Below are positions 1 through 59,185 of a stretch of DNA of 59,185 nucleotides, piece after piece. Position numbers and translations under genes: made by a program. The notes under the pieces were generated by a model. That model was not told the origin of the DNA and did not search any database. It saw nothing but the letters and a program-made list of their open reading frames with translations. Numbering within the stretch: position 1 is the first letter of the stretch; every line of letters begins with the position of its first letter. The stretch spans positions 1-59,185 of the forward strand of contig CALXVS010000006.1 of NCBI GenBank assembly GCA_944392145.1, written 5' to 3'. The DNA is from an uncultured Alphaproteobacteria bacterium. GTDB taxonomy: Bacteria; Pseudomonadota; Alphaproteobacteria; CAAHEQ01; UBA3637.

Positions 1-2
1 AT

Positions 3-86
3 GCAGATTATGAGCATGACACCCCGGAAACTGTCCGTCAAATTGATAGAAACAATGTGGTTTACGATGATTTATGTACAAATTAA
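3..86 (+). CDS. possible 3-prime end of an upstream gene
   Basis: The third forward frame is open from the window edge to a TAA at 84-86 and reads as an acidic tail (ADYEHDTPETVRQIDR...). Its composition is more protein-like than the other two frames, so it may be the C-terminus of the gene before HU. The fragment is 27 residues, too short to assign a family. Being cut by the window edge, it could equally be chance open frame. Confidence 0.25.
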   Translation, partial: ADYEHDTPETVRQIDRNNVVYDDLCTN

Positions 87-183
87 AAGATTTTGTTTGA
101 CTTTTCCTCGGAAAATGGCTCGAATCATAAGCGTAGGTGTCATGAACCTCTATAAACTTAACGTTAAGAAAGGAAAATTAAAC

Positions 184-456
184 ATGAATAAAACTGAATA
201 CGTAGCAGCTGTTGCTGAAGCTGCAGGAATGACAAAAGCACAAGCTACAATTGCTGTTGATGCTTGTTTAGCTGTTATTACAAAATCTTTGAAAAAAGGT
301 GAAGCTGTTCAATTAACTGGTTTTGGTACATTTGATGTTGTTAAAAAAGCTGCTCGTACAGGCCGTAACCCAAGAACTGGTAAAGAAATCAAAATTGCTG
401 CAACAAAAGCTCCTAAGTTCAAAGCCGGTGCAGTTTTGAAAAATGCAGTGAAATAA
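184..456 (+). CDS. hup: HU-family DNA-binding protein
   Basis: HU is a small histone-like protein that binds and bends chromosomal DNA as a dimer. The 90 residues match the usual family length. The start is MNKTEYVAAVAEAAGMT, followed by the GEAVQLTGFGTFDV strand region and the beta-arm signature GRNPRTGKEIKI near residues 60-71. I chose the ATG at 184 because AAGGAAA lies just upstream (170-176); an in-frame extension back to position 1 would add residues unlike HU. A TTGACT at 97-102 could be part of its promoter, but no good -10 box follows. A strong terminator follows the gene, so it is probably transcribed alone. Codon use looks typical of a highly expressed core gene. Confidence 0.95.
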   Translation: MNKTEYVAAVAEAAGMTKAQATIAVDACLAVITKSLKKGEAVQLTGFGTFDVVKKAARTGRNPRTGKEIKIAATKAPKFKAGAVLKNAVK

Positions 457-475
457 ATTTTATAAAGTTTCTAAA

Positions 476-511
476 AACCCCGCGGGAATAACACCTGCGG
501 GGTTCTTTTTT
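476..511 (+). terminator. Rho-independent terminator after HU
   Basis: An 11-bp stem (AACCCCGCGGG at 476-486 with CCTGCGGGGTT at 494-504, one G-T pair) closes a 7-base loop and is followed by a T-rich tract. It separates HU from the defence operon. Confidence 0.9.
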
Positions 512-642
512 TGTGCCTAAATTGTGCCTGTCAGAATTTGGCATTGATTCGTGTGCCCCTATTGAAAAATAATTTCATTTATGAGAAAATCAGCAAAATT
601 TATAATGGAGTCACTAAATAAATGTCGTTAAATGTCTTTTCA

Positions 643-704
643 TTCCCTTTTATCCCCTTTAATGGAATTTTTTTCTTGCATTATTATTTTATTTTTGCTA
701 AAAT
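643..704 (+). promoter_or_regulatory. promoter and 10-bp-phased repeats before the BREX operon
   Basis: TTGCAT (676-681) and TAAAAT (699-704) are separated by 17 bases, a good sigma-70 promoter. Upstream lie tandem decamers ATTCCCTTTT and ATCCCCTTTA (642-661), one helical turn apart, ending 14 bases before the -35 box. The same promoter and the same decamers precede the HTH gene at 51.3 kb. I infer that the repeats are the operator of that HTH regulator. Confidence 0.7.
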
Positions 705-738
705 CCTTTCGTTTCTTTTAATCATCAAGGAGAAAACA

Positions 739-921
739 ATGAGTAGTGATATTTTAACCGTTGAGGAAGTGGCTGAATATTTAAAACTCGCTAAGAAAAC
801 TGTCTATAAAATGGCTGTTGAAGGAACAATTCCAGCATTTCGCGTAGGAAAGTTTTGGCGGTTTAAGAAAACTGAGATTGAAGAGTGGATAAAGAATAAC
901 AGAAAGGCCAAGGCTGAATAA
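739..921 (+). CDS. small HTH regulator (excisionase/HTH_17 type), first gene of BREX operon
   Basis: A 60-residue protein made almost entirely of a MerR-like helix-turn-helix of the excisionase/DNA-binding family: ILTVEEVAEYLKLAKKTVYK, then the wing IPAFRVGKFWRFKKTEIEEW. The ATG at 739 has AAGGAGAA at 728-735; the longer open frame from 622 begins in the promoter region and is rejected. It is nearly identical to the protein at 51179-51343, which heads the type I R-M operon. The gap to the next gene is 14 bases, so it is the first gene of the operon and probably its autoregulator. Excisionase activity is possible for the family but no partner integrase is adjacent. Confidence 0.8.
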   Translation: MSSDILTVEEVAEYLKLAKKTVYKMAVEGTIPAFRVGKFWRFKKTEIEEWIKNNRKAKAE

Positions 922-935
922 TTAGGGGCTACAAA

Positions 936-3900
936 ATGAACTTTATTTTATCCAAGGCAAAACAATTATTGGCATCGTTAAAAACACAAGAGCTAGAAAC
1001 AGCTCCTGCAGTTAAGCGCACACCAGTTTCGCCGCAACAAAAGGATAAATCAAAGCAAGCAGAAATTGTTGAACTGAGAAAGAGAAATATTTGGTCTGGA
1101 AAAGAGTGTGCATTACTAATAGTTGCCTTGGAAGATATTTATTTTGGAAAAAAAGAAAGGGCCGATGTAATTGCTAAACTTTCGTCCAAGCTTCGTTCTA
1201 TGGGAAGGATTAACGGAGCAAATGTTGGTGACCTGTATCGAAATGAAGCTGGTATTGCATTACAGATGCTAAAAATGGAGTTTTTACTCACAGAAGGTAA
1301 AAAAGGTCTGTCTGGAGCAAGCAAGGCTTTTGAACGAATATATGAACTCTATAAAACCGATATTGATGCGTTCAATAAAGAATTTAGTCTGGAATCAAAT
1401 GGTTTATTCGCACCTAAAAAAACAGAGCACGTAGAAAATCAATCTAAAAAGCCAGTTGTTGTAGTTATAAAAAAACGAAAGATGTTATCAACTCAAAACA
1501 ATATGGCTGATAACGAAAATAATAAAGTCAATGATCAAAGAGTATCTTCTGAGACTCAAAGCACTGATTCAGAGGAAAAATGGAAATCTCTTGATGGAAT
1601 TATTGCGAATTATTTAACCACACCAGAGCCTGAAATTAAATCGGAAGAACCAATAAAAGAGGAACAAAGTTACGCTGTAGAACTTGGTGGCATTTTATCA
1701 TCAATGAGTAATGAACTTGATGATTTTTATAACAAATTTTATGTTGGAGGGAAAAAACAATATATTATCACTAGACGCATGATGTCGGCGCAACCTGAAT
1801 CTCTTGTATCAATTGCTCGCCATTTCAATGTGCTTGAGAGCGAAATAGCAGATATCGAAAAATCACTCTACAGCAGGATTAAAGGAATCCTCGAAGCTTA
1901 TAAAGAGAAAATAAAAAGTCTATTTGAACAATATAAACACCCTCTTGAATGCAATAGCACTGGATGTTTTGACTGGAGAAAGTATTATGTACTTTTGAAT
2001 AACTTGTCATCATTTACAGAATTCTTTGTTGATATAAATTCAAATAAGCTTATAAAAGTCCAAAAATTAGGAGCAATCAATCCAGTTGTAGCGCGTGACG
2101 GTGATTCATCCAAATTAGAGAAACAACAAGAATTGCAAGAAATAGCACCATCTAATCAGGCATCAATTACAGGAAGTAAAGCGGTGGCGTTTGATGTTGG
2201 ACAATATTTCGAAGAAGTTCATGGGTGGAGTAGTTTATATAGTTCCGTATTCAATCTTATGATAAAAAAATATAAACAGCTGAAGCCTTATCCTGATACT
2301 ATAGTTGTATCATATACAAAAGGTACAAAAAAAGGTCGCTATGTCAAGTTGATTAATGGGTTACTTCTGAATGTGAATTATAGCGCAGTGGCTGTTATGC
2401 AACGTATTAGTGAGCTTTTAGATTGCTATGGGATTACACCTGATCAATGCACTATTTATTTGGAAAATAATCAAGGACAAACAGCAAAAATTAAACTCTC
2501 TAATGGTTCTAATGAACCAGCCTTTAATGTTTTTGAAGCGACCGACACTCAAAAATCTGATGCTACTGTTAAGTATTCTGATTTATCGCAAAAAACACAT
2601 ACTGTATTGTGTGAAAAGTACCAAAAAGGCTTCCGGCTTGATTCACACCTTGAAAAAGAGCGTTTCAAATTATTTTTTGAACAAATTCATTCTGAAAAAA
2701 TACCTGAAGAAATATCAGAAAAATTACTAGATCAGCTGATTTTGAAAAACGGGATAGTTTATAATGATCGTGTTTACATAGCAGAAAATATGTTGGATGA
2801 GAATACGAAAGCGGATCTATTTGCATTTATCAGTCAAAGTTTTGATCATGGCCACAACACAATTTATTACACAGCGTTATTTGAAGAGTTTTCAGATAAA
2901 TTTTTAACACAGAGTATATTTGATCCTGATATTTTAAGAGAATATTTAAAATATGAAAACACAGGTAAATATTATGTGTTTAAAGAATATTTATCAAAGG
3001 ATAGGTCTGTGAACCAAAGCATTTCAGATGAAATCATTCAATTGCTTGTTGATCGCTCTGAACCGTTTTTCCAAGATGAATTGTCTGCAATGCTTCCGCA
3101 TATTGATAAGAACAAATTAATAAAAGAACTCCGCTCTTCTTCCGAATTTATAAGTAATGGAAAAGAACAATACTTCTTGGCAAGAAACTTTAACATAACT
3201 AACGATGAAATTGAGACGGTTAAGAAGCTTATTTCAGATTTATTAGATGCCAGCAGTACTCATTTTATTACGGCCGCTGAAGTAATGGAAATTATTCATA
3301 AAAAAGTACCGGAAATTTTCGAGAATAATGGTTTTATCTCTGAATTAGGAGTAAGGAATGCTTTGGCTTCAATTTTAGGCGATAGCTTCAGTTTCAATAG
3401 CAATGTAATAAGTGGCAAGGATACAAACCTAAATCTGAACGATATTTTTGAAGATTTTGCGAAAAACACTTCAAGTTTTTCGTTGGCAGAATTAAAAAAT
3501 CTTGCAAGTGAATTTTCTGCCCCGATTTATTTTGATGCCATAAATAAATATGCTATAAGAATTAGCAAGGATGAGTTTATTGGAAAAGATAAAATTGATT
3601 TCAATTTCAAAGAGATTGATCATGCAATTTCACTCTTTTGCCAAGCCGGCTATACGCCTATTCAGGCAGTGAATACTTTTGCTTCATTCCCTGATGTTGG
3701 CTATAAATGGAATACATTTTTATTAGAATCATACTTACAAAATTACAGCCCGGCATTCAGACTTTTTCAGGCATCTGCTTGTGAAACAAAGAGTGTTGGT
3801 GCAATAGTTAAAAAGACCAGTGCCTATACGAGTTTTGATGATATTCTCGTGGATGCAGTAGCTAAATCAAGATGTCAATTGCAAAAAGATACTATTTTAC

Positions 3901-3998
3901 AGTTCTTATGTGATTATGGTTATATTGTACGAAGAACGTATTCATCAATTGATAACATAATAGAAAGGGCTTCACAAAAAAGGAATTCGAAAGGATAA
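936..3998 (+). CDS. large protein of unknown function in BREX type 4 operon
   Basis: I do not recognise this 1020-residue protein. Residues about 48-150 (IWSGKECALLIVALEDIYF, later YRNEAGIALQM) resemble a domain seen attached to HNH and other restriction proteins, possibly DNA-binding. A charged linker covers about 155-245. Residues about 277-322 (RRMMSAQPESLVSIARHFNV, then SEIADIEKSLYSRIK) look like the region-4 helix-turn-helix of sigma factors. The C-terminal half is alpha-helical with patterns that suggest repeated winged-helix units. There are no obvious membrane segments. AGGGG lies before the ATG, and the next gene starts 4 bases after the stop. Its position directly before brxP implies a role in the same defence system, perhaps DNA recognition. 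Confidence 0.75.
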   Translation: MNFILSKAKQLLASLKTQELETAPAVKRTPVSPQQKDKSKQAEIVELRKRNIWSGKECALLIVALEDIYFGKKERADVIAKLSSKLRSMGRINGANVGDLYRNEAGIALQMLKMEFLLTEGKKGLSGASKAFERIYELYKTDIDAFNKEFSLESNGLFAPKKTEHVENQSKKPVVVVIKKRKMLSTQNNMADNENNKVNDQRVSSETQSTDSEEKWKSLDGIIANYLTTPEPEIKSEEPIKEEQSYAVELGGILSSMSNELDDFYNKFYVGGKKQYIITRRMMSAQPESLVSIARHFNVLESEIADIEKSLYSRIKGILEAYKEKIKSLFEQYKHPLECNSTGCFDWRKYYVLLNNLSSFTEFFVDINSNKLIKVQKLGAINPVVARDGDSSKLEKQQELQEIAPSNQASITGSKAVAFDVGQYFEEVHGWSSLYSSVFNLMIKKYKQLKPYPDTIVVSYTKGTKKGRYVKLINGLLLNVNYSAVAVMQRISELLDCYGITPDQCTIYLENNQGQTAKIKLSNGSNEPAFNVFEATDTQKSDATVKYSDLSQKTHTVLCEKYQKGFRLDSHLEKERFKLFFEQIHSEKIPEEISEKLLDQLILKNGIVYNDRVYIAENMLDENTKADLFAFISQSFDHGHNTIYYTALFEEFSDKFLTQSIFDPDILREYLKYENTGKYYVFKEYLSKDRSVNQSISDEIIQLLVDRSEPFFQDELSAMLPHIDKNKLIKELRSSSEFISNGKEQYFLARNFNITNDEIETVKKLISDLLDASSTHFITAAEVMEIIHKKVPEIFENNGFISELGVRNALASILGDSFSFNSNVISGKDTNLNLNDIFEDFAKNTSSFSLAELKNLASEFSAPIYFDAINKYAIRISKDEFIGKDKIDFNFKEIDHAISLFCQAGYTPIQAVNTFASFPDVGYKWNTFLLESYLQNYSPAFRLFQASACETKSVGAIVKKTSAYTSFDDILVDAVAKSRCQLQKDTILQFLCDYGYIVRRTYSSIDNIIERASQKRNSKG

Positions 3999-4001
3999 TT
4001 G

Positions 4002-6413
4002 ATGTATTCATATACTTGGGACACAGAAACTGGCGGACTTTTATTAAATACTTCTCCTTTGCAATTTAGCAAAGAGCCAAGACCTGTGTACGCAAAAGAA
4101 TTAGACATACTCGGTTTTAATAAGTACTGGGCGTATGATCCAAACAGTAATGCACCGTATATGTGGGCTGAATCCAATACATATATTTATAAAGGGCGTG
4201 TCGTTGCTCGAACAAAAGGCGGTAGTCTTTATACTCGTCCAGAGATCATCTTGGAAGGTGAACCGGAAGAACCAGGAAAGAAACTTGAGCCCGTTAATAT
4301 TGAGCGTATGGTTGAAAAGAACCAAGAAATACTTGATACCCTCACTCAGGAAACGATAAAAAAAATCTATAATAATTATATAAATTATAGAAATAAAGTT
4401 GATGTTTTTTATGTAGCATTTAGCGGTGGTAAAGATAGCGTTGTAGCATTGGATCTTGTACAGAGAGCATTACCCCATAATGACTTCAAGGTTATTTTTG
4501 GCGATACAGGAATGGAATTTCCTGATACTTATAACGTTGTTGAAAAGATATCAAAGTTTTGTGCTGACAACAACATCGAATTCCTGCGCGCCAAGTCAAA
4601 ACTTATGCCAGAAAACACCTGGAAGGCGTTTGGTCCACCTGCTGTAACAAACAGATGGTGCTGTAGCGTTCATAAAACATCGCCTCAAATTATGTTGCTT
4701 CAATTGAAAACACACATCCAAGGGTTTACTGGAATGGCATTCACAGGCGTTCGCGGAGATGAAAGTGTTTCAAGAAGTGAATATGATGACATTAGTTTTG
4801 GTCAAAAGCATAAAGGACAGTACAGTTGCCACCCGATATTAGAGTGGAATACTGCAGAGCTATTTCTTTACATATACAAAAACCATTTGATTTTGAATGA
4901 ATCCTATCTGAAAGGTAACAGCCGCGCGGGATGCTTAGTTTGTCCTATGTCATCTGGAAAACATGAGTTTATGAAAAACCAATGCTATCCGGCTGAAATG
5001 GAAAAGTTTATAGAAAAAATACGAGCTACAAGCGGAAAATCTTCTTTTTCAGAAGGTGAAATGACGAAATTTATAGAGGATGGAAATTGGAAAACACGCA
5101 GAAGTGGCCGCGAGCTTAATTTTGGATCCGATAAGCATATTATTGAACGTGTAGATGGTAACACAGTCATAACGGTATTAAAATATAATACTCGCTGGAA
5201 AGAATGGGCAAAAACCATTGGTAAATTTATAGTTATTTCTGACGATAAATATTTAATCGATTTCAACGATTTCACATATGAGGTTAATTTAAAGTACGAC
5301 AATGATAAAGCTGTTTTTACATTCCCCAATTGTGGTACCTCAAAATCTGATGTAAAATTCTTATCGCTATTCAAAAGCGTTATAATTAAGAGTATTTATT
5401 GCGTTAATTGTGGTGTATGCGTAGCTGAATGCACCAATGGCTGTATTGATATGTCAGACGGCCAATTAAAAATATCTGACGATTGTAAACATTGTTATCA
5501 GTGCCATGAGGTTCACGAGCATTGTTTGCGATATAATTCTATTAGAAACAAAATAAACATGGAGAAAAAAATGAAAGGCCTAGATAGATATTTCAGTTTT
5601 GGAATTCGTAAAAGTTGGATTGATTATTACTTCAAGGATGAGGGCTTGGAGGAGTTTTGGGACACAGATGGGCATGGAGCCGTTCCAAACAAGAAGAAAG
5701 ATGCCTTTCTTAATTTCTTAAAAGATGCAGACATGGTTATTGCATCAAAGGGCGATGCCGGCAACAAATATACGAAATTTAAACCTTCTAATTTTTCTTG
5801 CATTCTGTTTGGCTTGGGATCAGATAACGAAAGTGCTTGGGCATTAATGCTGTCCAATCTCGTGTATACTTCGGAATTTAATTGGTTCATAAAAAATCTA
5901 CCATTAAATGAAAATATGAACTTGGATCGTGTAAAATATCTCTTAGAAGATGTTATGGAAGGAGATACTAAAGGATTAGGAAAACGCAATATTTGTGATG
6001 CTCTTAAAGTTTTCATTACAAAAACTCCATTCTCAAAAATAGGCCTTGGGATTGGGGATTATACAGAAAAAGCATCTTCATCAGGAAATGAAAAAATAAC
6101 TTTGAATTCATTTTGTCGGACAGCCTGGGAGAATCCGGATCCGAAAGTAGTTTTATATTCTCTCTATAAATTTGCCGAGAAATGTGGAAATTATTATCAA
6201 TTTACTCTCTCTCGTCTTTTAGATCATACGATTGAAAGTGATGGAATAAGCCCCACAGAAATTTTTGGTTTAGATAGAGAAACAATGGAAAAAATTTTGA
6301 ATGGATTGTCTGTAAATTACCCAGATTTCATCTCGGCATCTTTTACGCTCGATCTTGATAATATAACTCTTAAAAGTGATAAAACATCAGAAGATGTGTT
6401 ACAATTGTTCTAA
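4002..6413 (+). CDS. brxP: BrxP: PAPS-reductase-family protein with ferredoxin-like domain
   Basis: This 803-residue protein carries the PP-loop SGGKDS (about residues 141-146) of the PAPS reductase/DndC family, which activates a substrate by adenylation for sulfur transfer. FGDTGMEFPDT follows, then the pair of cysteines in NRWCCS (about 220-221) and CLVC (about 311-314). Around 467-508 is a ferredoxin-like cluster, CVNCGVCVAEC and then CKHCYQC, which could bind one or two 4Fe-4S centres. I chose the ATG at 4002 over the TTG at 3999 because AAAGGA (3990-3995) is then well spaced. brxP is the marker gene of type 4 BREX. With a cysteine desulfurase in the operon, sulfur modification of DNA is a reasonable inference. 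Confidence 0.88.
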   Translation: MYSYTWDTETGGLLLNTSPLQFSKEPRPVYAKELDILGFNKYWAYDPNSNAPYMWAESNTYIYKGRVVARTKGGSLYTRPEIILEGEPEEPGKKLEPVNIERMVEKNQEILDTLTQETIKKIYNNYINYRNKVDVFYVAFSGGKDSVVALDLVQRALPHNDFKVIFGDTGMEFPDTYNVVEKISKFCADNNIEFLRAKSKLMPENTWKAFGPPAVTNRWCCSVHKTSPQIMLLQLKTHIQGFTGMAFTGVRGDESVSRSEYDDISFGQKHKGQYSCHPILEWNTAELFLYIYKNHLILNESYLKGNSRAGCLVCPMSSGKHEFMKNQCYPAEMEKFIEKIRATSGKSSFSEGEMTKFIEDGNWKTRRSGRELNFGSDKHIIERVDGNTVITVLKYNTRWKEWAKTIGKFIVISDDKYLIDFNDFTYEVNLKYDNDKAVFTFPNCGTSKSDVKFLSLFKSVIIKSIYCVNCGVCVAECTNGCIDMSDGQLKISDDCKHCYQCHEVHEHCLRYNSIRNKINMEKKMKGLDRYFSFGIRKSWIDYYFKDEGLEEFWDTDGHGAVPNKKKDAFLNFLKDADMVIASKGDAGNKYTKFKPSNFSCILFGLGSDNESAWALMLSNLVYTSEFNWFIKNLPLNENMNLDRVKYLLEDVMEGDTKGLGKRNICDALKVFITKTPFSKIGLGIGDYTEKASSSGNEKITLNSFCRTAWENPDPKVVLYSLYKFAEKCGNYYQFTLSRLLDHTIESDGISPTEIFGLDRETMEKILNGLSVNYPDFISASFTLDLDNITLKSDKTSEDVLQLF

Positions 6414-6424
6414 CGGAGAATAAA

Positions 6425-9400
6425 ATGTTACAAAAATACCGCGAATACTTTAATATTGACCCAGACTTTTTTGCTCAAGTAAATGAGGCCGTTATCGAAA
6501 CTCAGCCAAATATTTGGCAAAAATACTATCCACATGCCACATTTGTGAAGCTTATTAAAGACACAGTCTCCGTTTTATCCAGACAGCAAAAATTGTCAAT
6601 ATGGGTTGAGGGGGCATATGGAACAGGTAAATCTTATGCTGTTTTAACTTTGAAGAAATTACTTGATGCTAATGAAAAGGATACGAAGGCATATTTCGAA
6701 AAATATAACTTGGATAATGATTTACTGAATAAGTTCCAAGGAGAAAAGAATAGCGGTAAAATTTTGACAGTACACAGATATGGATCGGCAAGTATTCGCG
6801 GCGATAACGATCTAGTTTTAGCTATTCAAGAAAGTATCGAAAAAGCATTAAATAGTGAGGGAATCGAAAATCAAGGACCTAATACCTTGAAAAACGCAAT
6901 CATTAAATGGCTTTCTGATACTGATAATAAGCACTTTTTTAATGCTCTTATTACCGGAAGCTATTCAAAATTGTTTGGTGGTGATACCGTTGATATAATC
7001 ATTAATAAGTTGCAGACATATACAGACGATGCTCTGCAAACGCTTATGGATCAGATTTTTAAAGTTGCAAAGGAACGTCAAATAAATGCATTTACATTGA
7101 CAACTACAGATTTGTGCAATTGGATTAAAGAAATTATAAAAGCCAATGGATTAAAAGCGATTGTTTTTATTTGGGATGAATTCACTGAGTATTTCAATAA
7201 TAACCTTCGTGGCTTAACTGGTTTTCAAGAAATTGCTGAAATATCTGCAACAGATCCTTTCTATTTAATGATTGTAACTCATAAAAGTGCGGCTCTATTT
7301 AGCGATGCAGATAAGGATAAAAGAAAAATTCTTGATAGATTTATAAGTCCTACCTGTATGATCCAGTTGCCTGAAAATATTGCTTTCCAACTCATGGGAG
7401 CGGCAATGGAAAAAAATCAGGACCCAAGTGTTTTAGCAGATTGGAATGCTACAGTTACGGACCTTTATGATAGAACACGCGATTCACGTAAAATTATCAA
7501 AGATATCGTTAAAATCAGTGATGATGAACTGATGAAGATTTTACCTATCCATCCTTACACAGCACTCTTGCTGAAACATATTTCATCAGGTTTTGATTCA
7601 AACCAACGGAGTATGTTTGATTTTATTAAGAACGATAGAGGTGAAGAAATAAAAGGATTCCAGTGGTTTATTGACAACTATGGTCCATTGGATGCAAATC
7701 CTTTGTTGACTGTGGATATGCTTTGGGATTTCTTCTATGAAAAAGGTCGTGCATCACTATCAACAGATATTCGAACCATTTTGGACTGTTATGCAAGGGC
7801 TGAAACTAAACAGCTCAGTTCAGATGAGAAGCGTGTGTTAAAAGCTGTATTACTTTTACAGGCTATTTCACAGAAAGTGGGCGGATCTGTTGAATTTTTC
7901 GTTCCAAACGATAAAAATATCAACAATGCATTTGAAGGAACAGATATTGAACGTGAAGCTGCCCGTATTGCGGCAAAATTAGAACGTGACAAAATTATTT
8001 ATAAAAAGTCGTTGGGCGGTGGAGAGTTCCAGTATTCTGCATTAACAGGTGGTGTTGATACGGGAAAAATTGAAGAGATAAAAGAACAATTAAAGGATCG
8101 TCCAACAGCAACACTTATTCAAGAAGGAAGTCTCTCCAGTACACTTAATCTGCCAAAATCATTAGCTCTGCGCTATTCTATTTCCTATGCGAGCATTTCA
8201 GATTTTGATACAGTAATCAAGAGATTGAGAGCTGAAGAAGATAAATATCTGAACAAGCTCTGTGCTGTTGTAACTCTTGCAAAGGACGATAACGAAGCCG
8301 CTACGCTTAATAAAAAGATTAAGGATGCTGTCAGCGATGGCAGTTACAAGATGATCTTTATTGATGCAACAACAACACCGATGGGGCGCGATGCAATTGA
8401 ACAGTATTGCGAAAATAAGGCGAATGCTCAATATCAAAATGGTAAAGATAATAATCAAGCTAGAACGTATGATACCTATGCGTTGCAGGTTCTCACGTCC
8501 TGGAGAGATAGAATTGCTAAAGGCGAGTTTTTAGTGTTTTCTCAAGACCTGCCGGATGGTAAGCGTTTCGCTTCAGCTGATGGTTTATATTCGTACCTAC
8601 AGGATGTAAATCTTCATAAGTTCCCATATTGCTTGGAACAATACACAGTAACGGATAGTATGTATCAATTATCTTCGCTCAAAATGGGTGCTGAATGTGG
8701 TGCAAAACAAGATACAATGGGTATTTTCAAATCAGCGAACCCAACAACAAAATTGGAAGAAGCATTAAAGGGAGCTTGGAAAGTAAACGATTATTGGAAA
8801 ACAGCTCCAAACCTCATGCCTATTTCCAAGATAAAAATTGCTGTAGAAGAAAAAATCGTGCACTCTTTTAAGGAAGAAGGCCGTGTATCTGTGACGGATA
8901 TATATAGCATGCTTAAGCAGGAACCATATGGTTTCTTGCCATGCAACTTAACAGCTTTTGTATTGGGCTTTGTATTAAAAGAATATGTGGATGGTTCATA
9001 TACATGGAGTGATGGCCTAACAAATGATGCTTTCAATATAGCAAAACTAAAAGAGGTTATTGATGAAGTCATCAAATTAGATGTCACTCCAAATAACCGC
9101 TTTAAGGACAAATATATTGTAACGATGACAGCTGAAGAAAAGGCATTTAATGAGGCAACTGCTTCCGCCTTTTCAATCCCGGCATCATTCTGCACGTCTA
9201 TTGAACAAACACGTGAACGCATTCGCGGTAAAATGAAAGAGCTTTCTTTCCCTGTTTGGGTATTACAGTATATTCTGGACAATGAGCCGCTAACTACTGA
9301 TAAGCAGGTAATTTCAACACTTATTGAAAATTATAGTTACATTGCAAATAATAATAATGCTCATGTAAATAAAACGGATAGTGATATTGCTCTTGAAATT

Positions 9401-10618
9401 GGAAAGCTCTGCATAAAAAATCCTAAAGCAGTGAATGATTTACAAAGCTTGTTTACAAAAGAAAAGTGTACAAGCGGTATGATTGCGTATTTGGATCAAT
9501 TTAAGGATGGTGAACTTCCAAGATTGGCCAACGAGATCAAGGATAATCATTTCTATGTTAATGCCTTGAGAAATAAGTTTGATGCAGATGCCGCAAATTG
9601 GGTATGGAACAAGGAAACAGCCAATCAAAAGATTGATGAAATGATTGTGGAATATAAAATTATTGCCGAGAGCAACAAAATCATGTCATCACAAAATACG
9701 AATTTTGCAAAAGCGTTGGCTGATTGGTCTGAAAAATGCAACTATATTCGTATTTCATATCCGATGTGTAAGGAAAAAATAGGAGATGCAACTGAGCTAT
9801 TTGATATTCTTTATGAATTGAGAAGAAATGGCGGTCACCTAGCTGAAGCACAAAAATCCAAGTTCTTAACGGCTCTCTCTAAATACGGAACTGAGTTTAG
9901 AACGTTCTTTGAAAATCAGTCATCATATTTCAAAGATGTTTGCGCATTTTACATTGATGGATTCGCTGATGATGAAATAAACGCGATCTTTGCGCAGCTT
10001 CCACTTGGATCCTTTAGCAAAGAGAAATCTGAGTATACTAGCATTGTCGCAAAAGTTGCTGAGGATTATAAAAACTCTCTTGGCTATTCTAAACTCAAAA
10101 AATTGTGGAAGGATAAAACAAAAACTACATCGCCAGCAGAATGGTCAGAGAAGTATAAAATGCCAATATTTGCCTTAATTGATGACGACGATATGCAAAG
10201 AGCTCATCAAGCCTTTGATGTGTTAAACAAGCCGCATCCTGACAACGAATCAGTTAAAAAGGCAATGGAATTCTTAGAAAATGGAAATTTCTATGACCGC
10301 CTAAACGATGAAGATAAACGGGATACAGCCTTCAAGAATACAATAATAAACGAATATTCTGTGATACTTCAAGATGTGGATGCTGTTAAAAATTATTTAT
10401 ACGAAAAAGTTGGAACAGAGCCATATTTGTGGCTTGGTATTCCGGAAGTGAAAAAGAAAATTCAACAGCTTGCAGAGGCTCAATATAACAAAAACGGTTA
10501 TGAAAAAGCCCTTGCAAAAATTGATAAGATGGATACTGAAGACGTAAAATCCTATATCAAGAAATTAATTAAAGATGATATGATTTTGGGTATTCAAATT
10601 ATTAAGAATAGTCATTAA
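6425..10618 (+). CDS. brxC: BrxC-like P-loop ATPase of BREX
   Basis: A 1397-residue ATPase with Walker A GAYGTGKS at about residues 63-70 and a Walker B-like strand IVFIWDEFTEYF near 245-256, matching the large BrxC/PglY ATPases (usually 1100-1400 residues) that are core to BREX. The remainder is long, helical and poorly conserved, as in the family. GGAG lies 7 bases before the ATG, and the gene follows brxP by 11 bases. In BREX the protein is needed for both modification and phage exclusion; its exact activity is not settled. Confidence 0.88.
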   Translation: MLQKYREYFNIDPDFFAQVNEAVIETQPNIWQKYYPHATFVKLIKDTVSVLSRQQKLSIWVEGAYGTGKSYAVLTLKKLLDANEKDTKAYFEKYNLDNDLLNKFQGEKNSGKILTVHRYGSASIRGDNDLVLAIQESIEKALNSEGIENQGPNTLKNAIIKWLSDTDNKHFFNALITGSYSKLFGGDTVDIIINKLQTYTDDALQTLMDQIFKVAKERQINAFTLTTTDLCNWIKEIIKANGLKAIVFIWDEFTEYFNNNLRGLTGFQEIAEISATDPFYLMIVTHKSAALFSDADKDKRKILDRFISPTCMIQLPENIAFQLMGAAMEKNQDPSVLADWNATVTDLYDRTRDSRKIIKDIVKISDDELMKILPIHPYTALLLKHISSGFDSNQRSMFDFIKNDRGEEIKGFQWFIDNYGPLDANPLLTVDMLWDFFYEKGRASLSTDIRTILDCYARAETKQLSSDEKRVLKAVLLLQAISQKVGGSVEFFVPNDKNINNAFEGTDIEREAARIAAKLERDKIIYKKSLGGGEFQYSALTGGVDTGKIEEIKEQLKDRPTATLIQEGSLSSTLNLPKSLALRYSISYASISDFDTVIKRLRAEEDKYLNKLCAVVTLAKDDNEAATLNKKIKDAVSDGSYKMIFIDATTTPMGRDAIEQYCENKANAQYQNGKDNNQARTYDTYALQVLTSWRDRIAKGEFLVFSQDLPDGKRFASADGLYSYLQDVNLHKFPYCLEQYTVTDSMYQLSSLKMGAECGAKQDTMGIFKSANPTTKLEEALKGAWKVNDYWKTAPNLMPISKIKIAVEEKIVHSFKEEGRVSVTDIYSMLKQEPYGFLPCNLTAFVLGFVLKEYVDGSYTWSDGLTNDAFNIAKLKEVIDEVIKLDVTPNNRFKDKYIVTMTAEEKAFNEATASAFSIPASFCTSIEQTRERIRGKMKELSFPVWVLQYILDNEPLTTDKQVISTLIENYSYIANNNNAHVNKTDSDIALEIGKLCIKNPKAVNDLQSLFTKEKCTSGMIAYLDQFKDGELPRLANEIKDNHFYVNALRNKFDADAANWVWNKETANQKIDEMIVEYKIIAESNKIMSSQNTNFAKALADWSEKCNYIRISYPMCKEKIGDATELFDILYELRRNGGHLAEAQKSKFLTALSKYGTEFRTFFENQSSYFKDVCAFYIDGFADDEINAIFAQLPLGSFSKEKSEYTSIVAKVAEDYKNSLGYSKLKKLWKDKTKTTSPAEWSEKYKMPIFALIDDDDMQRAHQAFDVLNKPHPDNESVKKAMEFLENGNFYDRLNDEDKRDTAFKNTIINEYSVILQDVDAVKNYLYEKVGTEPYLWLGIPEVKKKIQQLAEAQYNKNGYEKALAKIDKMDTEDVKSYIKKLIKDDMILGIQIIKNSH

Positions 10619-10631
10619 AAGGAGAGAAACT

Positions 10632-12917
10632 GTGAAACTGGATCTTGCTTTTACAAAAATTGATAAATATTTACAATCAAAAAAGTCCCAACCAATAATT
10701 GTGGACATACAGAATGGTATTGATTTTGAGAAATTAAAAGAACGGTTTCCCAGTTCGTTTTATTCCTATAAAAATGCAGGAAGTTACTGCAAAAAAGACT
10801 CTTATTGTCGCTTGGATAATTTAAAAAATGACCTGGCAAAATCAGAAGATGATTTATTCATAACGGGTCTTTCAACTTTTCTAAGATTGCAAGGAAAGGA
10901 AGAATTGCGGTCACAGCTTCGTGTTCTTCTTGATTTGTCTACTGAGAGCCATGTAGTGATAATAACATATCAGTGTTCTAAGTATCTTGATTTTCATGAT
11001 AAGCGTCTTTACGATGCTAATCGGATAATAATTGTTGAAGGCGAACCTGATTATATTCCCGCATTAACTCTTGTATCGCCTAAAATTTCGCTCGATAAAG
11101 TGTATTCGTACACTGGAATTAATAGTCTTGATCAAGCCGTAGAATTTAATCCAAGCGACAAAGTATTCCTTTCCACCAAGCATACTGAGTCAGATTTTCC
11201 AAAATCACTCCTGCAAATTTCAACCGTTTCAAGCGCATATGATATAATTAAAACGTACGAAGATAGCATATCTCTTGTTAATGATGATTTCGGAACAGTT
11301 GATGAGTGGTCTGAATTATTAAAACGCCTTCAAGAAGCTGATGGATGGGAAACGCTTATTTCAAATGAATTTGGGGGTATTCAAAATTTACCATTTAGAA
11401 TAGATGCTTATGCAGGTTTTGATGAGTTTAAGAAGTGGTTATATGTTCTTATGCTGAAATTATACAGCTCAGAAATCGTAACAGGATACCTTTCCAAAAT
11501 ACTACAAAGGGTTTCGTCGTACAAAGATTTTGTTTCTGCGCTCTTTCAAACCATCTTAAATTTTGATCATACAGACTCAGAATTTAGTAGTTTGTACCTA
11601 GAGAGAAAATGTATATTGAAAAATTTTGCTAAAGAAACAGAAGAAATATGCGAATACTGTAAATTGGTATCAGCTAAAGGGAAAAGCGGCCTTTTCTATT
11701 TGACTGACAATACCAACCTTGAAAAACAAACTGTAATCGGATTATTGGGGCGATATGCTTCTGAACTTAACGCAAATGATATTAATTCAATCCTGAAAGT
11801 AGTTTATCCGGATTTATACTCATATATGGGAGAATATAATTTTGAACACCCGCTTTTGAAGGGATATTTCCAAGCATATAAGTATCAAAAGCTTTTCAAC
11901 CACATTTCTTCGGATTTTGCAAAAGTAGTTGAAGAACAAGCTATCAAACGTGAGTATAACTCTATTTTGCGTCCACGAGTTTCATATCTCGAAAAAATTG
12001 ATACGAAAAATACCATTGTTTATTTCGTGGATGCACTGGGAGTTGAGTATTTGAGCTTTATCATTGCACAGTGTAATAGTAATAATTTGTTTGCGAACGT
12101 GACAGTTTGTCGTTCTGAATTACCTTCTATAACCTGTATGAATAAGGAGTTTGTTGATGTATTTAGTTCAGCAGGCTGTAAAATCATTGATATAAAAGAC
12201 CTTGATGAATTAAAACACCACGGAACGAATGATTTTGATTATCAGATTACGAAAGAACCAATACACTTAATTGAAGAATTAAGCATCATTGCTAATGTTC
12301 TAGAAAAAATCCGTACAAATATCGCTAGTGGAAAATGTGAAAAGGCAATTATAATCTCTGATCACGGAGCTAGTAGATTAGCTGTTATTAACGAGACAGA
12401 AAATAAATATGAGATGTCCGAAAAAGGTGAACATTCAGGTAGATGTTGCCCTGTTTCAGATATTGATGAAAAACCTGAGTTTGCAACAGAGGAGAATGGC
12501 TACTGGGTATTGGCTAATTATGACCGGTTTAAGGGTGGAAGAAAGGCCAATGTGGAAGTGCATGGTGGTGCGGCATTGGAAGAAGTTTGCGTGCCTATAA
12601 TTGAAATCTCACCGAAAAATGAAAAGATTGATGTTCGTATACTGGATTCTTACAAGAATATAACGGTAAGCTTTAGAAAATCTGCTCTTATTAAATTCTT
12701 CATAAACAAGAAGCTGAACAATCTAAAAATTAAAATTGAAGGTAAGTATTATGATGCTCAGCCAACTGCAGAGGAGTTTGTGTATCAGGTAAATATGCCG
12801 GATATCAGGAAGGCAAAGCATTATATATTTGACGTTTATGCATCGGAAAATCTGATTGCATCCGGTTTGCAATTTAATGTCAAAAGTGAAGTAATAGTTG
12901 AAAAAGATCTATTTTAG
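10632..12917 (+). CDS. pglZ: PglZ-domain protein of BREX
   Basis: A 761-residue PglZ protein. The C-terminal alkaline-phosphatase-like domain starts near residue 464 (IVYFVDALGVEYLSFI) and includes IIISDHGASRLAV around 570-583, the metal-binding motifs of the superfamily. A later H-G-G cluster (VHGGAALEEVCVP) fits the same fold. The start is GTG at 10632 with GGAGAG at 10621-10626. PglZ is the hallmark gene of all BREX types and is thought to be a phosphodiesterase-like or regulatory enzyme. It lies in the expected order brxP-brxC-pglZ-brxL. Confidence 0.92.
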   Translation: MKLDLAFTKIDKYLQSKKSQPIIVDIQNGIDFEKLKERFPSSFYSYKNAGSYCKKDSYCRLDNLKNDLAKSEDDLFITGLSTFLRLQGKEELRSQLRVLLDLSTESHVVIITYQCSKYLDFHDKRLYDANRIIIVEGEPDYIPALTLVSPKISLDKVYSYTGINSLDQAVEFNPSDKVFLSTKHTESDFPKSLLQISTVSSAYDIIKTYEDSISLVNDDFGTVDEWSELLKRLQEADGWETLISNEFGGIQNLPFRIDAYAGFDEFKKWLYVLMLKLYSSEIVTGYLSKILQRVSSYKDFVSALFQTILNFDHTDSEFSSLYLERKCILKNFAKETEEICEYCKLVSAKGKSGLFYLTDNTNLEKQTVIGLLGRYASELNANDINSILKVVYPDLYSYMGEYNFEHPLLKGYFQAYKYQKLFNHISSDFAKVVEEQAIKREYNSILRPRVSYLEKIDTKNTIVYFVDALGVEYLSFIIAQCNSNNLFANVTVCRSELPSITCMNKEFVDVFSSAGCKIIDIKDLDELKHHGTNDFDYQITKEPIHLIEELSIIANVLEKIRTNIASGKCEKAIIISDHGASRLAVINETENKYEMSEKGEHSGRCCPVSDIDEKPEFATEENGYWVLANYDRFKGGRKANVEVHGGAALEEVCVPIIEISPKNEKIDVRILDSYKNITVSFRKSALIKFFINKKLNNLKIKIEGKYYDAQPTAEEFVYQVNMPDIRKAKHYIFDVYASENLIASGLQFNVKSEVIVEKDLF

Positions 12918-12929
12918 AAAGGAATGTCC

Positions 12930-14375
12930 ATGTCAATAGATGAAAAATTGAAAGAATATTTTGATGAAATGGTTGTTTTTAAGGATCTTAAAAAGAGCAA
13001 TTTTTTTAGTGCCTTGAGTTTGCCTTCCTTCTTGCGCGACTGGCTGTTAAAGAAATTCGAAGATTCTCAAGGTGAATTTAATGTTGAGGATATCTCTGCC
13101 TTTATAAAGACCTACATCCCATCAAAGAACGAATGGACAAGCATAAAAAATAGGATTGTTTATGAAAATGAGCATGTCAAATTTTTAACTAAAATATCAA
13201 TTGATATTAGTATTAAAACCCAAGAAATAAGCTTTTCTCTTCCTGATTTTGGTTTAACAACAAGGGAAACCATCATTGAACCAAATGTATGGGAGAACTG
13301 TAAGAATGAGCTTGTTAACGGGAAAGATACGTGGGGTGTTGTTGAGCTTGGTTATAAGTTTCCAGATGAGGAGAAAAAAATTCCTGGTAAAATTAAACTA
13401 ATTAGTTTTACAAATTTCTGTCCTTATACGGTAGATTTGGAGTATTTCAAGGATGTCCGCAAAGAATTTACTGTTCAAGAATGGCTGGATGTGATATTGG
13501 GTGCAATCGATTACAATGCCAGCGGATACGAAAATGAGGATCAAAAACGGTCAATGATCACTCGATTGTTGCCATTCGTAGAAAAAAGGATTAATTTGAT
13601 AGAACTGGCTCCAAAAGGAACCGGAAAATCATATTTGTTCGGTGGAGTCAGCAGATTTGGTTACCTTGCGTCAGGCGTTATGTCTCGTGCTAAGTTGTTT
13701 TTTGATCTAAGTCGCAGAACAAAAGGACTTGTTTACAACTATGATTATGTCGCTTTTGATGAAATTCAAAAGCTTGCATTCGTGAATTCCGATGAGATTA
13801 GTTCAACTTTGAAAGGCTACATGGAACAAGGAACAATCTCTTTTGGAGGCCATGAGGGATCTGCGGATGCCGGAATTATACTTTTGGGCAATATCATGCA
13901 AGAAAATATGGATGAATACAAAAATATGTTTGTCAATCTTCCTACTGTTTTCAAGGAAAGTGCTTTACTAGATCGTTTCCATGGTTTCATTCGTGGATGG
14001 GATATCCCGCGTATGCATGATGATCTTAAAATCTCCGGGTGGGCATTGAATTCTGAATATTTCTGTACAATGCTACACTTGCTTAGAGAAGATGCAAGTT
14101 ATCGTGCAATAGTCGACCAAATTCTTGAAGTGCCTGAGCGAGCAGATACCCGTGACACAGAAGCGATAAAGAGAATAGCGACTGGATACCTCAAGTTGCT
14201 TTTCCCACACGTTCGCTCGCCAAAGGATATCAATGCTCTTGAATTTACTAAGTATTGTTTACGTCCTGCTACGAAGATGCGTCAGATAATTAAAATGCAA
14301 TTGGGTATTTTGGATACAGAGTATAAAGGAAAAGATGTACCGACATTGACTGTTAGGAGTGAATATGGCAACTAA
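12930..14375 (+). CDS. brxL: BrxL-like AAA+ ATPase, short form
   Basis: This 481-residue protein has the BrxL ATPase core: ELAPKGTGKSYLFGGVSRFG around residues 229-248, then VAFDEIQKL as Walker B and ILLGNI as a sensor strand. I prefer the ATG at 12930 because AAAGGA (12918-12923) is then 6 bases away; the ATG at 12924 would sit directly on it. Classical BrxL proteins run to about 680 residues and carry a C-terminal Lon-like domain. Here the protein ends shortly after the AAA+ part and I see no Ser-Lys protease dyad. BrxL proteins are thought to act as DNA-binding rings in exclusion. Confidence 0.87.
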   Translation: MSIDEKLKEYFDEMVVFKDLKKSNFFSALSLPSFLRDWLLKKFEDSQGEFNVEDISAFIKTYIPSKNEWTSIKNRIVYENEHVKFLTKISIDISIKTQEISFSLPDFGLTTRETIIEPNVWENCKNELVNGKDTWGVVELGYKFPDEEKKIPGKIKLISFTNFCPYTVDLEYFKDVRKEFTVQEWLDVILGAIDYNASGYENEDQKRSMITRLLPFVEKRINLIELAPKGTGKSYLFGGVSRFGYLASGVMSRAKLFFDLSRRTKGLVYNYDYVAFDEIQKLAFVNSDEISSTLKGYMEQGTISFGGHEGSADAGIILLGNIMQENMDEYKNMFVNLPTVFKESALLDRFHGFIRGWDIPRMHDDLKISGWALNSEYFCTMLHLLREDASYRAIVDQILEVPERADTRDTEAIKRIATGYLKLLFPHVRSPKDINALEFTKYCLRPATKMRQIIKMQLGILDTEYKGKDVPTLTVRSEYGN

Positions 14376-14568
14376 CTGTGTGGCCTGTGGAAAAGAAAAC
14401 CTTGATAAGGATACAATCGGCATTAATAAAAAATTACTTGGTTTAGATATTGCAAATTTTTATTGCTTAGATTGCCTTGCGGAGTATCTTGATTGTACCG
14501 TTCAGGAACTTTTGGATAAAATCGAGGAATTTAAAGAGGAAGGTTGTAAACTGTTTGAGGGAAAGTAA
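14365..14568 (+). CDS. 4-cysteine zinc-ribbon-like mini-protein in BREX operon
   Basis: A 67-residue protein with CVAC (residues 5-8) and CLDC (34-37), the spacing of a small zinc ribbon, plus two further cysteines. AGGAG at 14355-14359 precedes the ATG at 14365, which overlaps the end of brxL by 11 bases, so the two are translationally coupled. I do not recognise the family. Its position between brxL and the cysteine desulfurase suggests a partner in sulfur handling or DNA binding. Confidence 0.75.
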   Translation: MATNCVACGKENLDKDTIGINKKLLGLDIANFYCLDCLAEYLDCTVQELLDKIEEFKEEGCKLFEGK

Positions 14569-14569
14569 A

Positions 14570-15718
14570 ATGGTAAATAAAAAATTTATATATGCAGACC
14601 ATGCTGCTACTTCAGCCTTGGATCCTGAAGCTTTTGAAGCTATGAAGGAGTTCCTGGTGGACAATTTTGCAAATCCATCCCAACCATATTCATTTGCAAG
14701 AAATGCAAAAAAAGCAATTCAAAATGCTAGAAAAACAATAGCAGAATGCATTAATGCTGATGAAGACGAAATATTTTTTACTTCATGTGGGACAGAAAGT
14801 AACAATTGGGTCATTAAAAGCATATTATACCAAAATCAAAAAAAGGGAATTATAACCTCGAACATCGAGCATCATGCAATTTTAGAAACTTGTAAAAGGA
14901 TTGAAAAATTTAAAGATTATTACTCAACTTATATTCAAGTAAATTCCAATGGACTTGTGAATCCTGAGGCACTAAAGAAACAATTCAACATATATAATGA
15001 CGTTTATCTTACATCAATAATGTACGCAAACAATGAATACGGTGCGATTCAGCCAATCAAGGAATTAGCCTCTATTAGTCATCAAAATGGATCATTATTC
15101 CACACTGATGCTGTACAGGCTGTTGGACATGTTGCACTTGATGTTAAAGATTTGAATGTGGATATGCTTTCTTCGTCTGCGCATAAATTTAATGGGCCAA
15201 AAGGAATTGGTTTTCTCTATGTCAAAAAAGGCCTAGATATTCCTTCATTAATTAATGGAGGATCTCAAGAAAAAGGTAAACGCGCTGGGACGGAAAATGT
15301 TGCTTCAATAGTTGGTATGTCAACAGCTCTCAAGAATAACTGCAATAAATTAAAAGAAAATGCTCAACACATCATAGAGCTTGAAGAAGTTTTCCTCAGA
15401 AAATTAAAAGAAAGCAATCTTGACTTTATATGCAATACAAATGTTAACCATATTCCTGGAAATATAAGCCTTTCATTCAAAGGAATATCAGGAGAAACGT
15501 TAATGCATAGGTTGGATCTTAAAGGAATTATGGTATCCACAGGATCTGCCTGTGACAGTGTAAAAAATCAAACATCTCACGTAATAAAGGCTCTTGGAGT
15601 TCCAGAAGACTATGCCTACGGTACAATCCGTATATCTTTAGGAAAGGAAAATACGGAAGACGAAATTGAAGAAATTTTTATTGCGATCTATGAAATTGTT
15701 AAATCTCTTACTGCTTAG
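14570..15718 (+). CDS. cysteine desulfurase (NifS/IscS/DndA family)
   Basis: A PLP enzyme that takes sulfur from cysteine and holds it as a persulfide. The 382 residues fit the family. Motifs are YADHAATSAL at the N-terminus, SNIEHHAILE, HTDAVQAVGH, the PLP lysine in SAHKFNGPKG (about residue 204), and the active-site cysteine in STGSACDS (about 325). The ATG at 14570 begins one base after the preceding stop, with GAGGGAAAG upstream. Being last in the BREX operon, it probably feeds sulfur to BrxP as DndA does to DndC. A separate housekeeping IscS is expected elsewhere; this copy looks dedicated. Confidence 0.9.
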   Translation: MVNKKFIYADHAATSALDPEAFEAMKEFLVDNFANPSQPYSFARNAKKAIQNARKTIAECINADEDEIFFTSCGTESNNWVIKSILYQNQKKGIITSNIEHHAILETCKRIEKFKDYYSTYIQVNSNGLVNPEALKKQFNIYNDVYLTSIMYANNEYGAIQPIKELASISHQNGSLFHTDAVQAVGHVALDVKDLNVDMLSSSAHKFNGPKGIGFLYVKKGLDIPSLINGGSQEKGKRAGTENVASIVGMSTALKNNCNKLKENAQHIIELEEVFLRKLKESNLDFICNTNVNHIPGNISLSFKGISGETLMHRLDLKGIMVSTGSACDSVKNQTSHVIKALGVPEDYAYGTIRISLGKENTEDEIEEIFIAIYEIVKSLTA

Positions 15719-15929
15719 ACAATAAATTTGATATATCCTTGCCGCCGGAAATGATCCGAACAGCCTCAATTGTGAACATTTTATCGCCTTGGCAAAAGGT
15801 CATTACCATTTTCATTCCGTCTTGTTTTATATCGACGAGATATGCTAAATTATAAAGCCGTTGTAATTCCCCGTTGAGTTCCTTTACACGCCTTTCAATA
15901 TCTTCGTATTTTTCCTTACTAATCCACAT
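15708..15929 (-). CDS. small hypothetical protein, coiled-coil N-terminus
   Basis: Seventy-three residues beginning MWISKEKYEDIERRVKELNG, a short heptad-like helix, then a small basic and beta-rich part. It lies 5 bases after the WYL regulator and is likely co-transcribed with it. Its end overlaps the tail of the convergent cysteine desulfurase by 11 bases. The family is not recognised. It may be a minor partner of the WYL protein. Confidence 0.55.
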   Translation of the reverse strand: MWISKEKYEDIERRVKELNGELQRLYNLAYLVDIKQDGMKMVMTFCQGDKMFTIEAVRIISGGKDISNLLSKQ

Positions 15930-15934
15930 TAAAG

Positions 15935-16870
15935 TTACTTTCTTTTATCAAAATCTTCCGGTTTTATAACCTTTACATGCTTACCCCATGTGTAAAGGTG
16001 CCAATCCATTTCAAGTGCGCCGCCGGCCCGGAATTTAACTGTTAAGGTGCCGTCCGGATTGCGGATTGCTTCTTGCTTCGGATGAAATGTATATTGAGCC
16101 GCAGAATCAGCAACTTCAGCATCAAACAGCCACTCAACATCAAATGGCTTTTCTTGGTAAACACCAAAGGCTTGTTCGCTGAACTCCTTAAGAGAGAAAT
16201 GAGGATCACGCTTAAAGTACGTATTCAATACCTCAATTTCTTTTATTTTATTTAAATTAAAATGACATATCTTGCGCTTTGTTGGATCCCAGGCAATTAA
16301 ATAGTGCTTATTTCCATACAAAAAGCCATAAGGGAACAGCTCGCGCCAGTCCTTGTTGTGCGCAGAATCGTATTTTATTTTAATGCGGTTGCACGCAATA
16401 ATTGCGTACCGGAGCTGTTTTAAGTGTTCTGTATTGATGATAATCTTTGGTCCGGGTCGGAAAGCATATCCCTCAGCTTCCAATAGTGCTTCGGCATCCG
16501 GTTCTATCCTATTTGTGGCATCTTTACCGATGATGGCTTTTATTTTATGTAAAACTGTATCAACGTAATGCGCATCTATCATGCTTTTTGATGATAAAAG
16601 TTTGGATGCATTTTGTAGGGCATGGATCTCTTCCATAGAAAAATTGACCATTTCGCGGCCGGTCCCCTTAGGTAAATACCAACGTTTTGTATTATAACGA
16701 CCGTTAATTTCTTTTAATTGATGGTATTTATCGGCGATAGAATCTTTCATACGAACCGCTGTCCGGAGAGAGACATCATACTTTTCCATGATGTCTTTAA
16801 GAGAAACGCCGTCATCTGTGTCCTGCATCCACAAAATCAGGTCATTGAGCGTCTGCGTTTTTTTATACAT
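15935..16870 (-). CDS. WYL-domain transcriptional regulator
   Basis: A 311-residue regulator: an N-terminal helix-turn-helix (residues about 1-65, with GVSLKDIMEKYDVSLRTAVR) and a WYL-type sensor domain from about 140 (RIKIKYDSAHNKDWRELFPYG...NKHYLIAWD) with a C-terminal extension. WYL proteins such as BrxR and CapW control defence islands, often sensing nucleic acid or nucleotides. GGAG precedes the ATG. It faces the BREX operon tail-to-tail and has its own consensus promoter. It is therefore a candidate regulator of the BREX locus or of the small gene at 17029. Confidence 0.85.
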   Translation of the reverse strand: MYKKTQTLNDLILWMQDTDDGVSLKDIMEKYDVSLRTAVRMKDSIADKYHQLKEINGRYNTKRWYLPKGTGREMVNFSMEEIHALQNASKLLSSKSMIDAHYVDTVLHKIKAIIGKDATNRIEPDAEALLEAEGYAFRPGPKIIINTEHLKQLRYAIIACNRIKIKYDSAHNKDWRELFPYGFLYGNKHYLIAWDPTKRKICHFNLNKIKEIEVLNTYFKRDPHFSLKEFSEQAFGVYQEKPFDVEWLFDAEVADSAAQYTFHPKQEAIRNPDGTLTVKFRAGGALEMDWHLYTWGKHVKVIKPEDFDKRK

Positions 16871-16902
16871 GTTCCGGCTCCATTTTTACTAATAGCTGGA
16901 TG

Positions 16903-16932
16903 ATTATACATTAAATCAATTTCGAATGTCAA
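16903..16932 (-). promoter_or_regulatory. consensus promoter of the WYL regulator
   Basis: On the minus strand TTGACA (16932-16927) and TATAAT (16908-16903) are separated by 18 bases, a perfect pair of consensus boxes. A TGTCAA motif overlaps the -35 box and recurs 10 bases upstream as part of the inverted repeat at 16943, so the site may be self-repressed. Confidence 0.8.
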
Positions 16933-16942
16933 TTAAATAGAT

Positions 16943-17301
16943 GTCAAAAAATGGCACAAACCAGTAAAAAAAATTTAAGTTTTGGCTTATTTTCTGCTAA
17001 AATGTTCCCGACAAAGGAGAACATTATTATGGGATTTTTCAGTGAATTGTTTTTTGGAATTATGAATCAATCAAACGAACAACTAAGAAGGCGCAGTCCG
17101 TTTAATCAAGAACCCACCGCAGAAGATTATATCCGATCCGGAGAGATCGAGCGCGATAATTACGATTACGGCCAACGCAATTCCATAAATGAACATGGAA
17201 ATCTGAGTTGGGAGCGTGAAGATGAAGAGCGTGATTGGTAGAAAAAATCCAAACTCTGACAATTTTTGACATAGCACAGCCTCATTGTGCCATTTTTTGA
17301 C
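16943..17301. repeat. 17-bp perfect inverted repeat flanking a small gene
   Basis: GTCAAAAAATGGCACAA at 16943-16959 recurs as its exact reverse complement at 17285-17301, enclosing the 70-residue gene at 17029-17241. A related partial copy, TTTTTGACATAGCACA, sits just inside the right arm (17264-17279). The arms may be operators for the WYL regulator next door, or the ends of a miniature mobile unit of about 360 bp. Confidence 0.75.
17029..17241 (+). CDS. small acidic hypothetical protein
   Basis: Seventy residues starting MGFFSELFFGIMNQSNEQL and ending in a highly charged acidic tail. AAGGAG at 17014-17019 lies 9 bases before the ATG at 17029; the open frame back to 16951 runs through the inverted repeat and has no ribosome site. 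The gene is divergent from the WYL regulator and enclosed by the 17-bp inverted repeats. No family is recognised. Confidence 0.6.
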   Translation: MGFFSELFFGIMNQSNEQLRRRSPFNQEPTAEDYIRSGEIERDNYDYGQRNSINEHGNLSWEREDEERDW

Positions 17302-17424
17302 TTCTGTTTGCGGTGGTGCGGTTGTAATCCTTTTTTATTTGTATAATTCTAATTCCGGTGGGGATGTCTGCCAGTAAAATGTAGATGTCCAGCGCATGAG
17401 TTGTCGAAAAAATTTATAAACCTC

Positions 17425-17453
17425 TTGCGTTTGTTATTAACATCGGGTATAGT
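17425..17453 (+). promoter_or_regulatory. promoter of structured RNA copy 1
   Basis: TTGCGT (17425-17430) and TATAGT (17448-17453) are 17 bases apart. The predicted start, about 17460, falls at the first base of the first hairpin of the RNA. Confidence 0.75.
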
Positions 17454-17459
17454 ATATCC

Positions 17460-17685
17460 CGTTGTGATGGCCCAATCACAACGTGGGTATACAAAGCCTA
17501 GATCTGTTAGGGCACTCGTTCACACAATGCGTGTGTGAATTACCATTGGTGTGAAACGATTGTTAATCGGGCATCTACTCGTTATGGGTGGATGCCAGTG
17601 AATAAGGCTTCGCCCAAATAGCTGGGCTACTTGTCTAACAGATCGTAGTTTGTACATCCACCCGCCTGAAACATGGCGGGTTAAA
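17460..17685 (+). ncRNA. structured leader RNA, copy 1 (unrecognised family, pseudoknotted)
   Basis: Elements in order: hairpin 17460-17483 (CGTTGTGAT/ATCACAACG, loop GGCCCA); long helix in two parts, TACAAA 17490-17495 with TTTGTA 17649-17654 and GATCTGTTAG 17501-17510 with CTAACAGATC 17635-17644, around a small internal loop; a variable hairpin near 17519-17541; hairpin GGCATCTAC 17570-17578 with GTGGATGCC 17588-17596; hairpin GCCCA 17612-17616 with TGGGC 17623-17627. The 3-prime arm GGGTGGATG (17586-17594) is also exactly complementary to CATCCACCC (17655-17663), a pseudoknot. That segment overlaps a terminator-like hairpin (17660-17666 with 17675-17681), which here lacks a U-tract. The SLOG gene starts 28 bases later. 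The copies at 37539 and 41241 keep every helix with different bases. Confidence 0.85.
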
Positions 17686-17708
17686 ACTATGGGCTGAATG
17701 GATAAGTA

Positions 17709-18161
17709 ATGGCTATATGCACGTTCTTTGGTCATAGATACGCACCGCTTACAGAAGCAGAGAAAGAAAAATTAACTGCTTCAATTACCGACCTTATCGT
17801 AAATCACGATGTTACTGAATTTTGGGTCGGCGCCAAAGGCGAATTTGATTCCCTTTGTAGCTATACAGTCAGACAACTCAAAGAAAAATTCCCAAACATA
17901 AAACTGGCACTTGTTTTATCCTATGTTCCAACAAATAAAGAGGATTACGAGTGGAAAGAGCGTTATTATGATCATATCTTTTTACCAGACGGTGTTGAGG
18001 TTGGTCCTCAGCGATTTGCGATCACAAGGCGTAACCGTTGGATGTCTTTCAACACAGATTACATGATATGTTACGTTAAGCGCGATTATGGAGGAGCCTA
18101 TGTCGCTATGAAAACAGCGTTGGCCCACAAAAAAAAGGTGATAAACATATGTCAAACATAG
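17709..18161 (+). CDS. SLOG/DUF1273-type Rossmann protein, copy A
   Basis: A 150-residue protein of the YpsA/DUF1273-like branch of the SLOG superfamily, nucleotide-binding Rossmann folds. Visible family features: FFGHR near the N-terminus, EFWVGAKGEFDS (about 39-50), the strand IKLALVLSYVPT, QRFAITRRNRWM, and the C-terminal CYV...YGGAYVAMKTA that probably binds a nucleotide. Molecular function is unknown for this branch. It directly follows the structured RNA and overlaps the next gene by 13 bases, so it is coupled to endonuclease I. Paralogs lie at 37766 and 40556, each behind the same RNA. Confidence 0.85.
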   Translation: MAICTFFGHRYAPLTEAEKEKLTASITDLIVNHDVTEFWVGAKGEFDSLCSYTVRQLKEKFPNIKLALVLSYVPTNKEDYEWKERYYDHIFLPDGVEVGPQRFAITRRNRWMSFNTDYMICYVKRDYGGAYVAMKTALAHKKKVINICQT

Positions 18162-18901
18162 TGTGTAAATATGTTCTTATATGTTCGATGATGTTCATCA
18201 CAACCTCAGCGTTAGCCGGAAATGAGCGCATTATATCCTTTAATCAGGCCAAAAATGACCTGAAAAACCTGGTATATTATGACCATCATCAGACATTTTA
18301 CTGTCATGTTCCTTTTGATGTTCATAATAGGACCATATTACCGTCAGATTTTTACATAGCGAAACATAAAAAACGCGCTGGCCGCATGGAATGGGAACAT
18401 ATAGTTCCGGCCGAGAACTTTGGTCGCGCTTTCCGAGAATGGCGTGTGGGAGACCCGGCATGTGTTAACAGAAAAGGCCAACCATTCAAAGGCCGCCGCT
18501 GTGCAAACAAAACAAACAGCCAATTTCGTATGATGCAGGCTGATATGTATAATCTTTACCCGTCCGTTGGCGCGGTTAATGCTATCCGGTCAAACTATAA
18601 TTTTGCCGAGTTACCGGAAGATGTTGATTTTATCATTGATGCCTGTAACTTTAAGGTACTGGGCCACAAGGTTGAGCCGGCGGACATGAGCAAAGGTGAA
18701 ATCGCCAGGACATACCTTTATTTTGATAGCGAATACCAGACATATAACATGAGTAAGCAATTGCGGAGGCTGATGGATGCCTGGAATGTTTTGTATCCGG
18801 TCACGCCATGGGAATGCACCCGGGCCAAACGTATCGAAGAAATCCAAGGAAATCCGAACCCATTCGTAAAAGAACCTTGCATTGAAAAAGGTTTGTATTA
18901 A
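18149..18901 (+). CDS. endonuclease I family, secreted
   Basis: A 250-residue EndA/Dns-type nuclease that cuts DNA without sequence specificity, normally in the periplasm or outside the cell. Residues 1-23 form a signal peptide ending near SALAG. The beta-beta-alpha-metal active site is RMEWEHIVPAENFG (about 79-92), and cysteine pairs such as PACVNRKG and RRCANKTNSQ match the family. Its ATG lies inside the 3-prime end of SLOG copy A, with AAAAAGGTG as ribosome site. In this context it may be controlled by the upstream RNA. Confidence 0.9.
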   Translation: MSNIVCKYVLICSMMFITTSALAGNERIISFNQAKNDLKNLVYYDHHQTFYCHVPFDVHNRTILPSDFYIAKHKKRAGRMEWEHIVPAENFGRAFREWRVGDPACVNRKGQPFKGRRCANKTNSQFRMMQADMYNLYPSVGAVNAIRSNYNFAELPEDVDFIIDACNFKVLGHKVEPADMSKGEIARTYLYFDSEYQTYNMSKQLRRLMDAWNVLYPVTPWECTRAKRIEEIQGNPNPFVKEPCIEKGLY

Positions 18902-19172
18902 TAATAAAATCAAGAACTTAAACTGACGTTTTTCAACCTAATGTCAACCTCTCTTGAGTAGATTAGAAACACAAGAGCAATAAAATTGTATGGAAAACAT
19001 TGTAAATCAATATCTTAAAATCAAAGCGGCACTTTTTGGTTGGCAGATATGGCAGGGTATACTTTTTGGGTATAGGTATACTTTTGGGGGAGTAACAATT
19101 AAAATGACAGCCGCGTAATAGGAAATTTTGAAAAGGGGAATAGTGGCTGAAACTGGGCTTTAAGCGGGCATA
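18902..19172. other. gene-free stretch with paired GGTATACTTTT repeats
   Basis: No credible gene. It holds two closely spaced direct repeats, GGTATACTTTTTGGG and GGTATACTTTTGGGG (about 19053-19090). Lying about 130 bases from the 3-prime end of tRNA-Pro, this resembles the arm-site region of an integrative element, but no integrase is present in the window. Confidence 0.35.
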
Positions 19173-19206
19173 AAAAAAGCGGACACTTTAAAGTATCCGT
19201 TTTTAT
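19173..19206 (-). terminator. terminator of tRNA-Pro, probably bidirectional
   Basis: CGGACACTTT (19180-19189) pairs with AAAGTATCCG (19190-19199). There is an A-tract on the left and a T-tract on the right, so it can work for either strand. Confidence 0.8.
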
Positions 19207-19216
19207 TTTTTTATAT

Positions 19217-19293
19217 TGGTCGGAATGAGAGGATTTGAACCTCCGGCCCCTACGTCCCGAACGTAGTGCTCTACCAGGCTGAGCTACATTCCG
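19217..19293 (-). tRNA. tRNA-Pro (CGG)
   Basis: A 77-base cloverleaf on the minus strand with acceptor CGGAATG/CATTCCG, the D-arm AGCTCAGCCTGGTAGAGC, the anticodon loop TTCGGGA giving anticodon CGG, the T-loop GGTTCAAATCC, and an encoded CCA. Its 3-prime end faces the BREX region, the usual side for island insertion. Confidence 0.95.
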
Positions 19294-19330
19294 AAAAACG
19301 TTCTTTTTATACGCTTGTTTTTTTTAAATG

Positions 19331-20665
19331 TCAAGCTCTTTTTTCATTTTTTATGAAAAGACGTGTTTGCCATCCTTTGGCGGCCAGTGATAAATAATCA
19401 TCATATGTTATACGGTTGGCGTGCGATATGGCTTCACGGCCGCAAACAGTCGGAGTTTTACATCCGGTCAAATGAGGATGTGTCCAGGGCATTCCTTTAT
19501 CATAAGCTGCCCCCATAGCGGTTAGAAGTAAACTTTCCATAGTTTGTTGTTGTTGGCTGAGTTTGATACGCGGGGGAACTTTGAATCTGGCCAAAATGTT
19601 TTGAAAAACGGTTTTGTGTTCGGGTAAAATAAATCCCTGTCCGCTAAGAAGATCTTTAAATCCCCGATAAACAATCGGATGATGCCATCCACCACCATAA
19701 AGGGAAAATACTGTTGGCATTTCAATCCGAGGTGTGACAAAACGTAAGGTTAAAGCGGCTGTGTAAGCGGCGAAATAAGCCGCTGTATGGATTTTATCAT
19801 TTAATCGGCCCGAGGTTTCAAAGGCTTGAATTCGGTCAAAATGATAATAAGCCGGATCACCCGATTTGGGGACAGCACGTTCGTAATAAGAACGCCCCAT
19901 ATCATACAAATGTTGCAATAAATCCGTATCCAATTGCCCGTTAAGGGCATATTTTCCGTCTTTATCAAATGAATCGGATGTATACCGGCGGACAAGATGA
20001 TCAGTAAATTCATTGCAGGGGCCGGCATCCCATGCTTGAACGGCTAAACCATGATGGATAACTGTCAGATTTGATGTATTGCCGGCATTAAAGTCAATCT
20101 TATCGGGTTCTCCCTCTTGACGGGCCAATAATGCCGAAAAAGGCGGCATTAATGGAGCACCCTCACCGCCGTTTACCACATCGTTTGAGCGAAAATCATA
20201 TAAAACACGAATAAGGGCACCATTCAGTTTTTGTGAAATCAGGTCAGCCAACATTTTCCCCGACCCGATTTGTAGGGTATAACTTTGTGTTTTGTCTCCG
20301 TTTATGTGTGAGGGAGGGCAGTGATCTAACGTTTTACCGTGTGTACAAATAGCAGCGATACAAGAGGGATTCAGATCATTTTTGCGGATAAATTCTGTAA
20401 CCGCATCGGCCACTTGGCGCACATAGGTATCATGTATTTCTTTGAAAATGGGATTTGCAACAAACGTTTCCATGGATATACCACTTTCTGCCAAGGCACG
20501 TAGCTGGTGCATGCGATCAATTATTTTGCGTGAAAATGGTTTGCTGAATGAGGGACCTGTTTTAAAAAAGCCATCAGAAAACCATGCCGAAGCAACATCA
20601 ACCGCATCCATTGAGTTCCCTGTCATAATCCCAATGTAAAAAGCGATTTCAGTGTTATTGGTCAT
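19331..20665 (-). CDS. anmK: anhydro-N-acetylmuramic acid kinase
   Basis: AnmK phosphorylates and opens anhydro-MurNAc in peptidoglycan recycling. The N-terminal phosphate-binding motif is GIMTGNSMDAVDVA (about residues 12-25). Later motifs include CTHGKTL, the sugar and metal region GEGAPLMPP, DFNAGNTSNLTV, AWDAGPCNEFTDHLV, and SLYGGGWHHP near the C-terminus. At 444 residues it is longer than the roughly 370 usual in E. coli. It lies downstream of the flavin reductase-rubredoxin gene with a 14-base gap and may share its transcript. Confidence 0.9.
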   Translation of the reverse strand: MTNNTEIAFYIGIMTGNSMDAVDVASAWFSDGFFKTGPSFSKPFSRKIIDRMHQLRALAESGISMETFVANPIFKEIHDTYVRQVADAVTEFIRKNDLNPSCIAAICTHGKTLDHCPPSHINGDKTQSYTLQIGSGKMLADLISQKLNGALIRVLYDFRSNDVVNGGEGAPLMPPFSALLARQEGEPDKIDFNAGNTSNLTVIHHGLAVQAWDAGPCNEFTDHLVRRYTSDSFDKDGKYALNGQLDTDLLQHLYDMGRSYYERAVPKSGDPAYYHFDRIQAFETSGRLNDKIHTAAYFAAYTAALTLRFVTPRIEMPTVFSLYGGGWHHPIVYRGFKDLLSGQGFILPEHKTVFQNILARFKVPPRIKLSQQQQTMESLLLTAMGAAYDKGMPWTHPHLTGCKTPTVCGREAISHANRITYDDYLSLAAKGWQTRLFIKNEKRA

Positions 20666-20679
20666 TAAAAAAAGAACGG

Positions 20680-21294
20680 TTATTCTTCACGGACAAAAAC
20701 ACTTTTTGGTTCACCACATAAAGGGCAAACCCAATCATCGGGTAATTCCTCAAACGGTGTTTCTCCATCATAGACATAGCCACATACCGAGCAGATCCAT
20801 TTGGTTTGTTGTGTCATTGTTTTCTCCTTTTTCTTAATATTTTTTTGATAAGCGTTATATGTCAGTTCAGCATCGCATTCACCCGCCACACAGGATATAA
20901 CATCGCATAAAAAGACGTAATGAGTTGCTGTTTCAAGAACTGTATTTTGTTTCAGATGCATGTAAGCACAAGCGTTTTTTAAAAAAGGCAAGCCTTCTTT
21001 TTCAAACAGGGTTTCCTTTTTCCATTTGTCGGTGGTACGTGATGATTGAAATCCGAATCGGGCTATGGTGTTAAATGGTGTATGTTCCGGCAGAACAGAT
21101 AAAGATAGCGCTTTTGTTTTTAAAAAAGTTTCGCAGGTATAGGAATTTTTACCCAAAGAAATCATGATTTGACATGGGTCAACTTCAATAACCATAACCG
21201 CGTCAATACAACTGCCGACCCAACGATTGTTTTCATCTTTTGCGCCAATGACATATAAGCCGTGCGATATTTTAAACAGGGCATTTAAATCCAT
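20680..21294 (-). CDS. flavin reductase-like domain fused to rubredoxin
   Basis: A 204-residue fusion. The N-terminal part (about 1-150) is an FMN-binding flavin reductase-like domain. The C-terminal 50 residues are a rubredoxin with [20 protein letters not shown] and VCPLCG, the four cysteines that bind one iron. The layout resembles high-molecular-weight rubredoxins that pass electrons to oxygen- or NO-reducing flavoproteins. I chose the ATG at 21294 because AAAGGAG (21300-21306) is then well spaced; the ATG at 21315 lacks a site. It suggests an anaerobic or microaerobic lifestyle. Confidence 0.88.
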
Positions 21295-21352
21295 AAAAAC
21301 TCCTTTTTTTACCATTTTATCCGAAAAGAAATCAGCCTGTCAAATTTTTTTA

Positions 21353-21381
21353 TTGAAAAGACAAATATTTCGGATTATAAC
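21353..21381 (+). promoter_or_regulatory. promoter of the LOG-family gene
   Basis: TTGAAA (21353-21358) and TATAAC (21376-21381) with 17-base spacing, about 30 bases before the LOG-family ATG. Confidence 0.65.
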
Positions 21382-21413
21382 ACATACAGGAATTTAAAAA
21401 CAAGGATACAGAT

Positions 21414-22001
21414 ATGATACATTATAAAACTATTACCGTTTTTGCCAGTGCGTCAGGGCGTGTTTCTTCCGTTCATCATGCCCCGATGCGTCAGGTGGGT
21501 GAATTGTTGGCCGAAAAGGGGATCACGATGGTCTATGGCGTTGGTGATGAAGGTATGATGGGTAGTGTGTTTCAGGGAGTGCGTAACAAAAACGGTCGGG
21601 TTGTGGGTATTACAACTGAAAAGTTGTTGGAATTGCAATGTCGGGATAAAAGCGTTTATCGCCCGGGTGAGATTAAAGTTGTTGAAAATTTATCACAACG
21701 TAAGAAAGAAATGTTTCAATTGGGTGAGGCCATTTTGGTCGGTCCGGGCGGATGGGGAACCATTGATGAGTTTTCAGAATTTGCCGTTTTGATTCAAACA
21801 GGCGATTTACCAAAAAAACCGATGGTATTTTTAAATTTCAACGAGTTTTGGAAACCGTTGCAAGAGCTGATTTTAAATATGCTTCAGGAAGGGACCTTGG
21901 ATCAGGATAAAGTTGATTTTATTGAATTTGTGGATCAACCGGATGAAATTTTTAATGCATTAGATAAAGTTCAAGCGCGTTTAGATGCTAACCGTCATTA
22001 A
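21414..22001 (+). CDS. LOG-family protein (nucleotide phosphoribohydrolase type)
   Basis: A 195-residue Rossmann protein of the LOG family. The signature PGGWGTIDEFSEF (about residues 104-116) matches PGGxGTxxE. YGVGDEGMMGSVFQG and the N-terminal FASASG provide the nucleotide pocket. Characterised members hydrolyse nucleoside monophosphates such as cytokinin ribotides to base and ribose phosphate. The in vivo substrate here is unknown. It belongs to the wider SLOG superfamily but not to the branch of the three RNA-linked genes. Confidence 0.88.
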   Translation: MIHYKTITVFASASGRVSSVHHAPMRQVGELLAEKGITMVYGVGDEGMMGSVFQGVRNKNGRVVGITTEKLLELQCRDKSVYRPGEIKVVENLSQRKKEMFQLGEAILVGPGGWGTIDEFSEFAVLIQTGDLPKKPMVFLNFNEFWKPLQELILNMLQEGTLDQDKVDFIEFVDQPDEIFNALDKVQARLDANRH

Positions 22002-22009
22002 AACCCCTT

Positions 22010-22555
22010 TTATTTAAGGGATGTGCGTGGTTTGCAGCCGCAATATGTTTGGGCATACAGTTTTTTTAATTTTGTTAATGCTGCCCGTCGCTGTTCACCC
22101 CCGTTTTTACGCCAATTTGTTGTATCATAGGGGATGTTTTCGCTTTCAGCTGCTTTTTGACCTGCACGGCACACTTGATCAAAATCTTTATACCGGGAAA
22201 TTCCTAAAACGGAAGAAAAACGGGTAAAGCCATTTTCTTTGGCGTATTGAGCTGCACGACGCAGTCTTAAATAAAAACACACATCACATCGTTTACCGCG
22301 TTCTGGTTCATGTTCAAGACCTTTCGTTGCTGCATCCCATGTGTGCGGGTCATATTCCAATTCAACAAACGGAACCCCGTATTCAAGGCAAATGCGTTTA
22401 TTTTCAGTCAATCGTTTGGCATATTCTTCGGCCGGACGAATATTAGGATTATAAAATAAGACCGTAAAATTTGCATGCTGTGCACTTAATTCTTCAATAA
22501 CACCAACCGAGCAAGGCGCACAACATGAAAGTAATAACAATTTGTCCGTGTTCAT
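22010..22555 (-). CDS. queH: epoxyqueuosine reductase QueH
   Basis: QueH (DUF208) performs the last step of queuosine synthesis in tRNA without cobalamin. The motifs are CCAPC (about residues 11-15 from this start), CDVCFYLRL, and YCGC near the C-terminus; all are cysteine-rich sites that bind an iron-sulfur cluster and a second metal. I chose the ATG at 22555 (MNTDKLLLLSCCAPC) because AAGGAT lies upstream; the frame to 22588 adds atypical residues. tgt, which inserts the queuosine precursor, is at 29012. The gene ends 8 bases from the convergent LOG-family gene. Confidence 0.92.
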   Translation of the reverse strand: MNTDKLLLLSCCAPCSVGVIEELSAQHANFTVLFYNPNIRPAEEYAKRLTENKRICLEYGVPFVELEYDPHTWDAATKGLEHEPERGKRCDVCFYLRLRRAAQYAKENGFTRFSSVLGISRYKDFDQVCRAGQKAAESENIPYDTTNWRKNGGEQRRAALTKLKKLYAQTYCGCKPRTSLK

Positions 22556-22619
22556 TTTTTGTATCCTTATATGTTTTAAACATAGCAAAAAAACCTTTTT
22601 GAAACAAGAAAAAAAAGAA

Positions 22620-22648
22620 TTGACAGGGTATTAAAATATTGATAGCAT
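22620..22648 (+). promoter_or_regulatory. promoter of the GtrA-GT2-GTC operon
   Basis: TTGACA (22620-22625) and TAGCAT (22643-22648) with 17-base spacing, 30 bases before the first ATG of the operon. Confidence 0.65.
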
Positions 22649-22678
22649 AAAACCAATTTTTTTAATCCGGGGCAGAAA

Positions 22679-23116
22679 ATGAGAAAAATAAAAGAATGGT
22701 ATGATGTGCTTTTTCGTTTTTGGATGACATTTCCGGAAAAAATACGTTTTTTACTTGTCGGTGGATACAATACGGTTGTTTCATATGCCCTTTACAGCTT
22801 ATTTTTGTATCTTTTAGGTGGAATGATGGCACAGACAGCTTTATTTTTATCCTTTTTGGTTTCTTCCGTGAACAGTTATTGGACACAACGTATTTATGTT
22901 TTTCAAAGTAAAAATAAAGCCTTGTTCAAAGAATACATTCGGTGCTTAACAGCATGGGGAGTAAACTATGTCATTAACGCCGGTTTGTTGTTCGTTTTAA
23001 CGTGGTTTCTGAATCCTTATTTAGCGCAATTGGTTGCTTTAACTTTGGTAACGGTTAACAGTTATCTGATGCTGAAATACATGGCATTTAACCCAAAAAA
23101 TAAGGAGAATACATGA
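22679..23116 (+). CDS. GtrA-family membrane protein
   Basis: A 145-residue protein with four predicted membrane helices, starting with the family pattern KIRFLLVGGYNTVVSYALY. GtrA proteins are thought to flip lipid-linked sugars, or small polyprenyl carriers, across the membrane. It overlaps the next gene by 4 bases (ATGA), so the products are coupled. The triad with a GT2 and a GT-C enzyme resembles gtrABC glycan-modification operons. Confidence 0.85.
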   Translation: MRKIKEWYDVLFRFWMTFPEKIRFLLVGGYNTVVSYALYSLFLYLLGGMMAQTALFLSFLVSSVNSYWTQRIYVFQSKNKALFKEYIRCLTAWGVNYVINAGLLFVLTWFLNPYLAQLVALTLVTVNSYLMLKYMAFNPKNKENT

Positions 23117-24033
23117 AAATCGCTGTTTTAATCCCTTGTTATAACGAAGCCACCAGTATCGGGCAGGTTGTTCGTGATATAAAAGCCGTTATACCCAAGG
23201 CAGACATTTACGTTTATGATAATAATTCAACGGATCAAACAGCCCAAATTGCACGCGATGCCGGTGCTTTGGTTCGTTTTGAAAGTTATCAGGGGAAGGG
23301 AAGTGTCGTGCGGCGTATGTTCGCCGATGTTGAGGCGGATGTGTATGTCATGTTAGATGGAGATGCGACGTATGACGCCCCCAGTATTCCTATCATGATT
23401 CATAAATTAACAGAGGAGCGGTTGGATATGGTTACAGGTGTGCGCCAACATCGGGAAAGTGAAGCATATCGGCCTGGGCATCAATTTGGTAATGTTTTAA
23501 TGACACGTGTGGTTCATTTATTTTTTGGTCGACGGACAGCAGATATGCTCTCAGGATTAAGGGTGTTTTCACGTCGATTTGTAAAATCGTTTCCAGCTAT
23601 GTCCAAAGGTTTTGAAATTGAAACCGAGTTAACGGTGTATGCTTCATCCATGCGATTGCCGACAGCAGATGTTGTGACGCCATATTACGCTCGTCCCGAA
23701 GGATCAGTCAGTAAATTGTCTACATTTCGTGATGGGTGGCGTATTTTAAAGATGATTGCAACACTGATAAAGGAAGAACGGCCGTTATTGTTTTTTGGTG
23801 TTTTGGGAACAGTGCTGTTTATTGTATCTTTAATGCTGGCGGCACCGGTCATTTTAACGTATTTTGAAACGGGTTTGGTGCCGCGCTTGCCAACCGCATT
23901 GTTGTCGGCAGCTGTGGCATTAACCGGGGGTGTCAGTTGGGCAATTGGTCTGATTTTGGATATGGTTAATAACAGTCGTAAAGAATTACGGCGGATGCGA
24001 TATTTATCCATTCCGGTATTGCGGCAAGAATAA
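23113..24033 (+). CDS. family 2 glycosyltransferase (GtrB/dolichol-phosphate sugar synthase type)
   Basis: A 306-residue inverting GT-A enzyme. The start KIAVLIPCYNEATSIGQVV is the family 2 signature, YVMLDGDATYD (about 77-87) holds the metal-binding DxD, and SGLRVFSRRF follows. Two C-terminal hydrophobic segments (about 235-260 and 265-290) anchor it to the membrane. It probably loads a sugar on a polyprenyl phosphate for use by the next gene product. Confidence 0.9.
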   Translation: MKIAVLIPCYNEATSIGQVVRDIKAVIPKADIYVYDNNSTDQTAQIARDAGALVRFESYQGKGSVVRRMFADVEADVYVMLDGDATYDAPSIPIMIHKLTEERLDMVTGVRQHRESEAYRPGHQFGNVLMTRVVHLFFGRRTADMLSGLRVFSRRFVKSFPAMSKGFEIETELTVYASSMRLPTADVVTPYYARPEGSVSKLSTFRDGWRILKMIATLIKEERPLLFFGVLGTVLFIVSLMLAAPVILTYFETGLVPRLPTALLSAAVALTGGVSWAIGLILDMVNNSRKELRRMRYLSIPVLRQE

Positions 24034-24052
24034 GTAAAAAGGGTAAACATAC

Positions 24053-26005
24053 ATGTTTTCAAGTTATCGGGCGGTTTTTTGGTTAAGCGTCGTTATGGCG
24101 TTGTTTGTTTTTGCACCGTTTTATGTGACGGGGTTTTCAACGGATGTTTGGACACGGTTGGCGCGTATCGCCGAATGGAGCCGTTTAGGATTTCCCTGGC
24201 ATGAATATTTAACCGCTGAACAAAATTTTCCCTTTGGACAAGAGCTTCATTGGACACGGCCACTTGATTTTTTAGGATACGCATTCGCATGGACGTTTAT
24301 TCCCACATGGGGATTGAAAACAGCTCTGGAAATTATGGCAACGTTTACCCCGATTATTGTTTTGTTGATTGGAATCCGGGGCTATTTTTACGGAATGCGC
24401 GGTTATGTATCTCCTAAAATAGCATTTTTGGGATTTTGGTTGTTTTTTTATGCAATCGGATACGTTTGGGGACAGGCAGCACCCGGATATTATGATCATC
24501 ATGTGTTTCATTTTACATTGTTGATGTGGGTGATTGCTTTGACTGCACGAAGTTTTTTAACTGTAGGACAAGCAAAACTTTGTTTAATGGCTGCCGCGGG
24601 TGTTTTAACGGCATTGGGGACTTGGATAACGGCCGAATTTGCGATAAATATGGTTTTTGTTGCGTTGCCGTTTGCCTTTTGGTGGTTGTTGTTTAACACT
24701 TCTTTAAAAGCATTAACAGTGTATTTTTGTGTTTATACACTTGTTTGTTTGCTTGCCTTAAGCTTTGACCACCCGATGAGTGGTTTTATGACATTGGATA
24801 TCTATCGTTTTTCGTTATTTCATGCCATATTGGGTGGAATATTTACCGGTATTTGCCTGATATTAGAGAGTTTATTTCGGATTATTCAGACAAGTGTTTT
24901 CAGACGGCTGATTTATGGTGTTTTGATGGTATCTATTACCTGTTGCGCGCTTTTAATCGGATTCCAGGATATTATTTTTCGGCCGATGACAGATCCCGTC
25001 GTGTATCATTTATGGGTTAAAAAAGTAACCGAGATGGCTCCTTTAACAAATGATTGGCCATCATTTTTTCGGTATGTTATTTTGACGGCTCCTGTTGTTG
25101 TAGGGATGATGGTTTCTTTTATTCAAAACCACATACAAAAACGACAAGCTATTCTATTGACGGTGTTAAGCGGCCTTGTTTTTTACACAACTTTAATGGT
25201 TTTTCATGTCAGAGTAGGGATTTCGGTTGATGCTTTCTTTATTTGGACAGCGGTTTTCTTTTTGAACGATGTTTTTTTTCCGCGGGAAAAATCAGTTAAA
25301 CTGACTTTGATATTTATTGTGTTTTATGCGTTGTTTATGGGAACAACAATAAAGGGTAAAATAATTATGGAACGTTTCATCAAGTTTGGTGTAGATCATT
25401 ACAAAGAAGCCTATGAAAATAACCCTGATATAGAATTGCCAACGTTTTTAAAAGATGAATTTTTAAAAGAAAAAGCAAAAAATGAAGAAAAAGAGCTAAC
25501 ACTTGATGCAAAAGTCAATGCGTTGTTTAACCAACGTCCTGAAGACGAAACATATTCATGCAAAACGCCGGAAAGTGCCTTTAAAGTTTTAAAAGAACAT
25601 CCGGTAAAAGGCGGTGTTTTAACTGATATTTTTCAAGCACCTCAGGTTTTGTGGGAGAGTGGTAGACCCGTTTGGGGCGGGCCGTATCATGATATGATTG
25701 CCCCTCATCTGGATTTAATACGTGTGTTTTTTGATGAAGGCCCTGATTTTAAAGTGGCACGTCGGTTATTAGAATATCGTCAGACAAAATTGATTTTTAT
25801 GACGCATCCCGGTTGTATGGTATATTTATTTTGGAATGATAAGGCATTTAAAAAGCGTGAAGGATTAGATGCATATTTTTATTTCAAAACGTATTATGAG
25901 TTGCCCGGTATGCCTAAATGGCTTAAACGAATTTATTACGATGAACCATCAGGGGTCAAAATTTTTGAGGTTATTGAGGATCATATGCCTCGTTTGCAGC
26001 CCTGA
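24053..26005 (+). CDS. GT-C membrane glycosyltransferase (STT3/Gtr-like)
   Basis: A 650-residue protein with about a dozen hydrophobic segments followed by a soluble C-terminal domain from about residue 440. The early loop FSTDVWTRLARIAEW and the motif GYYDHHVFH (about 143-151) resemble the acidic and DHH sites of GT-C oligosaccharyl- or glycosyltransferases. It lies 19 bases after the GT2 gene. I infer it transfers the lipid-linked sugar to a surface glycan or protein; the acceptor cannot be read from the sequence. Confidence 0.75.
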   Translation: MFSSYRAVFWLSVVMALFVFAPFYVTGFSTDVWTRLARIAEWSRLGFPWHEYLTAEQNFPFGQELHWTRPLDFLGYAFAWTFIPTWGLKTALEIMATFTPIIVLLIGIRGYFYGMRGYVSPKIAFLGFWLFFYAIGYVWGQAAPGYYDHHVFHFTLLMWVIALTARSFLTVGQAKLCLMAAAGVLTALGTWITAEFAINMVFVALPFAFWWLLFNTSLKALTVYFCVYTLVCLLALSFDHPMSGFMTLDIYRFSLFHAILGGIFTGICLILESLFRIIQTSVFRRLIYGVLMVSITCCALLIGFQDIIFRPMTDPVVYHLWVKKVTEMAPLTNDWPSFFRYVILTAPVVVGMMVSFIQNHIQKRQAILLTVLSGLVFYTTLMVFHVRVGISVDAFFIWTAVFFLNDVFFPREKSVKLTLIFIVFYALFMGTTIKGKIIMERFIKFGVDHYKEAYENNPDIELPTFLKDEFLKEKAKNEEKELTLDAKVNALFNQRPEDETYSCKTPESAFKVLKEHPVKGGVLTDIFQAPQVLWESGRPVWGGPYHDMIAPHLDLIRVFFDEGPDFKVARRLLEYRQTKLIFMTHPGCMVYLFWNDKAFKKREGLDAYFYFKTYYELPGMPKWLKRIYYDEPSGVKIFEVIEDHMPRLQP

Positions 26006-26007
26006 AA

Positions 26008-26688
26008 TTATTTAAATAAGTCCGCTCGGGTGACGGGTAGATTATTTACCCCGGCATACGTTTTTAAAAAATAGGCGGTTAACGTGAGACCATTTTGAAT
26101 GTCAATCTTGTCGGCTGGTGCATCACGCCATAAAAAAGCCGGTAGTTTTAACAACTTATCGTGGTAAGGAAGCCCTTTTTCACGACTGACCGCACGGCCC
26201 GTTTTTGGGGAAATATAGGCCAGATCATTCCTATCACCGCCGCCAGCACAGACAGATGTATCCAATCCAAAGCCGATTGTTTCTAATAAACGCCACTCCA
26301 GCCGAACGTAAAACATTAAAAAGTTATCATCCGCTAAATGTGTCAGAAAAGAGCAAACATCTTGATAAAATGAATTACAAGTTTGACGTTCGGGTAACAA
26401 AGTATCTGCTAAAAAGCAAACAGACATCAGTGCGTTCAAACGATATCGGTCATTCATAAATCGCGTCCAAAACGAATGGCTTTGTTCAATATAAAAACGG
26501 CCTGTTTGCTCGTTTAAACGCGCTTGCCATCGGGCATGTACAAATGATCCGATTTGCGGGGGTATTTTTGTTTTAATTGCTCCGCGATAGCGGCCGTTTT
26601 CAGCAGTAAGCAAAGATAAAAGCCATGCATGTTCACTAAGCCGGTGCGTTGACAGAACCAAAGCATCTGTCGTTTTAAATTCAGGCAT
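26008..26688 (-). CDS. recO: DNA repair protein RecO
   Basis: RecO helps RecR load RecA on single-stranded DNA coated with SSB. The 226-residue frame begins MPEFKTTDALVLSTHRLSEH and contains the OB-fold start and the alpha-helical middle typical of the family; GFGLDTSVCAGGG is the degenerate zinc-binding region. I chose the ATG at 26688, which overlaps the end of era by 8 bases, rather than the extension to 26730. Last in lepB-rnc-era-recO, an order common in alphaproteobacteria. Confidence 0.9.
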   Translation of the reverse strand: MPEFKTTDALVLSTHRLSEHAWLLSLLTAENGRYRGAIKTKIPPQIGSFVHARWQARLNEQTGRFYIEQSHSFWTRFMNDRYRLNALMSVCFLADTLLPERQTCNSFYQDVCSFLTHLADDNFLMFYVRLEWRLLETIGFGLDTSVCAGGGDRNDLAYISPKTGRAVSREKGLPYHDKLLKLPAFLWRDAPADKIDIQNGLTLTAYFLKTYAGVNNLPVTRADLFK

Positions 26689-27574
26689 TAAAATCCAAAC
26701 CCCAATTGGTGTATTGTGCCGGATCTTCACCCCAATTTTCTTTTACTTTAACGAATAAAAACAAATGGACTGTTTTTTCAAATAAGGCACTTAATTCACG
26801 GCGAGCCGATTCACCGATTTTTTTTATCATGGAGCCGTTTTTCCCTAAAACAATCGCTTTTTGTCCGGCCCGCTCCACATAAATCGTTTGCTCAATACGA
26901 ATATCTGATTTTGTCTCATCAAACCGTGTTGTTTCAACGCTTATCATATAGGGGAGCTCTTGTTGTAACAAGAAAAATAATTTTTCCCGTGTTATTTCGG
27001 CACAAAACAACCGATTCGGCAGATCTGACAATTGATCCGGCGGAAACATCCATGTACCTTTAGGTATTTTATTGATCAGATAGTGCTTTAAGTCGTTCAG
27101 ATTTTCGGATGTTTTTGCGGAAATTAAAAATGTTTCTGAAAAAACATCAGGATCGTTTAAAGTGGCGATCAGGGGTAACAAAGCTTCTTTTTTGACAATA
27201 TCAATTTTATTCAGGACCAATACAGCGTGTTGACCGTTTTTTTTAAGTGAAGAAATAATCTCACGGGTATTTTTTTCTAAACCTTTTGATGCGTCTACCA
27301 ATAACAAGCATAAATCCGATTCACCGGCTTCTGTCCAGGCTGCAGCAACCATAGCACGATCCAAACGACGGCTTGGTTTGAAAATACCGGGGGTATCAAC
27401 CAAAACAATTTGCGTATTGCCTTCAATCCAAATACCGCGAATGCGTGAGCGGGTTGTTTGAACTTTCGGGGAAACAATAGATACTTTTGCACCGACCAGG
27501 TTGTTGACCAAAGTTGATTTTCCGGCATTGGGTGCCCCTAAAACGGCAACAAAACCAAAATGTGTCTCTGTCAT
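26681..27574 (-). CDS. era: GTPase Era
   Basis: Era is a GTP-binding factor for 16S rRNA maturation and small-subunit assembly. The 297 residues carry G1 GAPNAGKST (about 12-20), G3 DTPG, G4 NKID, G5 ISAKT, and the C-terminal KH domain with AIVLGKNGSMIKKIGESAR. The ATG at 27574 overlaps the rnc stop by 4 bases (ATGA), which rules out the longer frame to 27652. Confidence 0.96.
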   Translation of the reverse strand: MTETHFGFVAVLGAPNAGKSTLVNNLVGAKVSIVSPKVQTTRSRIRGIWIEGNTQIVLVDTPGIFKPSRRLDRAMVAAAWTEAGESDLCLLLVDASKGLEKNTREIISSLKKNGQHAVLVLNKIDIVKKEALLPLIATLNDPDVFSETFLISAKTSENLNDLKHYLINKIPKGTWMFPPDQLSDLPNRLFCAEITREKLFFLLQQELPYMISVETTRFDETKSDIRIEQTIYVERAGQKAIVLGKNGSMIKKIGESARRELSALFEKTVHLFLFVKVKENWGEDPAQYTNWGLDFNA

Positions 27575-28200
27575 GCGGTAAATTCCTCCCATAACAATTT
27601 CGCCGCCGCTTGTTCGGCTGTTTTTTTGGATGAGCCTTGTCCGACGCGGCAATGCCCTTTTGCACGGACCTCTACATGAAAAACGGGCGCATGATCGGGG
27701 CCCGAGCGACCGATAAGCTTATAAACGGGTAATTGTCCAAAGTGCTTTTGTGTCCATTCTTGAAGTGCTGATTTGGGATCTTTGGGTGCTTGACGATAAG
27801 ACAGCATGATTGATTGCCAGTTTTGTGTGATTAATGTGCGAGCTGCTTCAAAACCGTCATTTAAAAACACAGCACCGATTAAGGCTTCGCACACATCCGC
27901 CAAAATAGAATCGTTGTGGCGTAATGAATTTTCTTTTGTAATTAAAAAACGGGAAATATCCAGTTGTCGTGCAACGATCGCTAATGTTTCTTCACGTACC
28001 AAATCTGTAAAGCGGTGCGCCAAAGCACCTTCCTGCTCTTGAGGGAAACGACGATAAAGCATCTCTGCAATACATAATCCTAAAACACGGTCACCTAAAA
28101 ATTCAAGACGTTCATAATCAGCACGGTGTCCCCCGTGTGACAAAGTAAACGCTTGTTTAAACAAAGGATTTGTTTCAATTTTATGTTTCAAATCAAGCAT
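27571..28200 (-). CDS. rnc: ribonuclease III
   Basis: RNase III cuts double-stranded RNA, including rRNA precursors. The signature ERLEFLGDRVLGL lies around residues 30-42 with the catalytic acids, and DVCEALIGAVF supplies the second acidic site near 107. The C-terminal double-stranded-RNA-binding domain begins around 140 (PKSALQEWTQKHFG). The ATG at 28200 shares one base with the lepB stop; the GTG at 28203 is the alternative. Length 209 residues, normal for the family. Confidence 0.96.
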   Translation of the reverse strand: MLDLKHKIETNPLFKQAFTLSHGGHRADYERLEFLGDRVLGLCIAEMLYRRFPQEQEGALAHRFTDLVREETLAIVARQLDISRFLITKENSLRHNDSILADVCEALIGAVFLNDGFEAARTLITQNWQSIMLSYRQAPKDPKSALQEWTQKHFGQLPVYKLIGRSGPDHAPVFHVEVRAKGHCRVGQGSSKKTAEQAAAKLLWEEFTA

Positions 28201-28934
28201 CACTCAATCCTTGTAAAAAAACGGTCTAAACGCAATGAATCATTCCATTTCCAGAATTCATAGGCCGCACCGGCACCGTTGTTGGAATAGAATAAAAAGC
28301 GTGCTTTCCCTTCTAAATTTTCAAATGGAACCACACCGAAAAAACGACTGTCAGAAGAGTTGTCACGGTTGTCGCCCATCATGAAGTAATATCCTTCCGG
28401 AACAAGAACGGGAGGCGTATCGTCGCTCCGCATATCGTCGGAACGTTCGTAAATAAAATGTTTTTTGCCGTTGGGTAACGTTTCTACATACCGCGTATAG
28501 CGGGTTGTTCCGCTTTCCGTTGTTTGTTCTTCAACACCGACAAGTTCACGCTCAACAAGTTCATTGTTGATGTAAAGGCGTCCCTGTTTCATTTGAATTG
28601 TATCACCGGGCAGCCCGATAACGCGTTTAATGTAATCGGTTTTATTATCAGTCGGAACTTTGAACACAACCACATCGCCGCGTTCGGGGGCGGAAGCAAA
28701 AAGTCGTCCCCGCGGTATCAAAGGCAATGATAAAGGGAAAGAGTGTTTTGAATAACCATAGGTGTATTTTGAAATAAACAGGTAATCCCCGATTAAAAGC
28801 GTCGGGACCATTGAACTGGAAGGAATATTATAGGGTTCAATCAAGAGTGAGCGGATTCCCAAAGCCGCTAAAACGGCCAACGTCAGACCGAATGCATTAG
28901 ACCAAAAGCCGCCGGCTTTTTTTTCTTTTTTCAT
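28200..28934 (-). CDS. lepB: signal peptidase I
   Basis: LepB removes signal peptides of secreted proteins on the outer face of the inner membrane. One N-terminal membrane helix (about 12-32) is followed by the catalytic serine in PSSSMVPTL (about 37-45) and the catalytic lysine in DYIKRVIGLPGD (about 98-109). GDNRDNSSDSRFFG is the conserved C-terminal box. The 244 residues fit. First gene of the lepB-rnc-era-recO operon, with one-base or four-base overlaps between the first genes. Confidence 0.96.
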   Translation of the reverse strand: MKKEKKAGGFWSNAFGLTLAVLAALGIRSLLIEPYNIPSSSMVPTLLIGDYLFISKYTYGYSKHSFPLSLPLIPRGRLFASAPERGDVVVFKVPTDNKTDYIKRVIGLPGDTIQMKQGRLYINNELVERELVGVEEQTTESGTTRYTRYVETLPNGKKHFIYERSDDMRSDDTPPVLVPEGYYFMMGDNRDNSSDSRFFGVVPFENLEGKARFLFYSNNGAGAAYEFWKWNDSLRLDRFFTRIE

Positions 28935-29011
28935 TTGAAATTTATCCTTTTATATGGTATGTATCTTAATAAAAATATGGGTTTATATATCACAAAAAAG
29001 CAGGTTTGTCC

Positions 29012-30127
29012 ATGTTAAAATTTACTTTGTCTCATACAGAAAAAAAAGCGCGGCGCGGCTGTTTAGAAACCGCACACGGAATTGTTCAAACACCGGCGTT
29101 TATGCCGGTTGGAACCGTTGGTTCGGTCAAAGCCATGTTACCCGAATCTGTCCGTGAAACAGGAGCTGAAATTATTTTAGGAAATACATACCATTTAATG
29201 TTGCGTCCCACGGCGGAACGGGTAGCGCGGTTCGGCGGATTACATCGGTTTATGAATTGGCCGGGACCGATTTTGACTGATTCGGGTGGATTTCAGGTGA
29301 TGAGTCTGTCCGGGTTAAGGAAAATTACGGAAGAGGGGGTTCGGTTTCAATCTCATTTAGACGGATCAACCCATATGCTGTCACCCGAACGATCTATGGA
29401 CATTCAATATTTATTGGATGCTGATATTACCATGGCATTTGATGAATGTGTCTCGTTTCCGGCCGACAAGCAGACGGTTGAAAAATCCATGCGCCGTTCC
29501 ATGCGTTGGGCAGCAAGATCAAAAGCGGCCTTTAAGGATCGGCAGGGATACGGTCTGTTTGGTATTGTTCAAGGTGGCATGTTTCGTGATTTACGGGCCG
29601 AATCGGCCGAAACCTTAAAGAAAATTGGGTTTGACGGATATGCTATCGGTGGTTTGGCGGTTGGTGAAGGGCAAGAAACAATGTTTCAGGTATTAGATTA
29701 TACACCTGATTTTTTGCCGGCCGATAAACCGCGTTATTTAATGGGAGTCGGGCGTCCCAGTGATATCGTCGGGGCCGTTTGGCGGGGTGTGGACATGTTT
29801 GATTGTGTGATGCCGTCACGGTCCGGTCGTACGGGGCAGGCATTTACATCGCATGGGGTATTGAATTTGCGTAATGCCCGTCATGCGGATGATGAAACGC
29901 CTTTGGATGAGGCTTGCGATTGTCCGGCGTGTCGGTGGTATACACGTGGATATTTACACCATTTGTTTCGGTGTGGTGAAATCTTAAGCAGTATGTTGCT
30001 GACATGGCATAATATTCGGTTTTATCAGAATTTGATGTTCCAAATACGACAAGCACTTGAAAACGGCGCTTTTGAGCCTTTTTATGATCAATTTATGTCC
30101 CGTTGGCAACATGACCGAAAAATGTAG
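29012..30127 (+). CDS. tgt: queuine tRNA-ribosyltransferase
   Basis: Tgt swaps guanine 34 in GUN-anticodon tRNAs for preQ1. The 371-residue protein shows [37 protein letters not shown] with the catalytic Asp, [15 protein letters not shown], and the zinc site CDCPACRW...HLFRCGE with the final His in the following helix. I prefer the ATG at 29012 to the TTG at 29008-29006 region because the protein then starts [14 protein letters not shown] as in homologs. It pairs with queH in the same pathway. Confidence 0.95.
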
Positions 30128-30128
30128 T

Positions 30129-30617
30129 ATGACACAGCCCGTGCAGCGGTATCAAGGGTTGTCATCGTTGACACGCTCCGTACGTGCCGTCAGTAAAGCG
30201 GCTTTGGGAGCGCGGGGATTTTCCAATGTTGATATCATTGAAAATTGGGCAGATATTTTAGGGCCGGATTTGTCGCGCGGCATTGCTCCTGTTAAAATTG
30301 TTTTTAAAAACGAATCGCGGTCGCATGGGGTGTTGCATGTAAAAAGTTCCGGTGGTGCGTTCGCGATGTTGTGTGAACACCAAAAAGGACGTATTTTAGA
30401 CAGAATCAACACTTATTTCGGATATCCGGCGGTTGAATCATTAAAAATTATTCAAGGAGCCCTTAAATTGAAAGCCGATGAACCGATTGCATGTTTTAAA
30501 AAAATACCAAAACAGCAAAAGGTTGCTTTGGAAAAAAAAGTAGCCTTGATTGAAGACGAGGATTTGCGCCGCCAAATGTATGAAATCGGTTTAGCGCTTA
30601 TTCAAAAAAATCTGTGA
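30129..30617 (+). CDS. dciA: DciA/DUF721-family protein
   Basis: A 162-residue DUF721 protein with ENWADILGPDLSRGIAP (about 38-54) and the following strand pattern LHVKSSGGAFAMLCEHQKG, the N-terminal domain of DciA. DciA loads the replicative helicase DnaB in bacteria that lack DnaC. The start is uncertain: ATG at 30129 gives the usual N-terminus, but an in-frame ATG at 30111, overlapping tgt, is possible. No strong ribosome site is visible, so coupling to tgt is likely. Confidence 0.75.
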   Translation: MTQPVQRYQGLSSLTRSVRAVSKAALGARGFSNVDIIENWADILGPDLSRGIAPVKIVFKNESRSHGVLHVKSSGGAFAMLCEHQKGRILDRINTYFGYPAVESLKIIQGALKLKADEPIACFKKIPKQQKVALEKKVALIEDEDLRRQMYEIGLALIQKNL

Positions 30618-30673
30618 TTAAAAAGGCCGATTGATTAAACGGTATTATTATCGGTCATCCCTCCTTTTTTTTG

Positions 30674-30702
30674 TTGACAAGATCAGATTTTTTCAGTATA
30701 AA
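30674..30702 (+). promoter_or_regulatory. promoter of rpsD
   Basis: TTGACA (30674-30679) and TATAAA (30697-30702) with 17-base spacing. A leader of about 100 bases follows before the rpsD start and may carry the S4 autoregulatory site, which I cannot define. Confidence 0.8.
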
Positions 30703-30808
30703 TAGAACATTCCCCGAGAATGAGGATATTTTTATATAAAAATGTCACGCTTTATCAAGAGGTTAAAGACTATTGGGGACAACTTGTAACAAAATTTAAG
30801 GAAGAAGT

Positions 30809-31423
30809 ATGTCAAAAAGATTAAGTTCAAAATTTAAAATTGATCGTCGGTTGGGTGTAAATTTGTGGGGAAAAGCGAAAAGTCCCGTTAATAAAAGAAA
30901 TTATGGCCCCGGTCAGCATGGTCAAAATCGTAAAAAACCGACGGATTACGGTGTTCAGTTGCATGCCAAACAAAAGTTAAAGGGTGTTTATGGTAATGTG
31001 TCGGAAAAACAATTGCGCCGTTATTATGCCGAGGCGATTCGCCGTAAAGGTGACTCTTCTGAAAACCTGATTGGTTTATTGGAAAGCCGGTTAGATTCAT
31101 TGGTTTATCGGATGAAATTTGTGCCGTCTGTCTTTGCCGCACGTCAGTTTGTTAGCCATGGCCATGTATTGGTAAATGGGAAAAAGGTCAATATTCCTTC
31201 TTATTTGGTTAAAGTCGGTGATGAGATTGCTGTTCGCAGTAAAGCCAAGGAAATGGCCGTTGTCATTGAAGCATTAGCAGCGACAGATCGGGAAGTTCCG
31301 GATTATATTGAAGTTGATGCCAATGAAATGAAAGGAAAATACACACGAACACCGAAGTTGATGGATGTGCCTTATGCAACATCAATGGAACCGAATTTGG
31401 TTATTGAATTTTATTCACGTTAG
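30809..31423 (+). CDS. rpsD: 30S ribosomal protein S4
   Basis: S4 binds 16S rRNA early in small-subunit assembly. The 204 residues start [21 protein letters not shown], a form typical of alphaproteobacteria, and contain the S4 RNA-binding domain [12 protein letters not shown]...[14 protein letters not shown] (about 91-125). GGAAGAAG precedes the ATG. It is transcribed alone, with its own promoter and terminator. Confidence 0.97.
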
Positions 31424-31439
31424 TTTTTTGAATGTGTTC

Positions 31440-31473
31440 CAAAAGGGTCGTTTTATTAAAACGACCCTTTTTT
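31440..31473 (+). terminator. terminator after rpsD
   Basis: AAAAGGGTCGTTTTA and TTAAAACGACCCTTTT form a 14-15 bp stem followed by T residues. The A-rich left side allows it to serve the convergent XRE gene as well. Confidence 0.92.
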
Positions 31474-31586
31474 ATATGAGAATATATCCTGTTTCTTTCC
31501 TGTAACCGAATAATTAAATTAACCTTAAGTAAAGAGTCACAGATAGAATTAATACTCTTAATTTAAGAAATTTTTTTGTGATTCTT

Positions 31587-31814
31587 TTAATCGTTAAAAT
31601 GATCTGATTCTTTTTTTGTAATTAAATCATCTGGCTGAATATTTAGGGCATCACAGATGGTGACCAGTTCTTTTAAATCCGGTATCCTTTCACCCTTTTC
31701 AATGTGGCGGATTGTTTCAATGGAAGTGTAACTCATTTTGGCTAATGCTTCTTGGGATAATCCCCGTTCATTTCTGAAAAAATAAACTTTTGCACTTATT
31801 GTTGACTTACTCAT
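31587..31814 (-). CDS. XRE-family HTH regulator
   Basis: A 75-residue protein that is one Cro/C1-type helix-turn-helix: VYFFRNERGLSQEALAKMS, then SIETIRHIEKGERIPDLKEL. AAGGA lies 8 bases before the ATG at 31814, which I prefer to the ATG at 31823 that sits on the ribosome site. A related regulator lies at 32110. Targets are unknown; small XRE proteins without a partner are often antitoxin- or phage-like. Confidence 0.8.
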   Translation of the reverse strand: MSKSTISAKVYFFRNERGLSQEALAKMSYTSIETIRHIEKGERIPDLKELVTICDALNIQPDDLITKKESDHFND

Positions 31815-32029
31815 TTTATCCATCCTTTTTATATCAATCAATTTATATTAAATATAAACCAACACCAAGTTATTATACATAATTAGGCTTGTTTTGAAAA
31901 GGATTATTTATTCTTTGATGATAATAAATTTTTTGATTATGTAATTTTGGTGAGGAATACATTTACTTTTTTCAATTGAACATGGTTTAATTTGATGTTC
32001 TTCTTTTATAAGATTTTTTTGCTATAATT

Positions 32030-32056
32030 AAAAAGAAAGGGAATATTACATCCCTT
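32030..32056 (-). terminator. terminator after the second XRE gene
   Basis: AAGGGA and TCCCTT flank an 8-base loop (32036-32055), followed on the minus strand by a T-rich tract. It stops transcription coming from the gene at 32110. Confidence 0.55.
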
Positions 32057-32109
32057 CCTGACATTTGATCATTTTTTTTAAGATATTGTTTTAGTTTTAA
32101 AGAATGTAT

Positions 32110-32322
32110 TTATTGCTGTTTTAAAAAAAGTTCGTTTACACGAATCTCCAAAGCATTGCAGATATTTACAAGACGTCTTAAATCCGGTGATCCTTTATCA
32201 TTTTCCATATGGCTGATTGTCTTTGGACTGCATTGAACCAAATCGGCAAGCTGCTCTTGTGACAATCCACGATATTTTCTGAAAAACCGAATTTGAGCAC
32301 CTATTTTAACTGTTTGATTCAT
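32110..32322 (-). CDS. XRE-family HTH regulator
   Basis: A 70-residue Cro/C1-type protein: IRFFRKYRGLSQEQLADLV and SPKTISHMENDKGSPDLRRL. AAAGGGG is 6 bases before the ATG. Similar in layout to the gene at 31587, suggesting duplication or two related regulators. The surrounding 32.3-32.5 kb is gene-free and AT-rich, with nothing else recognised. Confidence 0.8.
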   Translation of the reverse strand: MNQTVKIGAQIRFFRKYRGLSQEQLADLVQCSPKTISHMENDKGSPDLRRLVNICNALEIRVNELFLKQQ

Positions 32323-32513
32323 TATATACCCCTTTCATATAAGTAAATAGTTTTATTTTTATCAAAGAAATATCCCGATACTTTATCTATACTCCATATT
32401 TTCCATTTTGAAAAGAATTATTTTTTCTCTATTCGCTTTTTTTAGGTATGGGCCTTCTTAAATAACATATCCTATTTTGAGCGAATACGTTGTATCGGAC
32501 AGGGATGTTTTTT

Positions 32514-33086
32514 TTATTCAAGGTGTGTGACAATATGTTCAACGCCTGTCGTTTTTATATTTTTTAATTTTGTCTTTATGAAACGTGATGTTATTTTAGG
32601 CTTTCGTTTGATAATATGGTATTTTGTTTTCGCTTCTATGATTTTCATCATGGCTTGGGGCAGATATTTTTTATCATAGACGTGCGACCAACATAACAAG
32701 CGAAACAAGGCAAGAGGCGTTTCCTTATATTTTTGTGGTTCAATATGAAACATCCGCCGCAGTGACCTTTTAATAACCCGATAGTGGCGAATTAAGACAG
32801 ATGTCTTTAAAATCAGAACAATGTCGGCTTGTTGAATGACCGGTGTTATCCAGTCCTGAAAGTAAACGCCTTCACAAATCCAACTTTCATTTTCTGTTAA
32901 AATTTTATTTAATAAGGTCTTGCGTTCTTCTGGGGGGAACGTTTTTGATTAAAAAGAGCATGACTCCCCCCATTCATCCATTTGATTTCATCCAAATCAA
33001 AATAGGGTATATGTCGTTTTTCAGATAATTTTTTGGGCATAAGTTGTTTTGCCGCTGCCGGCACCGCCGGTAATGTATATTTTCAT
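32514..33086 (-). pseudogene. P-loop kinase gene broken by two frameshifts
   Basis: Reading from the ATG at 33086, the protein starts MKIYITGGAGSGKTTYAQK, a Walker A of the adenylate/shikimate-kinase-like (FlaR) type, then stops. The homologous sequence continues in a second frame (HIPYFDLDEIKWMNGG) and a third frame (ENESWICEGVYFQDW, running to 32514). The shifts fall at an A6 run (33035-33045 region) and a C6 run (about 32932-32937). One base removed at the first and one added at the second would restore about 190 residues. It is either a recent pseudogene or an error in homopolymer length. Confidence 0.8.
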
Positions 33087-33315
33087 TTTCTTTTTTTATC
33101 TGTATGTTAGGTTCAATCATTCGGAACCGTTCCCATATGTTCAATATATAAAAGGTTTAATTAAAATACAAATAATTTTTTATTTGAAAGGAATTTTTTA
33201 TTTTGATTGCAAAATGAAATCTGTCATATTATTTTTTTTACAGGAAAAAGAATGGCAAAAGATGAAACACATTGATGTTTTTTGTGAAGAATTCCGGCCG
33301 CTTTTAAGTATTAAA
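33087..33315. other. gene-free AT-rich stretch
   Basis: Between the broken kinase gene and the hydrolase terminator. The longest frame here reads through the 3-prime end of the hydrolase gene in the other direction and has no protein-like features, so I see no gene. Confidence 0.5.
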
Positions 33316-33345
33316 AATAAAAGAGCCGCGTGGTTAAGCGCGGCC
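33316..33345 (-). terminator. terminator of the secreted hydrolase gene
   Basis: GCCGCG (33325-33330) pairs with CGCGGC (33339-33344), followed on the minus strand by TCTTTTATTTTT. Confidence 0.75.
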
Positions 33346-33371
33346 TTGATATATTGTGTTATAAATATTTT

Positions 33372-34412
33372 CTATTTCAAGTTATCCTTAAAGAAGGCTT
33401 CCATTTTATCAAACGGAATCACATCTGTTCTGTGGTATAAATCAACATGGTTGGCACCGGGGATAATTATCAGCTCTTTGTTGTTACCCGTCAATTTTTT
33501 GAAAACATCTTCCGAAAAATAGCGGCTATGTGCTTTTTCACCGTGTATCATCAAAACAGGATTTTTAATCGTATCAGCATATGCTAAAATCGGTTGGGTA
33601 ATCAAAGATAATGCTGAAGTGGTGTTCCAATGTCCGTTAGAATTGATTGAACGCGGATGAAACCCAAGTTTTGTTTTATAGTAACCGAAATAATCCTGAA
33701 CAAATTGAGGTTCATTGCCCGTCAGTTTGTCAGGCAACCCGGCCGCTTTGGCAAAAGTACCATTTTTATAGTCTTTTGTGCGCTGATTGTTCAAGTCCTC
33801 ACGCAGTTTGTATAAATCATCAGCCGACATGGAATCGTTATAACCTTTTGCAGTAACACGTGTCATATCATACATTGTAGAAGTAACGGTTGCCTTGACA
33901 CGTGTATCTTGTGCCGCGGCGTTCAGAGCAAAACCACCCCAGCCGCAAATACCGATAATACCAATTTTACTTTTATCAACTTCTGGTAAAGTGGTTAAAT
34001 AATCAACAGCCGCACTGAAATCATCTGTGTTGATGTCGGGCGAGGCAACATTACGAACTTCACCGCCGGATTCGCCGGTAAATGAGGGGTCAAAGGCTAA
34101 TGTTATAAATCCGCGCTCAGCCATATTCATGGCATATAAGCCGGCGGATTGTTCCTTGACGGCACCAAAAGGCCCCGCAACGGCAATCGCTGCCATTTTA
34201 TCGGCCGATCTGTTTTTCGGCTCATATAAATCACCGATTAACTTAATGCCGAAACGGTTCTTGAAAGTAACTTTTTTCACATCAACTTTTTCGCTTTTTT
34301 CAAAAACTTTATCCCAAAGGGTTTCATTAGATGAGGCAAAAACCTTGTCAGGCGTGTTCAGAAATAATCCTAAAACAGCCATGGAAAAGGCACATAAAGT
34401 TTTCATAGTCAT
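33372..34412 (-). CDS. secreted alpha/beta hydrolase (dienelactone-hydrolase-like)
   Basis: A 346-residue protein with a signal peptide (about 1-26, cleaved near VFASS) and an alpha/beta hydrolase fold. The nucleophile elbow reads GICGWGG (about 153-159), so the nucleophile is cysteine rather than serine, as in dienelactone hydrolases. The catalytic acid and histidine lie in the C-terminal part, with GANHVDLYH holding the histidine. GGAG is 7 bases before the ATG. It is divergent from a LysR gene, its likely regulator. Substrate unknown. Confidence 0.85.
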   Translation of the reverse strand: MTMKTLCAFSMAVLGLFLNTPDKVFASSNETLWDKVFEKSEKVDVKKVTFKNRFGIKLIGDLYEPKNRSADKMAAIAVAGPFGAVKEQSAGLYAMNMAERGFITLAFDPSFTGESGGEVRNVASPDINTDDFSAAVDYLTTLPEVDKSKIGIIGICGWGGFALNAAAQDTRVKATVTSTMYDMTRVTAKGYNDSMSADDLYKLREDLNNQRTKDYKNGTFAKAAGLPDKLTGNEPQFVQDYFGYYKTKLGFHPRSINSNGHWNTTSALSLITQPILAYADTIKNPVLMIHGEKAHSRYFSEDVFKKLTGNNKELIIIPGANHVDLYHRTDVIPFDKMEAFFKDNLK

Positions 34413-34534
34413 TATAATTCTCCTTTTTTGTTAATCATGTATTAATATACAGCGGTTATTTTAATATAGCAAATACTTATTGGAAATTATTAAATATGCT
34501 TGACAGGTATATTTAGTTGATGTATTTTCTTTTT

Positions 34535-35425
34535 ATGGAGATCAGAGTTCTTAAGTATTTTTTGGCTGTTGCGCACGAAGGCAGTATTACTGCCGCGGCA
34601 AATGCGTTGCATTTAACGCAACCCACGGTAACACGGCAATTGCAAAATTTGGAACATGAGCTCAAACAAAAACTTTTTACACGCGGAAAGCATAAAATCA
34701 CCCTGACTGAAAAAGGTATGTTGCTCAAAGATCGTGCCAAAGAAATTATTGAAATGGTATGCAAAACCAAAAATGACATTATGTCTTCTGCTGAAGATGT
34801 GCGTGGCGATGTGTATATCGGGTGCGGAGAAACCGAAGCTATGCAATACGTTGCGGAAGTGATTAAGGATATACAAGTTTCTCACCCAGATATAACGTTC
34901 CATATTCATTCCGGTAATGCCGAAGAAGTCATGGAGAGACTGGATAAAAAACTGCTTGATTTTGGAATTTTAATTCAACCGGTAGATATTGCAAAATATG
35001 ATAATATCACGCTGCCGGCAACAGATACGTGGGGTATTTTAATACGTAAAGATTCTCCGCTTGCTGCATATCAATCCGTGAAGCTGGAAAACCTTACAGG
35101 TATTCCACTGATTACCTCACGGCAAACCATGAAAAAATTTTCCCATAACGAATTTGCACACTGGTTTCACGGAAAGTTTGAAACCTTAAATGTCGTTGCT
35201 ACCTACAACTTGATTTATAATGCCGCCTTGCTGGTAAAATCAGGTGTCGGATGTGCCATTGTGCTGGATAAATTGGTTGATACATCAAGCAGCAGCACTT
35301 TATGTTTTCGGCCGTTTGAACCAAAATTAGAATCAAAATTAGATATCGTTTGGAATAAATTTCAAGTTCGTTCTGCAGCCGCTAATCTGTTTTTGCAAAA
35401 ACTGCAGGAAAAGTTCGGGGAATAA
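34535..35425 (+). CDS. LysR-family transcriptional regulator
   Basis: A 296-residue LysR protein. The N-terminal winged helix has the family pattern LKYFLAVAHEGSITAAANAL and TQPTVTRQLQNLE; the C-terminal two-lobe sensor domain starts near 90 (GDVYIGCGETEAM). I chose ATG 34535 (MEIRVLKYF) over the upstream TTG/ATG at 34517/34520. The 120-base divergent gap to the hydrolase gene is the probable operator region. Confidence 0.88.
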   Translation: MEIRVLKYFLAVAHEGSITAAANALHLTQPTVTRQLQNLEHELKQKLFTRGKHKITLTEKGMLLKDRAKEIIEMVCKTKNDIMSSAEDVRGDVYIGCGETEAMQYVAEVIKDIQVSHPDITFHIHSGNAEEVMERLDKKLLDFGILIQPVDIAKYDNITLPATDTWGILIRKDSPLAAYQSVKLENLTGIPLITSRQTMKKFSHNEFAHWFHGKFETLNVVATYNLIYNAALLVKSGVGCAIVLDKLVDTSSSSTLCFRPFEPKLESKLDIVWNKFQVRSAAANLFLQKLQEKFGE

Positions 35426-35571
35426 AGTTGTTTCTTAGTGGTGTTTGAGGGGCAGATTGCCTTTTAAAACTGAAAACAAAACTGTTATAATAAAGCTTGC
35501 GAAAGCGAGCATCTAGGCAACATAAATCCCGCTTTATTACCTTTAACGCTCCACTAAAATAAGGAATCATT

Positions 35572-35605
35572 ATCCTGGATACCCGCATGCGCGGGTATGA
35601 CATGA
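35572..35605. repeat. REP-like palindrome
   Basis: The core ATACCCGC-ATGC-GCGGGTAT (35579-35598) is an 8-bp inverted repeat flanked by CCTGG and ATGACA. This wording is typical of short dispersed palindromes in many proteobacterial genomes. Only one copy lies in this window. Confidence 0.65.
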
Positions 35606-35980
35606 GGGAGGGGGCGTTATAAACTGCTTATCTGCAAATGGATATACATTATAATTGTTTTTGCAGGTTCATTTTTTCCCCTCCTGCAAATTAAAAATGC
35701 CGCTGGGATTGAAAGTGTCGCAAAAAAACAAAAGGGCAGCGTTTTATTTAATAATCTTTCCCTACCGATAGCACATCAAACTGAACAAGTTTGCAAAATA
35801 GGGGGATAGACCAGACGTAATAAGGCTTTTCGGCATTTACCGCATTTTGGGTACTGCTCTCTTAATTATGGTATACAAATGTGAAAAAAGGGGGAGGGAA
35901 GTAAAAATCGCGTCGGCATATAAACAGACCGATTTCCCCGAAAACAAGGCGGAATAAGGGCTTTCGCGGGGTATAAAAAA
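35606..35980. other. gene-free stretch before the right accessory region
   Basis: No convincing gene on either strand; open frames here lack ribosome sites and protein-like composition. A small inverted repeat TTTGCAGG/CCTGCAAA occurs near 35660-35690. It may be decayed sequence at an island edge. Confidence 0.4.
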
Positions 35981-36016
35981 AGAGAGTTTTATGCAAACTC
36001 TCTTAAAATTGGTGGA
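35981..36016 (-). repeat. tRNA-Ala 3-prime-end remnant with terminator (possible att site)
   Basis: The motif TTAAAATTGGTGGAG (36003-36017 region) follows a terminator hairpin (AGAGAGTTT/AAACTCTCT). At 57107-57145 the same arrangement occurs: terminator, then TTAAATTGGTGGAG, which is the 3-prime end with CCA of the real tRNA-Ala. No other tRNA sequence is present here. The two copies are in the same orientation 21 kb apart and could be the ends of an integrated island. Confidence 0.45.
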
Positions 36017-36195
36017 GATTTTTTCATTTTCTACGGAAAACAGTATATATTCATTTGCTTTTGGGACATTTTGCAAATGACTTGTATGCAAAAATAGTGT
36101 TGTTTATCGTCAAAAATGCACGTCTTGAAAATATAAGTTGATAAATCTGTAAATAAGAGCATGTATGGTGATGCGATCAATTGAAAGGACAGCAC

Positions 36196-36294
36196 ATGGA
36201 AAAACAACTTAAACTTCTGGCGCAAATCATCCTGCCAACGCTCTTAACCGTATTGAAAAATAATAAAAAAACTAAAAACCGCCGCCCAAGTTGA
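36196..36294 (+). CDS. 32-residue hydrophobic micro-protein
   Basis: A short frame with GAAAGGA 7 bases before the ATG. The product starts MEKQLKLLAQIILPTLL and ends in a basic tail (KNNKKTKNRRPS), the layout of small membrane-active peptides. A second 32-residue frame at 55563-55661 also has ILPTLL followed by V and a polar tail. Downstream lies GGCGGT complementary to ACCGCC at the end of the frame, a possible hairpin. A type I toxin-like peptide is one option; function is unproven. Confidence 0.45.
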   Translation: MEKQLKLLAQIILPTLLTVLKNNKKTKNRRPS

Positions 36295-36367
36295 ACTTTC
36301 ATTCCACAAAAAGGCGGTGATTATCCTCGCCACCCCTGAGCAAATATAGAAAAGGATGCCAGTATAG

Positions 36368-37126
36368 TTAAGGCTTTTTAAACGAACTAAAATCCGATAA
36401 CTGAAGATATGCAATGATACCTAATATCAAATTTAGTACATTATCAAAACAGCTAATATCATTAGAATGTTCGAACGAAGCCCCAGGCGTAAGCACATTA
36501 CTGTGTTTGAAACTACAATATTTACTATAAAAATAGTTGAAATCATCTTGGTCATTAAAAGGAAGATTTTTCCTAAATTCTTTTATATATTCGGTCGTTT
36601 TAATTGGAGAGTAATATTTATTGAATAATCCAATTTTCTCTTGATTCGGCCCCTTCCTATAATTGATAAGTTTAATGGCTTCCTCATGTTTTTCTTTTGG
36701 GTTATTTTTATCCTTAGTTATATAGCTACCAACGGGATAAAATAACTTAAACAAAACACCAAAATTCTCCCACGCTATTGGACTTTCCAAAGTATCACCC
36801 ATTTCCAAGCTGGCCTTTATTCGCCCCATAACTGCTGAAGCAAAATATTTGTTGTAATTTTGTTTTCTTCCCTCATTCGTTGGACAGTCTTTTATATAGC
36901 TCAGTATAGCACAGGTTTCCAATGTATGTCCCGCAATTATAAAAGCATCATAGTAATGTTTGTTTTCAAATAAAGTACAAAAAGATTTAAAAGCATCACC
37001 TATTCGAAAATATAAACTCCAAATAACCCCGTAAAAAGCATCTTCACTTCCTTCAAAGGTGGTTTTTTCTAAAGGTTTAAATTCTTTTATAATTTTCAAT
37101 TTATCTTCATTTGGCCAGTCAATCAT
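36368..37126 (-). CDS. hypothetical protein (HEPN/DUF5677-like features)
   Basis: A 252-residue soluble, mostly helical protein. The histidines and acidic residues in FIIAGHTLETCAIL (about 62-75) and the motif YCSFKHSNVLTPG (about 210-222) recall the conserved helix-plus-KH region of DUF5677-type proteins, but the match is weak. GGAG precedes the ATG. It is a lone gene at the left end of the accessory region. Function unknown. Confidence 0.6.
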   Translation of the reverse strand: MIDWPNEDKLKIIKEFKPLEKTTFEGSEDAFYGVIWSLYFRIGDAFKSFCTLFENKHYYDAFIIAGHTLETCAILSYIKDCPTNEGRKQNYNKYFASAVMGRIKASLEMGDTLESPIAWENFGVLFKLFYPVGSYITKDKNNPKEKHEEAIKLINYRKGPNQEKIGLFNKYYSPIKTTEYIKEFRKNLPFNDQDDFNYFYSKYCSFKHSNVLTPGASFEHSNDISCFDNVLNLILGIIAYLQLSDFSSFKKP

Positions 37127-37251
37127 TGATATTTCTCCAAAAATTTTTGATATTATACGGGCATTATATCAAAAATACAAGATTTCAGCATATTTCACTG
37201 GACTTTTCTTTTGTTTCAAGCATTCATTGTGTTGCAACGAAAGGAAAACTG

Positions 37252-37500
37252 ATGAAAATGCGCAAGTATGAGGATATTACCCCAAGCAACCGGACAAACT
37301 TTACAATGCTTTATTACCACGCCGGCCGGATTTTGACACATATTGAAACTCAACTGAAGCAGGCTTATGGCAATCCTCTTCCCATAAAACAGGCGCGAAA
37401 TCTGACCCGCATGCAATACAAATTGGAACAAATGGTCGCACGTTATAAACAAATGAAAGCGGACCTGGACAAGGAATATCAACTCAAAAAAGCAAAATAG
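37252..37500 (+). CDS. small hypothetical protein
   Basis: Eighty-two residues, basic and helical, ending in a likely coiled coil (MQYKLEQMVARYKQMKADL). AAGGAAAA is a few bases before the ATG at 37252; the frame further upstream runs through a promoter-like region and is not used. The stop is 4 bases before the -35 box of the second structured RNA. No family recognised. Confidence 0.55.
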   Translation: MKMRKYEDITPSNRTNFTMLYYHAGRILTHIETQLKQAYGNPLPIKQARNLTRMQYKLEQMVARYKQMKADLDKEYQLKKAK

Positions 37501-37503
37501 AGC

Positions 37504-37532
37504 TTGTTTTTTGAACGTTCTTCGTATATAAT
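37504..37532 (+). promoter_or_regulatory. promoter of structured RNA copy 2
   Basis: TTGTTT (37504-37509) and TATAAT (37527-37532) with 17-base spacing, as for the other two copies. Predicted start about 37539, at the first hairpin. Confidence 0.8.
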
Positions 37533-37538
37533 CAGTTC

Positions 37539-37745
37539 TGTTAGGACAGCCCAAGTTCTAACAAGGGAGTACAAACCCTGATTCTCGTGGGCAAGGGACT
37601 TTTGTATTATTGAAAGTTTCTTTGTTTGTGGGCATCTCACCGTTTGGTGGGTGCCGGCGATATAAGGCATGCTCGAATAAACCGGGCTACTTTTCACGAG
37701 ATTCGTAGTTTGTAACACCCACCGCCTTCTGGCGGTGTTTTGTTT
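37539..37745 (+). ncRNA. structured leader RNA, copy 2
   Basis: Same plan as copy 1. First hairpin GTTAGGAC 37540-37547 with GTTCTAAC 37555-37562, loop containing GCCCA. Long helix TACAAAC 37570-37576 with GTTTGTA 37708-37714, and TCTCGTG 37583-37589 with CACGAGA 37695-37701. Hairpin GGCATCTCACC 37631-37641 with GGTGGGTGCC 37646-37655. Hairpin GCTCG 37671-37675 with CGGGC 37683-37687. Pseudoknot GGTGGGTG 37646-37653 with CACCCACC 37716-37723. Terminator CACCGCC 37720-37726 with GGCGGTG 37731-37737 and TTTT, sharing four bases with the pseudoknot. Nearly all helices differ in sequence from copy 1 but keep pairing. Confidence 0.87.
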
Positions 37746-37765
37746 GGGCTGACAGGTAATTCAGT

Positions 37766-38215
37766 TTGAGCATCTGCGCGTTCTTTGGCCACCGTGACAC
37801 CCCTATGTCCAGCAACATAGAGCGACATTTAGAGGAAGTTATCAGAGATTTAATAGCCCAAGGGGTAGATGAATTTTGGCTGTGCGAGCAAGGCGCATTT
37901 GATTGTATGGCGCGCCTTACCTTGAAAGAATTAAAAAAGGAGTTTAAAGGGATCTCCCTGTGCTTGCTTCCGGCATATCACCCCAGTGAGGCTAAAATGG
38001 TGTGGGTTGATGCGCAAGATTACGACTTGATATACCCCGATGAAGTGGCCAATGCTCCACCTCAGGTTGCCATTTTACGGAGAAACGACTACATCGCCAA
38101 GAATGCGGATTACATTGTTTGCTATATCACCCATAATTCCGGTGGCGCTTATAAGGCTGTCGAAAAAGCCCGAAAACATAAAAAGAAGATAATTAACCTG
38201 GCCGAGTATGTTTAG
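37766..38215 (+). CDS. SLOG/DUF1273-type Rossmann protein, copy B
   Basis: A 149-residue paralog of the protein at 17709, with the same landmarks: CAFFGHRDTP, EFWLCEQGAFDCM, PPQVAILRRNDYI and CYITHNSGGAYKAVEKA. The start is TTG at 37766, which lines up the N-terminus with copy A; the leader RNA ends about 20 bases earlier. A 62-base gap separates it from the kinase-ASCH gene, and the following three genes overlap by 4 bases, so all four may form one operon under the RNA. Confidence 0.85.
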   Translation: MSICAFFGHRDTPMSSNIERHLEEVIRDLIAQGVDEFWLCEQGAFDCMARLTLKELKKEFKGISLCLLPAYHPSEAKMVWVDAQDYDLIYPDEVANAPPQVAILRRNDYIAKNADYIVCYITHNSGGAYKAVEKARKHKKKIINLAEYV

Positions 38216-38277
38216 CCCGAAAGGATTGACTTTTATGTGCGGTTTGGTTAGGATGAAAGCAATCACAAGGAGTTTTA

Positions 38278-39162
38278 ATGTTAATACTGAATATTAATGG
38301 ACCAATCAATTCAGGAAAGACAACAGTTTCCAAGATTTTGGTAAATCTGTTGCCCAATGCCACTTTTATTGAAGTGGATGAGTTGATGAGTGACGAAGAG
38401 GAAGCAAAATTGGGACTTTCTATACAGGATGGTTGGGCAGAACGTCAAAAACGCCTAAATGAAACACTCTTAGCATTGAAACAATCTCGTCAATACGAAA
38501 CGGTTATATTTGCCTATCCCATCAGTGAAAATAGTTATAAAACATGGTCCTCTATGGCGGATGAAAACACTCGTTTTATAAATATCACCCTTGCCCCCAG
38601 TTTGGAAGAATGTTTAAAGAATCGTGGCGAACGGGAACTAGATGATTGGGAACGAAACAGAATCAAAGAGATGTATGAGGAAGGATATCAAAATCGTCCA
38701 TACTCCGACTTTATCATCAACAATGACAATCAAACACCCAAAGAAACTGCCGAAGTTATCAAAGGTTTTGTGGAACAAGCTCTCTCCCCAAAACAACAAT
38801 GGTTGCATTTAGTAGAAAGACGTTGGCCGGCTTTGTTAAATGGCGAAAAGACTTCCACATTCCGTTTGAATGAAGGATTTGTTCATAAAGGATTTTTGGT
38901 CTATAAAGACTGTCCAAAGGAACAGTGGGCAGAAGTTGTTTATGTGACTCATGTGTATTATGTCCCTTTACGTCAAGCATTAGAAATAGATGGTTTCGAT
39001 GCGCATACACCAGATATTGAAACAGGACTAAAACAAATGCGAGTTCATTATCCGGATATTACTTTGGATACACCGATTTTATTAGCACAACATTTAAGTG
39101 TTCCTGAAACAAAGGTAAAATACTCTGAAGAGGTTAAGAAGATACTGGAGAAAAGCAAATGA
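38278..39162 (+). CDS. P-loop kinase fused to ASCH domain
   Basis: A 294-residue two-domain protein. Residues 1-170 form a P-loop nucleoside/shikimate-kinase-like domain (NINGPINSGKTTVSKIL, the acidic EVDELMSDEE). Residues about 175-285 resemble an ASCH domain (WPALLNGEKTSTFRLNEG...), a fold that binds RNA or modified nucleosides. AAGGAG precedes the ATG. The combination suggests recognition and phosphorylation of a nucleoside or RNA end. It overlaps the Nudix gene by 4 bases. Confidence 0.75.
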   Translation: MLILNINGPINSGKTTVSKILVNLLPNATFIEVDELMSDEEEAKLGLSIQDGWAERQKRLNETLLALKQSRQYETVIFAYPISENSYKTWSSMADENTRFINITLAPSLEECLKNRGERELDDWERNRIKEMYEEGYQNRPYSDFIINNDNQTPKETAEVIKGFVEQALSPKQQWLHLVERRWPALLNGEKTSTFRLNEGFVHKGFLVYKDCPKEQWAEVVYVTHVYYVPLRQALEIDGFDAHTPDIETGLKQMRVHYPDITLDTPILLAQHLSVPETKVKYSEEVKKILEKSK

Positions 39163-39566
39163 GCAAAATTAAACTATCTGTTTGTGGTGTTATTATGTAT
39201 CAGAGCAAATTTCTAATAGTCAAACGCTCTGAAACAGATGACTTTTTGCCAAATTGTTGGGAATTCCCTGGTGGTGGTGTAGAAGATGGTGAAACAATAA
39301 CTGAAGCCTTGAAACGAGAAATAAAAGAAGAAATAGGTTTGGATATATCAAGCAAGTATCCCCAACTAATCGGTATTTCTGAAGAGTTTATGAATGAAGA
39401 TAAAACAGAAAGATATTTACAATTAAATTATAAGATTGTTATGGACACAGAACCCAACATGATACTCAGTTCCGAACATGTCGCTTTTGATTGGGCGGAA
39501 ACTACCGATTCCAGATTGGACGATTTTCTAAAAGAGATTATTAGGCAAGTGGCGACAGGCAAATGA
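39159..39566 (+). CDS. Nudix hydrolase
   Basis: A 135-residue Nudix enzyme that hydrolyses nucleoside diphosphate-linked compounds. The Nudix box GGGVEDGETITEALKREIKEEIGLD spans about residues 38-62, with all catalytic Glu residues; the text shown here is split for length: GGGVEDGETITEAL and REIKEEIGL. The 4-base overlaps on both sides tie it to the two kinase-like genes. Substrate cannot be read. Confidence 0.92.
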   Translation: MSKIKLSVCGVIMYQSKFLIVKRSETDDFLPNCWEFPGGGVEDGETITEALKREIKEEIGLDISSKYPQLIGISEEFMNEDKTERYLQLNYKIVMDTEPNMILSSEHVAFDWAETTDSRLDDFLKEIIRQVATGK

Positions 39567-40033
39567 GCTTACCGATTTGCTATCTTATTTGTGGGTTTTT
39601 AGGTGCTGGCAAAACAACTTATTCCCAAAAACTCTCCAAAGAAACGGAAGCAATCCATCTAAATCCTGATGAATGGTGTATGAAATTGTTTTCCAAAGAA
39701 GAATATGAACAAAATTGGAATAAATGTTTTTCTGAAACTATAGCGTATTTGTGGAAAAAAGCAGGAGAATATGCCAAAAATGGAAAATCCATTATTTTCG
39801 ACATGGGATTTTGGACAAAACAAAGTCGGGATGAAGCAACACAAAGGGCAAAGGATTTGGGATTCAATCCTGTTATACATTTTTTGAATGCGCCAGATGA
39901 GATTTTGAAACAGCGGATTAGTGCTAGGAAAGGTGCAATTGCAGAATATAATTTAAAGCATTTTGATGAATTAAAAAAGCAATTTGAAGTTCCTACCAAA
40001 ACAGAAAAATACGTCAAATGTGACAATTACTAA
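39563..40033 (+). CDS. P-loop kinase (AAA_33/zeta-toxin-like)
   Basis: A 156-residue kinase with Walker A GFLGAGKTTYSQKL (about 11-24), an acidic LNPDEWCMKLF strand and a C-terminal helix with KQRISARKGA that would close over ATP. Members of this group phosphorylate small molecules, nucleotide sugars or RNA ends. Its 3-prime end overlaps the convergent phosphatase gene by 20 bases. Confidence 0.85.
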   Translation: MSLPICYLICGFLGAGKTTYSQKLSKETEAIHLNPDEWCMKLFSKEEYEQNWNKCFSETIAYLWKKAGEYAKNGKSIIFDMGFWTKQSRDEATQRAKDLGFNPVIHFLNAPDEILKQRISARKGAIAEYNLKHFDELKKQFEVPTKTEKYVKCDNY

Positions 40034-40481
40034 TACTCTCTAAAAACGCTTGGCACCCCTCATAAATATCCCAATAGGCTTCATCAAAATTACCGGTGTA
40101 CCAAGGGTCTTTGATATTGCGGGGCTTATTTGAAAAATCTAACAAACGATGGATTTTATTATCCGTATCTACGCCAACGATAGATTGAATGTCTTCAATA
40201 TTGCTGTCGTCCATCGCTAAGATATAATCATAATAAGCATAATCAGACGGACGAATTCGACGAGAATAATGCTCTTCAAAAGGAACGTGCATAGCGCTCA
40301 ACATCTCGCGCGTACCATAGTGCATACCGGCATGACACATTTCATTATATCCCTCGGTGGCGGCAGAATCTATTTCAAACTGATCGGATAGGCCTCGCTC
40401 ATTCACCATTTGCTTCATCACAAACTCCGCCATCGGCGACCGACATATATTCCCAAGACATACAAATAAGACTTTAATCAT
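40014..40481 (-). CDS. low-molecular-weight protein tyrosine phosphatase
   Basis: A 155-residue phosphatase with the active-site loop VCLGNICRSP (Cys 8 and Arg 14) near the N-terminus and the general-acid motif DPWYTGNFDE (about 125-134). Such enzymes remove phosphate from protein tyrosines or arginines. It follows SLOG copy C by 74 bases on the same strand, so it can share the RNA-controlled transcript, though the gap also leaves room for its own promoter. Confidence 0.93.
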   Translation of the reverse strand: MIKVLFVCLGNICRSPMAEFVMKQMVNERGLSDQFEIDSAATEGYNEMCHAGMHYGTREMLSAMHVPFEEHYSRRIRPSDYAYYDYILAMDDSNIEDIQSIVGVDTDNKIHRLLDFSNKPRNIKDPWYTGNFDEAYWDIYEGCQAFLESISNCHI

Positions 40482-40555
40482 TTGACTTCTTTCTAATCAT
40501 TCAGGTTATCCATACTCCTATTATAAAAAAGAACGCCCGAAATCTCAAGGAAAAA

Positions 40556-41011
40556 CTAAGAATTTGCCAAATTGATGATTGTTTTACCAGCGCTTTTTGC
40601 TATGCGTACAGCCTGATAAGCGCCACCGCTTTTGGTATCCACATAGCAAACAACAAAATCCGCATTTTGAGCCAACCACTTATTTCGCCGACAGATGGCA
40701 AAGCGCAAAGGTCCTTCTTCAATTCCTTCAGGACAAAAAACATGGTCATAGCTACTTTTTTTCCAATCATAGTCCTCTTGATTTGTGGGCAAATACGCCA
40801 ACGCTAAAGAACGCGTAATAGTGGGATGTTCCTTTTTAATACTGCGTAAAACTTCAAAGGCTAGATGGTCAAAATCGCCGTAGCCGCCCAGCCAAAATTC
40901 ATCCACACCTTTGGAACGGATCAGGTCTAATATCACATCAGTTAAGCCGGCCTTAACTAGGCTCTGGTTGGGAATAAAGCGATGGACGAAAAAGACACAA
41001 ATCTGTCCCAT
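40556..41011 (-). CDS. SLOG/DUF1273-type Rossmann protein, copy C
   Basis: A 151-residue paralog of the proteins at 17709 and 37766, with EFWLGGYGDFDHL, LALAYLPTNQEDYDW, LRFAICRRNKWLA and CYVDTKSGGAYQAVRIA. The N-terminal GHR of the others is VHR here. It is closer to copy A than to copy B in the central part (PTN..DY.W). GAGG lies 5 bases before the ATG at 41011. The structured RNA lies immediately upstream. Confidence 0.86.
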   Translation of the reverse strand: MGQICVFFVHRFIPNQSLVKAGLTDVILDLIRSKGVDEFWLGGYGDFDHLAFEVLRSIKKEHPTITRSLALAYLPTNQEDYDWKKSSYDHVFCPEGIEEGPLRFAICRRNKWLAQNADFVVCYVDTKSGGAYQAVRIAKSAGKTIINLANS

Positions 41012-41033
41012 GGATCCTCATATCAACCCTACC

Positions 41034-41241
41034 AAAAACCCGCCATTTACAGGCGGGTGGATGTTTACAACTATAACTTATGTGAGAAATAGCCCAGTTT
41101 ATTTGGGCGAACCCATATTCACTGGCATCCACCCATTATGGATAGATGCCTACGACAAACATTTGGCACAAGATATGCCGATGTATGCCCACATAAGTTC
41201 TTGGATTGTAAAGTCCACAGTTCAGACGGGCAGTCCGAACA
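41034..41241 (-). ncRNA. structured leader RNA, copy 3
   Basis: Minus strand, same plan. First hairpin GTTCGGAC (41240-41233) with GTCTGAAC (41227-41220), loop TGCCC. Long helix TTTACAA (41212-41206) with TTGTAAA (41070-41064), and AACTTATGTG (41199-41190) with CACATAAGTT (41084-41075). Hairpin GGCATCTATCC with GGGTGGATGCC (41150-41124). Hairpin GCCCA with TGGGC near 41106-41092. Pseudoknot GGGTGGATG (41134-41126) with CATCCACCC (41063-41055). Terminator ACCCGCC (41058-41052) with GGCGGGT (41044-41038) and a run of T, sharing bases with the pseudoknot. Confidence 0.87.
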
Positions 41242-41247
41242 TCAAAT

Positions 41248-41276
41248 AGTATAGCACACTTTTGTTTTCATTGCAA
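41248..41276 (-). promoter_or_regulatory. promoter of structured RNA copy 3
   Basis: On the minus strand TTGCAA (41276-41271) and TATACT (41253-41248) with 17-base spacing. Predicted start about 41241. Confidence 0.78.
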
Positions 41277-41282
41277 GAAGTT

Positions 41283-42158
41283 TTATTTTGAATTGAAAAA
41301 ACTAACAATTTTTAGTTTGATAAAAGTAAAAAATCTCCTCAAAAGATATTTTTTACAGTGTAATTTTTGAATAAAATTATCTTCTGTGAATATTTTATCC
41401 CATTTTATTATGTAACAAGACTTAAATTTCGAACGGAAAACATAGTCTTTTAATTTCTTTGTAAAATGGCAATAATTGCCATGAGCTACATCTGGTAAAT
41501 AGATTAGTAAAAAGCATTTATCACAATGTTTTAGATAATGGCTGATTTTTGCGTTTTTCTTATCAATTGCTTCTTGTAGTTCATCAAAAGGGTTTTCCTT
41601 GCTATAACACTCGTTGTTCACGTGACAGTCAAATTTTCCATCCATGTTTTCAAAACCACTGATAGAAATATTAAAGTATTCATTTTGCACAAGAATACTT
41701 TCTTTAACAAAACAGGGGCAGCGCTTTAAATTTTCGGCATTTCTGTCAATAATACTTTTTATTCCGTCTTTTAAGGCTTTTTTATTATATATATCCCAGA
41801 AACCTGGATTATAAATAGCATCCATTTTTTCTTGGTAAGTTCTTGCGCACCATTTTCGTTTATTCCATTTATCAATCAAAATAGAAATATTTAAATGATA
41901 CTCCTTTTGGGCGTACTGACAGGCCTGATTACCGATTGTCATGAGATGTTGTAAAGCCCGACCATGGCGACTTTTAACAATAAATTTTGTGACCTCTAAT
42001 CCAATTTTTTGATTGTTTTTTGTTGTGAAGATAAAATCAGGGGGGTCAGCATCTTGACAGGATACTATGCCGTTCTTTCTATACCATTCTTTACCTTCAT
42101 CTGAAGCTAAAAAATAATTTAAATACTCCCTTTCTTCTGTTTTTTTATCTTGCGCCAT
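41283..42158 (-). CDS. hypothetical protein, restriction-nuclease-like N-terminus
   Basis: A 291-residue protein. The segment DPPDFIF...KIGLEVTKF (about 38-58) has the D and E-x-x spacing of a PD-(D/E)xK nuclease core, with T/K at the last position. The rest is basic, with several cysteines (CPCF, HCDKC). GGAG precedes the ATG. It stands alone between the RNA and the ParB-like gene. An orphan restriction or DNA-cleaving role is plausible but unproven. Confidence 0.6.
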   Translation of the reverse strand: MAQDKKTEEREYLNYFLASDEGKEWYRKNGIVSCQDADPPDFIFTTKNNQKIGLEVTKFIVKSRHGRALQHLMTIGNQACQYAQKEYHLNISILIDKWNKRKWCARTYQEKMDAIYNPGFWDIYNKKALKDGIKSIIDRNAENLKRCPCFVKESILVQNEYFNISISGFENMDGKFDCHVNNECYSKENPFDELQEAIDKKNAKISHYLKHCDKCFLLIYLPDVAHGNYCHFTKKLKDYVFRSKFKSCYIIKWDKIFTEDNFIQKLHCKKYLLRRFFTFIKLKIVSFFNSK

Positions 42159-42311
42159 GATTGTTGCTCCATTGTTCTAAATTATAATTGTATGTAAAAG
42201 CAAGAAAAGAGAATTTTCAAGGCCTATTTTATAGTATCTTGAATTTTTTTAAAAAATATTATATCATGTTCCTTGTTATGTTAACTAATTCAGTTGGTAG
42301 TAGACTTTTTT

Positions 42312-43598
42312 ATGAAACAAAAAATTGAGTACATAGAAATTAATAAACTTCGTCTTTGGAGTGAAAATCCTAGGGACCCTATTGATAAAGAAGCAAGTGA
42401 TTTTGACATTATTTCACATGCGCTTCAAAATGACCACGAAAAATGGAACCTTGATAAACTTTTAAACAAAATGGGATCTCATTATGATTTTAGTGAACTC
42501 CCTACAGTAGTTCAGGATAAAGGTGAGTATATTGTTTATGATGGGAATAGAAGACTTGCAATAATTAAAATATTACAAAATCAATCACTGTATCAGTCAG
42601 TTATGGGTAAGCTATTTTTACCAGACAACCTTGAACATTTCCTTAATTTAAGTACAATTCCGTGTAATGTGTGTGACAAAGAAACAGCTCTTGATAATAT
42701 CGAAAGAAAGCACATCGAAACAGGGTCTTGGAAGGCGTTAGAAAGAGATTATTTTTTATACAAACACAGAGGGAAAGAAAAATCTGATTTTTTAGTTATT
42801 AATGATAGTACTCATATCATTGAAAATAATAAGAAGATGAATCAGGATTTTGTAAAAAATGAGGTATTGAAAAAAGATAACCTCACCAAACTGGGTTTTG
42901 CAATAAAAAATAATAAATTAGTTAGTGTATATGATACGGATAAGGGGAAAAAAGTACTAGATTCTATAGTTGATATTGTCAATAAAGAAATAATTTCTAC
43001 CAGAAAAAACAGGGGAAATCCTTTTGCGGCACTGAAAGAGCTTCACGCAGGAATAGAAAATGAAATTATCCAGTACTCAGAAAAAAAGGACAAGGGGCCT
43101 GTCAAAGATGTTAATTACATAGCTCCGAATATAGATAGTATAAAAACATGTCGTAAGACGAAAAGAACAAAAAAATGTGATATCCTGTTTGGTCAAACTT
43201 TAAGCTTAGTGTCTGGAAAGACAAATGATTTATATTTAGCAATAGATAAAATTTATAAAGAGACAAAAGATGATATTATTTATCCTATTATAGGAATGTC
43301 TTTAAGATTACTCCTGGAATTTGCTGCTCGCGAGCAATTTGAAAAAGAGAATAATAGAAAAATTATATCCTCGGACAAGAATATATATGGAAACTTCGTT
43401 CACAAAGCAAAAAAAGAAATGTCTCAAGAATGCTTAAATCTCTCTGTAATTACACAAAATTGGTTGAATACTAATGAGCATATAGAGGGATTGTTAGCAA
43501 AATATGCACATGGAGAAATAGCATACGATAAAGATAATATATTGCAATTGTCATATTGTGTTGCAGACATATTGAAATATTATTTCTCTAAAAAGTAG
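42312..43598 (+). CDS. ParB/sulfiredoxin-fold protein
   Basis: A 428-residue protein with an N-terminal ParB-like domain: WSENPRDPI (about 14-22) and IVYDGNRRLAIIKIL (about 73-87), the nucleotide-binding boxes of the ParB/Srx fold. The C-terminal two-thirds is helical and unassigned. Start ATG at 42312 is chosen by homology to typical N-termini; no good ribosome site is visible. It converges on the Dam-type methylase with an 11-base overlap. A role in DNA binding or defence rather than chromosome partition is likely, since no ParA is adjacent. Confidence 0.7.
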   Translation: MKQKIEYIEINKLRLWSENPRDPIDKEASDFDIISHALQNDHEKWNLDKLLNKMGSHYDFSELPTVVQDKGEYIVYDGNRRLAIIKILQNQSLYQSVMGKLFLPDNLEHFLNLSTIPCNVCDKETALDNIERKHIETGSWKALERDYFLYKHRGKEKSDFLVINDSTHIIENNKKMNQDFVKNEVLKKDNLTKLGFAIKNNKLVSVYDTDKGKKVLDSIVDIVNKEIISTRKNRGNPFAALKELHAGIENEIIQYSEKKDKGPVKDVNYIAPNIDSIKTCRKTKRTKKCDILFGQTLSLVSGKTNDLYLAIDKIYKETKDDIIYPIIGMSLRLLLEFAAREQFEKENNRKIISSDKNIYGNFVHKAKKEMSQECLNLSVITQNWLNTNEHIEGLLAKYAHGEIAYDKDNILQLSYCVADILKYYFSKK

Positions 43599-44460
43599 AA
43601 TTATTTTTTACTTTTAAAGGTTCCGCGTTTTCATCGAATATCAAATCAGAACTGGCAAACATTATTTCTGATCCATTATATTTTGTTCCTGCAGTATAAC
43701 GTAACAAGTATGTTATATTTTTTATACCGCCATATAATTCGTTAATTTCTTTATGATTATCGTACGAAACTAACCAATGATGCTTTAGTTTTCTAACAGC
43801 ATTTAAAATTCTCACATGATCCTCATGTTTGAAGTAATTCATATAAAGCTGTCCTCCTTTTACATAATATGGAGGATCTAAATAAAATAGAGTATTAGCC
43901 ACATTTAATTGGGGTACAATTGTATCTAAAAAATCAACAGCATCTAAATTATAAAGATGTATATTCTCTTTATATCTAGCAATTTTCAAAATTTTTTCTA
44001 CTAATTTTTTCTTGTTAAAACGGACATCGAGTTTCCATGGACCTTTTTGTTGTAACCCACCAATTATTCCGCCTTTAATGATGCCTGATCTATTCGTTCT
44101 ATTTAAGAAAAATGTCGAAAAACCCAATTCAAATAAATCGCAATTTTCTTTATTTTTTTGAATTTCCTGTTGTTTTTTCCATTCTTCAACTGAAATATCA
44201 ACGGAATTTATTTTTTCAATGAATTCATCGCAATTATTTAGAATTGAATACCAAAAAGCATAAATGGAACGATCTTTATCATTTATGTATATATCCTTTA
44301 CAATTCCGGTCAAAAGAAGATTTAATGCTACACCGCATCCACCAGCAAATGGCTCAACATAGTTGCCATCAACTATATTGTTATCCTTTATAATTTTAGA
44401 AATAAAACCAGTTATTCTGCTTTTACCTCCAGGATATCTAAGTGGTGTATTATTTTGCAT
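43588..44460 (-). CDS. Dam-type (D12 class) adenine-N6 DNA methyltransferase
   Basis: A 290-residue methylase of the Dam/M.DpnIIA group. RYPGGKSRI and EPFAGGCGVALNLL (motif I, about 36-49) bind SAM, and FYLDPPYY (motif IV, about 190-197) is the catalytic site. These enzymes often modify GATC, but the specificity is not visible. The gene follows the OLD-like ATPase by 63 bases; a TATAGT box in the gap hints at a separate promoter. Confidence 0.9.
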   Translation of the reverse strand: MQNNTPLRYPGGKSRITGFISKIIKDNNIVDGNYVEPFAGGCGVALNLLLTGIVKDIYINDKDRSIYAFWYSILNNCDEFIEKINSVDISVEEWKKQQEIQKNKENCDLFELGFSTFFLNRTNRSGIIKGGIIGGLQQKGPWKLDVRFNKKKLVEKILKIARYKENIHLYNLDAVDFLDTIVPQLNVANTLFYLDPPYYVKGGQLYMNYFKHEDHVRILNAVRKLKHHWLVSYDNHKEINELYGGIKNITYLLRYTAGTKYNGSEIMFASSDLIFDENAEPLKVKNNSTF

Positions 44461-44523
44461 CTATTTTTCCCTTTATAATAACTCTACTATAGCATAAAAA
44501 AAACGATTTGGCCAGAACTATTT

Positions 44524-46209
44524 TTACTTAATATCAATTTTTGGGAGTCCTAATTTGATATTTGAAGAGTTTAATCTTTCAACAAACTCTTTCTTGAAGT
44601 TATTTATTATTGTTTCATCTAGAGATTTGCAATAGGCAGTAACACACGCATTAAAAAGTTTTTTATCTAATTGTGCCCATGCTTTACACGATTTTGTATC
44701 AGCAAGACGTACAGTCGAAATATTAGGCGGATTAATTCTGCACTCCTGAACTAATTCATTCTTTATAGAGTCTTGTAATTTATCTATTTTTTCAAACAAT
44801 GGATCTTTTGCTTCTAATTGTAATAAATAAATGATAATTCTTTTTTCAAGCGGATACAAATCAGGCTCAGGTAACCGCATAAAAAGTTTTTTGTCTCTTA
44901 TACGAACAACCTCTTGATCTGGAACATCACCATCTAAAACGACAAAAGCTTTTGTTTTATACAAAATAGTTGGAATGTTTTTACACATGCTGATTAAAGT
45001 CTTTTTTGATGTTCCAGGATTATCAGATTCATCTAAATTATGCTGTATTTCAATAAATTTACAAATTTTTGTTCCTAAAATAGATCTTAACATATGTTTA
45101 GCTACATCATCTTCACAATATACTGTTGTTTTGTACTGTTGAGAAACTTCTTGAGGAGATTTAAGTGTTAGTTCTTTATAAGCAAGGGCATAATCTGGGT
45201 TTTTTATAATTTCATAATTTTTATCACTTCCAGAGTGGGAAAAACTTATAAAATTTATCATTATATTATGTTTTTCAAGTTCTTCCTTCATATTTAAATA
45301 TAAATATTGGATAATATGAAGGGAATGAGTTGTAAAAACAATTTGTATATTGTGTTGTTTCGACCATTTGTTTAAATAACTGATTAAATTCACTTGAGCT
45401 GAGGGGTGTAAACTGGATTCAATTTCATCAATGCAAATAAGCCCCGTCTTGCGTGTCCTTTGAAATGATAATAACGTATTGAATATTGAACCTAAATTAT
45501 CTTCCCCTGAAGAAATTGAATTAAAATCATAAGTAGCGCTAGCTCCAGATGGTCCAAAAGTTTTTTTCTTATTATTATCAGAAACTGCTATATAGTCATT
45601 TTTATCCGTTTGTAAAAAAATATAACCATAAAATTTTTTTAAATCTTCTTTTTCTTCTGCATTTAACTCAATATTTTTTTGTTCTTCCGCTTTTGTTTCG
45701 ATAATAGGTCTTAATCTACTTAAACTGAGAAAAGATGTATTAAAAATAAAATTGCCATCTCCTTTTTCGTGACCAGACACTACTATTCGATGTCGCCCAC
45801 CACGTTCATCAATAGTAACTTTTTCTTTTATTTTTTCATTTTTTTTTGATGTTAAAAGTATGTTATAATTGTAATCATCATCATATTTTAAAGATAACCT
45901 AAATACTTCACTTAAAGGTGTCTTAAGTTGATTTCCAAAACAATCGACCGAGTCACTTGTAAATGGATGAGCAATTAACCCCATAAGTGTTGTTTTCATT
46001 GTTCCGTTTTTTCCGGATATAATCGTCAAATTTTTTCCTAAAGTAAGGACTCGATTCTTTAATGTTCTAAAATTCTCTATCTCTATTGCATCAATTTTTT
46101 GAACAGCAATATCTTTATTGGAAGTATATCCATATTCACTTCTGCTTTTGAATTCTTCCGGAGATAATTCATCATAAGCTTTAATATTTATTACTTCTTT
46201 TTTAGTCAT
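44524..46209 (-). CDS. OLD-like ATPase with TOPRIM domain
   Basis: A 561-residue protein. The ABC/SMC-type ATPase has Walker A SGKNGTMKTT (about 66-75), signature SSGEDN, Walker B GLICIDEIESSLHP and the H-loop TTHS. It is followed by a TOPRIM nuclease-like domain with VYCEDD and VVLDGD. OLD-family proteins (also GajA and similar) are defence nucleases. AAAGGA precedes the ATG at 46209; the TTG at 46212 is the alternative. It sits after hsdR in the type I R-M operon with a 52-base gap. Confidence 0.85.
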   Translation of the reverse strand: MTKKEVINIKAYDELSPEEFKSRSEYGYTSNKDIAVQKIDAIEIENFRTLKNRVLTLGKNLTIISGKNGTMKTTLMGLIAHPFTSDSVDCFGNQLKTPLSEVFRLSLKYDDDYNYNILLTSKKNEKIKEKVTIDERGGRHRIVVSGHEKGDGNFIFNTSFLSLSRLRPIIETKAEEQKNIELNAEEKEDLKKFYGYIFLQTDKNDYIAVSDNNKKKTFGPSGASATYDFNSISSGEDNLGSIFNTLLSFQRTRKTGLICIDEIESSLHPSAQVNLISYLNKWSKQHNIQIVFTTHSLHIIQYLYLNMKEELEKHNIMINFISFSHSGSDKNYEIIKNPDYALAYKELTLKSPQEVSQQYKTTVYCEDDVAKHMLRSILGTKICKFIEIQHNLDESDNPGTSKKTLISMCKNIPTILYKTKAFVVLDGDVPDQEVVRIRDKKLFMRLPEPDLYPLEKRIIIYLLQLEAKDPLFEKIDKLQDSIKNELVQECRINPPNISTVRLADTKSCKAWAQLDKKLFNACVTAYCKSLDETIINNFKKEFVERLNSSNIKLGLPKIDIK

Positions 46210-46261
46210 CAAATAGTCCTTTCAACCCATTTTCACCAATGTGATATCATGTCGTATTTTT

Positions 46262-48556
46262 TTACGCCGCCTTCTTATACAGATATTGTTGGAAGTTGCA
46301 GAACATTAAGCGGATTTCATCCGGTTTGCCGAGTTCCTGCAAAGCGTTCATTGGTGAACCATATTTCAAGTTTACAAGTTTACCAATTCTCTCATCATCA
46401 AGTTCAGAAATACCTTCTTTAACATATTGTTGTAATACGAACTCAATAAAGGCATATTGTCTTGACGCATAGTTATCCATAACATAAACCTTACATTGTA
46501 CGGCTCTTTCGGCTCTGGTCATCATATCGTTACAAAATTCTGCCAAATAACTCAAAACATCAAATACATCTTTATCCTCTGCTTGCAACGCCTTTTGAAT
46601 ATATTTAAATGTTTCTCTGTTATAACCACGTTCAGCAAAACGTTTAAGCAATGTCTTTCTGGTTATCGGATCAAGCCATACTTGGCGCAATTCTTCTTCC
46701 GTCTTAAAGAAGTTTGGCGTTTGACCAACCAGTCTTTCAATAAATTCTTTGGCGCTGATAGGTTTACCCAAGTCTTTATCATAAAATGTGGTACCGTCAT
46801 CAAAAATTTTAACTTCGCGACCTTTACCTAATTTAATTTTAGTAATTTTCTTCGGTTCCGGAGTTTCACCATCATTTCCATTTCCGCCGTTACCTCCTTG
46901 ACCGCCTTTGCCGCCATTGCCACCGCTAGGCTTTCCGGTATATTCTGTCGGGCCATCCCATTCTTTATCTTCAAAGTTCTTGGAAGCGCCCACAAAATCA
47001 TAAATTGTGAAATAGTCTTTATCTTCGCAAACTCTGGTTCCTCTACCGATAATCTGCTTAAATTCAATCATCGAGTTCACAGGCCGGAGCAAAACGATAT
47101 TTTTCACCTGAATAGCATCAACACCGGTCGAGAGCTTTTGTGATGTGGTTAAAATGGTCGGAATAGTTTTGGACGTATCTTGGAATTGCCTTAAAAACAT
47201 TTCCCCACGTGCGCCATCATCTGCAGTCACACGCACACAATAGTTTGGGTTAGTGCTTGCGTTTTTATATTGGTTTATCATATCTCTGATTAGACCAGCG
47301 TGTGTCTGTGTGGCGCAAAAGACTAGGGTTTTATCGTTTTGATTGATTTCATCCATAAACTTTTTAACCCGCTCAAGTTCCTTATCAACAATAAATACCT
47401 CATTGTCCTTATAAGTTTTTTCCGGATCAATTTCCCCATCAACATCATCAGAGGCATTATACTGATATTCGTCAAAGTTTGTGCTTAGGTTTCTAACCCT
47501 AAACGGTGTTAAAAAGCCGTCATTTATACCTTGTTTTAATGAGTATGTATAAACGGGCTCACCAAAATATTTATAGGTGTCCACATTATCTTTGCGTTTT
47601 GGTGTAGCTGTTAAACCCAAGTGAACGGCGCAATCAAAATAGTTCAAAATCTCGCGCCAATTACTTTCATCATTAGCCCCACCGCGGTGACATTCATCAA
47701 TAATCACCAAATCAAAAAAGTCTTTCGGATATTGTCCGAAATATGGCTTTTCGCCACTCATAAAGGTTTGGAAAATAGTAAAGAAAATGCTTTGCGCATC
47801 CGGTACTCTACCATTTTTCTTAATATCCGCCGGCGTAATTCGGGCAAGTGAATTGAGCGGAAAAGCCTGAAAAGCGTTAAAAGCTTGGTCGGCTAATATG
47901 TTCCGGTCGGCTAAAAACAGCACGCGAGGCAAGCGATCGCCGATGTTTTTAATGTTCCACTTTGCCTGCATCAGTTTCCAAACTATCTGAAAAGCAATAC
48001 AGGTTTTTCCTGTTCCGGTGGCAAGGGTTAATAAAATTCTTGGCTTTCCTTCGCTTAATGCTTTTATCGTGGCGTTGATAGCATTTTCTTGATAATAGCG
48101 CAATTCAAATTGACCGTCGGTTTTTGATGGAATAGCAGAAAGCAGATTAAATATCTCGTTGTCTTGGCTGTATGTCATCTGCCAGAGTTCTTCCGGAGAT
48201 GGATAAGCAGTAACTTGCTGTTCTTTGCCGGTTTCCATATCTATTTGATAGATTTCTGTGCCATTTGTGGCATAAGTAAAGCGAATATTTAAGAGTTCGG
48301 CATATTGTTTGGCTTGCGCCACACCATCGGTATATGAGCGAGAAGATTTTTTGGCTTCCACCACCGCTAATTTAACATTTTTATAGATAAGCACATAATC
48401 AGCGCTCAGCTTCGGTGCGCGAGCGTTCATACCGATAATTTTACCCTTAGAAATAGGATATTCCCGACGAACGATAACATTGTCGCCGGTTTTCCAACCA
48501 CACTCTATCAACTTCGGGTTTATCAGTTCTTCTCTTGTATCAGCTTCAGAAACCAT
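46262..48556 (-). CDS. hsdR: type I restriction enzyme, R subunit
   Basis: A 764-residue HsdR of the shorter (EcoEI-like) class. The N-terminal nuclease has SADYVL and AVVEAKK (about 50-72); the translocase motor has ATGTGKT, DECHRGG, LTATPKRKD and the later IGRGTRV. A glycine-rich linker of about 17 residues (GGNGGKGGQGGNGG) separates the motor from the C-terminal domain. The ATG at 48556 shares one base with the hsdS stop; the GTG at 48559 is less likely. Confidence 0.95.
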   Translation of the reverse strand: MVSEADTREELINPKLIECGWKTGDNVIVRREYPISKGKIIGMNARAPKLSADYVLIYKNVKLAVVEAKKSSRSYTDGVAQAKQYAELLNIRFTYATNGTEIYQIDMETGKEQQVTAYPSPEELWQMTYSQDNEIFNLLSAIPSKTDGQFELRYYQENAINATIKALSEGKPRILLTLATGTGKTCIAFQIVWKLMQAKWNIKNIGDRLPRVLFLADRNILADQAFNAFQAFPLNSLARITPADIKKNGRVPDAQSIFFTIFQTFMSGEKPYFGQYPKDFFDLVIIDECHRGGANDESNWREILNYFDCAVHLGLTATPKRKDNVDTYKYFGEPVYTYSLKQGINDGFLTPFRVRNLSTNFDEYQYNASDDVDGEIDPEKTYKDNEVFIVDKELERVKKFMDEINQNDKTLVFCATQTHAGLIRDMINQYKNASTNPNYCVRVTADDGARGEMFLRQFQDTSKTIPTILTTSQKLSTGVDAIQVKNIVLLRPVNSMIEFKQIIGRGTRVCEDKDYFTIYDFVGASKNFEDKEWDGPTEYTGKPSGGNGGKGGQGGNGGNGNDGETPEPKKITKIKLGKGREVKIFDDGTTFYDKDLGKPISAKEFIERLVGQTPNFFKTEEELRQVWLDPITRKTLLKRFAERGYNRETFKYIQKALQAEDKDVFDVLSYLAEFCNDMMTRAERAVQCKVYVMDNYASRQYAFIEFVLQQYVKEGISELDDERIGKLVNLKYGSPMNALQELGKPDEIRLMFCNFQQYLYKKAA

Positions 48557-49683
48557 CACAGTTCTCCTCTAAATGCTTTTTGCAATATAGATTGTTTTAA
48601 TTCATCACATTCTTTAATTTTCTGGGTATATATTGCTTCAAGTTGTTTGGTTTGTTCTTTTAGTGCATCAAGCTTTTCAACGATTTTTTGTTGCACCTCA
48701 ATGGTTGGCATTGAAAGCATAAAATCGGTTATCATTCCTACTCTTAAAAATTTAGTATTTGCACCTAACGACATTTTTTTCAACTCTGCTAACGCTTTGA
48801 ATAATTGAAAATAAAGATACCTATAATTTAATTTTGATTTATCAGGTATAGTTATTACATAAGTTCTTTGATAGGCATTAAATTTCCCTTTATAATGTTT
48901 AACATTAAAATCTCCAGATGCATTATTTCCTGCTAACAAAATTGCTTCACAGTCAAATGCAAAATTATTTATTCTTAAAGGCGTCCTAGAACAAGTAAAA
49001 AATGGATATCGACCGTTCTCAACAGCAGCATTAGAATTAAGTTTACCGGTTGTTATTTTAATATATTTCCCTAATTTATCTTTTTGCGCAACTATATTTT
49101 CTAAATATCCGTCAAACAGCTCTTTGGCATTAATAATGTTTTGCTCGGCATTGGCTTTAACCTTGTCTATATTAGCAAACAATTTTGTAGTTTTTTCTAC
49201 AATTGATTTTTGTTCTTGTATTGGAGGAACGGGAATACGCAGCATCCTAATGTCATTATTGTTCAGGTGTAAAATATTTACTCCCTTTGCGTACTGGGCT
49301 AATTGATGTTTGAGAGGAAAATTAATCATATATGACAAATACGAAGACAATAAAACATTATTTCTTGTCCTTATAATATTTATATCCCCGCTTATAATAA
49401 CCCCTTCTTTATCAAGTGCTCGTGCTATTGCAATTCCCATCGCGTCAGCTGTTGTTGTAGCAGGCACTAAAACATCACCTTCTAAAGATTTAATTTTACC
49501 CTCAACATTTGTTTTACGTAACACTTCTTGTATTATTGGCGTGTATAACGTATATAAATCGCCATAATGGATACACGGGAATTTTCCCATATTATTAAAA
49601 TCTTTTTTAGATATACCGCTTCCTCTTAAAAGCTGTACATCTCCATTTTTTTCCAATTCTGAAATCGAAACAATAGGGTACAT
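48556..49683 (-). CDS. hsdS: type I restriction enzyme, S (specificity) subunit
   Basis: A 375-residue HsdS with two target-recognition domains, each followed by a conserved helix region: IRMLRIPVPPIQEQKSIVEK (about 146-165) and LSMPTIEVQQKIVEKLDAL near the C-terminus. It sets the DNA sequence recognised by the complex. It starts right after the hsdM stop. The recognition site cannot be deduced. Confidence 0.93.
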   Translation of the reverse strand: MYPIVSISELEKNGDVQLLRGSGISKKDFNNMGKFPCIHYGDLYTLYTPIIQEVLRKTNVEGKIKSLEGDVLVPATTTADAMGIAIARALDKEGVIISGDINIIRTRNNVLLSSYLSYMINFPLKHQLAQYAKGVNILHLNNNDIRMLRIPVPPIQEQKSIVEKTTKLFANIDKVKANAEQNIINAKELFDGYLENIVAQKDKLGKYIKITTGKLNSNAAVENGRYPFFTCSRTPLRINNFAFDCEAILLAGNNASGDFNVKHYKGKFNAYQRTYVITIPDKSKLNYRYLYFQLFKALAELKKMSLGANTKFLRVGMITDFMLSMPTIEVQQKIVEKLDALKEQTKQLEAIYTQKIKECDELKQSILQKAFRGEL

Positions 49684-51129
49684 TTAAAATAGCTCCTTTA
49701 TCTTGCCTAAGATTTCAGAACTTTCAGCATCAAGCTTCTCTATTTCCGCAATAATATCTTTCGGTTCACGATAAATAACTTCATCACTCTTATTCGGGTT
49801 TTTAACCGATAAATCTAATGTGTCCGGATTAACGTCTTTTAGGTCAACAAACCAAGAATTCTCGGTTTCTTTTTGCCCTTTGAAACACTCTAAGAAATCA
49901 GCTAAATCATTTTCATTTAAGGGGTTAGTCTTGCCTAAATTCCGGTCAAGGTTTAGCTGATAATACCAAATTTTTTTTGTCGGTTCGCCTTTTTTGAAAA
50001 ACAACACCACCGTTTTAACTCCGGCAGAAAATACCTTTGCCGGCAAATCTAATACGGCATATAAATTACAGCTTTCTAATAGCTCTCTTCTGACTTCTGT
50101 TGCATCACCATTACTCAAAAAGGTATTTTTAATAACAACACCGGCATTACCTCCGGCTTTGAGGTATTTGATAAAATGCTGAATAAACATATAAGCCGTT
50201 TCACTAGTCTTTATCGGAAAGTTTTGAATGTCCGATTTGCTTGTTGCCGCACCAAAAGGCGGATTGGCTAAAATAACATTAAACTGGTCTTTGGTTTGCA
50301 CCGCCATAATGTTTTCAGAAAGCGTATCTTTACGGATAATATTCGGCGCTTCAACCCCATGCAAAATCATATTCATAATGGCAATGATATACGGTAACGG
50401 CTTAAATTCTTTACCGTAGAGCGTTTTCTTCTGCAAAGTTTCCATCTCATCAACGGTTAATTGCTTGCTTTCCTTAAGATAATTAAAAGCTTCCACCAAG
50501 AAGCCGGCGGACCCGCAAGCGCCGTCATAAATTTTGTCGCCCAGTTTTGGTTGAACAACATTGATAATAGCTCTGATGAGTGGTCTTGGGGTATAATATT
50601 CACCGCCGTTGCGCCCGCTGTTACCCATATTTTGAATTTTACCTTCGTAAAGTTCGGAAAGCTCGTGCTTTTCTTCCGAGGTTTGAAAACGCATTTCCTG
50701 CATAATATTGATGACAGTACGCAGGATATAGCCATCATTGATTTTGTTTCTTAATTCGCTGAAAATAACTCCGATTTTATATTCCAAAGTGTCAGCGGCC
50801 TCTGCTAATTCCTTAAAATGCGCCAAATAAGGCCATAACTTATCCCTGACGAAGTTGACTAAGTCATCCCCGGTCATAGCTTTGTGATAATCAAGCTTGC
50901 CGTCGGGAGTTTTAGGATATGCCCAACTGCTCCAAGTATAATTCTCATCAATAATCGGGGTATATTTTTTGCCGTTAAGCTCGGCTTCCATTGCCCGATT
51001 GTTTTCCAAATCTTCCAGATATTTCAAGAACAACAGCCACGAAGTCTGCTCAATATAATCCATTTCGGTTGAGCAACCGGCGTCTTTGTGCAACTCATTA
51101 TCAATATTCTTAAAACTTAGTTCAAACAT
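49684..51129 (-). CDS. hsdM: type I restriction enzyme, M (methylase) subunit
   Basis: A 481-residue adenine-N6 methylase. GEYYTPRPLIRAIINVV and YDGACGSAGFLVEAF form the SAM site, and ILANPPFG (motif IV) the catalytic site. The start MFELSFKNIDNEL at 51129 has AGGAT upstream; the longer frame to 51237 overlaps the HTH gene. With HsdS it methylates and with HsdR it restricts. Confidence 0.95.
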   Translation of the reverse strand: MFELSFKNIDNELHKDAGCSTEMDYIEQTSWLLFLKYLEDLENNRAMEAELNGKKYTPIIDENYTWSSWAYPKTPDGKLDYHKAMTGDDLVNFVRDKLWPYLAHFKELAEAADTLEYKIGVIFSELRNKINDGYILRTVINIMQEMRFQTSEEKHELSELYEGKIQNMGNSGRNGGEYYTPRPLIRAIINVVQPKLGDKIYDGACGSAGFLVEAFNYLKESKQLTVDEMETLQKKTLYGKEFKPLPYIIAIMNMILHGVEAPNIIRKDTLSENIMAVQTKDQFNVILANPPFGAATSKSDIQNFPIKTSETAYMFIQHFIKYLKAGGNAGVVIKNTFLSNGDATEVRRELLESCNLYAVLDLPAKVFSAGVKTVVLFFKKGEPTKKIWYYQLNLDRNLGKTNPLNENDLADFLECFKGQKETENSWFVDLKDVNPDTLDLSVKNPNKSDEVIYREPKDIIAEIEKLDAESSEILGKIKELF

Positions 51130-51178
51130 ATTATAATCCTTTAGTCTTAGTCTCTTTTGATGGTTACATATTTTTGCA

Positions 51179-51343
51179 TTACTTATTCTTAATCCATTCT
51201 TCAATTTCTGTTTTTTTGAAACGCCAAAATTTCCCAACTCTAAAAGCCGGAATCTTCTTCTCTGCCGCTAATTTATAAACAGTTTTCTTAGCCAATTTTA
51301 AATATTCAGCAACTTCTTCAACTGTTAAAATATCACCGCTCAT
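51179..51343 (-). CDS. small HTH regulator, first gene of the R-M operon
   Basis: Fifty-four residues, almost the same as the BREX-leading regulator at 739-921 over their common 53 positions (about six differences, clustered after the recognition helix). The ATG at 51343 has GGAG upstream. The gap to hsdM is 49 bases. Its promoter and upstream repeats also match those of the first copy, so both proteins probably bind both operators. Confidence 0.8.
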   Translation of the reverse strand: MSGDILTVEEVAEYLKLAKKTVYKLAAEKKIPAFRVGKFWRFKKTEIEEWIKNK

Positions 51344-51378
51344 TACTTTCTCCATATTCTTTAAAAAGAAACGGTGTA

Positions 51379-51450
51379 ATTTTAACAAAACATAAACAAT
51401 AATGCAAGAAATTTTTCCTCTAAAGGGAACAAAAGGGAATAAAAGGGTGG
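51379..51450 (-). promoter_or_regulatory. promoter and three 10-bp repeats before the R-M operon
   Basis: On the minus strand TTGCAT (51407-51402) and TAAAAT (51384-51379) with 17 bases between. Upstream, 13 bases away, are three tandem decamers, TAAAGGGAAC, AAAAGGGAAT and AAAAGGGTGG in plus-strand orientation (51421-51450). This matches the BREX control region at 643-704. Confidence 0.75.
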
Positions 51451-51533
51451 ATTATGCTTTGTTATTCGGAGATTTGTGAATTTCGATTTCTAGGTTTGGC
51501 AATTTTTTGTTTTAGTGTTTGACATTTTTTCTA

Positions 51534-51731
51534 TTACTCTACCTCAAACCATTCTATACAAGTGGCAAGCAAGTGGTCGTAGTTGCCGGAGGTGGCTTCG
51601 GCGTAAAAAGCATCGCGTTCTTCTTGGGAAAGGACTGCCTGGCGCATCGCCCGTAAACAGATACCTAATATATTAAATGCGTTGCCGTCTTCACCGGTAA
51701 GCCGGACAGTAATCTCAGGATATTTTGGCAT
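51534..51731 (-). CDS. small hypothetical protein of mobile element
   Basis: Sixty-five acidic residues: MPKYPEITVRLTGEDGNAFN, then AFYAEATSGNYDHLLATCIEW. AAGGAGG is 6 bases before the ATG at 51731. Such short proteins are common in conjugative and phage-like elements of alphaproteobacteria. Function unknown. It lies 10 bases after the next gene upstream and is probably co-transcribed. Confidence 0.7.
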   Translation of the reverse strand: MPKYPEITVRLTGEDGNAFNILGICLRAMRQAVLSQEERDAFYAEATSGNYDHLLATCIEWFEVE

Positions 51732-51741
51732 GGCGACCTCC

Positions 51742-52050
51742 TTATTTAACCTCAAGCCCCAAGTAGCGGCAATAGCTTGAGCTGGACGGGTCGGCGTAGA
51801 GTGTCGGCTGACCGTCACATTCTAGGGCGATAACCTGACGTTGGTTGTCGTTATTATATCCCCCTTTACCGGATAAAAAGATGTAGTTATCCAGAGGGTG
51901 TTGGCAAACGGCCTGATACCAAATGGGTGACAGGTGAACCCTCTCGGCTATTACAACTTCTTCGGCTTGGTGCGCGTATTTTTTGGTTAAATCCCGAACT
52001 TCGGAAATATCAGAGGGTTTCCTGACCATGTAAGTTTTAACTGTTTTCAT
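51742..52050 (-). CDS. small hypothetical protein of mobile element
   Basis: A 102-residue soluble protein (MKTVKTYMVRKPSDISEVRD...). GGAG is 6-8 bases before the ATG at 52050; the frame to 52071 adds only a few residues. No known motif. Paired with the gene at 51534. Confidence 0.65.
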   Translation of the reverse strand: MKTVKTYMVRKPSDISEVRDLTKKYAHQAEEVVIAERVHLSPIWYQAVCQHPLDNYIFLSGKGGYNNDNQRQVIALECDGQPTLYADPSSSSYCRYLGLEVK

Positions 52051-52577
52051 GATAATCTCCTTTCGCATCACAATGAATGCTCTTTTTCGAAGAATTATCC
52101 AGTTATTTCTGTACTAAATCGCAAGAAATATGCATTATTTTGAGGGGGGTGACCAGCCAGAAGTGACCAGTGACCAGCCAGGAAAAATCGGACCCTATTA
52201 TAACCCTTGTATTTATTGGGGTTTGAGATATACCCGACCAGCCAGAATTTTTCTGTTTCGCTAGAAATATGGCGCGGCTTGCGTCCCCGCATATGAAATC
52301 TCGCCAGGAAGGACCCGTTGGATTACATATGCGAGAGCATTGTTTTTTATAAAAATATATGCCACAGATATATGTTTGTTTAAAAATAAAGTATAATTTT
52401 TATTGAAAAGTTGAGAACCAAAAGAAAAACATTAAGTACAAATACTATGTGGAAAGTGAAAGGTGGCGTTACCTCTCAGTCTTTGTTACCAATTATAAAA
52501 TAACACCTGCGGTCTGATAACGCCACTGTAAATATTATAACACCCTCTGACACAAATGTCAAATGGCGGTAACTCCT
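52051..52577. other. gene-free region with GACCAGCCAG repeats and an inverted repeat
   Basis: No convincing gene; the 65-residue frame at 52095-52292 has no ribosome site. GACCAGCCAG occurs at 52151, 52172 and 52236, with a partial copy at 52165. An inverted pair GTGGCGTTA (52463-52471) and TAACGCCAC (52518-52526) lies before the replication-like gene. The repeats may be protein-binding sites such as a replication or recombination control region. Confidence 0.45.
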
Positions 52578-53351
52578 TTACAAATATTCGCCGATTTTGT
52601 GGATGTGACATAGGGCAAAGTGCCAGCCGTCCAAAGGTCGTCCTTTTAAATCGCACCAGCCGTGGGCATAGTAATGATCAAAGAAGCGGTCCAGATCTAC
52701 GGTCAATTCTTTTTCCGTTATATATCGCCGCACTTCATCCTCATCTGGGGGAAGTTGGTCAAAATGATAGGGTAGCACAGACTTTATCTGCCGAGCAAAT
52801 ACACTGCCGATTGAGCGTAACTCACCGCTTGAGGTATTTTGAAAATGTTGAGGCGTGTATAAATTTTCTTTCCTTATAACATTATTCCCTTCTTTACTTT
52901 CTTTATTTATGGACTCATCGGGGGCTGGGGCAGGATTTTCTTCGGGCGATGGTCGGGCGGACTTTTCTTTTTTCTTTTCCATAAAGCCCATATATTTCAA
53001 ATAGTTTGGCATCCTTATAAGTAGGGCGTTGCCAACGCGTATTGTCTCCACTTCATGAATGTCCTTTAACTTCTTCAACAGGCGCTTGATTTCGTCCCGG
53101 GATTTATGAAGGGCATCCGCCAAATGTTGATAGCTGGTAATCAGTTCCCCTTTTCGAACTTCTCTTGTCCCCCACTGACGGGTTGTGTAATTGGCCCGCA
53201 TTAAAAGGTATGTAAACAGTTTCCAAGCCGCATCATCATAGAACAGAGGCCAGTTGACAAGCTCGCGATCTAACATAATATAACCGTTACCGGATGGAAT
53301 TGTGTCCTGAAACGAGAAAGAAAGAGATATCGGGTGTCTCAGTTTTTTCAT
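52578..53351 (-). CDS. replication-initiation-like or regulatory protein of mobile element
   Basis: A 257-residue protein. The N-terminal part (about 25-115) is a winged-helix arrangement, YIMLDRELVNWPLF...ITSYQHLADALHKSRDEIKR, seen in phage replication and DnaD-like proteins. A low-complexity linker (about 120-165) leads to a C-terminal domain with FDHYYAHGWCDLKGRPLDGW. It lies 9 bases after the serine recombinase. A role in element maintenance is likely. Confidence 0.6.
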   Translation of the reverse strand: MKKLRHPISLSFSFQDTIPSGNGYIMLDRELVNWPLFYDDAAWKLFTYLLMRANYTTRQWGTREVRKGELITSYQHLADALHKSRDEIKRLLKKLKDIHEVETIRVGNALLIRMPNYLKYMGFMEKKKEKSARPSPEENPAPAPDESINKESKEGNNVIRKENLYTPQHFQNTSSGELRSIGSVFARQIKSVLPYHFDQLPPDEDEVRRYITEKELTVDLDRFFDHYYAHGWCDLKGRPLDGWHFALCHIHKIGEYL

Positions 53352-53360
53352 GAAACCTCC

Positions 53361-55067
53361 CTATACTTTGGGAAAACCGAATAGTTTTCTTTGTTCGGTC
53401 CAACTGGCCGGGATAGAGGCTCTGAGCAATTCTCGGGCGGTCATTGTTTTGGGTTGAGCCCCCCGTAAAATGGCATCAATAATATCCGGTGCCAAAAAGG
53501 TGAGCCGAATTTGCGCCCCGATATATGCCGGATCCTGATGATATACTTCGGCCAGTTCATGCAGGTTTAAGTTCTTGGCTTCTTGAGTTTCACGATAGGT
53601 AAAGCCGTTGGCCAAAATCTTAATGAGATAGCGGTCCTCTTTCTTGGATGGCTTTTCATCTGAGGTCAAATACAGCATATCCGACACCGTTTCGGGCAAA
53701 TGAATCTCCTTGCTCCCACGATGTGTAATCAGGTTAAAGGGGACAGTAGATTCCATCAGTTCCGGTTTTAATTCATTAGGTTTCAAACTGGCTTTCAGGC
53801 GTTTGTCCATCAGGTGAAGGGCCAACGGTTTCCAGACCACAATAATTTTATCGGCAAAAATCGTTACCCCTTGAACCAAAAGGCTGACTATTTTTTCCTT
53901 TTGCGTGCCGGTCAGTTGTTGAAAAACAGAATCCGTTTCACGCATCGCATAAAAGACTTCGCTTTCTTTTAAGCCCGGTTGCACTTGGCAGGCTTCCTGC
54001 GCCAGCGCCTGTAACACATACGGGGATTTAATCAGCGGATTGAGCAAGTCCATCACCAAATTATCCAACAAGTGCATGGGGATGGCATTCAGCCGACATG
54101 AATGAGGTCCGTATTTTTTGTGGGTGCTATCGGTATAATAATAGTATCGTTTGCCATTTTTTAAAGAATATCTGGGATAAAGTTTTTGCTCACAACATCC
54201 GCAAGACAGAATCCCTCGGAGTAATCCGTTTTCCTCGTTTTTGGTGACCGGTTTTAACCGCCGCCGCCGTATTTTTTGTGTATTTGATTTGAATAGGTTT
54301 TGGGCGGATTCGAATGTTTCTTTATCAATAATCGGTTGATGTTGGCCCGGGAAAGAAGTCCCTTTATGCGTAATCTCACCGATATAAACACGATTATTAA
54401 GCATACTCCTTAAAAAGGTCCAGCCGGGAACTTTTCCCCGGAAAGTGCAATTTTCCCGTAAAAGGGTATGGCCCACCATGGATAAATTACCGGATGATAA
54501 AAACAGTTCATAAACGTGCTTGACCTTTTCGGCATCTTCCGGCACAACCACCAGTTTTTTATCTTCACCTTTATAACCAAACGGGGGAACACCGCCGACC
54601 CACATACCCTTTTTCTTGGACGCCAGAATCTTATCGCGGATACGTTCTCCACTGATTTCCCGTTCAAACTGCGCAAAGGATAACAGTACATTCAACATCA
54701 ATCGCCCCATGCTATCCGCCGTATTGATATTTTGTGTCACCGATACAAAAGAGCAGTGGTGTTTATCAAAAATTTCAATCATCTTGGAAAAATCCAAAAG
54801 AGATCTGGTCAACCGGTCAATTTTATAAATAACCACCATATCCACTTTATTCGCTTGAATATCGGCCAGTAATTCTTGAAAAGCCGGTCGGTTCATATTA
54901 CCGCCGGAATAACCACCGTCATCATAATGTTTGTCTATCAATTCCCATCCTTGATGACGTTGCGCCTTGATATAATTTTCCCCGGCTTCCCGTTGAGCCT
55001 CCAGGGTATTAAATTGTTTTTCTAATCCTTCGTCTGTTGATTTACGTGTATAGATTGCACATCTCAT
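53361..55067 (-). CDS. large serine recombinase
   Basis: A 568-residue site-specific recombinase. The N-terminal catalytic domain has CAIYTRKSTDEG with the nucleophilic serine near residue 10, DDGGYSGGNMNRPAF and YKIDRLTRS. The recombinase domain and a zinc ribbon (CGCCEQKLYP...SCRL, about 290-330) follow, then a long C-terminal DNA-binding part. Enzymes of this type integrate and excise elements at att sites. The ATG shares one base with the DUF2924 stop. Confidence 0.95.
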   Translation of the reverse strand: MRCAIYTRKSTDEGLEKQFNTLEAQREAGENYIKAQRHQGWELIDKHYDDGGYSGGNMNRPAFQELLADIQANKVDMVVIYKIDRLTRSLLDFSKMIEIFDKHHCSFVSVTQNINTADSMGRLMLNVLLSFAQFEREISGERIRDKILASKKKGMWVGGVPPFGYKGEDKKLVVVPEDAEKVKHVYELFLSSGNLSMVGHTLLRENCTFRGKVPGWTFLRSMLNNRVYIGEITHKGTSFPGQHQPIIDKETFESAQNLFKSNTQKIRRRRLKPVTKNEENGLLRGILSCGCCEQKLYPRYSLKNGKRYYYYTDSTHKKYGPHSCRLNAIPMHLLDNLVMDLLNPLIKSPYVLQALAQEACQVQPGLKESEVFYAMRETDSVFQQLTGTQKEKIVSLLVQGVTIFADKIIVVWKPLALHLMDKRLKASLKPNELKPELMESTVPFNLITHRGSKEIHLPETVSDMLYLTSDEKPSKKEDRYLIKILANGFTYRETQEAKNLNLHELAEVYHQDPAYIGAQIRLTFLAPDIIDAILRGAQPKTMTARELLRASIPASWTEQRKLFGFPKV

Positions 55068-55513
55068 TATCCAACTCCAAAAAAGCGTTTTCCCGAGGTG
55101 CGTATGCCTGTGATATGATGGGCAGCTGATGATAAACTAGTGTAATAGGTGCCGTCCATATCTACGCCCCTTTCCAAAATAGTGACACGATAGTCCCTCC
55201 CTTTATAGGTGCGGACTATCACTGTTCCCACCGGATATAAGCTTTTCTTGCGTTGTTGTTTTTCAAAGAGTTTTTTAATCAGGCTTTTTGTCTTTAAGGA
55301 TAATCCCCCATGGCGTAATTCTTGCAAACGGTAAGAAACGCGCAAGATGTAAAACTCTTTATTGCCAATGCGGGCTTCTTGATTATACAGTTGGATATAA
55401 TACTGTTTCAGGACATGAAAAGGCAAATCCGACACAGTGTTAATATCAATGTTTAAATCAAGATTTATATCAAGATTTATATCAAGATTTATATCAAGAT
55501 TTATATCAACCAT
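55067..55513 (-). CDS. DUF2924 protein with variable N-terminal repeat
   Basis: A 148-residue DUF2924 protein, the usual partner encoded before serine recombinases in alphaproteobacterial elements. The N-terminus (about residues 2-22) is a DINL repeat encoded by a 12-bp tandem array; the conserved part, LPFHVLKQYYIQLYNQ...YRLQELRHGG, follows. The C-terminus has PVGTVIVRTYKGRDYRVTI. AAGGAG is 5 bases before the ATG at 55513. Function is unknown. Confidence 0.85.
   Translation of the reverse strand: MVDINLDINLDINLDINLDLNIDINTVSDLPFHVLKQYYIQLYNQEARIGNKEFYILRVSYRLQELRHGGLSLKTKSLIKKLFEKQQRKKSLYPVGTVIVRTYKGRDYRVTILERGVDMDGTYYTSLSSAAHHITGIRTSGKRFFGVG
55459..55506. repeat. 12-bp tandem repeat inside the DUF2924 gene
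   Basis: Four perfect copies of CAAGATTTATAT, plus a degenerate start and end. A 12-base unit keeps frame, so changes in copy number alter the protein by four residues at a time. Confidence 0.9.
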
Positions 55514-55562
55514 AACGACTCCTTGTGAATACAATAACGCTCTTTTTACAATTTATATCCAG

Positions 55563-55661
55563 TTAATTCTGATTATTTTCGGCACTTTCTGCCCCCTGAT
55601 TGAAAACTTTCAGCAAAGTGGGGAGTATGACCAGCGCCAATTCGTGTAACGGATTGTTCAT
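55563..55661 (-). CDS. 32-residue hydrophobic micro-protein of mobile element
   Basis: A short frame starting at 55661 with AGAGG upstream. The product begins MNNPLHELALVILPTLLKV and ends in a polar tail (FNQGAESAENNQN). It is the same length as the frame at 36196-36294 and shares the core ILPTLL plus V two residues later, although the DNA differs at many synonymous positions. It lies 49 bases before DUF2924. It may be a coupled leader peptide or a membrane-active peptide. Confidence 0.45.
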   Translation of the reverse strand: MNNPLHELALVILPTLLKVFNQGAESAENNQN

Positions 55662-55664
55662 GGG

Positions 55665-55877
55665 CTACCTCTTATCAAAAGTGATTGCTGTTTTTTCGGC
55701 CGATTCCACCCAAGCATCTAAATCCGCTACATCATAAAAACTATGACCGCGTATTTTTCTGAACTTGGGGCCGGAACCATCCACTCGGTATTTTTGCAAG
55801 GTGCGTTGGGCTAACCCCAGATAGGTGGCGGCATCTTTTGTTGTATAAAAGCGTTTCGTTACTTTTCTTTTTTCCAT
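55665..55877 (-). CDS. HTH (AlpA/excisionase-like) protein of mobile element
   Basis: A 70-residue protein with a MerR-like helix-turn-helix: FYTTKDAATYLGLAQRTLQKYRV and SFYDVADLDAWVESA. GGAG precedes the ATG. It heads the row micro-protein, DUF2924, serine recombinase, replication-like gene, and may control recombinase expression or excision. Confidence 0.8.
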   Translation of the reverse strand: MEKRKVTKRFYTTKDAATYLGLAQRTLQKYRVDGSGPKFRKIRGHSFYDVADLDAWVESAEKTAITFDKR

Positions 55878-56062
55878 CTTTTATTTCTCCTTAATTTATT
55901 GTTGACATTGATCGCCTTATACGAACAAGGCAAAGATAAAGCTTAAAAAGAAGAATAAACATTGAGATTTTTTTGAAGAAAACTAGCATTTTTTTAAAAA
56001 TCCCAGTCTGCGAAAAAAAGTGTTGAGTACAAAAAACTTGTTCCTGTTCCCCCTGAAAAATA

Positions 56063-56091
56063 TTGCCTTTTTATCGCCTTTTGACTATATC
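56063..56091 (+). promoter_or_regulatory. promoter of the gene at 56112
   Basis: TTGCCT (56063-56068) and TATATC (56086-56091), spacing 17. In the same divergent gap, GCCTT and AAGGC (about 55912-55930) form a small inverted repeat that may be an operator for the HTH gene on the other strand. Confidence 0.5.
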
Positions 56092-56111
56092 TTTGGATAT
56101 AGGAGTATCTG

Positions 56112-56873
56112 ATGAAGGAATTTTACAGGAATTTATTTCAAGTATATTTGTTTATGGCTCGGGCTTTATTTCCGAAAGATTCTGCCCTGCAACGCGAATT
56201 TTTATTGATAAAGGTCTCAGGCCTTGAAAAGGAAATGCCCGAAGTTTTTGAAAAATTGGGTGGGGTTTCACTTTTACGCCTGTACCGATCGGCCAAAGAG
56301 ATGAAAAAATTACAAGAGCATATCCAAACAACCGATTGGGCTTATGTCATGCGGATGTTAAAGACAATGCAGTCCATGCAACAGGATCCCAAATTGGCTG
56401 GTAAAATCAGCCTCAATAAAGCGGCATTTGTTTTGGATCAAAACATCAAAGAGAGAAAAGCTAAAGATTCCCAAAAGAATAATGCCCCTCGTTATAAAGA
56501 TATCTGGCGTCAATATCGGGGTGTGGCTCACCTGATAGAGGCCCTTCAGATTATGAAAATGCAGCATCTGGAATTGACAGGGGATCCTATTCCTTTTGAA
56601 GCCTTTTTGGCGTTGGCGCTGGACCACCTGAATTTGGCCGCCTATCAACAAGGGGAAGAGCTGAAGAAAATGCAGGAAGGGCATACCAAAAAGCCAATTG
56701 TTCCTGCGGATGAGTTTTATGCGGTAGAAAAGCCGAAACTGGCCGACGATGAAATAGCAACAGCCTTGACGAAAGAATGTCTTTTTAACGACCCGTCACT
56801 CAGTAAGAAAATCAGTAAATATCGCGCCCCGGTCTTTGATTATGGGCAATTTGACATTCCAAGCGATAATTAA
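56112..56873 (+). CDS. hypothetical protein, right end of mobile element
   Basis: A 253-residue, mainly helical soluble protein (MKEFYRNLFQVYLFMARALF...), with many Leu-, Lys- and Gln-rich helices and no recognised motif. AGGAG lies before the ATG. It faces away from the recombinase row and is the last gene before tRNA-Ala. Probably part of the element. Confidence 0.6.
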   Translation: MKEFYRNLFQVYLFMARALFPKDSALQREFLLIKVSGLEKEMPEVFEKLGGVSLLRLYRSAKEMKKLQEHIQTTDWAYVMRMLKTMQSMQQDPKLAGKISLNKAAFVLDQNIKERKAKDSQKNNAPRYKDIWRQYRGVAHLIEALQIMKMQHLELTGDPIPFEAFLALALDHLNLAAYQQGEELKKMQEGHTKKPIVPADEFYAVEKPKLADDEIATALTKECLFNDPSLSKKISKYRAPVFDYGQFDIPSDN

Positions 56874-57106
56874 AATTGCCTAGCGGATAAAGATACGAAA
56901 CGAAAAAGGCGCAAAGTTATGCCTTTTTATGGATTGCCTAGCAAAGAAAGTTTTGGGTGGTTCATTTGCTTAAATAGCACTTTTGCTTTCATCTCACAAA
57001 AAACACAGATGAATTGTGGTAAATGGGCATTTTCAAATAAACGTTCCAATTCATCACAAGAGCCATTATAACTTAGCTTTCATCGCCTCATTTCAGGCAT
57101 GAAAAA

Positions 57107-57125
57107 AGCCCGTTTCAAACGGGCT
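57107..57125 (-). terminator. terminator after tRNA-Ala
   Basis: AGCCCGTTT pairs with AAACGGGCT around a 1-base loop, followed on the minus strand by TTTTTT. A similar hairpin-plus-tRNA-end arrangement occurs at 35981-36016. Confidence 0.85.
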
Positions 57126-57136
57126 GAATCTTAAAT

Positions 57137-57212
57137 TGGTGGAGGTAAGGAGGATCGAACTCCTGACCTCTGCAATGCCATTGCAGCGCTCTCCCAGCTG
57201 AGCTATACCCCC
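57137..57212 (-). tRNA. tRNA-Ala (GGC)
   Basis: A 76-base cloverleaf on the minus strand: acceptor GGGGGTA, D-arm AGCTCAGCTGGGAGAGC, anticodon loop with GGC, T-arm AGGAGTTCGATCCTCCT, discriminator A and encoded CCA. Its 3-prime end points at the right accessory region, fitting use as an insertion site. Confidence 0.96.
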
Positions 57213-57365
57213 AACGGTAACGAAGTGCTTTTATATCGCTTTATGATGTGTTTGTCAAGATAAAAAAGTTAAAATTTAAAAAAAAAGATATAAAAAGCAT
57301 TTAGACAGACTGAAAATAGTCTCTTTTCGCTTGTTTTGGGGGAGGGACTTTGCTAAACTGAAAGA

Positions 57366-58082
57366 ATGCAAGAAACTACACTTGATGCTTTTTTAGGGGG
57401 GCAGGTACACCTGAAACAATTTAAAAACGGTTATCGGGCCACGTCCGATTCGGTTTTGGTATCGGCCGCTGTTCCGATTCGTTCGGGACAGACCGTATTA
57501 GATGTTGGGGCAGGCACAGGTATTATTGGTTTGTGCTTAAATGCCAGATGTCCCGGTGTGGCGGTAACAGGTGTTGAGTTGCAGGCTGATTTGATTGCGT
57601 TGGGACAAGAGAATGCCTTGTTGAATCATGCACCAATGCGATTCGTTCAGGGGGATGTTTCAAGCAGAGTTCCTGAACTTTTGGGGGTTCAGTTTCACCA
57701 TGTTGTAACAAATCCGCCGTTTTATACGGAAGATTTTCAGCGCCGAAATACTCAATCTGCAGCAGCATTTACGCAAGTATGCCCTTTGGCACGTTGGATT
57801 GATTTTTGTTTACGCCATTTAAGGGCAAAAGGAACATTTTGTATGATACATCGGACCGAATCGTTACCCGAGATTTTATCTTTATTAAACGGGCGAATCG
57901 GGGCATTGGAGGTTTTTCCTATTGAACCTAAGCAGGGGGTGCCCGGAAAACGAATCGTGATTCGGGGTGTTATGGGAAGTAAAAAGCCGTTTATTTTAAG
58001 ATCAGCATTGGTTATGCACGAGTCGGACGATTCGCGGAGTGCGGTGGCGGAAGGAATTTTACGATTCGGTCAAACGTATTGA
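57366..58082 (+). CDS. TrmN6-like SAM methyltransferase
   Basis: A 238-residue enzyme of the tRNA1(Val) A37-N6 methyltransferase (TrmN6/YfiC) group. TLDAFLGGQVHLKQFKNGYR is the family N-terminus, LDVGAGTGIIGLCL (about 44-57) binds SAM, and VVTNPPFYTED (about 115-125) is the catalytic motif for amino-group methylation. Ordinary core gene by appearance. Confidence 0.88.
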   Translation: MQETTLDAFLGGQVHLKQFKNGYRATSDSVLVSAAVPIRSGQTVLDVGAGTGIIGLCLNARCPGVAVTGVELQADLIALGQENALLNHAPMRFVQGDVSSRVPELLGVQFHHVVTNPPFYTEDFQRRNTQSAAAFTQVCPLARWIDFCLRHLRAKGTFCMIHRTESLPEILSLLNGRIGALEVFPIEPKQGVPGKRIVIRGVMGSKKPFILRSALVMHESDDSRSAVAEGILRFGQTY

Positions 58083-58170
58083 TTTTGTGGTTGCGACTTG
58101 CTTTTTTTGGGTTTTTTCTCTTTTTTATTGACAAAGTTCCGAAATTTTGATACGGGTAAAAAACATTAAT

Positions 58171-58247
58171 GGTCCCGTAGCTCAGTTGGATAGAGCAACA
58201 GCCTTCTAAGCTGTGGGTCGCAAGTTCGAATCCTGCCGGGATCGCCA
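58171..58247 (+). tRNA. tRNA-Arg (TCT)
   Basis: A 77-base cloverleaf: acceptor GGTCCCG/CGGGATC, D-arm AGCTCAGTTGGATAGAGC, anticodon loop CTTCTAA with TCT, T-arm with GTTCGAATC, encoded CCA. A terminator follows directly. Confidence 0.96.
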
Positions 58248-58249
58248 TA

Positions 58250-58283
58250 AAAAAACACCCTTTGAATAGGGTGTTTTTTTATG
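58250..58283 (+). terminator. terminator after tRNA-Arg
   Basis: AAAACACCCT and AGGGTGTTTT around a TTGAAT loop, followed by T residues. Confidence 0.92.
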
Positions 58284-58498
58284 GCGATTGTAGACAATCT
58301 TATGCTTTTAAAGCGATTGAAAAATCGCGTATAAAAGCGTTAGATTGATTTGACCGAAGCGCGCTTAATGCGAGAAGCGCATTTAGCAAGCAAGACCGCC
58401 ATACACCCTTTGAATAGGGCGTTTTTTTAAACATCTCACCAGATTCGGATGCTGATGAGATTAAGTGGGTTTTAACTCACTTTTTTGCGATTCGTTTT
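58284..58498 (+). other. second copy of the tRNA-Arg end/terminator and a hairpin-rich gap
   Basis: At 58393-58428 the text CCGCCATACACCCTTTGAAT and AGGGCGTTTTTTT repeats the CGCCA end of tRNA-Arg plus its terminator. Between the two copies are small hairpins (for example GATTGAAAAATC and GAAGCGC near 58360). It could be a decayed tandem tRNA, an insertion scar or a small RNA. No gene is visible. Confidence 0.5.
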
Positions 58499-58768
58499 TT
58501 ATTTTGGATGTGCCTGAGCGCTATAGCGCTTTTTCCACAAAGGTGAGGGATAATCGCGGCATTTGTTACACCTGAATACATAGTCGTCTTTATGGCAGTA
58601 AAAGCCTTTATGGCAGGCTTCGCACCGAAACAGCTCTTTCTCTTTTCTTGAGATAGAAACATAATCAAAAATACGTTTAATCAGGTAACAAGAAATAATT
58701 AAAACTGTTAAATGCGTGATAAAACCACTTTTGTTTAAAATGATGAAAAAGCCAATAAAATCAGACAT
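58499..58768 (-). CDS. small membrane protein with CxxC pairs
   Basis: Eighty-nine residues: two hydrophobic stretches (about 4-12 and 17-33), then a zinc-ribbon-like tail with CEAC, YC and CNKC. The N-terminal ATG has no clear ribosome site, so the start or the gene itself is uncertain. No family recognised. Confidence 0.4.
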   Translation of the reverse strand: MSDFIGFFIILNKSGFITHLTVLIISCYLIKRIFDYVSISRKEKELFRCEACHKGFYCHKDDYVFRCNKCRDYPSPLWKKRYSAQAHPK

Positions 58769-59034
58769 GCGTGTTGAAACCCCATTATTTACTAAAGTGT
58801 TTAAACCAAATGTTTTCTAAAAGGTGTTTTAACGTTTTAAAAGAAACGTGTCAATACGAAAGATGAGGAAAATGCCAACCGCATAAAAATCTATTGACAT
58901 TTTAATCAAAAGAAAGTATAAAGAACAACTCTTGTTGAAGGCTGTTCAGAAAAAGACTTTTTTGAAAAAACACTAAAAAAACCTTGTTTTTTGAAGAGAT
59001 TGCAAAATAAATTGCAAAAAATGAAAAAAAGTTG
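58769..59034. other. gene-free AT-rich stretch before a strong promoter
   Basis: I see no credible gene. The sequence is A/T-rich with many short A and T runs, a common property of regions upstream of strong stable-RNA promoters. Confidence 0.4.
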
Positions 59035-59063
59035 TTGACAGGAAGTAAAAGTTCTGATATAGT
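59035..59063 (+). promoter_or_regulatory. strong promoter near the window end, possibly for a stable RNA
   Basis: TTGACA (59035-59040) and TATAGT (59058-59063) with 17-base spacing, preceded by A-tracts. The 120 bases after it contain no start codon with a ribosome site and are not recognised; the start of an rRNA leader is one possibility. Confidence 0.7.
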
Positions 59064-59185
59064 TATCAATACGCACCTCATCAAGGGATGCAAAAGACCG
59101 GGTAACCGGTTAAAGTTGGTAGTGAAGTAGTGAATAAGGGAAAGAAACGGATGTACGGGCAGCTGTTGGTGTTATAGCTGAGGGC

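Follow-up and report, generated by a model that had tools for sequence, protein, structure and literature searches.

The first gene of an intact BREX operon of type 4 (the phosphorothioate type) in an uncultured alphaproteobacterium belongs to a modular protein family, in which a constant C-terminal module is joined to N-terminal modules that are exchanged between bacteria. This gene, called gene X here, lies in a window of 59,185 nucleotides, the whole stretch of DNA that was analysed, from a metagenome-assembled genome (MAG) of 1.45 Mb. We propose that, in one branch of type 4 BREX, its product serves as the specificity subunit, an exchangeable part that recognizes the target, a reading whose chances we place just under even. 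The system itself is known BREX type 4; the novelty lies in component X and its modular exchange.

Gene X runs from ATG to TAA without interruption and encodes 1020 residues. The sequence AGGGG just 5' of its ATG is a plausible ribosome-binding sequence, and 3 nucleotides separate its end from the brxP ATG at 4002, a start fixed by the sequence MYSYT, which is conserved among relatives. The first-pass annotation had placed a protein of this length in a BREX operon, as the open reading frame and the neighbours identified with PADLOC and NCBIfam bear out. It had also held that the protein is not one of the named BREX proteins, in agreement with the lack of any match of note in Pfam, NCBIfam and PHROGs and of any PADLOC family that names it. 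The operon and the gene on its 3' side comprise the following features.

936 to 3998, plus strand: gene X, founding member of the modular family described here (open reading frame and homologues)
4002 to 6413, plus strand: BrxP, with a PAPS-reductase domain, a 4Fe-4S region and a C-terminal SspB-like (DUF4007-type) part (PADLOC BrxP, E 5e-235)
6425 to 10618, plus strand: BrxC ATPase (PADLOC, E 8e-292)
10632 to 12917, plus strand: PglZ of the BREX-4 type, pglZ-4 (NF033445, 469.8 bits against a cut-off of 140, E 1.9e-140)
12924 to 14375, plus strand: BrxL (TIGR02688, 402 bits, above the cut-off; PF13337 and PF20442; E 2e-120)
14477 to 15718, plus strand: cysteine desulfurase, NifS/DndA-like (family match; 56% identical to the desulfurase of locus L024)
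15935 to 16870, minus strand: WYL-domain regulator (family match)

From brxP to the desulfurase, the window matches BREX type 4 (brxPCZL) in both gene order and families, and the locus holds the components by which the type is recognized: a BrxP with a DUF4007-type part (its SspB match spans residues 694-793), a BREX-4 PglZ, BrxC and BrxL. In the text of a 2026 survey, the type 4 core is given as BrxP/DUF4007, BrxC, PglZ, BrxL and the desulfurase (PMC12839542); the window adds a first gene that goes unnamed in the core as described there and that is confined, in the present material, to one BrxP clade. In locus L024, a WYL protein likewise follows the desulfurase. The G+C content of the BREX operon is 33-37%, against about 40% for most of the following sequence, and BrxP was absent from all the others among 42 genomes searched in the order, so that the operon looks acquired.

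Other parts of the window carry genes related to DNA binding, defence and mobility. An HU-family DNA-binding protein with an N-terminal extension of about 60 residues is encoded just 5' of the operon, at the contig edge (1-456, plus strand). A second defence cluster, of type I restriction-modification (HsdM, HsdS, HsdR; 44524-51237, minus strand), lies 30 kb from the BREX operon, with an OLD/AAA_15-type ATPase flanking it 3'. A large serine recombinase (Resolvase, Recombinase and zinc ribbon; 53361-55067, minus strand) is followed 2-3 kb further on by tRNA-Ala and tRNA-Arg genes, possibly an island boundary of mobile DNA.

The family was reached through the neighbours of gene X, BrxP and then BrxL, and not through the window protein (P0001), which as a query retrieved only a near-identical MAG contig among genome contigs, nothing among plasmids or viral contigs, and no significant match in 398 Pseudomonadota genomes. 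The BrxP search led to locus L024 (MT835511.1), where a 975-residue protein, P0002, is encoded directly 5' of brxP; by blastp it matches P0001 at both ends (E 1e-33 at the C-terminus, 2e-7 at the N-terminus) and not in the middle. The BrxL alignment led to four complete type 4 loci among mis-binned contigs. A gene X relative stands 5' of brxP in every BrxL-scan locus with upstream sequence (four of four; E 3e-68 to 2e-100 with a C-terminal profile), and a scan with the C-terminal module yielded two more members. The family totals eight, the window protein and seven others, with lengths from 594 (L045) to 1449 residues, the start of the L046 gene being uncertain owing to adjoining insertion sequences. 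All eight genes are immediately upstream of brxP. Occurrence in other type 4 BREX loci had been suggested as a check in the first-pass annotation, and the seven further members supply it.

Two type 4 loci, L023 on a Methanosphaera plasmid and L025 of faecal origin, have no gene X relative in the sequence at hand, and the idea that gene X is universal in type 4 was rejected on that account; since the BrxL scan was seeded with X-bearing loci, the share of type 4 loci that carry X cannot be read from these counts. Gene X is unmentioned in the text of the 2026 survey (PMC12839542), and neither the gene nor its module exchange is described in the family libraries and texts searched, although it may have been noticed earlier.

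Contigs L024, L028-L032 and L041-L046, deposited as 'phage' or in IMG/VR, bear type 4 BREX operons. That of L024 adjoins chromosomal genes (pyruvate phosphate dikinase and an Era-like GTPase), and this contig is therefore probably host DNA mis-binned as viral. In one type 4 locus (L046:11408-14827 and L039:5825-7641) brxP is apparently broken by insertion sequences, gene X and brxC still being open. At the end of a phage-like contig, whose genes include DUF2800/DUF2815-like and SNF2-helicase-like ones, stands a PAPS-reductase gene of BrxP/SspD-like type (L022:10001-10756) that is 44% identical to the window BrxP and is possibly a phage-borne sulfur-modification gene.

Within the window protein, the following parts can be delimited, all on the plus strand.

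1074 to 1385, plus strand: head domain, residues 47-150, basic (pI 9.4) and helical (blastp, PADLOC HNH, AlphaFold2)
1386 to 1670, plus strand: linker, residues 151-245, acidic (pI 5.2), pLDDT under 50
1755 to 1898, plus strand: degenerate sigma-region-4.2-like segment, residues 274-321 (search matches and RpoH profile; low AlphaFold2 confidence)
2133 to 2504, plus strand: alpha/beta domain, residues 400-523, weakly common with L046 and, via L046, with L041
2571 to 3995, plus strand: C-terminal module, residues 546-1020, acidic, about six tandem winged helices (blastp, profile, AlphaFold2 and fold matches)
3015 to 3182, plus strand: best-defined winged helix, residues 694-749 (Z 9.5 to 1j75)

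The C-terminal module, about 460 residues long across the members, defines the family. AlphaFold2 models residues 546-1020 as about six helix-helix-helix-strand-strand units, with pLDDT mostly 75-92, and the module is accordingly predicted to be an array of tandem winged helices, in line with the repeated winged helices that the first-pass annotation had expected in the C-terminal half. Residues 694-749 superpose on the Z-alpha winged helix of 1j75 with a Z score of 9.5 and an rmsd of 1.2 A over 54 residues, and the array as a whole resembles that of SelB (Foldseek E 8e-4, Z 8.4), with further Foldseek matches to Dcc1/Ctf18 and UFL1. The predicted structure thus contains DNA-binding folds and the gene recurs in related loci, the reverse of the two outcomes that the earlier annotation had named as telling against its reading. 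Tandem winged helices are known in loaders and scaffolds such as those matched here, and L045, at 594 residues, is short and has few N-terminal modules; both facts agree with X being a general DNA clamp or loading scaffold that holds DNA non-specifically for processive action of BrxP and BrxC, the module differences amounting to drift. Every one of the eight C-terminal modules, however, is acidic, with net charges of -10 to -27, a property ill-suited to a bulk clamp. For this reason, together with the pattern of module replacement considered below, we think such a role quite unlikely.

The N-terminal parts differ from member to member. The head domain is common to the window protein, P0002 of L024, L041, L043 and L044 (blastp against homologues, E 7e-8 to 1e-12) and is modelled as five helices with a pLDDT of 79. 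That the N-terminal part resembles a domain of restriction proteins, as had been noticed at the outset, is upheld by the similarity of residues 47-150 to the N-termini of HNH nucleases: the window domain alone matches PADLOC HNH with E 0.003, the HNH protein of L008 aligns with it, sharing the signature W..E.. and FRN..G, and in the head alignment that includes L008 the best member reaches E 3e-12. The model gave no PDB match by fold search, nor did a PDB profile search, in which the ScoMcrA head was sought; the function of that head is unknown (PMC6224610). The occurrence of the domain in front of HNH nucleases would fit a hidden nuclease or other enzyme effector. Yet no HNH or other nuclease family was found by Pfam in any member; the window protein shares the signature of the nuclease heads, but the head is not succeeded by an HNH, SRA or sulfur-binding domain. 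The conserved part of the family is, moreover, a winged-helix array in which an active site is not evident. A nuclease function was rejected for want of any motif, and an enzymatic effector of any kind appears extremely improbable.

Other members carry other pieces. P0002 has two tyrosine-recombinase SAM-like domains (PF13102, E 1e-11), and profiles place such domains in L041, L043 and L044 as well; one suspected by eye in L045 received no support from the profile. The N-terminal part of L042 carries two RNA polymerase alpha-CTDs (PF03118, E 5e-27) and a sigma region 4 (PF04545, E 1e-9). The alpha/beta domain is seen by blastp between L046 and the window protein (E 7e-5) and between L041 and L046 (E 1.5e-9), and a profile built on the L041/L046 unit failed to detect the window protein. 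Basic N-termini, entertained as a family trait, are not supported by the pI values.

In the window protein the middle region is modelled poorly (pLDDT under 50) and contains the segment, at residues of about 277-322, that the first-pass annotation had taken for a sigma-factor -35-binding motif. Residues 275-321 align without gaps to region 4.2 of sigma-32. When P0001 was run against 398 genomes in an undirected search, it gave 18 weak matches other than itself, and six of these were sigma factors, aligned at residues of about 271-346. A profile built from the sigma factors so hit scores 19.6 bits, a circular figure as these were selected by the hits themselves. An RpoH profile for which 25 genomes were taken irrespective of P0001 scores 6.3 bits in the expected register, a value reached by one of 5000 shuffles of P0001; a smaller independent profile (the genome's own RpoH and RpoD with L042) gave no signal (-4.9 bits), and Pfam Sigma70_r4 was not reported in the protein. 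Given the circularity of the strongest score and the weak or missing signal from the independent profiles, the claim is limited to degenerate similarity, which is probably real. The recognition helix reads LESEIADIE where RpoH has SRERVRQIE, so that the -35-contacting residues of the RERVRQ type are lost; with the base- and backbone-contacting helix unconserved, binding of a -35 element by the window protein is unlikely. The similarity seen in the earlier annotation therefore stands, and its reading as a -35-binding motif was overstated. An intact sigma region 4 in the sister locus L042, whose BrxP is 64% identical, makes it plausible that the window segment decayed from such a module.

The presence in L042 of both promoter-reading modules of RNA polymerase raises the question of whether the alpha-CTD- and sigma-4-like parts engage the polymerase or promoters, either for regulation of the operon or as a means of locating transcribed DNA. 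MzaA of the MZA defence system, which is annotated in NCBIfam as a sigma-70 family protein, lends this some colour; MzaA and PglW of BREX type 2 are large defence proteins that weakly match the L042 sigma-4 or alpha-CTD-like stretches, though the X-type C-terminal module was not detected in them with PADLOC and NCBIfam. Clear polymerase-derived modules are, however, found only in L042, recombinase or head modules occupying five others, and, the degenerate stretch of the window protein apart, X proteins have no other sigma or alpha domains of the RpoH/RpoD and RNA polymerase alpha kind. The window protein, for its part, no longer has the recognition helix of sigma-4, and the locus already has a WYL regulator. 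A link to transcription, as the first-pass annotation had envisaged, is on this evidence very improbable.

Exchange of the N-terminal modules is most evident when they are compared with the rest of the operon. Identity to the window falls from BrxL (61-69%) through BrxP (44-64%), BrxC (35-56%) and PglZ (34-38%) to the C-terminal module of X (25-36%), while for the N-terminal parts blastp gives at best about 34%, confined to the head, and at the low end detects no match. In the BrxP tree, L042 is the sister of the window (97/96); the two loci are 64% identical in BrxP, 69% in BrxL and 53% in BrxC, with N-termini of X that are unrelated by blastp. Drift would not put alpha-CTDs and a sigma region 4 in place of the whole head-plus-middle region at 64% BrxP identity, a further argument against a non-specific clamp. 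In a tree with seven comparable X-linked BrxPs, those with X form one clade (100/100), with L023 and L025 as outgroups. The C-module tree has the same two main groups as the BrxP tree and differs in fine detail; as judged from these trees, the C-module and BrxP are inherited together as far as the two main groups are concerned. By sequence, then, the family presents exchangeable modules of DNA-reading types on a constant scaffold.

The arrangement of X, with a constant, co-inherited, acidic scaffold that is encoded beside the modification gene and bears sequence-reading modules open to exchange, is that of a specificity subunit, and it is on this basis that the role is proposed; a fixed scaffold whose DNA-binding pieces are swapped between bacteria probably directs the system to DNA sites. 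The position of all eight genes directly 5' of brxP and the nature of the exchanged pieces (recombinase SAM-like repeats, alpha-CTDs with sigma-4, and the HNH-type head) speak for it. Type 1 BREX owes its site specificity to the BrxX methyltransferase, whose binding to DNA sites is required for both methylation and defence (PMC11842806). Type 4, in the survey text, lacks a methyltransferase (PMC12839542) and hence its target domain, and a separate reader would fill this gap. The acidic C-terminal array would dock on the conserved core, most simply on BrxP; the variable N-terminal modules, by reading DNA, would determine the sites that BrxP and BrxC phosphorothioate. X would bring these proteins to the chosen sites, self sites being marked with sulfur and unmarked ones taken as foreign, and swapping of the N-terminal modules would lead to new specificities.

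Several observations weigh against a specificity role. The brxPCZL genes alone are reported to make phosphorothioate DNA (PMC11931770) and L023 and L025 lack X, which means that the core can function in its absence. BrxA/DUF4007 has been proposed in the survey text as a DNA-scanning unit (PMC12839542) and BrxP itself bears a DUF4007-type part, the scanning function of which X may refine or replace in one branch. The recognition helix of the window sigma-4 segment is also degenerate. That the core may modify DNA without gene X would also suit a sensor of invaders, in which X detects phage DNA by the state of its structure, replication or transcription and then gives BrxC, PglZ and BrxL licence to act, the modification sites not being set by X. 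Rapid divergence and module turnover (25-44% identity in the C-module against 61-77% in BrxL) fit an arms race with phages, and the head domain is common to HNH nucleases. Gene X pairs, however, with the modification gene brxP and not with genes of the effector side, and recombinase and promoter-reading modules read sequence rather than damage or structure; a sensor of this kind is, in our estimate, unlikely.

The proposed specificity subunit has its nearest analogy in HsdS of type I systems and the target-recognition domain of BrxX, in which exchangeable DNA-reading modules likewise precede a constant partner. No sequence relation to these was found, the modules of X being of the recombinase-SAM, alpha-CTD/sigma-4 and head types, and those systems methylate DNA whereas the type 4 BREX of X phosphorothioates it. 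It is conceivable, if on balance rather doubtful, that a swappable specificity protein re-using promoter-reading and recombinase modules sets the sites of a phosphorothioate defence, the HsdS-like principle having been invented independently outside methylation. For the way in which type 4 BREX chooses its phosphorothioate sites, X is a direct and testable candidate. Should X read these sites, phosphorothioate specificity would become predictable, or could be re-targeted, through domain exchange. For one branch, current BREX catalogues lack a component that is conserved there.

Follow-up and report, generated by a model that had tools for sequence, protein, structure and literature searches.

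A family of leader RNAs with a C4-like layout and two competing folds in gut Alphaproteobacteria

RESULTS

Three structured RNAs upstream of SLOG genes

The window (the whole stretch of 59,185 nucleotides that was analyzed, contig CALXVS010000006.1 of an uncultured alphaproteobacterium) contains three copies of a structured RNA, each followed by a gene for a SLOG (YpsA-like) protein. Three models were used to describe these RNAs: R1, built from an alignment of 20 RNAs taken from the SLOG loci of relatives; R2, which is broader than R1; and R3, a model of the C4-like body. The features of the three loci are as follows.

17448..17453, +, TATAGT, -10 element of the promoter of copy 1 (from the sequence)
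17457..17692, +, whole leader RNA of copy 1 (R1 and R2 matches of 157 and 116.5 bits)
17460..17483, +, 5' hairpin of copy 1, counterpart of the c4-a1b1 hairpin (fold, covariation)
17490..17495, +, a1 site TACAAA of copy 1 in the loop of a small hairpin, pairs with a' (covariation; a1 position as in phage P1)
17501..17510, +, b1 site GATCTGTTAG of copy 1, pairs with b' (covariation)
17570..17580, +, local 5' partner (P5 strand) of the central strand of copy 1 (fold, P5 pairing)
17586..17667, +, C4/sRNA-Xcc1-like body of copy 1 (R3 match of 58.2 bits)
17586..17594, +, central strand GGGTGGATG of copy 1, 5' side of the C4-like stem (covariation)
17627..17630 and 17645..17648, +, arms CTAC and GTAG of hairpin P8 of copy 1
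17635..17644, +, b' CTAACAGATC of copy 1, in the loop of P8 (P8 conservation)
17649..17654, +, a' TTTGTA of copy 1 (covariation)
17655..17663, +, CATCCACCC of copy 1, 3' side of the C4-like stem (covariation)
17660..17681, +, 3' hairpin of copy 1, ACCCGCC (17660-17666) and GGCGGGT (17675-17681), without a U-tract
17709..18161, +, SLOG gene after copy 1 (PF06908, 21.6 bits, below the cut-off of 27.7)
37536..37749, +, whole leader RNA of copy 2
37645..37728, +, body of copy 2 (R3 match)
37646..37653 and 37716..37723, +, stem strands GGTGGGTG and CACCCACC of copy 2
37720..37726 and 37731..37737, +, arms of the terminator hairpin of copy 2, followed by the U-tract TTTTGTTT
37766..38215, +, SLOG gene after copy 2, with a TTG start (PF06908, 23.3 bits, below the cut-off)
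41244..41027, -, whole leader RNA of copy 3
41134..41051, -, body of copy 3 (R3 match)
41134..41126 and 41063..41055, -, stem strands of copy 3
41058..41052 and 41044..41038, -, arms of the terminator hairpin of copy 3, followed by five U
41011..40556, -, SLOG gene after copy 3 (47% identical to the first SLOG)

All three copies fold far better than their own shuffles (z scores of -6.7, -6.1, and -8.0 for copies 1, 2, and 3), and the bodies of all three are matched by R3. In copy 1, GGGTGGATG is complementary to CATCCACCC, and the last four bases of CATCCACCC (17660-17663) are at the same time the start of the left arm of the 3' hairpin. The original prediction regarded this long-range pairing as a pseudoknot that excludes the hairpin through four shared bases in each RNA, and the shared bases are indeed seen in all three copies. 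It also described a T-tract after the hairpin in copies 2 and 3 and none in copy 1, with the SLOG gene starting 20-30 bases later: the hairpins of copies 2 and 3 are terminator-like by the terminator scan, the lack of a T-tract in copy 1, which lay outside that scan, was noted by eye, and the SLOG genes start 26-28 bases after the hairpins.

Distribution of the RNA family

R1 matches were found in 39 of the 43 genomes of the order, with up to 36 copies in one genome; order-level and family-level searches gave the same set of 43 genomes. With the broader model R2, 39 of 385 genomes of the class Alphaproteobacteria gave a match; since no more than six candidates per genome were scored in this search, its copy numbers are lower bounds. 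In a draw of 398 genomes from the phylum, the 4 with a match all belong to this class. The SLOG-type core is seen in named records too, most of them gut and rumen alphaproteobacterial MAGs, including Azospirillum sp. CAG:239 and RUG410. No published account of the RNA in these organisms was found in the part of the literature that was covered. These RNAs constitute a large, previously unnamed leader family in small-genome gut Alphaproteobacteria.

In most copies the downstream gene does not encode a SLOG protein. The genes, named by sequence inspection and with few Pfam matches, encode lipoproteins, outer-membrane-barrel-like proteins, pilin-like proteins (GRSMVEMLG), glycosyltransferases, small helix-turn-helix proteins, and others. 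Since other genes follow most copies, a SLOG-specific element is ruled out, and the proposed control of SLOG expression in particular is not supported for the family. A phage origin of the window copies was also considered and rejected: the pattern GGGTGGATGCCNGN{1,3}AATAAGG was found in 28 genome contigs, mostly of gut or rumen alphaproteobacterial MAGs, and in no viral contig.

Covariation of the rival pairings

The long-range helix between the central strand and its 3' partner is 97.3% canonical, compared with 78% after shuffling (190 distinct RNAs, 125 at less than 80% identity), and its strands comprise about 55 different nine-mers. In the class-level alignment A4, 96.4% of cells are paired, against 72% when shuffled and 37-49% when slid by one to three columns; in alignment A6 the values are 99% and 85% shuffled. 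Pairing and covariation relative to shuffled and slid controls rule out chance complementarity. This helix is part of neither covariance model used for aligning, and its count does not lean towards it, whereas the counts for the hairpin and for P5, the helix of the central strand with its local 5' strand (88.6% paired in A4, with covariation), lean upward because the alignments were fitted to those helices. Three further helices are well paired in A4: the 5' hairpin (94.8%, with 7 of 7 pairs covarying), a1:a' (92.6%, with covariation), and b1:b' (95.2%, with 10 of 10 pairs covarying). Hairpin P8, with arms such as CTAC/GTAG or CCGT/ACGG, carries b' in its loop and covaries as well; 114 of 125 RNAs have it in full, compared with 67 when shuffled. 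Conservation is strong in the AATA internal loops around P6, and the a1/a' and b1/b' pairs are copy-specific and among the most variable parts of the RNA.

The four shared bases pair completely with both rivals in 81 of 102 non-redundant RNAs, and two of the shared columns covary with both partners: 443/444 with 533/531 in the hairpin and with 282/281 in the long-range helix (A4). The overlap on which the predicted switch depends is thus conserved across the class. The central strand pairs with the local 5' strand as well; therefore, three partners are in competition, with the long-range helix serving as the stem of a nested alternative. Both folds are visible in the covariation of the same bases, which makes these leaders a case of an RNA switch whose mechanism can be tested by designed compensatory mutants.

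Two alternative folds

The helices are sorted into two folds: (i) fold 1 consists of the 5' hairpin, a1:a', b1:b', P5, P6/P7, and the 3' hairpin, and (ii) fold 2 consists of the 5' hairpin, the a1 hairpin, the long-range stem, P6/P7, and P8. Each fold is nested and nearly every helix of one clashes with a helix of the other, so the two are alternatives rather than parts of a pseudoknot. Of the originally predicted pseudoknot, the long-range helix itself is real and covarying; the topology is better read as the stem of an alternative nested fold. A pseudoknotted form holding a1:a', b1:b', and the stem together may also occur. Kissing of the 5' hairpin loop with GGGCA was examined too and is not claimed, being weak family-wide (at least four bases in 20% versus 9%).

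Folding energies were calculated with ordinary nearest-neighbor parameters that ignore pseudoknots. By these energies, fold 1 is the minimum free energy structure of the whole leader, with P5 in 112 of 122 RNAs and the 3' hairpin in 110 of 122; imposing the long-range stem costs the whole leader a median of 16 kcal/mol (n = 122), and a transcript ending just past the stem also prefers fold 1. When the body is cut at the central GG, the stem is preferred in 87 of 122 RNAs, and in 119 of 122 if the right arm of the hairpin is lacking. Of the window bodies cut in this way, that of copy 3 favors the stem; once the right arm is removed, those of all three copies do.

Comparison with C4 and sRNA-Xcc1 RNAs

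The c4 locus of phage P1, annotated with a1, b1, C4, a2, b2, and icd, matches the Rfam families C4 (68.8 bits) and c4-a1b1 (51 bits). The leaders share its element order: promoter, hairpin, a1, b1, body with b' and a', 3' hairpin, and gene. Within this order the window RNA and P1 correspond in sequence of parts, from a1 in a small loop through b1, the local 5' strand, the 5' side of the stem, two hairpins with b' in the second, and a' to the 3' side of the stem. As in C4 and c4-a1b1 (RF03163), a1 and b1 lie upstream and are complementary to a' and b' (93-95% paired, covarying). For a putative RNase P cut before the GG of the stem, the sequence context, an initial GG with RCC following the stem, recurs in 55 of 89 RNAs. 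In P1 itself, upstream sequence forms a hairpin with the C4 5' strand, and a 3' hairpin overlaps the C4 stem, so that the stem has the same two competitors in both systems, a local 5' partner and a 3' hairpin. The link to P1 rests on layout, because the models score P1 low: R2 places the elements of P1 8228-8429 in register at only 5.9 bits, and R3 gives a non-significant 8.4 bits for P1 C4. Conversely, the C4 model (RF01695) finds nothing in the 43 genomes of the order at E 0.001, and its best score among the broader relatives is 29.0 bits, below the gathering score of 45.

The leaders differ from P1/P7 C4 in being chromosomal, present in many copies, placed before diverse genes, and missed by the C4 model, with ribosome-binding site (RBS) targets that are weak or absent: a2/b2 complementarity at the RBS of the next gene is at background in the window copies, and family-wide b2 is absent and a2 is found in a minority. 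Nor do the window copies precede a phage antirepressor gene; they precede SLOG genes. One RNA of the same genome (L254, contig C10, 1381-1640) differs in both respects. It lies directly before a phage Rha gene (PF09669), the only one to do so, and scores 48.8 bits with sRNA-Xcc1 and 29.5 bits with R3; CTAAACA (a1/a2), complementary to its own a', occurs both upstream and downstream, and b2 ATACAAGA at the Rha start codon is complementary to the b' loop. By its sequence, this locus is a canonical C4 arrangement.

The link to sRNA-Xcc1 (RF02221) rests on score as well as layout. The window copies match no Rfam model. In a permissive Rfam search of the broader relatives, sRNA-Xcc1 was matched at full length, best by L198 (51.7 bits, E 3e-7), with other relatives at 31-37 bits; the gathering score of 53 bits is reached by none, including the two best, L198 and the RNA before the Rha gene. 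Applied to genomes, the model finds 68 places in 26 of the 43 genomes of the order, all below the gathering score, and none in 14 control genomes. These matches, to relatives rather than to the window copies, are significant and full-length (E down to 6.7e-8 per genome), and many of the places are RNAs found independently by R1. The model aligns to the 3' half of the leader, and its outer helix is exactly the long-range helix. Element-by-element alignment and covariation recover its closing stem, AATA-looped hairpin, second hairpin (P8), and linker, and the location upstream of a gene is shared: in Xanthomonas cassettes, sRNA-Xcc1 precedes symE (PMC12444791). Unlike sRNA-Xcc1, the family described here has a long 5' domain closing fold 1, mostly lacks b2/a2, usually has a U-tract terminator overlapping the stem, and scores below the gathering threshold.

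A draw of 398 genomes from the phylum yielded sRNA-Xcc1-like RNAs in 58, with 39 over the cut-off. Members over the cut-off in other Pseudomonadota have a1/b1 upstream and often a2/b2 downstream. At 16 loci (12 from the over-cut-off set), the complements of a' and b' average 7.1 and 6.9 bases upstream, compared with 4.6 and 5.5 in mismatched pairs, and 5.6 and 6.3 bases downstream, compared with 4.6 and 5.2. These sRNA-Xcc1 RNAs over the cut-off (L258-L268) appear to be C4-type, having target sites upstream as well as at the RBS of the following gene; Rfam separates the two families. A single layout links C4, c4-a1b1, and sRNA-Xcc1, which are separate Rfam entries, and a divergent C4-like form is present in nearly every genome of an alphaproteobacterial order.

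C4-like RNAs are listed for beta- and gammaproteobacteria and phages in the part of the literature consulted (PMC5320573, citing Weinberg 2010). The group 1 C4-like sRNAs of Acinetobacter baumannii, with 21 copies in the genome, are processed from longer transcripts (PMC5320573) and resemble the present family in their many copies per genome; in contrast to that gammaproteobacterial group, the copies described here precede many kinds of genes and have the terminator overlap as a conserved output. The novelty lies in scale and output: the RNA occurs in 39 of 43 genomes, in as many as 36 copies, and the genes that follow include those for SLOG, pilin, lipoprotein, and barrel proteins, in most cases behind a U-tract terminator.

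Output at the downstream gene

A TATAAT-like element (at least five of six bases) is found just upstream of 67 of 125 RNAs, versus 21% of random windows. At least five U follow the hairpin within nine bases in 113 of 125 RNAs (mean 6.1, compared with 2.8 further on). An ATG open reading frame of at least 60 amino acids starts 8-60 bases downstream in 95 of 124 non-redundant RNAs, versus 20% at random points, and on the divergent side in only 5 of 124; the median distance to the gene start is 30 bases (interquartile range 26-32). These values agree with the predicted role of the RNA as the leader of the following gene.

Family-wide, the a'-CATCC segment is complementary to the RBS region above background: the longest match is 5.4 bases versus 4.5 in mismatched pairs (p = 2e-12), and the duplex energy is -10.0 versus -7.8 kcal/mol. 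The RBS covaries with the body strand, GGAAG occurring with CTTCC (10 of 23) and GGAGG with CCTCC (6 of 14). A downstream b' site is absent family-wide (3.99 versus 3.95 in mismatched pairs), and downstream a' sites are enriched in a minority only. None of the three window copies has RBS complementarity above background. For copy 1, which lacks a U-tract and had been suggested to act on translation instead, mismatched pairs reach the same or greater stability in 32% of cases, so this ordinary complementarity lends the suggestion no support. Four other SLOG copies without a U-tract do show RBS complementarity, and when only SLOG copies are compared, RBS matches are better in those lacking a U-tract (7 versus 7, p = 0.004; the sequences are related). 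No such trade-off between U-tract and RBS match is seen family-wide (p = 0.88). The most economical reading is that the C4 body and its upstream targets were retained in the leaders, but that in most of them a terminator competing with the stem took the place of the RBS target.

Proposed mechanism and alternative explanations

Comparison of the sequences shows the two folds and the overlap between them, as well as the C4 layout and the location before genes. On this basis, we consider it probable, with some reservation, that the RNAs are leaders of the C4/sRNA-Xcc1 type, in a long alphaproteobacterial form with two mutually exclusive folds, that act by self-specific repression or attenuation. 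In fold 1, a1:a' and b1:b' would form together with P5 and the 3' hairpin, which serves as a terminator where a U-tract follows; this fold would be the default in the nascent leader and would stop transcription before the gene. Cleavage before the central GG, as performed by RNase P for P1 C4, whose b' loop covers the RBS (PMC5320573), or alternatively any event occupying a1/b1, could release the body into fold 2. There, the central strand and CATCCACCC would close the C4-like body, breaking the 3' hairpin and exposing b' in the P8 loop as well as a', and the body could bind the a1/b1 sites in other leaders and, for a subset of the RNAs, the RBS as well. The net effect would be repression or attenuation through RNA-RNA recognition that does not require a small-molecule ligand. 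Control by RNA pairing is favored because the homologous systems work in this way and because the recognition strands differ between copies.

The original prediction invoked a ligand or protein favoring the pseudoknot. In a riboswitch of this kind, a small molecule or ion would stabilize the long-range stem as an antiterminator and turn the gene on, as in fluoride and ZTP riboswitches. Sharing of a pseudoknot-like strand with the terminator is a known layout of these two classes (PMC8752731, PMC11077080, PMC10085676), their long-range helix sharing a strand with an intrinsic terminator as observed here (PMC11077080, PMC10085676). The conserved AATA loops also fit an aptamer, yet the same loops occur in the sRNA-Xcc1 model. 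Second-messenger riboswitches have spread as many copies per genome before surface genes, a pattern similar to the present one; against c-di-GMP there is the weak argument that one genome (G028, 98% complete) with five RNA copies encodes no GGDEF protein, such proteins being present in 41 of the 43 genomes of the order. Unlike in fluoride and ZTP riboswitches, the recognition strands vary by copy, the reverse of an aptamer core, and no Rfam riboswitch, and hence no fluoride or ZTP aptamer, is matched. As the homologous families are antisense RNAs arranged for RNA-RNA pairing, no ligand is indicated, and we regard a ligand-responsive riboswitch as unlikely.

Two other explanations retain the RNA-based character of the element. 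The RNA could be a stand-alone trans-acting sRNA ending at its own terminator, with the downstream gene read from elsewhere and its nearness incidental. It has its own predicted promoter and terminator; in some loci the terminator is separated from the SLOG gene by a repeat (L009, L027) or a small open reading frame (L008); and sRNA-Xcc1 is described as trans-acting in a title cited in PMC12444791. However, the tight distance to the gene start and its excess over random points, as well as the covariation of the RBS with the body strand, make such independence improbable. Alternatively, the strict P1 C4 mechanism might operate by RBS capture only, the 3' hairpin merely protecting the 3' end. 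The family-wide RBS match, the better matches of SLOG copies without a U-tract, and the canonical C4 locus in the same genome speak for it; the family-wide absence of b2, the three window copies without an RBS match, and the lack of anticorrelation between U-tract and RBS match render it very unlikely. For C4-type attenuation by RNA pairing, a wider scenario can be drawn, which we offer as a conjecture more doubtful than the mechanism itself: in this gut alphaproteobacterial order, a phage-type immunity RNA may have become a genome-wide set of dozens of self-specific RNA attenuators with private a1b1/a'b' pairs and the C4 stem coupled to a terminator, and processed RNAs or relatives may switch surface, pilus, DNA-handling, and defense-like genes in trans.

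Genomic neighborhoods

Upstream of copy 1, the window contains a BREX anti-phage operon, an aminotransferase class V gene, and a gene for a WYL-domain regulator (936-15718 and 15935-16870). The BrxP, BrxC, PglZ, and BrxL components were called by PADLOC and Pfam, and the WYL-domain regulator gene is directly upstream of the RNA. An Endonuclease I gene (PF04231, 18149-18901) overlaps the end of the SLOG gene of copy 1; at another locus (L041), an Endonuclease I-like protein is encoded directly after an RNA copy, without a SLOG gene. After the SLOG genes of copies 2 and 3 come genes (38278-40033 and 40014-40481) that look nucleotide- or phosphate-related: AAA/ASCH, NUDIX, AAA_33/zeta-like kinase, and LMW phosphatase.

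A fourth SLOG-associated copy of the RNA is located elsewhere in the same genome (L004, contig C4), near genes that by eye are lysis-like and reverse transcriptase-like. The repeat between terminator and SLOG gene at L009 and L027 is an interspersed palindromic repeat. RNA copies are often tandem or lie near MAG contig ends (L062, L063, L068, L069, and others), which suggests repeats or mobile neighborhoods.
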